From a virus, in the IMG/VR virus record IMGVR_UViG_3300047121_000644, positions 1 to 26,085 of that record: a stretch of DNA of 26,085 bases, one strand, 5' to 3'. Made by a program: the position numbers and the translations under genes. A model generated the notes under the pieces. It did no database searches. It was not told the origin of the DNA and saw only the letters and a program-made list of their open reading frames with translations. Shown piece after piece: positions 1 through 26,085 of the stretch (positions within the stretch are counted from its first letter, which is position 1; every line of letters starts with the position of its first letter).

Positions 1-803
1 TGAGTTCACTTCCAAACTGGGTCGTCTGGGGCTGGTGGAATAGAGACGGTAGCAAAGTAAAAATGCCCTACAATCCAAAGACTGGCAAGGCTGCAAAGAC
101 CAATGAGCCATCAACGTGGGGTACTTACAGCGAAGCACGTTACCGATACGAGAGAAACACTAAGAGATATGCTGGCTTGGGTTTTGTCTTTTCTGAAGGA
201 ACTGGCTTATTTGGCATAGACCTAGACGGCTGCCTGGATAAGGGGCGACTTAGTAACTGGGCAATGAACATAGCCAATAACTTCCTGACCTATTCGGAGG
301 TATCTCCTAGCGAAACAGGCATCAAGATATTTGGGATCGGAGAGGTGCCTACCGGAGTAAAGCTGAAGATCAAAGTTGCTGGCGATCCGGTTGATGGTAA
401 GAAGCCAGGGATTGAGGTTTACGGAAAGGCTCGCCTCTTTTGCTACACAGGTATGCGGATCTCCATGCACACCGAATTGCACGATTGCAGTAGCGAACTG
501 TTCCGCCTAATAAAAAAAATACAACCGAAGGAAAAGCCAATTCAACTTAGCAGGAAGAATACTAGGGAGCATGGGGTAGCCAGTGTTGAGATCGCACGCA
601 ACTGGCTTGCTAAACACGGCCCTGCTTACTCAGGTCAATTCGGTCACACACATACGTACACAGCAGCACTGGCTCTGGTAGATGGGTTTGGCCTAGACCA
701 ACAGACTGCCCTTGATCTGCTTCGCGAGTGGAACACTTCATGCGTGCCACCCTGGAGCGAAAGAGATCTGGTACGAAAGATCCAGCAAGCCAGTAGGAGA
801 TAG
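1..803 (+). CDS. Primase-polymerase-like protein, 5' end cut by window edge
   Basis: The reading frame is open from base 3. Bases 1-2 are 'tg', so the start codon (probably ATG) very likely lies one base outside the window, giving about 267 aa. The first residues (SSLPNWVVWGWW, then KMPYNPKTG and a PSTW segment) match the N-terminus common in phage and plasmid archaeo-eukaryotic-type primase/polymerase proteins. The acidic pair is in GIDLDGC (about D74 and D76), followed by TYSEVSPSETGIKIF, where family members often have an SxSGxGxH motif; here the His is not conserved. The C-terminal ~70 residues, with WNTSCVPPWSERDLVRKI, look like a primase C-terminal helical domain. The expected role is priming or polymerising DNA at the phage fork. 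No helicase domain is present in this protein, so a helicase would have to be separate. Family assignment is from motif memory. Confidence 0.75.
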   Translation, partial: SSLPNWVVWGWWNRDGSKVKMPYNPKTGKAAKTNEPSTWGTYSEARYRYERNTKRYAGLGFVFSEGTGLFGIDLDGCLDKGRLSNWAMNIANNFLTYSEVSPSETGIKIFGIGEVPTGVKLKIKVAGDPVDGKKPGIEVYGKARLFCYTGMRISMHTELHDCSSELFRLIKKIQPKEKPIQLSRKNTREHGVASVEIARNWLAKHGPAYSGQFGHTHTYTAALALVDGFGLDQQTALDLLREWNTSCVPPWSERDLVRKIQQASRR

Positions 804-826
804 ATTACTGAAGTCACTTCAGTAAT
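804..826. promoter_or_regulatory. Perfect 11-bp palindrome after the primase gene
   Basis: The arms attactgaagt and acttcagtaat flank a single c, starting one base after the primase stop codon. There is no T-run, so an intrinsic terminator is unlikely. It may be an operator or an RNA hairpin. A related but imperfect copy lies about 40 bases downstream. Confidence 0.55.
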
Positions 827-867
827 GAGCATACCTTGAAAGTGGTATTTGATAGGGGATTGAGTTC

Positions 868-885
868 ACTGAAGTCGTCTTCAGT
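868..885. promoter_or_regulatory. Second copy of the ACTGAAG/CTTCAGT inverted repeat
   Basis: The arms actgaag and cttcagt flank tcgt. The core and the following 'aat' match the palindrome at 804-826. It is enclosed by a further short complement, gtggta (842-847) with taccac (889-894), so the RNA could form a larger stem. It sits about 25 bases upstream of the ribosome binding site of the next gene, a plausible operator or mRNA-control position. Confidence 0.5.
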
Positions 886-922
886 AATTACCACCCCCAG
901 TTAGTAGTGAAGGAGCGAAGAG

Positions 923-1156
923 ATGCCAAAGAAAGCGGCTAGTCAGCCAGCTAAGGGCAAGGCAGTGGCTGTGAAGGTCGACGGTAAGAAGCGAAGTGTA
1001 GGGCAGGCTGGCGTTACGCCTAAACCTGGAACCGCCAAAGGCGATGCCTACTGTGCTCGCTCAGCAAAGATCCCCAAGTGCGACAATCCTCCATGCGCCA
1101 ATGACATAAGCAGAAAGAGATGGGCCTGCAAAGGTTCCAAGAGCATGAAGAAATAA
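923..1156 (+). CDS. Small Lys-rich protein with conserved-looking Cys C-terminus
   Basis: This 77-aa basic protein has a clear ribosome binding site, AAGGAG, seven bases before ATG. The first ~40 residues are Lys/Ala/Gly-rich and probably disordered, which would suit nucleic-acid binding. The second half has GDAYCARSAKIPKC, then CAND, then SRKRWACKGSKSMKK, with four to five Cys residues that could bind a metal. The pattern YCARS...SRKRWxCxGxKSM recalls an uncharacterised domain family seen in phage proteins (possibly DUF6321, from memory and not verified). The preceding paired palindromes may control it. No function is assigned. Confidence 0.7.
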   Translation: MPKKAASQPAKGKAVAVKVDGKKRSVGQAGVTPKPGTAKGDAYCARSAKIPKCDNPPCANDISRKRWACKGSKSMKK

Positions 1157-1266
1157 TTTCATTGTCATGGAATAAATCTTAAAGCTTTTCACTCTAAGGT
1201 ATTGTCCGCAATACGTTGTGATTACTAAACTGTACTAGCTGACCTGCCATGTGTAGGGACAGTAAC

Positions 1267-1288
1267 GTGCCCGTCGCAAGGCGGGTAC
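1267..1288 (+). other. Stem-loop just upstream of the tRNA
   Basis: The arms gtgcccg and cgggtac form seven pairs (one G-U) around an 8-base loop, ending seven bases before the tRNA. No U-tract follows. It could be a processing or folding element of the tRNA transcript, or it could be chance. Confidence 0.35.
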
Positions 1289-1294
1289 AGCACG

Positions 1295-1364
1295 CAGGCT
1301 ATAGCTCAAACGGAAGAGCGTAGGGTCGCCCCCTAATATGCAGGTTCGAATCCTGCTGGCTTGC
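1295..1364 (+). tRNA. tRNA, probable Ala (CGC anticodon), slightly atypical
   Basis: Folding by hand gives acceptor caggcta/tggcttg (seven pairs, two G-U), TA at positions 8-9, D-arm gctc-aaacggaa-gagc with the GG in the loop, an anticodon arm, and a classical T-arm gcagg-ttcgaat-cctgc. The anticodon loop reads gTcgccc with U33, giving anticodon CGC (Ala, codon GCG). A G3-U70 pair, the alanine identity element, is present. Oddities: the anticodon stem has only four good pairs or position 26 is missing, the variable loop is three bases, the base at 37 is C, the discriminator is C, and no CCA is encoded. An extra G-C pair can extend the acceptor stem. That it is a tRNA is likely; the isotype is less sure. 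Confidence 0.65.
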
Positions 1365-1381
1365 TTAGCCTCCTCGGCTAG
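1365..1381 (+). other. Stem-loop immediately 3' of the tRNA
   Basis: The segment ttagcc-tcctc-ggctag has five Watson-Crick pairs plus one G-U. It abuts the tRNA 3' end without a U-run. It may protect or define the 3' end for processing; terminator activity is not supported. Confidence 0.35.
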
Positions 1382-1399
1382 GTAAAGAGGGTTCGTGAA

Positions 1400-1627
1400 G
1401 TGGCGAACAGAAACAATCACTGCCGAGTATGCTTACAGCAATGTGCTCTTAAAGGGGCTTCTGGGATTGCGGTCCTGGCTTGCTGTGCCGACACCCAAAG
1501 GGGATGGAGGGGGCGTACAATGACAGCCTTGCGTAATGGTCGGGACTTGATGAAAGCTGCCGGTGGCGTTACGCATGCAGGAAGCTGCAAACCATGGGAT
1601 GTGACAGATTGCAGCCGCGAGGTCTAA
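1400..1627 (+). CDS. Doubtful small Cys-containing protein
   Basis: An open frame of 75 codons starts at GTG after an AGAGGG sequence. An in-frame ATG at 1520 has a better ribosome binding site (GGAGGGG about nine bases upstream) and would give a 35-residue peptide starting MTALRNGRDLMKAAGG. The longer version has Cys at several N-terminal positions (CRVCLQQC, LACC), which could be zinc-binding or chance. I recognise no family. It lies between the tRNA and a structured non-coding stretch, so it may not be a gene at all. Confidence 0.3.
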   Translation: MANRNNHCRVCLQQCALKGASGIAVLACCADTQRGWRGRTMTALRNGRDLMKAAGGVTHAGSCKPWDVTDCSREV

Positions 1628-1768
1628 GGAAGAGCGCGGGTCACGCTGAGAGTGAAATCAGTAAAGCAACTTCCAGGTAGTGCACACCACTCAGTAGCAC
1701 TATGCACCCGTACCCACATTATGCGATTACGCGTGGGGATTTAATTTTTAATACGGGCGCAGACATCA

Positions 1769-1791
1769 CTTACACCACTGATCGGTGTAGG
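1769..1791 (+). promoter_or_regulatory. Stem-loop 1 of the ACAC/GTGT set
   Basis: The arms cttacacc and ggtgtagg form eight pairs (one G-U) around a seven-base loop. They are nested in an outer six-base pair set, gcgcag (1757-1762) with ctgcgc (1802-1807). The ACACC/GGTGT core recurs in the next two stem-loops. Confidence 0.5.
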
Positions 1792-1867
1792 ATTAGATGG
1801 CCTGCGCACCTACCTTTAACAACCTACTTAGTCTTCTTAAGAGAAGCCAAGGTATGGGACTAAGGGT

Positions 1868-1909
1868 ATTACACTCTGATTACCTGGGTTACTTAACTTA
1901 GGGTGTAAT
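1868..1909 (+). promoter_or_regulatory. Stem-loop 2 of the ACAC/GTGT set
   Basis: The arms attacactc and gggtgtaat form nine pairs (one G-U) with a 24-base loop. The loop's own gattac (1878-1883) can pair instead with gtaatc (1905-1910), so two mutually exclusive folds are possible. Confidence 0.5.
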
Positions 1910-1926
1910 CAATACACTTACCCAGA

Positions 1927-1956
1927 GATAACACTTACTATACATAGGGTGTTATC
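1927..1956 (+). promoter_or_regulatory. Stem-loop 3 of the ACAC/GTGT set
   Basis: The arms gataacac and gtgttatc form eight perfect pairs. An outer cactt (1915-1919) with aagtg (1957-1961) may extend the stem. Relative to stem-loop 2, flanking bases change on both arms together while the core ACAC/GTGT stays the same. Confidence 0.5.
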
Positions 1957-2042
1957 AAGTGCTAATGCTATGTAGTTGGTGTAGTGAGTGGTTGTTAAGA
2001 GACACAACACTGGCTTCTTTTTCAAGGATGGAATGATCAAGC

Positions 2043-2600
2043 ATGAGGTACACACTGGTTGGAGACCTGATAAAGCACCAGTACGTTTACGTAGACAGTC
2101 GCTTTACGCACAAGCAGCCAGAAGGTTTCATTCCTGCGGTGTGGTTTGGTGTCGTCAGTTTCCCTGGTCGAGCGTGGGGTTGCAACTTACTTTTAGAAAG
2201 TGGTGCGATCTATAGAAACATTCCGCTTCATGCCCTGGCTTTCTCACCCTCGCCGGAGCCGATCGTGTGGAGCGAAGTCGGTTCTCAAACGTGGGATTGC
2301 TATGGCTACGACTTTACGCTGATAGAGTACAGGTATCTTGCTGGCTTAAGGTGCAAGGCCAAGACAAAGCAGGGCGATTTCGCTGGCTCCTATCTGTTCA
2401 CGGCAGCCCCTATAGGCGATGGGTTCTCTGAGAACGTGGAGCAAAGTAAGGAGTTTACTTTTGTGCGACTTGAAAATGATCGCATAACAGTGCAGCCCAC
2501 AAATAACCTAGTGTTCGAAGAGCGAAGTTTCACTACGAACAAAGACATGGCATGGCCCACTGGCTTAAAGCGCCAGACCGAAGTGTATACCGCCGAGTAA
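2043..2600 (+). CDS. Unrecognised 185-aa protein
   Basis: This is the first gene of a three-gene rightward operon. The ATG is preceded by AAGGATGG at a longish spacing, so the start is only moderately certain. The protein is mixed in composition, predicted by eye to be mainly beta strand, with aromatic-rich segments (PAVWFGVVSFPGRAWG, WDCYGYDFTLIEYRYLAG). No signal peptide, membrane segment or catalytic motif stands out. An overlapping frame beginning near 1988 contains the same DNA but is shorter and less protein-like. I do not recognise the family and give no function. Its place between replication-type genes and the terminator suggests an accessory phage protein. Confidence 0.75.
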   Translation: MRYTLVGDLIKHQYVYVDSRFTHKQPEGFIPAVWFGVVSFPGRAWGCNLLLESGAIYRNIPLHALAFSPSPEPIVWSEVGSQTWDCYGYDFTLIEYRYLAGLRCKAKTKQGDFAGSYLFTAAPIGDGFSENVEQSKEFTFVRLENDRITVQPTNNLVFEERSFTTNKDMAWPTGLKRQTEVYTAE

Positions 2601-2642
2601 AAGATAAACCCTGCTGCAAGGAAGAATACAGGGGACCAAGAG

Positions 2643-2873
2643 ATGGCTAACGATAATGAGTATCGCGAGATTCAGATGAGCATACCTGAGGTTTACTTAA
2701 CCCAGGTAGTAGGGCCTAGTGCTATGGATGGTACGGAATTGGTGACGATTGAGATCACCAATATGGATGGCTCCTCAACCTTCCAGAACTTTCCAATTCC
2801 AGTAGCACTAGCTATTAGCGACCGCATGATGGTGTTGTGCATGGAGTCGCAAGCGAGGGATGCTAGGCGATGA
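2643..2873 (+). CDS. Unrecognised 76-aa acidic protein
   Basis: A small protein whose ATG follows AGGGG at eight bases. It opens with MANDNEYREIQMSIPEVYLTQ and contains LVTIEITNMDGSSTFQNFPIP, reading like a compact alpha/beta or beta-rich domain. The gene ends in an ATGA overlap with the next gene, so the two are probably translationally coupled. No family is recognised. Confidence 0.65.
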   Translation: MANDNEYREIQMSIPEVYLTQVVGPSAMDGTELVTIEITNMDGSSTFQNFPIPVALAISDRMMVLCMESQARDARR

Positions 2874-3301
2874 GATGGCTAGCTTGGCTATGGAGAAAGA
2901 TAATCCGTTTCTTTTTGTCGGCGCCCGTTCCACCGAGCGTGGTGCCTGTTCTAAATGGAGAAGTGTTTATGCCAGATGTTCGTGATGGGTTGGTGTATAG
3001 TGTAGAAGTTCCGGCGTTGCCAAGTGAAGGCGATCTATCATCGCAAGAACTATGCGTACACTATGATGGCAATAAGAATAAGATTGCCGTCGATGCAGCG
3101 GGTGGCAGTGTGAGCTTTATGGTGCCTCAGGACGCAGATGCTGGCATTCATTTAGTTTATATTGACAACGGTGGAAATGAGTCGGAAGGACCATTGTTTT
3201 CATTTAAGGCGATTGATACTATTAACACGTTCACACCTCCTGGCTTCGGTGAGGTGAAACTTGTGGAAGAAGTATTCGGCGTTTACTGGGAAGACGAATA
3301 A
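2870..3301 (+). CDS. 143-aa protein with N-terminal hydrophobic/basic anchor and beta-rich body
   Basis: The start codon overlaps the upstream stop (ATGA). The first ~18 residues (MRWLAWLWRKIIRFFLSA) alternate Trp/Leu/Phe with basic residues and could be a membrane anchor or amphipathic helix. A Pro-rich link (PVPPSVVPV) leads to a ~110-residue part rich in Val, Asp, Gly and Ser, reminiscent of an immunoglobulin-like beta sandwich (phrases such as GIHLVYIDNGGNESEGPLFSF). This architecture would fit a membrane-attached or surface-displayed accessory protein. It ends just before a strong terminator. No specific family is recognised; a spanin or holin role is not supported by any motif I can see. 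Confidence 0.7.
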   Translation: MRWLAWLWRKIIRFFLSAPVPPSVVPVLNGEVFMPDVRDGLVYSVEVPALPSEGDLSSQELCVHYDGNKNKIAVDAAGGSVSFMVPQDADAGIHLVYIDNGGNESEGPLFSFKAIDTINTFTPPGFGEVKLVEEVFGVYWEDE

Positions 3302-3344
3302 GCTGGTTGCCTAGTTTTTCGTTGTTGTTGGCTAGGTAGCTGGT

Positions 3345-3384
3345 GGGGTGGTACTCGTTGTGTGTCGGGTACCACCCCGTTTTT
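3345..3384 (+). terminator. Intrinsic terminator of the rightward operon
   Basis: A perfect ten-pair GC-rich stem (ggggtggtac with gtaccacccc, 14-base loop) is followed by g and five T residues. The T-run reads into the stop codon of the converging giant gene. In the leftward direction no U-run follows the stem, so it is a one-way terminator. A weaker cctag/ctagg stem lies just upstream (about 3310-3335). Confidence 0.85.
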
Positions 3385-6300
3385 ATTGCGCCTGACTGGC
3401 TTCCTGCTGTTTAACTTTCTTCCTTTCGTTGGCTCGACGATTGAGCAGCTTGAGAGTATTTGCTATCTGATTGGCTTCCTCAATTTGAGTCGGAGTCCAG
3501 TTCTCTTTAGCATAGTCTGGGAAGTACGGTGTACTAAATGTCCTTCCCCCAAGGTCTTTCATGTTCTTCGCAATCCTTTCCCGAAGAATTGCATCCTGAG
3601 CCCCTGGAGAAACGTCTGCAACACGTACCCCTGTGCCAAGGTTAAGCAGTAGCTTCCACGGTATCACATCGTATTTACGAGGGTCTGTCGCTGTTCTGAC
3701 GGTGTTTAAGAGTCGACCAGGGCCAGCATTCATGATCGCATACTCTAACCAAGGGTTGCCACCCAAGGGCTGCACCTGCTCCGTCCTGCTCCCTGTCGTC
3801 AAGTCCTTTATGTTCGCCGCAATACGAGCGATCGTGGGGTCAAGGTCAGCTATTTCGCGACCACCCATCGGGCTAGCTTGATACAAGCTACGCTGCGTCA
3901 TAACTTCAATAAGAGCCTTGGCAAGAGGATTAAGTCTTGAGCCAAGCTCACGCAGCCCTCCCGAAATATCGCCTCTCGCAACAACAGCTAGCTGTGCAGG
4001 ATCTTCATACGGCATACCGAAGCCAGTGATGTAGGATCGCGTTCCATCTGCACTTCGTCCAAGTGGAATCGAAGCAGTCTCTCTAATGTAATCAGGAGTA
4101 ACACTGGCTTCCTCGGACTGACCTGCTTTAGCTGAAGCAGTTATGGCTTGTCCCATTAAACCGCCAGGACGCTGTGCTAGAGTTTTAGCAACAAAAGGCG
4201 CGATGCCTCGTGAGTAGGAATAAAACGGGAACACGCGTCTTAAGAAATCACGTTCAAAGTTAGACAGGTTGGTATAGTCAATCTGTGCCTCATTAACCAA
4301 CTTTGAAATCGTATCTGGATCTAGCCCCTGCCTCTTCATGGCAAGGTAGGGCGCCAAGCGGTTTAGACCTTCAGTATACTGAGCAAGATCCTTACCTAGC
4401 TGAGCCGGTCGGAAGATGTCCATATCTGCCAAGCCACCCTTGATAAGCCAGGGGGATAGCCAACGCTGACCAAATGTAGTTCCTTTCTCAGCCGGTGAGA
4501 ACTTCCCTGCAAGTGGATTAACAGACTCGCTCCCGCGTACCCCAGGATACTGAGCACGCAATGATTCCTGAGCTTCTTGTAGTTGCTCTGCCGCCAAACC
4601 TTGACGTTCGCCAACAAGACCAAGTGCGAATATCTCTTGCCGCAACAACTCTGTTGCTTCTGAATCACTTAGCCCCTTACCTTTGAAGGCAGGCATAGTT
4701 GCTGCACCTTCGACGGTTCCACCTGTCACAAGTGCATGAGCATCAGCAATAGGTTTCGTAAATGACTTGATTGGATTGAGCCATGTTCTGCTGTCTGAAG
4801 GATTGAAGGCGTATCTTGGATCTACTTGCATTCCTTGGAACAAATTACTTGCCTGACCTGAACCGAAGTTTCTTGTATGAAATGACAAGAACGGCAAGGC
4901 TCCCGTTTGAAGCATCTTCCAAATGTTCAAACCCTTATCGTAGGTTCTTAGCAGTGGACGATATTCTTGCCCTAAAGTAGGCGGCCTAATAAATCTTCTG
5001 ATCTCATCTGCAATATCTGCCGGAACAACAAGCTCACTTAGATGAATCTGCTCTGGCATAATGGAGCGATAGTTGCTTGTCTGAAAGTTATTGGGATCAT
5101 TGAAGTTTCTGATCCTTGCCTGTGGAGGATTGTTCTTCCCCATGTCGATAACTTCAACCAACCTAACCTTGGGCTTGTTTGGTACTCGACCATTCATTGG
5201 GACGACGATACCAAGGCGATACGCTGGCAGGTTTAGTTTTGCATCTGGACTTACAAGGTCTGTCAGAAAGACTTGTTCATTTCCGAACTGTTGCAAATTG
5301 TAGCCAGGAGGCACTGCGCCATTAAGTATAGCATTTCTGGCTTGATTTCTAAGATCATCTACCTTTGGACTGATAAGGTTGTCATAGATTAGCTTGTCAG
5401 CACTGTGAACAGTCTCTTTATTCTTTTGCCTTAGCTGCTTTAAGACTCTGCCTACCGCAGTTTCGTTGTAATACCCACCTTCCTGTAAAGTTAAATTAAG
5501 TGCGGTTCCAGGTCGATCAGCAAACCTTGATCTGTGCGCTAGATTATCCATTGCAAGCTTGGTGATTATCCTAGCGTGAGCGACAGAGCGATGGCTGTGC
5601 TCAAGTCGCTGCATCGTTGCTCCGATAAGGTCAACGCTAAACAAAGGTATTGCGTTCTCTGCATGGCGAGGATCCAAGTTAGCCATGTAGCCAGCGAGTT
5701 TTTTAACTCGTGTTTTTAAGTCTGCATCGGCAATTGAATTAAATCCAATCGCTCCTTGTGTACTATCTAAACGGTCGCCATACTTGTCCCACAAACGCTT
5801 TGCTAGATCGTCAATCTCCTGTTGAATCTGGGCGCTAGCAGGCATTTCGCGAATGCCACGTTTGGCGATCACTCCAGAAAACTCAGGGTCGGTTGATATG
5901 TCATTAATGACCGCTGTTCCATCTTCGTATCCTTCTAGCTCAGGTCGTCTAGCTCTGACATGTGGATGCGATGGATCTAGCAGTTCACCGTAGTTCGGGT
6001 TATAGGGTAAGTCGGTAACTCCAGGCATAGGCGAGCGAACTCTGGCTACATACCTATTGTTAAACGACTTGGACTCCAGAATACCCATTGTGTTTTCTCT
6101 TCGAAAAGTTCCAAGATTACTCCTTCGCTCCCAGTTGAGTAGCCTTGTGACTTTATCTACTTGGTCAGGGCTGAGCCACCTTACATTGCTTTGCACATCA
6201 TTTGTGGTTATCGGATTGTAGGATCTGCGCCACTGCCCAGTACCATCTTGTCGCTTCACAATCAATGGACGCTCTGCAAGTCTTAGAATGTCGTTGTATC

Positions 6301-9300
6301 GCTGGTTTCTTATGACTCGTGCATCACGCATTCTCATTCGCTCAGCAGTTACTTTATCTGGATACTGAGCGATGTAGTCTTTGAGCGGATTCAATTCATC
6401 CTTGGCGATTTTATTTTCATCAAGCTTGGATAGTCCTTGCCAAGTTGGGATGTTCGGAGCAACTTCCTTACGCATCTTGACAACACCACCCTTGTAGCCT
6501 TTGAACGCAAGAGGAGCGATTCTCTGTCCTTGCTCAGTCAGAGTGCCAAGAACAGTTTGATCGAACAGTGCCCGCATGTGTCGACCAACAGTTGAGTTAC
6601 CAACTTTAGATTGAATCCTGTCTAAGGATTTTGCAATTTTAGCGGACGTAGCTTGCGAGTATTGCTGAGCAATCTGCTCTGACGTTAGGGACGCAGACGC
6701 AGGTGGCGCAGGTGCGTTGCTTGGAAGGCGAGAGTACAGTGTCGGACTACTGGCTTCTTGCCGCATCTTGTCAGTGATTGGGAACACTGACATGTCACCA
6801 GTATAGCCTGGATAATGTTTATGCATTTCTTCAAAAACATCTTGTTCATCATCCAAGAAGTTATCACGATTAACAGCACCCTCTGGCATCAGATAACTTC
6901 TATTCCAGTTTGCTTTAATCTTTTTGGAATCAAACTTCTTGACATACTTTTCTATATCTCTGGTTTTTATGTCATAGGATTCCTTAAGCTCCTTTACTGG
7001 TCCCTTCACTGCACGAGCCGAATCGGCACCATCGACAATAGCAACGGCATCATAGCCGTCATCAATTGCTTTCTTTAGGACTGACTTAAACGCCAGCATA
7101 GAGTAGCTACCCTTAAATGGGCTCTTGTTGGCTTGCGGTACATCAAGTGCTGGATTTATATCGAACGTCATAATCATTTTTTGTTTTTTTTCTACTTCAT
7201 TGGATAAATTCCTTATTTCAGATATAAGTTCCCTGAGTCTTGGCTCGAATTTAATTAGAAATTCCGACAATTCAGGTCCGTATACGGATAGATCTTTATC
7301 AAGTCGAGGCTTTTTAACTGTCGAATTCAAATCATTTCTTAGTCTTGCATAACTCTCTAGTGAGCTTAATCGTGAACGAATCTTTTGGTCAATTAAACTA
7401 AAAATTTCAAATTTTTCATCAGAGAAAATATCTTTGACTATACTTAATTCTCCATTTATTTCTTCTATCTCAAGCCTTAAGAGTTGTGATTTTTCGAGTG
7501 TACCATAACCTTCTTTTTTTCCAATCTGATGCCAGTCTGATTGAATTTCCGAGATCACTTTTATTTTGGCATTTTCCTTGCCTGGGATATTCATAACAAG
7601 ATCATGGCCGCGAGCATGAACAATCAGGTTACGGTCATTTGGAAAATGTCCTGTTTTATAATACACACCCTCATTAAGGTCTTTTCTTTGGGGAAGATAG
7701 TCGGTGACTGATATCTTCAAATGAAAGTTTGAATTTGGTATTCCTCCTGGTACAGAATATTCATCCATGTACTTTAAGTCTAATGACATAGGTTCTGAAT
7801 CTAGAAAACGCCTCAATGGGTACTTAATAGGATCTTTTACAACATCATCCATTGTGTACATTTCGATCTTGAGCTTAGGAGTGTTTTCATTGATGTGATC
7901 AATGATCTGCTGCTTCGTTAACTTAGGATTGTCGTCTAACAGTCGAAGCAACCCTAAGTCGTCAATCTCGTCCTTGGTTAGGTTCTTTAAGAACAACGCT
8001 CTCCACTGCTCGGAGGATGCTTTGTCCTGTTTAAATTCATTCACGAGTTTGAGCGACTTCATTTTGAATCCGGCGTTGATGCCTTCATCGCTCATGGAGT
8101 ACAGAGTGCCGCCTTTGAGATCAATGTCACCAAGTCCTATGTCTCCTAATCTCTTGCCAAGAGTTTTGTTAATCATCACTCTTGGGTCACGCTTGCCAGA
8201 CAAGAAATCTTTCATGATCAAGCTGGTATCGTTGTAGCCAATAGATCGGCGCAGAGTATCCCACAGGTACTCAAACACTTCGAGCATCTTACCCCAAGCC
8301 GTCTGTAATAATCCCTCTGGCTTTGGTCGACCTAAATGCTTGATCGTAAGGTCGGACATTTTCTTGCCGACATACTCGTCGATACTGGAGAGATGATACG
8401 GCAAGCTGGCTCCAGGGTTATCAACCTGATACTTACCAATAGCGTTGACGTACTCGTCGTTGACAGAAGCCAGTTCTGCGTCTGTAAAGAATCTAGACAG
8501 GTGATGCCATAGCTCATGGACAGTATCCTCGGTGACTCGCTTGTTCTTTATGGAGTTGTCGAAGATGTCGATGATGCCTTGGTCTAGGTCGATCTTAGCA
8601 AGAGCAGATTCGTTCGGTGCCTTGGCTCCATAGCGAAGCTGAATACCCTCAGTGAATCGCTCTCCGACTCGGCCAAGCATTTGACCCACAACCAGCCTGG
8701 CTTCTTCTGGTAGCTCTTTAAGCGTTTTGAGGTCAACAGTAACTCCGCTAGGGACTGAACTTGCTGCCGAAGAATTGTACTGCTTTTCAAATTTATCTAG
8801 AACAGAATATAACTGATTGTCGTCACTACTTTTCTTTTTCTTTGTAAATCCAAAGTTAGGCTGACTTGCTTTGCGAGAAGCTCTATTCAAGTCTTCAAGT
8901 GCATCAAGAGCGGTTTCAGACGAACGACCGTACTTTTCGAGAATGGTTTGGTGCAGAAGATCATAACCCTCTTCTGCTGTCATTTTGTTTATCTTAAATT
9001 CTTTGGCGAACGCTTCGTCAACTTCCTTGAGTTCTGGGATAGACTTTAAGGAAGAAGTAATTATGTCTTCATATTTTCGTCCCAGTGAATCAATGTCATT
9101 GATATAATCAAAGACCTCATCTTTAGTTAGACTGGTCTTGCTGTCCAGTAGCTTTAATAATTCAAAATCATCAATCTCATCTTTACTAAGGTTGCCAAGA
9201 AAAAGAGACTTCCATTCTTCAGAAGAAGCTTTTTTCTTCTTAAGTCTACTGACGACACTCAATGGCTTTTCTTTTAGTGAGGCTAGGAAAACTTCTCTTC

Positions 9301-11725
9301 TTTTCATCAACTCAAGTGTTTCATCTTTCGTTAAAACACGAGCGGCTCTTGCTTGCTCCTCCGCTTTATCTAACAGATCCTTAATCTTAGCATTGGATGA
9401 GTTAGGAAATTTGTTCTTGAGAACTTGAATCATCTCAAGTTCTTTAGCAAGGACAGAGTTAGTAACCTCAGGAATTGCCCCTGGTGTTCGCGTGTTGATG
9501 TCGTTTAATATAGATCGAACATCATCGAAGTTTTTATCAGCCACCAAAATCATTGAGCGAGTAGCTTCCTTTGGAAGCTTGCTTAGTAGTCCATCTACGA
9601 TGTCAGCCGTTGGTGTGTCCCTGTAAGGATCTTTGGCTGCCTTGCGTTGTAAGTTCCTTGTTTTGCTCTTAAGAAGATCCTCGGCTTCTTTTATTGGATC
9701 AACCGCAGCAACTTGATCCAGTACCTTGCCAGTATTGGGATCGATTGGCGGCTGAGTCACAGTGGCAGGAATGGTTTCAGCAGCTTGCTTCGCCTTGGCG
9801 TTTTTCGCTCTGGCTTGCTTCACCACATCTGGCATAGAAAGGCCAGGAAGTGTTTGCTGTATGTTTGCCGTAGGAGTGAATGGATTAACTGAAGGTGTCT
9901 GAGATGTAGTATCATCAACAGAGGGTGCTTTCGTATCTGCAACAACGGGAGCAGTACTCTCCGCCGCAACCTTAGGCGACACTACAGGCACCTTGGTTTC
10001 TTTTGCAATCTGTTTTGGCTGGACAAGAAATCCCTTGAAACCAGGTGGTATGCCCTGCTGATTGAATGGTGATACAGTGTATTCGTCAGCAGAAAATACT
10101 TTTCCTAAAGCGTCATCGTAGTCGTTGCCTTTGGAAATCAGCACAACATTACTCGGCAGTTTGTCATCATACGAAACCGCCAAGTCTTCTTTGATTGCCT
10201 TGAGGAAATTTTCGTTGCCTCGCCTTGATCTCGTGACCGGAGCATCACTACGATCGATGCTTATGACAACTGAATTGTCACCAAACTTCATCCTGGCTTT
10301 GCCTAAGCCATCTGCAACATAGTCAACTTCTTTGGATAGATCTGGCGTTAACTCAGATCCTCTTTGGCGATGTGCATCTAGGTAAGCGTCAGCTAATCCG
10401 TCAACTACGTTTTCGTAGCCAGGAATGTCAATAGCATTAGACTTGAGTAAAATATCAGCCCCACCGTATCCATTAGCTGGTATTTTAAGGGCATCATTAT
10501 CCTGAACTTTTCGTATCCATGACTGCATGCCATCAGGCGACACGTTGCTTCGATCCTGAAGGATATTGATGGCATCACTACTGTCCTTCTGACGCTTTTC
10601 ATTATTAACCAAATCCTGGCCAGCTATTTGCTGCGGCGCCTTCACTTGCTCCACTGGTGCGGGCGACTGTGTAACAGGACGAGTCAACGCCACATCGGTA
10701 GGCGTAACAACCACTGGCTTCTTCTGTTTCGGAGGAGGACTTCCTGTGGGTGATCCTTGATTTGGAGCCAGCGATGGAGAAGGTGCAGGCCCAGCAGGTG
10801 GCGGCGTAGGGCCACCGACAGGAGGTACAGGACTAGTTGGACCAGGGGTTGGCCCAGCAGGTGGTGGCGTAGGGCCTGATGGTGGAATAGCAGGCCCACC
10901 GGCAGGAGGCATTGGGCCTCTAGACCCTGGCAATCGCAACTTACCAGCACCAACAACTCCGGACTCATCAGTAAGCCCGCCGAACGTAACAGGCTTTTTA
11001 TTCCATGTTATAGGCTTATTGCTGAACGGCTTGTTAATTCTAAGTAGACCACCAAGCTGTTTATCAAGGTCAGCGTCCTCCATGCCAAACGAACGTAGCT
11101 TTTGCTCCGTCGCGGCTCGTTCAACAGGAGGAAGATCATCCAGTATCATACGAGGCGTTACAAGGTGACGAGCTTCCCTTGTGCCAACTGGTCGCTTCAG
11201 TTTAGCAGTTGCGATCTTGGCAGCCCTATCAATCATTCCAGCCTTAGCCGCAGCTTGACCTCCCTTGGTAAGTGCAGCACTGGCTCCAAAGGTTGCGTAA
11301 GTAAGAGGATCAAGTCCAATCTCTAACGCCATTGCGGGTATAAAATTGGCCCACGTATCTTCCTTACCAGCCAAACCATAGCCACGCGTCAGATCTCGCC
11401 CTGTCGTTCGATTGTCCGCAGAGAAGGGAGAGAGTAGTTGATCAAACGGATTAGCTGGCTTCGGTCCACCAGGAAGCCACGTTGCTACATCTCTTACCAT
11501 AGAAGCCGGTAAATCCAGCGCATTGCCGATCACCGCTAAACCACTCAATCCCAGGTTCCCAGCACTCTGCAGTAAACCAGGAGGCGCCTCTTTGATAATA
11601 TCAGCCTGTAACGCCGAACCCAGCTTGCGAACTGGATTCTTCTCTTCCTCAGGAGCAGAAACAGGCTCCTGCCTTTTGGATGCAGCAAGAGCCCGTAAAG
11701 AAGCTTTCAGATTGAATGGATCCAC
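3383..11725 (-). CDS. Giant polyvalent virion/ejection protein with zincin-type metallopeptidase motif
   Basis: This 2780-aa protein starts at GTG; an in-frame TAA lies two codons upstream, fixing the earliest start, and a weak GGGG site precedes it. By residue: 66-164 is a module shared with the neighbouring 331-aa protein; 266-335 is a Pro/Gly-rich linker; 833-876 is a Trp-containing module (SSEEWKSLFLGNLSKDEIDD); ~1000-1180 holds HELWHH (H1070, E1071, H1074; possible third ligand E1117), a zincin signature; 1235-1280 is a second Trp module; ~1290-1610 is the HFPNDRNLIVHAR...EIQSDWHQ...AIDDGYDAVA domain; ~2250-2780 has FPFYSYSR (2499) as in LPD38-type regions. These are hallmarks of phage polyvalent proteins, which are thought to enter the host with DNA and protect or prepare it. 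Enzyme activity is inferred. It is the last gene of the late block. Confidence 0.85.
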   Translation of the reverse strand: MDPFNLKASLRALAASKRQEPVSAPEEEKNPVRKLGSALQADIIKEAPPGLLQSAGNLGLSGLAVIGNALDLPASMVRDVATWLPGGPKPANPFDQLLSPFSADNRTTGRDLTRGYGLAGKEDTWANFIPAMALEIGLDPLTYATFGASAALTKGGQAAAKAGMIDRAAKIATAKLKRPVGTREARHLVTPRMILDDLPPVERAATEQKLRSFGMEDADLDKQLGGLLRINKPFSNKPITWNKKPVTFGGLTDESGVVGAGKLRLPGSRGPMPPAGGPAIPPSGPTPPPAGPTPGPTSPVPPVGGPTPPPAGPAPSPSLAPNQGSPTGSPPPKQKKPVVVTPTDVALTRPVTQSPAPVEQVKAPQQIAGQDLVNNEKRQKDSSDAINILQDRSNVSPDGMQSWIRKVQDNDALKIPANGYGGADILLKSNAIDIPGYENVVDGLADAYLDAHRQRGSELTPDLSKEVDYVADGLGKARMKFGDNSVVISIDRSDAPVTRSRRGNENFLKAIKEDLAVSYDDKLPSNVVLISKGNDYDDALGKVFSADEYTVSPFNQQGIPPGFKGFLVQPKQIAKETKVPVVSPKVAAESTAPVVADTKAPSVDDTTSQTPSVNPFTPTANIQQTLPGLSMPDVVKQARAKNAKAKQAAETIPATVTQPPIDPNTGKVLDQVAAVDPIKEAEDLLKSKTRNLQRKAAKDPYRDTPTADIVDGLLSKLPKEATRSMILVADKNFDDVRSILNDINTRTPGAIPEVTNSVLAKELEMIQVLKNKFPNSSNAKIKDLLDKAEEQARAARVLTKDETLELMKRREVFLASLKEKPLSVVSRLKKKKASSEEWKSLFLGNLSKDEIDDFELLKLLDSKTSLTKDEVFDYINDIDSLGRKYEDIITSSLKSIPELKEVDEAFAKEFKINKMTAEEGYDLLHQTILEKYGRSSETALDALEDLNRASRKASQPNFGFTKKKKSSDDNQLYSVLDKFEKQYNSSAASSVPSGVTVDLKTLKELPEEARLVVGQMLGRVGERFTEGIQLRYGAKAPNESALAKIDLDQGIIDIFDNSIKNKRVTEDTVHELWHHLSRFFTDAELASVNDEYVNAIGKYQVDNPGASLPYHLSSIDEYVGKKMSDLTIKHLGRPKPEGLLQTAWGKMLEVFEYLWDTLRRSIGYNDTSLIMKDFLSGKRDPRVMINKTLGKRLGDIGLGDIDLKGGTLYSMSDEGINAGFKMKSLKLVNEFKQDKASSEQWRALFLKNLTKDEIDDLGLLRLLDDNPKLTKQQIIDHINENTPKLKIEMYTMDDVVKDPIKYPLRRFLDSEPMSLDLKYMDEYSVPGGIPNSNFHLKISVTDYLPQRKDLNEGVYYKTGHFPNDRNLIVHARGHDLVMNIPGKENAKIKVISEIQSDWHQIGKKEGYGTLEKSQLLRLEIEEINGELSIVKDIFSDEKFEIFSLIDQKIRSRLSSLESYARLRNDLNSTVKKPRLDKDLSVYGPELSEFLIKFEPRLRELISEIRNLSNEVEKKQKMIMTFDINPALDVPQANKSPFKGSYSMLAFKSVLKKAIDDGYDAVAIVDGADSARAVKGPVKELKESYDIKTRDIEKYVKKFDSKKIKANWNRSYLMPEGAVNRDNFLDDEQDVFEEMHKHYPGYTGDMSVFPITDKMRQEASSPTLYSRLPSNAPAPPASASLTSEQIAQQYSQATSAKIAKSLDRIQSKVGNSTVGRHMRALFDQTVLGTLTEQGQRIAPLAFKGYKGGVVKMRKEVAPNIPTWQGLSKLDENKIAKDELNPLKDYIAQYPDKVTAERMRMRDARVIRNQRYNDILRLAERPLIVKRQDGTGQWRRSYNPITTNDVQSNVRWLSPDQVDKVTRLLNWERRSNLGTFRRENTMGILESKSFNNRYVARVRSPMPGVTDLPYNPNYGELLDPSHPHVRARRPELEGYEDGTAVINDISTDPEFSGVIAKRGIREMPASAQIQQEIDDLAKRLWDKYGDRLDSTQGAIGFNSIADADLKTRVKKLAGYMANLDPRHAENAIPLFSVDLIGATMQRLEHSHRSVAHARIITKLAMDNLAHRSRFADRPGTALNLTLQEGGYYNETAVGRVLKQLRQKNKETVHSADKLIYDNLISPKVDDLRNQARNAILNGAVPPGYNLQQFGNEQVFLTDLVSPDAKLNLPAYRLGIVVPMNGRVPNKPKVRLVEVIDMGKNNPPQARIRNFNDPNNFQTSNYRSIMPEQIHLSELVVPADIADEIRRFIRPPTLGQEYRPLLRTYDKGLNIWKMLQTGALPFLSFHTRNFGSGQASNLFQGMQVDPRYAFNPSDSRTWLNPIKSFTKPIADAHALVTGGTVEGAATMPAFKGKGLSDSEATELLRQEIFALGLVGERQGLAAEQLQEAQESLRAQYPGVRGSESVNPLAGKFSPAEKGTTFGQRWLSPWLIKGGLADMDIFRPAQLGKDLAQYTEGLNRLAPYLAMKRQGLDPDTISKLVNEAQIDYTNLSNFERDFLRRVFPFYSYSRGIAPFVAKTLAQRPGGLMGQAITASAKAGQSEEASVTPDYIRETASIPLGRSADGTRSYITGFGMPYEDPAQLAVVARGDISGGLRELGSRLNPLAKALIEVMTQRSLYQASPMGGREIADLDPTIARIAANIKDLTTGSRTEQVQPLGGNPWLEYAIMNAGPGRLLNTVRTATDPRKYDVIPWKLLLNLGTGVRVADVSPGAQDAILRERIAKNMKDLGGRTFSTPYFPDYAKENWTPTQIEEANQIANTLKLLNRRANERKKVKQQEASQAQ

Positions 11726-11782
11726 AGCTTAACCCCAAGATTAACTGACAGCGTGTAACGATTCGAGCGAGGCGTTGCGATG

Positions 11783-12778
11783 CTACTCACCGCTGAGCAT
11801 CATCAACAACTGCTGGCTTAGATCTGGGTCTTCCATGAGTGCCTGAGCGATCATGTCTTCAAGAGATGGTTCATCACGCATATTCAAACCACCCATCGCA
11901 TTGGCTGTATTGCCTGCAATAGCAGCAGATTGGAGCATAGCGTTGCGATCACCACCGAGAACGCGTCCACCAAAATCTCCTGCAATACTACGTGCATTAC
12001 CTAAGCCAGTGCGAGCACCGCCGTACATCGACCGACCAAGCTGTCCTGCTCCACGATAAACACCTTCTCGAATAGGCATAGTCGCGTTATCAAACCGCGT
12101 GTCAAGATTCTTGTTAGCAAGGTCAACCGCAGATTTAATCTGATCATCAGTCGACATTTGACGACGCAGATTGTTCGCCTGTTGCTGCAATTGCTGAGTT
12201 TGATTGGTAAGATTAGCAGGTCTTCCGAGACCTGGAGCAGGCGTATTAGCCGCCATCATGTCAATCGCATCTGCCCGTCGAGCAAGATTCTTATTTTGCT
12301 GCATCAACTTACCGGCAGTCGTAGCATTCATGCCCGCACGATAACCGCTTTTTGTAGCACCTAGCACGTTACCGGCACCCTTCAGTGCAGACATGCCAGC
12401 CTTGGCTCCAAGCTTACCAGCCGCAGCAGTACCACCAGTAGCCAGCATCAGCGGATCCGTTAGCACATCGATAAGCAAGCCAGCCATCTGGTTGCCACCA
12501 GAGTTCTCATCACCACCCATCCAGTACCGAGAAATCTCTGCACCACTGGTTCGATTCTCATCGCTGAACGGAGTGAATAATTGATCGATTGGATTAGAAA
12601 ACGAGATCGCATCTCGCACCATAGATCCTGGCAGGTTAATCAGATTGCCAGCACCGCTCAGCACATTACCCAAAACACCGTAGTCCATATCAAAGCCTGG
12701 ATCTTCTGGCTCAGGCTCATTGTAATACTGCGGAGCATTAAATCCCATCAATCCACTAGGGCCACTCATTCGACTCAT
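11783..12778 (-). CDS. 331-aa putative internal virion protein, paralogous to the giant's N-terminus
   Basis: ATG follows AAGGA at a good spacing, 21 bases after the previous gene. Residues 42-86 (GNLINLPGSMVRDA, NPIDQLFTPFSDENRTSG) and 96-129 (LTDPLMLATGG, KLGAKAGM) align with residues 66-164 of the 2780-aa protein encoded next. The C-terminal half is Ala/Gly/Gln/Asn-rich and helical (QQLQQQANNLRRQMS), like podovirus internal core proteins. The final residues (SLEDMIAQALMEDPDLSQQLLMML) look amphipathic. I infer a structural or ejected protein that shares a docking or packaging module with the giant protein. No named family is recognised. Confidence 0.75.
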   Translation of the reverse strand: MSRMSGPSGLMGFNAPQYYNEPEPEDPGFDMDYGVLGNVLSGAGNLINLPGSMVRDAISFSNPIDQLFTPFSDENRTSGAEISRYWMGGDENSGGNQMAGLLIDVLTDPLMLATGGTAAAGKLGAKAGMSALKGAGNVLGATKSGYRAGMNATTAGKLMQQNKNLARRADAIDMMAANTPAPGLGRPANLTNQTQQLQQQANNLRRQMSTDDQIKSAVDLANKNLDTRFDNATMPIREGVYRGAGQLGRSMYGGARTGLGNARSIAGDFGGRVLGGDRNAMLQSAAIAGNTANAMGGLNMRDEPSLEDMIAQALMEDPDLSQQLLMMLSGE

Positions 12779-12799
12779 ATCACCATCCTTGTATAGTAA

Positions 12800-15343
12800 T
12801 TACTTTCCTTGGGTCTTTGGTTTTTCTTCAAGGATCGACTTTTCTCGGAAGTTCTTAGCCATAGCTTCAGGAGTAAACCCAAACGCTCGCGCAAAGATGT
12901 TAGTAGCAAAGTTAACCAGAGGATTAGCGAACGGAACTTTGTAAGCGCCTGCACCACCGTAGAACAGGTCGCCAACAGTCCTTCTTTTTGCCAAAGCTTC
13001 CGCTCTTTCTTGATCATTTAGCTTCAAGTCATACTGACTTTCTAGATCAGAAATCTGCTTAGGATCTGTAATGTTGTTTGCCTTTAGCCATTCTTGGAAG
13101 TCAATGTACCTGTCGGCTCTATTTGTTGCTTCGGAACTAAATTTCGGCTTGTACGCCAACGGGAAGTTCTGCTCGTTGAAACTGTAAGGATCGCGAAGCG
13201 CTCTTATGCGAGACTCCTTCTCCATACCACTCAAGTTAGGATCACTGATAGTGGCTGAAATCTGTTCTCTTATGTCTTTTTCAGCTTGAGCTTTTCGCTG
13301 AGTATCATACATATTAACCAGAGCTTGATTTTCCGCAGCAGCCATCTCTGGTCTACTAAAGGCGTTGTAAGCCTGACCGTAATTACCAAACGCTTGATTT
13401 GGATCTTGCATAGCAGCCAATGACATCAGGGCATTAAAACCGTCTTGGCCCCCACCAATAGCACCGCGACCCGCCATAAGGTTTCGCAACTGCTGAGAAG
13501 CGCCAGCCGCATCAGCCGCAGCTTGGCGACGATTAGCAGCCATCTCTAGCCTAGTCTTCGTTTGATTCGCCAAGTCTTGTGACCTCGCTTCACGCTTAGC
13601 ATTGATTCGATCGCGATACACAGGATTGGTAGCCATGTTCATCTTGTGTCGATAGAACTGAATCTCAGCGGGAGTCATTGCCTTAAGATCTTCACGCTGG
13701 AAAGTCCCGATATTGGGATTGGATCCTGACTGAGGATTCGGGAACATGCCAGCGTCCTGCAAAGCCGAAAACTTTTGCTGATCCTCTCTGCGTCGATCCT
13801 GATTGGCAAAAGCCAAGAGATCTGGATTTGGCATGTAGCGAGTTAGGCCATCGGGACTTGGACCTCCCATCGCTTCCTCTGCTCTCTTACGTCTATCTTC
13901 TTGGTCAGCACGAGCCGCCGCAGCAGCAGGCCCACCATCACCCAAAGGACGATTCTGGCTCTCCATAATTGCAGCATCACTTGGTAATGCGCCCATGCCG
14001 GAACTAAAGAAACCGGATCGCCTCTGCGATGGAGTTGCATAATACCCCTGGCTCTCAGAAAGATTGCGATCAACAATTTCATTGGCACCCTGTACGCCTT
14101 GCTGACGACCTTGCTCAACACCATCAGCGATCATCTTGGATGTCATGCCATAAAGATCTTCACGTGGCTGTGCCGCCAATCGACGAGCCTCTTCATTGAA
14201 ATCTGCCAATGCATCTTCTGGAGTCTGCTGCCTCATAGGAACTGACTGACCTGGGCCAAACTGTGTGGGAGAGTTTGCAAACAGTTCAGGCTTATATGGA
14301 ACCCTTACATACCCACCGCCAGTCATATCGCCTGAAACATAATTACCATCTCCTTGCTTCTGTTGCTGCTGGTTAACCGGCCCAGGTCTTGGATCAAACA
14401 TACTGCCTACCTGAGACCACACATTGCCAGACTTAGGCAATGCTTGAGCAGGTCTTTGCCAGTTACCAAAGATACCAGCCGTTCGAGGTTGTGGCTGAGA
14501 CACGCCTTCGCCTGCCAATACAAAATCATTAGGATTTTCGACTGGAGTATTTGACAAAGACGACATGAGATTCAGAAAATCCTGTGAACTCATATCACCC
14601 ACACCAGCCTCTGTAGCTTGAGGACTGGAATCGAACATACTCCCAGGCTGAGCCTGAGACTTAGGCAATGCTTGAGCAGGTCTTTGCCAGTTACCAAAGA
14701 TACCGGATGTCTGAGATGCGGATTGAGCAGGCTTTGACTGCAAAGGCGACTGCTTTCCAAACATGCTGCCTACCTGAGACCACACATTGCCACTCCCCTG
14801 AGCCCCACCAGCTACAGGAATCGCAAAATCTCTCAAGCTGCTTCCCTGATTAGAACCTAAAGGTTTGTTGAAAGCCCCACCTAAATAAACCATCTCTCTC
14901 TTTGACATCGCAGGCGCATCAGGGTTAAACCTATACACCAAATCATCATATTGTGGCTGCGTAGTTGAACTACTACCTCTCCCTGGCAAAAACGGCATCT
15001 GCTGCTGCCTACCCGAACCATAAGCAGACGGCGATGGCTGCGCATTAGATGAGCGGCTTTGATTGCCTCCGGACATATAGTTGCTAATAGCGCTTCTGGC
15101 ATCGGCCATATCTCTCTTAGGCATGTAGTATTCATCGTAGGGGCTTTGTGGTCGCAGCGGACTCATAGGATTGCCGCTTGGCTTAAAGGTAAGCAAGCCC
15201 TGCAATGGATTCTGATTACCCATGCCAGACTGAGAGCCAGGACGACTCCCACCAAAGCTCATCGCATTATTGCTTCTGTACTGAGACTGCTGAGGTCTTT
15301 CCATGCTTGGCATGCGATTCATCGGATCATTTAATCTTGTCAT
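12800..15343 (-). CDS. 847-aa Gln/Ser/Asn-rich putative virion protein with internal repeats
   Basis: The N-terminal ~400 residues are low-complexity (Gln, Ser, Pro, Gly, Asn), probably disordered, and carry repeats: NVWSQVGSMF occurs twice and GIFGNWQRPAQALPKS twice. Residues ~560-780 are helical and charged (KMNMATNPVYRDRINAKREAR, EQALVNMYDTQRKAQAEKD), likely coiled coil. The C-terminus has a Gly/Phe-rich, weakly hydrophobic part (GDLFYGGAGAYKVPFANPLVNFATNIFARAFGF) that might contact a membrane. The start is ATG with a weak GAGAAG site. Size, composition and position before two other large virion-type genes suggest an internal or ejected virion protein. I recognise no family. Confidence 0.75.
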   Translation of the reverse strand: MTRLNDPMNRMPSMERPQQSQYRSNNAMSFGGSRPGSQSGMGNQNPLQGLLTFKPSGNPMSPLRPQSPYDEYYMPKRDMADARSAISNYMSGGNQSRSSNAQPSPSAYGSGRQQQMPFLPGRGSSSTTQPQYDDLVYRFNPDAPAMSKREMVYLGGAFNKPLGSNQGSSLRDFAIPVAGGAQGSGNVWSQVGSMFGKQSPLQSKPAQSASQTSGIFGNWQRPAQALPKSQAQPGSMFDSSPQATEAGVGDMSSQDFLNLMSSLSNTPVENPNDFVLAGEGVSQPQPRTAGIFGNWQRPAQALPKSGNVWSQVGSMFDPRPGPVNQQQQKQGDGNYVSGDMTGGGYVRVPYKPELFANSPTQFGPGQSVPMRQQTPEDALADFNEEARRLAAQPREDLYGMTSKMIADGVEQGRQQGVQGANEIVDRNLSESQGYYATPSQRRSGFFSSGMGALPSDAAIMESQNRPLGDGGPAAAAARADQEDRRKRAEEAMGGPSPDGLTRYMPNPDLLAFANQDRRREDQQKFSALQDAGMFPNPQSGSNPNIGTFQREDLKAMTPAEIQFYRHKMNMATNPVYRDRINAKREARSQDLANQTKTRLEMAANRRQAAADAAGASQQLRNLMAGRGAIGGGQDGFNALMSLAAMQDPNQAFGNYGQAYNAFSRPEMAAAENQALVNMYDTQRKAQAEKDIREQISATISDPNLSGMEKESRIRALRDPYSFNEQNFPLAYKPKFSSEATNRADRYIDFQEWLKANNITDPKQISDLESQYDLKLNDQERAEALAKRRTVGDLFYGGAGAYKVPFANPLVNFATNIFARAFGFTPEAMAKNFREKSILEEKPKTQGK
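14429..14476. repeat. 48-base direct repeat, copy 1 (copy 2 at 14657-14704)
   Basis: The 48 bases recur identically at 14657-14704 inside the same gene and encode the GIFGNWQRPAQALPKS unit. A 27-base repeat encoding the NVWSQVGSM unit is found at 14403-14429 and 14766-14792. Base identity over the full lengths implies recent duplication or gene conversion. Confidence 0.9.
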
Positions 15344-15351
15344 GGCACTTC

Positions 15352-15705
15352 TCAGTTAGAAAAGACTTTGTACGAAACATCAACCGCCGCAGTATTGGCA
15401 GCGCAGTAAATGGCATTGTTTGCAACACGAAACGGAAAGCACTCACCTGCGTTGATTCGGAAGCCACGCTGACCGGCAACAGTACCCACCGTGATGTAAT
15501 TGGTTGTGTCAAGATTCTTAATCCAGACAATCCCAACAGAGCTAACATCCCCAAGGACTAACTGCTCCTCAACCGTTCCGATATTCTGACGGCCACTCAT
15601 ACGAGCCGTACCAGATACCGTGATGCTGGTACCATCGGAAACCTGATCGACATCACCACCCTTGGAATAGCTCAAACCAATTTGCAGACTCAATTCATTT
15701 GCCAT
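15352..15705 (-). CDS. 117-aa small virion (decoration- or head-fibre-type) protein
   Basis: ATG is preceded by a strong GGGAGGA seven bases upstream. The protein has the pattern MANELSLQIGLSYSKGG, then a VSGTARMSGRQNIGT segment, EEQLVLGDVSSVGIVWIKNLD, TNYITVG, INAGECFPFRVA and AIYCAANTAAVDVSYKV. I recall this from small beta-sandwich proteins scattered through phage structural operons, where they act as decoration, head-fibre or neck-associated proteins. It is encoded between glycosyltransferase genes and large virion genes. The strong ribosome site suggests high expression, fitting a many-copy virion component. The exact location in the particle is unknown. Confidence 0.7.
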   Translation of the reverse strand: MANELSLQIGLSYSKGGDVDQVSDGTSITVSGTARMSGRQNIGTVEEQLVLGDVSSVGIVWIKNLDTTNYITVGTVAGQRGFRINAGECFPFRVANNAIYCAANTAAVDVSYKVFSN

Positions 15706-15744
15706 AGCACAGTCCTCCCTGTATTATTCCATTGCATTTGTTTT

Positions 15745-16386
15745 TTACTTGACAGCCAATCTTGTATACCATTCGGTGTCATCAGGCGATTTCATCTGAT
15801 ACTGACTATGCGGGCAGCCAGTGTCGCTCCACCTAAACACATACGTCGGCTCTCCTATCTCACACGGATCTCCGCAAGAGGTATTTGCTTTCCAGTAGTT
15901 CAAGCTTTGCTGATCGAAGTCAGCACGCTCCGTCTGGACAAAACCACCTAGCCTTGAGAATTCCATGCAGCGAATCGCCAGCGAAGCCCAGAACCTACCA
16001 CCACTGGCTTCCTTTTCCATCTTGCCGGTGTAAGTACTCCACACCGTCGATGGATAGCTCATGTTGTGGATACTCAGCACCTGCGAGTGAAATAGCAGAT
16101 GATTCGGCAGATAGATGTCATCGTCATCCCAAAGGGCTATAGCATCAAAGTCACCAAAACGCTCAGACAGCTTGAGCATCTTGTTGTATTTAGCAACAAT
16201 CCCTGGCTCTCGCTCCGTGGTTGTGATGATCGCCATGTCATCATCTACTTCCTCGTTGAGCGTACCCAGATCATCGTAGATCAGAAGAAACGCATCCGAG
16301 TGAGCCTGGCTTCTGAAGCAAGCAACTGATTGCTGGATTAAATGCTGCGGTCGATTATAGGTCGGGCAGAGACAAAGAAATCTCAC
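15745..16386 (-). CDS. Family 2-like glycosyltransferase (213 aa)
   Basis: The N-terminus MRFLCLCPTYNRP and the WDDDDIY motif (DxD-type, nucleotide-sugar/metal binding) are typical of GT-A fold glycosyltransferases. I chose GTG at 16386 rather than the ATG at 16410: GGAGGT lies five bases before the GTG, and GTGA overlaps the stop of the methyltransferase gene, a coupling arrangement used repeatedly in this block. The protein would transfer a sugar from a nucleotide-sugar donor; acceptor and sugar are unknown. At about 210 residues it is a minimal catalytic domain without membrane segments. It is the third gene of a sugar-modification cassette inside the virion operon, so a virion protein is a plausible acceptor (inference). 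Confidence 0.85.
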   Translation of the reverse strand: MRFLCLCPTYNRPQHLIQQSVACFRSQAHSDAFLLIYDDLGTLNEEVDDDMAIITTTEREPGIVAKYNKMLKLSERFGDFDAIALWDDDDIYLPNHLLFHSQVLSIHNMSYPSTVWSTYTGKMEKEASGGRFWASLAIRCMEFSRLGGFVQTERADFDQQSLNYWKANTSCGDPCEIGEPTYVFRWSDTGCPHSQYQMKSPDDTEWYTRLAVK

Positions 16387-16979
16387 TGGATACCTCCGTC
16401 GTAAAACCAAATACTTCCTGGGCCTTTCTGAGTATCAGGAAGCACCTCAGCCAAGACTTCAGAAACTCCTGGCCAGTGACGATCGTGACCGCAAAGCAAG
16501 CCAATTGGACTGATTAACTCTTTCCATTTCAGCAAGTCGCTACGAAACGAATCGGTATCATGAGCCCCATCCAAAAATATCATGTCGGCACCACCACGAT
16601 CCGCCAGGATAGGACGCAGAAAATCGGCAGCCCTCTCCGATGACATAATCAGTGGAACACACTTACCTTGGTCAATCATCTCCATGAGATTCTGCATTGC
16701 TTTGGTCATCACCTCGCTACGACCTGTTCCGGTCTGCATAATCGAATGAGCGTTTGCTAGCTCCTCCGGAGAACCCTGCCAGTGATCTACAGCGTAGACA
16801 ATACCAGTAGTACCAAGGCACATCGCCGTAGTGCTCCTGCCTTGCCATACACCTACCTCTACAATCAGAGATGCTTTCCTGGCTTGCTCGTAAAGCCAAA
16901 GTAACTCATCGTCGTACATCCAGCCTTGGATTGGCTTGCACTTATTTAGAACCTCATCACTAGCTATCCTTGCAATCAT
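16383..16979 (-). CDS. Class I SAM-dependent methyltransferase (198 aa, Methyltransf_24-like)
   Basis: Motif I is intact as IVEVGVWQGRST. A downstream acidic residue in VYAVDHW and the MIFLDGAHD motif followed by LKWKELISPIGLLCGHD match the small-molecule or sugar methyltransferase group found beside glycosyltransferases. I chose ATG at 16979: AAGGAGG lies nine bases upstream and ATGA overlaps the preceding stop. A longer frame to 17027 would run 17 codons into the upstream gene without support. Probable role: methylating a sugar, perhaps one placed by the flanking glycosyltransferases (inference). Confidence 0.85.
   Translation of the reverse strand: MIARIASDEVLNKCKPIQGWMYDDELLWLYEQARKASLIVEVGVWQGRSTTAMCLGTTGIVYAVDHWQGSPEELANAHSIMQTGTGRSEVMTKAMQNLMEMIDQGKCVPLIMSSERAADFLRPILADRGGADMIFLDGAHDTDSFRSDLLKWKELISPIGLLCGHDRHWPGVSEVLAEVLPDTQKGPGSIWFYDGGIQ
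16392..16397 (-). promoter_or_regulatory. Ribosome binding site deciding the glycosyltransferase start
   Basis: GGAGGT on the - strand, five bases before GTG 16386, inside the last codons of the methyltransferase gene. It rules in favour of the GTG start over the upstream ATG at 16410. Confidence 0.8.
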
Positions 16980-18949
16980 AACTTGCACCCTCCTTGACAT
17001 CCTTCTTTGGTGCAGGTCTGCTTGCACTCAGCCCGACGAATCGCTTCGCGTATCAGCGATCCATGTATGTCTGTTGGATCAATCTTCCAGGCTAGATTCC
17101 AAGTCGTTGGATTAAGCACGTTGATCGCTGCAACGCGCAGGTAATCTGTCCATGACCAGTTCGTTGCATTCTGGTTGACCTGATTCAAGATCCACTGGAA
17201 GTTCTGAGGATCGCGACAACCCTCAACTCCCCAGATGTCCATCTGGTTTGCTGTTGCCTTGCAGGTGCAGTTAGGTTTGTCCGTCACGCCAATGTCCTTG
17301 AGCATCTCAAACATCTCAGTGCCAGGACCAAATCCAGGCGGCCACAACCATATAGCTTCCTTAGGCCGATCCTCTGGATTTTTCGCAAGCACAGTGAGCC
17401 CGTACTGATTTTTGTTGTGGTGTGATATGAACCACAAACCTTTTTCAATGAGCGGACGGATAGCAGAATACAGACCTCCCTGCCCATCGTCACCTGTAAA
17501 CCCATTGGTCTCAGTATCGTGAAACACAATGTACTTACGAACGTGATCTTTCCACAACGCAAGCTCTTTCATTGCCCTGTTAGCATTGTGCCGTGTGTCG
17601 ATGAACAACAGATCGACTTCTTGAGTAGGAAGCGGAATGTCATTTAGGCTACCAACAGCCATAGACAATTCTGTATTGCCGTCTTTCAGTCTCTCTAAGA
17701 CATCTAGGATCGCATCATTTTCTTCCTGATAGCTAATCATCTTCTTTGGCTTAGCTGCTAAGAGTGCTACTGTACTCTCTCGTCGCTTAGTCATCTCAGC
17801 TACATACTCACACTTTTCAGCCAAAGCACGCAAGGTTGGCATATGCTCATTCAAGTCGCGAGGCTGCTGCGAAACCCACCTATACACCTCCTCCAGGCTG
17901 TAGGTGTTTGTAGGCTGTGGTTGCAAAACTGGTCGACCACTAGCACTGGTCAGAACAGCCGAGTTCACCGTGAAGTTGACTGGATCGGCAACGACCCTTT
18001 CCCACACTCCTGGCTTCATACCTTGAGAGGCGAAGTGCGATCGAATCTCCTCTAGGTCTCTGCCTAACTCCAAGAAGCCAAGAACGTAATTGCGAATCTT
18101 ATCCTCTTGAGTCAGTGTGTATCTGACACCGTTCGGCCTAGCAAACCGATGGTTCCAAACCAAGAATGGTAAGCACATGGTCTTGTGTCCATGCTTACGG
18201 TACTTCTCGTGGATATAACCTTCCTCGCCACCAAACGCTCGAAAGTGTTCATTGAATCCAAGCCATGCTTCTTTGCGACATGTAAACAGTCCGAGCCCTT
18301 GAGCAGGTATCTCAAACGGTTCATCGTCTGGGCTACCAGCAGCCAGCTTGTAGCCTCTGGCAAGTAACTCCTGAACAGAACCAAAGTAGTCAAGCTTAGG
18401 TAAGCCCCACTCCTCTGGAACAGGAGTCATCTCTGGATTCAAAATAAAGTAGCCAGCTTTGCCATCTTTTTCGTGAACTGTAAAGTAACCATGTTCACAC
18501 TTCCACGCTGTTCCCCAGATGCCCCACATCTGATCTCGCCACCTGAGATCGAAGTGAGTGTAGGACCAATTAAGCTGATCTAGGATCATTGGCCCCTGGT
18601 AAAGATCCATAGTGTCTGGATGCTGACGATACCACTGCTTGAGCCGAGCTATTGCTTGAGATGCCAACAGAACGTGACAGTCCATGCACAACACAATGTC
18701 GCCGGTCGCTTCTCTAAAGACTCGCTCTCGCGTTTGCGTTGTACCACTGGCTCCTTGCATTGGTATGTATCGAACACCAGTTGACTCACAGAAGTTCTTG
18801 ACAGCGTTACCCTGAGCAGTTCCAGGGCTATTATCAACAACTATGATTTCATCATCAGGCGATAAACTCTGGTGCATCCTCAGAGATTGAACGGTAAAAA
18901 ACACTCCATCGAAGTCTTCATAAGTTGCCATTCCGATAGTCAGTTTCAT
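16976..18949 (-). CDS. Glycosyltransferase / methyltransferase-like fusion with Cys-rich tail (657 aa)
   Basis: Residues 1-~290 form a family 2 glycosyltransferase: MKLTIGMATYEDFDG, IIVVDNSPG, GDIVLCMDCHV (metal/donor site), and FGGEEGYIHEKYRKHG near the end of the domain. Residues ~370-525 resemble a class I methyltransferase (VDLLFIDTRHNANRAMKELALW, KYIVFHDTETNG), but the expected Gly-rich motif I is replaced by AEMTKRREST, so SAM binding may be lost. The last ~100 residues have CTCKATANQMDIWGVEGC and end ECKQTCTKEGCQGGCKL, a Cys-rich module that could bind zinc. ATG is preceded by GAGG. It follows the mucin-like tail gene by nine bases and overlaps the methyltransferase gene, forming one cassette. 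Confidence 0.85.
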   Translation of the reverse strand: MKLTIGMATYEDFDGVFFTVQSLRMHQSLSPDDEIIVVDNSPGTAQGNAVKNFCESTGVRYIPMQGASGTTQTRERVFREATGDIVLCMDCHVLLASQAIARLKQWYRQHPDTMDLYQGPMILDQLNWSYTHFDLRWRDQMWGIWGTAWKCEHGYFTVHEKDGKAGYFILNPEMTPVPEEWGLPKLDYFGSVQELLARGYKLAAGSPDDEPFEIPAQGLGLFTCRKEAWLGFNEHFRAFGGEEGYIHEKYRKHGHKTMCLPFLVWNHRFARPNGVRYTLTQEDKIRNYVLGFLELGRDLEEIRSHFASQGMKPGVWERVVADPVNFTVNSAVLTSASGRPVLQPQPTNTYSLEEVYRWVSQQPRDLNEHMPTLRALAEKCEYVAEMTKRRESTVALLAAKPKKMISYQEENDAILDVLERLKDGNTELSMAVGSLNDIPLPTQEVDLLFIDTRHNANRAMKELALWKDHVRKYIVFHDTETNGFTGDDGQGGLYSAIRPLIEKGLWFISHHNKNQYGLTVLAKNPEDRPKEAIWLWPPGFGPGTEMFEMLKDIGVTDKPNCTCKATANQMDIWGVEGCRDPQNFQWILNQVNQNATNWSWTDYLRVAAINVLNPTTWNLAWKIDPTDIHGSLIREAIRRAECKQTCTKEGCQGGCKL

Positions 18950-18958
18950 ATTGCCTCA

Positions 18959-21900
18959 CTAAAAACCTGGGGGAGGTGACGGGGGAGATCCTGTAGTCCC
19001 AGCGCTAGTAGTAGAAGTGCTGGTACTTGTCGATGTACTGGTACTTGTGCTAGTTGACGTAGAAGTGGATGTACTTGTGCTCGTTGTTGGTGCCGCAGTC
19101 GTCGTAGTCGTTGTCGTTGTTGTGCAAGAGCATGCATCACAACTCCATACGCTACCAGGGGCACATACACCGTGAGGAGGTGCTCCGACGCAACCACATT
19201 CTTCAGCAAAACATGGACAAGCTGTTGTGGTTGTACTTGTCGATGTACTGGTACTTGTGCTAGTTGACGTAGAGGTACTAGTGCTGGTCGTCGTGCTAGT
19301 TGTCGTTGTGGTTGGAGTGCAGTTATTTACCGAAGCACAAGTAGATCCAGCACCCTGGAAGACATGACCAGCGGATTCGCAGAATAGCTGAGTCACCCCT
19401 TCGTAGCACGAGTTCTGCACTGGAATGCAGCATGCGCCATTTTGCGAGGAACAGTAATTGACGCTGGCACAAGTACTGCCATTACCTTGATATGTTCCGC
19501 CAACGGATGTGCAACTAGCCTGACTTCTTTCAGAGCACCCGCCTATCGGCATACAGCACGCACCAATTGGAGTTGTCGTTGTCGGGCTAGCTGTAGTGCT
19601 GGATGTGGTTGTGTAGTACCGACAAGAAACACCAAGTACTTGGCAGTCATCAGTCCCTGGAGTACTTGGTGCCGAACTGCAACCGCAAGATCCGCACTGG
19701 TCAGATATCAGCACCCAAGAGCTTGCGGCACTATTCCAGCGATAACGGCATGGGCCTGGGCAAGGATCTGGAGTTGTACTTGTGGTCGAAGAAGTTGTCG
19801 TGCTAGGTGCAACTGTCGTATAGCAGACATCACATGGACTAGGAGGCTGAGAAGTCGTTGTAGTTGTGGTGGGTAAAGGAGTAGTCGCTTCGCGAACACA
19901 TGGCGTTGTTATGGAAAGACCACACGGGCATGTATCACTATCCGTTGGATAAGAGCACCTGCAATCTCCTGAGGTAAAGCAGTCACTATTTTTTTGATCG
20001 TACCACCACCCTCTACCTTCTCCTAAGCAAACCCATACGCATTCACCAACACAAGGCTGAGGTGGAGGAGGTGGAGGATCAGGAGGATCGGGAGTGGGTA
20101 TGCAAAATGTAGTAACGCACGTACAAATTTCTAATTGTCCAGTATACGGATTGCATGGGCATGACGGGTCGCACTTGTTTTCAAGCGTGATTGTTCCATT
20201 AGGCAGCAGACACCATTCACAACCATCGCTACAGTTTGGGCTGAGGCTAGTAGTGGTAGTAGTTGAGGTTGAACAATCACATGGCGTCGTCGAAGTGGTA
20301 GATCCAGCCGAGGTAGTCGTGCTTGTGGTTGACGAAGTTGTTGAAGACGTGCAGGCATTATCTACTGTAAAGTTACGATCGCAGTAGGTCGTCGTGCAGT
20401 CACCTACGGTAATTGGGCAGAACGTAGGAGGAACACACTCACAATTACCACCCGAAGTTGTTGAGGTCGGAGTGGGAGTTAAAGTCGTCGTCGCACACGG
20501 ATGAGCCGTCGTAGTCGATGTAGTCGCACCAGGGCTAGTGCTAGACGTTGACGTAGAGGTCGATGTCGATGTCGATGTTGTACTATTAGAGCACGTATTC
20601 TCATCGATTACCCATACCAAGCCATCGTTACTAATCCACTTGCACGTTCCCTGACAAGTCGAAGGTATAGGAGGAACCAGTGTGGTGCTTGTCGTGGTAG
20701 CAACCGTACCACCTTTCTCCACAATGAAATACTCGCCACTGTAAAAATCCAGACTAGCAACCACCCAAGTACCGACAGCCACTGCCGACGTACCTATATG
20801 GCTCAAGGTGACTGTCTCGTAGGGTATCTCCGATAAAGAACTTCCTGGCTTTTGGTAGACCTGAGCCTTACCCCTGGCTGGAGTCTCACCAGTCTGAGCC
20901 GCTATCGGTTCGATCGTCTTGCATACAAGCGTCTTACTGACATCCCACTCATCGTTCCTGGGACTAGGAAGGCTTATCTCAAAGTCTTCATACTGCTCAA
21001 TCGTTGTGGTAACGCCAATACGACGAGTCATCTGATAACAAACGTGACTTACTTCCTCACCAGGATGAACTAAGACCACCCCCGCATACACACGCATATT
21101 GCGTGAATGATTCGCGCGAGCAACACCCCTTATCGTCCTTGCTAAGTCATCGCGTCGGTAGTTAAGCTGAACCAAGTTCTTTATAGTAGATGTCTCGGAA
21201 CAGTATTTGGTTCGCGATGTATCGGTAACGTAATGAACCGAGCCCAGCTTCGCACCAGGCAGACCCGTATACACACTGGCTTTCGACCCATACTCATCTG
21301 CCGATAAAGGCAAGCGAAAACTAAGTGCAGTGCGTGACGGCCTAAACGAAACACCTACCGATGCAGGAGCATTGCCACCATTGATACCGACAGGATTGTC
21401 ACCATCCCACAGCAGTTTATCCCTGCTCTGCTGTAGAATAATTGCAAGGTTAGCTTGGGTGCCATCTCTAGTTAAAAAAGAGTAGGTACCATTGGTCGGA
21501 TTGAAGTAGCCAACATGACCACTCGCAGAGAGTATCTTGTGGATACAACTCCAAACCGTATCACCTTCGCACCAGATATTCTCAGCGTAACTAGCTGGAG
21601 TCGTAGCCAGCGTTGGGCACACCACACTGGCTCCCTTGTGGAAGCTAGGCATCGCCTCCCAATACTGAGCAAGAACTTGCTGATACGTGTAGGTGCTGTT
21701 GTTCGGCCAGATCTCCTCTTCCCATGTATTGGCAATCACTGCCGCTGGAGTTTTGGCAACGGTCGTAACCATGTGCCTGGGATCTTTAAGCGTCACAAAG
21801 AACAACTGGCTTGGCGAATCATCCTGGCCTATTGCTTCGACATTCGTAATCGTCCAGTAGTTGGACGTAAACAGAATATTGTCTCTGTCATCCAGAATCT

Positions 21901-22105
21901 CAATCTCATGCGATACAGCATTAACGCCAATGAGATCCAGAGTCTGCTTGCTGATTATCAGATAAGCTTCAGAGGGGCGCTCACCCCGATAGAGATGGAT
22001 AGAGCCAGCCTTGCTGAAATAACCCTGAGAATATCTCGCAAGAGGTTCTAACCGAACTTCGGCTGGATCGATGCAGTATTGACCGTCAATCCTAAAGTAC
22101 GTCAC
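18959..22105 (-). CDS. 1048-aa tail protein with mucin-like Thr/Ser tracts and Cys-rich knots
   Basis: The start is GTG with GAGGT upstream, three bases after the previous stop. Residues 1-~470 form a globular, tail-like part (MTYFRIDGQYCIDPAEVRLEP; NILFTSNYWTITNVEAI). From ~470 to the end, Thr/Ser tracts of up to ~30 residues, many alternating T-S, separate Cys-rich units: GTCKWISNDGLVWVIDENTC, GPCRYRWNSAASSWVLISDQC, and two tandem GACC units (GACCMPIGGC... and GACCIPVQNSC..., each ~38 residues). A Pro run (PPDPPPPPPQP) lies near 675. Such tracts are typical of extended, O-glycosylated stalks, and the Cys units are probably disulfide-bonded. Two glycosyltransferase genes follow directly. I infer a tail fibre or surface stalk; host binding is not shown by the sequence. 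Confidence 0.8.
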   Translation of the reverse strand: MTYFRIDGQYCIDPAEVRLEPLARYSQGYFSKAGSIHLYRGERPSEAYLIISKQTLDLIGVNAVSHEIEILDDRDNILFTSNYWTITNVEAIGQDDSPSQLFFVTLKDPRHMVTTVAKTPAAVIANTWEEEIWPNNSTYTYQQVLAQYWEAMPSFHKGASVVCPTLATTPASYAENIWCEGDTVWSCIHKILSASGHVGYFNPTNGTYSFLTRDGTQANLAIILQQSRDKLLWDGDNPVGINGGNAPASVGVSFRPSRTALSFRLPLSADEYGSKASVYTGLPGAKLGSVHYVTDTSRTKYCSETSTIKNLVQLNYRRDDLARTIRGVARANHSRNMRVYAGVVLVHPGEEVSHVCYQMTRRIGVTTTIEQYEDFEISLPSPRNDEWDVSKTLVCKTIEPIAAQTGETPARGKAQVYQKPGSSLSEIPYETVTLSHIGTSAVAVGTWVVASLDFYSGEYFIVEKGGTVATTTSTTLVPPIPSTCQGTCKWISNDGLVWVIDENTCSNSTTSTSTSTSTSTSSTSPGATTSTTTAHPCATTTLTPTPTSTTSGGNCECVPPTFCPITVGDCTTTYCDRNFTVDNACTSSTTSSTTSTTTSAGSTTSTTPCDCSTSTTTTTSLSPNCSDGCEWCLLPNGTITLENKCDPSCPCNPYTGQLEICTCVTTFCIPTPDPPDPPPPPPQPCVGECVWVCLGEGRGWWYDQKNSDCFTSGDCRCSYPTDSDTCPCGLSITTPCVREATTPLPTTTTTTSQPPSPCDVCYTTVAPSTTTSSTTSTTPDPCPGPCRYRWNSAASSWVLISDQCGSCGCSSAPSTPGTDDCQVLGVSCRYYTTTSSTTASPTTTTPIGACCMPIGGCSERSQASCTSVGGTYQGNGSTCASVNYCSSQNGACCIPVQNSCYEGVTQLFCESAGHVFQGAGSTCASVNNCTPTTTTTSTTTSTSTSTSTSTSTSTSTSTTTTACPCFAEECGCVGAPPHGVCAPGSVWSCDACSCTTTTTTTTTAAPTTSTSTSTSTSTSTSTSTSTSTSTSTTSAGTTGSPPSPPPGF
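19023..19063. repeat. 41-base exact direct repeat in T-S tracts, copy 1 (copy 2 at 19233-19273)
   Basis: Forty-one identical bases encode alternating Ser-Thr in two separate tracts of the tail protein. The tracts otherwise use mixed synonymous codons, so this exact identity suggests recent duplication or conversion. A third T-S tract at about 20540-20580 has short gtcgat repeats. Confidence 0.85.
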
Positions 22106-22108
22106 GCA

Positions 22109-22855
22109 TTACCTCAGCGTTGGCAAAATCAAAGAAGGATTGGGGAGTATGTAGTGATACGTCCAGTGAACCGTATAAACCATGTAGCCCTGTGCGTATC
22201 TCTTCGGACTGTCCCTCTGGATAACTGTTTTGTCGCCCAGCAAATAAGGTCTTGAGTAAAGAGGCGAGGGAGGAATCGGATACGCATCAATCGCCTGCAT
22301 GTGCCCAGAGTGGCTGTAGTAAACAAAACTTTGAGCGTTTCTTATTTGAAACCCAGGAGATCCAAAGCGAGTGTTGTACCACTCCACAACAGGCCCACCG
22401 TCACCAACCTGCTGAATCCTATCCTGATATTCGATGATCTGGCTGTACGAGTTCTTAAACAGCGCAGTGATACCAATCGTAAAGGTACGTTTCGTGGCGT
22501 ACTCATTACCGTCACCCATTGGCCAGTTGCGGTGACTGATGACATTGCCAGTCACATTGTCAGGGTGATTGTTTGGAAGCACATGAGGAGTTGGCAATCC
22601 ATTGTCTTGATAGAAGCCAGCGTCTTTGTAGTCGTCCTTGTACGCATTGATTAAGGTGTTGATCTTGTTAGTCAGATTGGCTTGGCAAGCCACCTTATCT
22701 GTGATACCGTCATCGACGTACAACTCACCTTCAAGGTGCATTGAGTAGTGCGTACCCAGTCTAAACCCTTGCTGATTGCGCTGCGGTACAATCTGGAAGT
22801 TAGCTAGCGTCACTTCATTTGCGGGATGCTGATAGTTGCCGTATCGAAAATACAT
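22109..22855 (-). CDS. 248-aa probable tail protein
   Basis: The start ATG shares one base with the upstream stop (TAATG), so translation is coupled. The protein starts MYFRYGNYQHPANEVTLANFQ and has a beta-rich, aromatic composition (RPYLLGDKTVIQRDSPKRYAQGYMVYTVHWTYHYILP). It contains GLPTPHVLPNNHPDNVTGNVI, which may be a loop. It lies between the coiled-coil protein and the long tail protein, in the tail section of the operon, so a tail-completion or baseplate-type role is likely. I do not recognise the family by sequence. Confidence 0.7.
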   Translation of the reverse strand: MYFRYGNYQHPANEVTLANFQIVPQRNQQGFRLGTHYSMHLEGELYVDDGITDKVACQANLTNKINTLINAYKDDYKDAGFYQDNGLPTPHVLPNNHPDNVTGNVISHRNWPMGDGNEYATKRTFTIGITALFKNSYSQIIEYQDRIQQVGDGGPVVEWYNTRFGSPGFQIRNAQSFVYYSHSGHMQAIDAYPIPPSPLYSRPYLLGDKTVIQRDSPKRYAQGYMVYTVHWTYHYILPNPSLILPTLR

Positions 22856-23916
22856 TAGAGTCTATCCACTACTGATTCGATATTGCGAACCTTAACCGCC
22901 AACGCTTGTAGCTCTGTCGCCAGCTTGCCCATCACATTGACCATGCTCTGTGCAAACTCAGTAGCCTTCGATGCCGCTGCATCCATCGACCCTAGCTTCT
23001 CGCCATCGTTAACTACTTGCTGCTCACCTTGAGCACCAGGATCTGAGATAGGTGCAGGCTCAGGAATCCCAGCAACAGGTGGCGGAACTTGCTCACCACG
23101 CTGCCGCCTAAAATTCCTAGCAGCAGCTTCCTTCTCTTTCTGTGCTGCCTCACGACGCTTCTGAACTCTAGGGCTAATCTTGCCCTTACTCTCGCTTCCC
23201 TTAGCCTTAGGCGTGCTCGCAGACCCCTGGCTAGGCGCATTCCCAGAACCAGAATCCATTCCACCTAAGTCAGGAGTGTCAACCCTAAAGTCAAACTTCA
23301 CACCCAGCATGTCTGAAAAGAACTGATCGCTCTTAGGATTTTGAACGAATACATCCAGTTGATCAGACTTGCTATTATCTTCTGGAACCTCTACGAAAGG
23401 ATTCTCGTCTGGTATCTCTACAAAAGGATTCTCGTCAGTAGAGTTCGCAAGAAAGTTCTCATCGGAAGCAGGGTCGTCTTTTTTGTCTACGACACCAGTA
23501 AGCAGAGAAGGTGATCTAGGTTTCTGTGGCTGATCACTACGGGCTTCTGGCTTTTTCTCTTCTTGTACTCTACCACCCTTCTGCGGCGACTCCTGACCTG
23601 AGGTGGCCTCGTCTTGGCCTTGCTCAGTATCTTCTCCCTCTTCCATCCCGTCATCGACTTCTGGCGACCCGCCGACGATTCCCTTGGTGAGTACATCAAG
23701 GACTCCAGTTAGACCTGCAAACAAACCAACATCAAACTGAGAAGTAGCCTTCCTGATCCTGGCCTGATCTCGCTTCTTCTTTTTGCTCGTCCTCTTCTGG
23801 CTTCTCTTTTCGGTCGACTTCAGCGCAGACGATCTACCAAACTGCCCTGGCTCCATTGCCCGAAACAGCCGATCGTCAGCCTGCATGATTTTCTGAAGTC
23901 GTTTGTCAACGCTCAT
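22855..23916 (-). CDS. 353-aa highly charged, disordered protein with C-terminal coiled coil
   Basis: The start ATG overlaps the upstream stop (TAATG). Residues ~35-60 are strongly basic (KRSQKRTSKKKKRDQARIRK). The middle is acidic and low-complexity (DDGMEEGEDTEQGQDEA) and contains a tandem repeat DENPFVEIP-DENPFVEVP. Another basic stretch (~250-285) precedes a Pro-rich link. The last ~50 residues form heptads (FAQSMVNVMGKLATELQALAVKVRNIESVVDRL), a likely coiled coil for oligomerisation. The location between tail genes suggests a tail assembly or chaperone-like role, but nothing identifies a family. It is too short and atypical to call a tape measure. Confidence 0.7.
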   Translation of the reverse strand: MSVDKRLQKIMQADDRLFRAMEPGQFGRSSALKSTEKRSQKRTSKKKKRDQARIRKATSQFDVGLFAGLTGVLDVLTKGIVGGSPEVDDGMEEGEDTEQGQDEATSGQESPQKGGRVQEEKKPEARSDQPQKPRSPSLLTGVVDKKDDPASDENFLANSTDENPFVEIPDENPFVEVPEDNSKSDQLDVFVQNPKSDQFFSDMLGVKFDFRVDTPDLGGMDSGSGNAPSQGSASTPKAKGSESKGKISPRVQKRREAAQKEKEAAARNFRRQRGEQVPPPVAGIPEPAPISDPGAQGEQQVVNDGEKLGSMDAAASKATEFAQSMVNVMGKLATELQALAVKVRNIESVVDRL

Positions 23917-24866
23917 TAGGTGGTGCTATCGTTTGCAAAGCGAATTTCGTAGCCAGTGGCTTGGGTCGCCAAACAATCAAAGCTCATTGCCAATGGAATC
24001 TCTGTCTTGCCTGGAACCGTTGGCGTCTCATAGCTGTTTCGCAAGTGAGGGAATGTCGCAGTCAGCGAATAAGGACCAGCCGTAAACGCCAGTGATCCAG
24101 CAAACCCAGTCGACCAAGAATTGAACGCATTCGTGTGCGTCGTCGTCAAAAATGGATTCTTGACCTGCAAGCGAACTGTTCTTCCAAGCGGCAAGAAACA
24201 GGTAGGCGTAAGACTGTTTCGCATACGAGGCGCAATACGATTATCGATCGACAACGCAAACTCATCGAAAGGACGAGAGTTGCCATCCAGGGTCAGAACG
24301 CCCTGACCGAAGACATACGGATCATGCTGACCACCCTCCTGTAGCGCTGGAGCCGTTCCAGGCCAAGTCGGAGGCGATGCATCGTCAGGGCCAACTTCCG
24401 TCTTGGCGTAGATGAGCAGCACCATGTCAATGACTTCAGCCTCACCACCTTCGCTCGGCCCAGACTGGCCACGGAAGATAGCCTGCCCCACCACACAGTC
24501 GTCGTATCGGAACACTCCGTTGTCACGATGAACCAACATACCGAACGACGGCAAGGTCTCAGCAGGATCAATGTTATTCCCTACCTTGCTGCCACCCAGA
24601 ATGCGAGGAAGCCAGTTGTCTAGTGCTAGCGGTCCTGGCTGCAAGTGCAACCGCCCTACCGGCACATAAGATGTCTTCACTCGCCGCGAAGACGGCTCAG
24701 CCCTGGTCCCCCAGATAACGCGACCACCTGCTGTAACGCGACGGGTCTGCATCGACTCGTACACAAAAGCATACGGCTCGCTGTTAGCATCAAACACATG
24801 CACTGAAGCCCCTGGCTCCACAAGCAGTTTTGTTAAGGAGCCTATTGCTCCGCATGTTCCTGGCAT
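23916..24866 (-). CDS. Putative tail-tube-like protein (316 aa)
   Basis: The frame can start at TTG 24872, but ATG 24866 is preferred because GGGAGGG (24874-24880) lies seven bases before it and only one base before the TTG. The sequence is beta-rich with segments like AETLPSFGMLVHRDNGVFRYDDCVVGQAIF and EVIDMVLLIYAK, which recall phage tail-tube or major-tail folds. The end (SFDCLATQATGYEIRFAN) is typical of a strand-rich subunit. The strong ribosome site fits an abundant subunit. A different virion beta-sandwich protein is possible. Confidence 0.6.
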   Translation of the reverse strand: MPGTCGAIGSLTKLLVEPGASVHVFDANSEPYAFVYESMQTRRVTAGGRVIWGTRAEPSSRRVKTSYVPVGRLHLQPGPLALDNWLPRILGGSKVGNNIDPAETLPSFGMLVHRDNGVFRYDDCVVGQAIFRGQSGPSEGGEAEVIDMVLLIYAKTEVGPDDASPPTWPGTAPALQEGGQHDPYVFGQGVLTLDGNSRPFDEFALSIDNRIAPRMRNSLTPTCFLPLGRTVRLQVKNPFLTTTHTNAFNSWSTGFAGSLAFTAGPYSLTATFPHLRNSYETPTVPGKTEIPLAMSFDCLATQATGYEIRFANDSTT

Positions 24867-24873
24867 TGTCAAT

Positions 24874-24880
24874 CCCTCCC
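24874..24880 (-). promoter_or_regulatory. Ribosome binding site deciding the tail-tube-like start
   Basis: GGGAGGG on the - strand, seven bases from ATG 24866 but one base from the alternative TTG 24872. Confidence 0.8.
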
Positions 24881-24909
24881 TGAATTGTTCCCTCTACGTG
24901 GCTTTCTCT

Positions 24910-26085
24910 CTACGGTGCCCACACCAGCTTTACCGGACCTGCCAGCAAAACCTCCTCGCCAGCACTCATGTCTCGCAAAGAAAACCGCAGCGTAGATAGC
25001 TCGTATCGTGTGAAGATAAGACTCTTTGTGAACGTCACCTTATTGACCAGCGTTACCGAAAGCGAACCGTTTGAAGTTTTCGCCGTGTACAGTGTCTTCT
25101 TGCTGGCTGTATCGGCAAACCGAAGCTCAAGGTTCTTGCCGGTCAGATTGATTGGATTCTGGTCTGCATCGATCGCAAAGAAATACTGCGTGCCTGATTC
25201 ACCTGTGTAAATCTTGATCGGTGCCTCAACTGCCCTATCCTCTTGCTGAAGCTGAGTTGGGTAAACTGTCACATCGCTAGTCACATCGTACAGATGCAGA
25301 TTAAAGTATTTCGTATAAGTCCCATCCGTCATCTTGTAACGAATCGTACCTTCGACGGTTAATCGATCATTGGCGTTGTAGGCCAGTGTGTAGTAATGAC
25401 GATTAGACTCAGTTCTCAAGAATGCAATCGCACCCGATACCGCTGAATATGCACCATTGTCAATTGATTTCTGTCCGGTGATGGTTGCACCACTAGCAGG
25501 CCAGGAAAAGGTAATTGCCTTGGTATCATCTACGGTACGCTGAACAGCAACAGGAGCATTGGGGGATAGTGCTGCTTGAAGATCAGTCGAACTTAGGTAG
25601 GAAAGTGATCCAACGGTATTATCAGTTGCTACACCCAACGCGACATATGATGGGCTAGGAACTGCAAGTGTTCCAGTAAACTCGTTTGATACGCCGTAGG
25701 TTTGACCTGAGCGAACATGATTAGCCGTTGGTTGGCCGAGGTTCTGACCGCCTGTGTAGAGAGATCGGGCTACACCGGGAGTACCAGCATTATTGACGCG
25801 ATATGTATGTGTTAAACTATTTGATGCACTGACTAATACTTTGCCAGTGGAAGATATAACAAACGGAACCGTACCATTTGAAGCATGGGCAAAATTACCA
25901 TTTAAAATCAAGGTGGAAGGAGAACCAATAATTGATGCGTAATTTGTATTTGGTTCCAAAGTTCCATTTATAGTGCAAGTTGAACCACCGTTGATCCCAC
26001 GCGCATACACCGTTCCTGTTACATTAAGTGTCGGGGCGTTATTTATACCAACTAACGATATAACTGTTTCTGTTCCATAAACATT
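24910..26085 (-). CDS. Fibre/adhesin-like beta-rich protein, 5' part beyond window
   Basis: The frame stays open to the right window edge, through the GTG at 26010, so the gene continues outside and at least 391 residues are present. The visible N-terminal part is Asn/Gly/Thr/Ser-rich (NVTGTVYARGINGGSTC, SPSTLILNGNFAHAS), like repeat-type fibre or beta-helix proteins. A middle part reads as a beta-sandwich (VQRTVDDTKAITFSWPASGATI). The final ~100 residues (FFAIDADQNPINLTGKNLELRFAD, then SLRDMSAGEEVLLAGPVKLVWAP) resemble BppU-type baseplate domains, which contain a similar DxxGNPxDLTG phrase. I infer a receptor-binding or fibre-like virion protein; assignment is by composition. Confidence 0.6.
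   Translation of the reverse strand, partial: NVYGTETVISLVGINNAPTLNVTGTVYARGINGGSTCTINGTLEPNTNYASIIGSPSTLILNGNFAHASNGTVPFVISSTGKVLVSASNSLTHTYRVNNAGTPGVARSLYTGGQNLGQPTANHVRSGQTYGVSNEFTGTLAVPSPSYVALGVATDNTVGSLSYLSSTDLQAALSPNAPVAVQRTVDDTKAITFSWPASGATITGQKSIDNGAYSAVSGAIAFLRTESNRHYYTLAYNANDRLTVEGTIRYKMTDGTYTKYFNLHLYDVTSDVTVYPTQLQQEDRAVEAPIKIYTGESGTQYFFAIDADQNPINLTGKNLELRFADTASKKTLYTAKTSNGSLSVTLVNKVTFTKSLIFTRYELSTLRFSLRDMSAGEEVLLAGPVKLVWAP

Follow-up and report, generated by a model that had tools for sequence, protein, structure and literature searches.

A probable phage-encoded mucin-type O-glycosylation cassette pairing a Thr/Ser-tract protein with a ppGalNAc-T-like glycosyltransferase

A locus in a 26,085-base virus record, which was analysed over its whole length and is called the window here, probably encodes a mucin-type O-glycosylation cassette acting on a 1048-aa acceptor protein. 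The gene of this mucin-like protein is directly followed by that of an enzyme resembling the animal initiators of mucin glycosylation. The pair is encoded by many uncultured phages, which therefore probably make their own sugar-coated protein brush. The same adjacency of the two genes was found repeatedly in diverse phages.

Gene order and the Thr/Ser-tract protein

The genes of the cassette lie on the minus strand. The acceptor gene (18959..22105, GTG start) is followed by the gene of a glycosyltransferase (GT)–methyltransferase fusion enzyme of 657 aa (16976..18949), by that of a stand-alone Methyltransf_24 protein of 214 aa (16383..17027) and by that of a second, small GT2-like transferase of 221 aa with a TTG start (15745..16410). 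The first junction is a 9-bp gap and the following two are overlaps of 52 bp and 28 bp, which bears out the succession of genes described in the first-pass annotation. Gene order was identical in a 52.8-kb relative. Four further genes of the operon (248, 353, 318 and 366 aa) are situated upstream at 22109..26010 on the same strand, and the last two of them gave weak tail matches, namely Phage_tube_2 and minor tail (1.4e-3) and BppU_N (2e-4). Judging from its position and these neighbours, the 1048-aa protein is likely located in the tail. The protein itself matched no informative family in Pfam or PHROG, its sole PHROG match covering 20 residues (0.017) of a family of unknown function, so that the earlier label of tail protein is backed by the surroundings and not by the protein. 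In one related locus (L042) a tape-measure gene is present with the tract gene two genes further on, and in another (L412) tail-spike/minor-tail-like genes directly precede the tract gene. The GT genes lie within or beside the structural operon, and the tract gene that accompanies them is by its adjacency the candidate substrate gene.

Other features of the window were noted in passing. Downstream (3383-15343, minus strand), proteins of 2780, 331 and 847 aa all lack cysteine and have no informative family match; they are perhaps internal or ejected virion proteins. The charged 353-aa protein of the same operon carries an in-frame 27-bp repeat (ENPFVEVPD-like) at 23374-23436, and a tRNA-Ala (cgc) is located at 1294-1365 on the plus strand, between a primase-like gene and the gene of a PHROG-family protein annotated as ferredoxin.

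The N-terminal part of the acceptor, about 469 aa, carries no tracts. From there on (residues 470-1034; 19001..20698, minus strand) Thr/Ser tracts alternate with Cys modules, three of which were recognised by an HMM, and the composition from residue 470 on is 25% T, 16% S, 10% C and 10% P. Its 12 Thr/Ser runs are 6, 17, 6, 14, 6, 9, 7, 11, 7, 30, 9 and 28 residues long, and it contains a total of 66 Cys, in agreement with the initial description of tracts of up to about 30 residues and Cys-rich knots. No signal peptide was seen in the acceptor by eye. An AlphaFold2 (AF2) model of its N-terminal 472 aa, made from 4 sequences, reached a pLDDT of 32 and was unusable. The Cys module had no Pfam match, and no PHROG families were found for eight tract proteins.

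In the two longest tracts, identity at a 2-residue period was 86-88% for the protein and 19-21% for third codon positions, the latter at or below the chance level. All ten Thr/Ser codons are in use in the tracts of the window, and Tandem Repeats Finder (TRF) reported one weak 64-bp array in the 1048-aa gene. Since the period is kept at the protein level with no third-codon periodicity, these tracts are not DNA microsatellites, and a microsatellite origin was rejected on the third-position identity. The long Thr/Ser tracts are maintained at the protein level, as would be expected of a mucin. Two close relatives (L003 and L004) kept the cassette with altered tract lengths (30/28, 28/14 and 17/15).

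Fold and motifs of the glycosyltransferase and its companion enzymes

The fusion enzyme consists of an N-terminal GT-A domain of about 310 aa and a C-terminal methyltransferase-like domain of about 349 aa, for which Pfam gave GT2 (2e-10) and Methyltransf_24 (1.4e-4, under the curated cut-off), respectively. The motif residues of the GT are D90-x-H92, E242-E243 and H267. Among 30 diverse GT sequences D39, D90-x-H92, E243 and others were invariant, and W265 and H267 nearly invariant. The GT domain (fusion residues 1-311; 18017..18949, minus strand) was modelled by AlphaFold2 with a pLDDT of 92.7 and a pTM of 0.91. When this model was compared with the PDB by Foldseek, all of the 50 best matches were polypeptide GalNAc-transferases (best E 1.5e-11), including T1, T2, T4, T7, T10, T12, Drosophila PGANT9 and Toxoplasma T3. 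The fold match is a distant one, with 12-18% identity and TM of 0.5-0.64.

Searches of PDB sequences with the GT profile gave a similar picture, as ordinary GT2 structures matched the N-terminal half only, whereas GALNT10 and GALNT4 aligned across most of the domain. The GALNT10 alignment covers DSH and PFESPVMAGGLFA…WGGEQ…GHIYR, opposite PFE..GLGLF…FGGEE…HRF of the profile. The SPxMAGGLFA…WGGE…GHxxR region was aligned in the GALNT10 match and was not significant with the C-half alone; the C-half profile (A5) by itself retrieved no ppGalNAc-T from the PDB, and the sequence link to these enzymes is therefore carried by the longer alignments. The D-x-H metal motif and GT-A catalytic domain described for GT27 enzymes (PMC4202792) are both present in the phage GT. 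A ricin-type lectin domain is absent, the C-terminus being the methyltransferase-like domain or nothing. Because of this absence, and because the C-half alone had no sequence match, the phage protein is better said to work like a polypeptide GalNAc-transferase than to be one. By fold and profile it appears to be ppGalNAc-T-like, a distant relative of the eukaryotic enzymes, and this resemblance is the strongest reason to think that it acts on Thr/Ser.

The stand-alone 214-aa protein matched Methyltransf_24 over the cut-off (6e-12; 46.8 bits versus 26.3). The fused methyltransferase domain, below the curated cut-off in the window, exceeded it in L137 and L069, and GT fusions with homologues of this domain occur in eight other loci. 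The closest solved relative found for the 214-aa protein was PDB 6g7d (E 9.6e-5), which we take to be the mycobacterial sugar 1-O-methyltransferase MeT1. The 214-aa protein is a probable sugar O-methyltransferase. Where the first proposal had the phage methylate its stalk, this match makes the added sugar a likelier target than the protein. The 221-aa transferase had a weak Pfam match to GT2 (0.006), and in several other phages a homologue of it is encoded downstream of the gene for the GT or the GT-methyltransferase fusion. None of the three enzymes has an obvious membrane helix (maximum Kyte-Doolittle value 1.55).

The Cys-module HMM was trained on six of the mucin proteins, so that some of its matches are training sequences. 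It matched only proteins beside this GT (in nine viral and six MAG loci) and nothing in random or tract-only loci. All nine viral loci with a Cys-module mucin have the methyltransferase part, which is present in only one other GT locus (p=3e-9). The Cys-module mucin co-varies with the methyltransferase part.

Occurrence of tract genes beside the glycosyltransferase

A tract ORF was defined by a 30-aa window with at least 70% T/S, or by a run of at least 12. The GT-domain profile retrieved 44 viral loci, of which 43 were examined; the control consisted of 80 random viral contigs, retrieved with an arbitrary 14-mer. A tract ORF was present in 30/43 GT loci and in 2/80 random contigs (p=3e-16), the latter corresponding to 2 of 771 ORFs. 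A second scan, built from relatives of which one was a GT lacking a tract neighbour, yielded 537 GT relatives; among the best 80 of these, 47 had a tract gene at most 4 genes away. Removal of GTs more than 70% identical left 51 loci for a position profile. Of the ORFs at -1, 35% were tract ORFs, as were 15% of those at -2 and 12% of those at -3, as against about 1% elsewhere; in total, 29 of 136 ORFs at positions -1 to -3 were tract ORFs compared with 4 of 468 elsewhere (p=2e-16). The tract ORF was always on the strand of the GT, and the gap between the two was -19 to 55 bp in most loci.

The enzyme is the constant of the pairing, while the tract proteins differ widely. Their N-termini are varied. 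Some of the proteins have near-pure tracts of 143-170 residues (L027 and L031) and others are small, with 172-177 aa (L371, L382 and L412), while at the other end is a Cys-rich protein of 1412 aa (L025). No strong tract protein was found within 4 genes in about a third of the GT loci having at least 3 upstream genes (14/41). Some of the loci lacking a strong tract had weaker or Cys-module versions (L019, L020, L023 and L024), and in others (L355, L360 and L419) no tract protein was present. In one GT subgroup (L354-L364) the enzyme adjoins portal-like genes and no tract protein, and there the acceptor must be something else.

The latter arrangement would suit an explanation in which the GT and the methyltransferases serve to glycosylate a different virion protein (capsid, tail tube or fibre), as in mycobacteriophages, and the tract protein is a flexible adhesin that stays unmodified and has its gene in the same operon. 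The capsid glycosylation reported for phages Che8 and Rita (PMC11256854) would suit it too. We consider this explanation unlikely, as diverse phages preferentially have the tract gene at positions -1 to -3 from the GT, the fold class of the enzyme works on Thr/Ser peptides, and S/T-rich proteins are also found beside the bacterial relatives.

The pairing of the protein with dedicated enzymes was also assessed in the reverse direction, with 44 records selected for a DNA pattern that codes for Thr/Ser and 50 random records. A GT2 gene was present in 16/44 tract-bearing records versus 3/50 random ones (p=2.5e-4), and in 6 of the 9 records whose run reached 30 or more versus 10 of 35 with shorter runs (p=0.04). 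For the exact GT subtype no enrichment was seen with samples of this size (2/44 versus 1/50), and thus most tract proteins either have no exact GT nearby or use other GTs. The co-occurrence proposed in the first-pass annotation was therefore seen both ways. Homologous cassettes routinely lacking a tract protein had been named there as contrary evidence, and this is seen in part: the subgroup at portal-like genes and most of the bacterial subfamily have no obvious tract protein. Five viral records without the exact GT (L283, L285, L305, L282 and L280) contain T/S tracts of 53-146 residues, and in four of the five there are between one and six other GT2 genes, which suggests that phages have additional mucin systems relying on other enzymes.

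The GT domain is also found in a bacterial subfamily that forms a largely separate grouping in the tree. Its members are extended at the N-terminus, and some of the extensions match PqqD or HPr-kinase models. An S/T-rich protein with a Tat-type RR signal was encoded at -1 in 7/61 bacterial relatives versus 11/582 elsewhere (p=7e-4), for example in Rhodococcus (L138) and Desulfobacterales (L128), which further supports an exported Thr/Ser-rich polypeptide as the acceptor of the family. Most of the bacterial subfamily has no obvious tract protein. Small Tat-signal proteins with S/T/P-rich tails were observed beside bacterial GTs at L070:8234-8908, L100:8696-9235, L110:8389-8898, L128:8085-8558 and L138:9290-9862 as well as in L140 and L141. 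In some of these GTs the N-terminal part is PqqD-like or HPr-kinase-like, and fusions with GT25 or a sulfotransferase also occur; together with the tailed proteins they are likely a secreted-glycoprotein system.

MAG contigs with the phage-type arrangement are mostly from Planctomycetota (L063, L069, L074 and L137), plus one from Chloroflexota (L122). Over 500 GT relatives were found in viral metagenome contigs, and tblastn with five queries from different subtypes detected the GT in none of 50,697 phage records, in which a primase query used as the control matched 201 records.

Proposed pathway, remaining alternatives and known systems

In the proposed pathway the 1048-aa protein would be the acceptor, probably a tail-associated virion protein by its position in the operon. 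In the host cytoplasm, the GT-A domain would move a sugar from a nucleotide donor onto Thr/Ser of the tracts, the 221-aa GT would probably extend this sugar, and the fused and stand-alone methyltransferases would probably O-methylate the glycan. Any naming of the donor sugar or of the methyl acceptor is a guess. The product may be a stiff, hydrated and protease-resistant bottlebrush that is displayed on the particle, with Cys modules interrupting it; this order of steps and the role of the product are put forward conditionally.

Phage GT2 genes often modify the host surface. This common role could speak for enzymes that modify the host surface, as in lysogenic conversion or superinfection exclusion, or a host polysaccharide, and no phage protein. 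We considered this and rejected it as quite improbable, given that the three enzymes have no obvious membrane helix, no partner of the flippase type was recognised in the window, and the genes overlap within a late structural operon. Modification of phage DNA by the GT (base hypermodification) was likewise considered and rejected. It would agree with a match of the 214-aa protein to phrog_2675 'DNA methyltransferase' (7e-12), but is very improbable with Pfam and PDB matches of the same protein to Methyltransf_24 and 6g7d, a ppGalNAc-T-like fold of the GT and no base-modification pathway genes recognised in the window. That the tracts are DNA microsatellites or neutral low-complexity linkers with an incidental GT neighbourhood is scarcely credible, since tract length does differ between close strains but third-position identity at the tract period is no higher than chance, TRF finds almost nothing and the tract genes are enriched by position.

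Mucin-type glycosylation is textbook eukaryotic biology. If O-glycosylation of the tract protein by its neighbouring enzyme is correct, it would be a property also of prokaryotes and their viruses and not of eukaryotes alone, and a phage gene pair giving both the mucin backbone and the initiating enzyme would be a hidden strategy for coating the particle. Mucin-type glycoproteins could then also be produced in bacteria with a soluble enzyme, and the prokaryotic roots of the polypeptide GalNAc-transferase class would become testable. A search of the open-licence literature found no description of phage mucins or phage polypeptide GalNAc-transferases, which is weak evidence of absence. Quite possibly, though we propose it tentatively, there is a widespread undescribed class of phage mucins with dedicated ppGalNAc-T-like enzymes, which would have a common origin with bacterial GTs glycosylating Tat-exported S/T-rich proteins.

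With the eukaryotic GALNTs (CAZy GT27) the phage GT shares the GT-A fold, the D-x-H motif and the top 50 PDB fold matches; the GGE…GH region was aligned in the GALNT10 match, and a further parallel is the candidate Thr/Ser-tract acceptor, whose gene is the neighbour of the GT gene. It differs in the missing ricin-type lectin domain, in the low identity of 12-18%, in a probably cytoplasmic rather than Golgi location and, for the subtype in the window, in the fusion to a methyltransferase. In animal secreted mucins PTS domains alternate with Cys-rich domains, as Thr/Ser(/Pro) tracts do with Cys modules in the phage protein, which in contrast would be made in a prokaryotic cytoplasm with no signal peptide visible by eye. 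S-glycosyltransferases of the SunS type are likewise GT2-type enzymes, and they add a sugar to a ribosomal peptide (RiPPs) whose gene is close to their own, but they target Cys and the sugar is S-linked; SunS was a weak PDB match to the phage GT profile, in the N-half only. Virion glycosylation of the mycobacteriophages Che8 and Rita was reportedly studied by Freeman et al. in 2023. These phages likewise have GT genes and glycosylated structural proteins, the modified proteins being the major capsid proteins, and the passages on them in PMC11256854 mention no mucin-like tract protein. MeT1, the mycobacterial MMP 1-O-methyltransferase (PMC9883506), is the best solved relative of the 214-aa methyltransferase and shares with its predicted role the O-methylation of a sugar, the acceptor there being a free oligomannoside.
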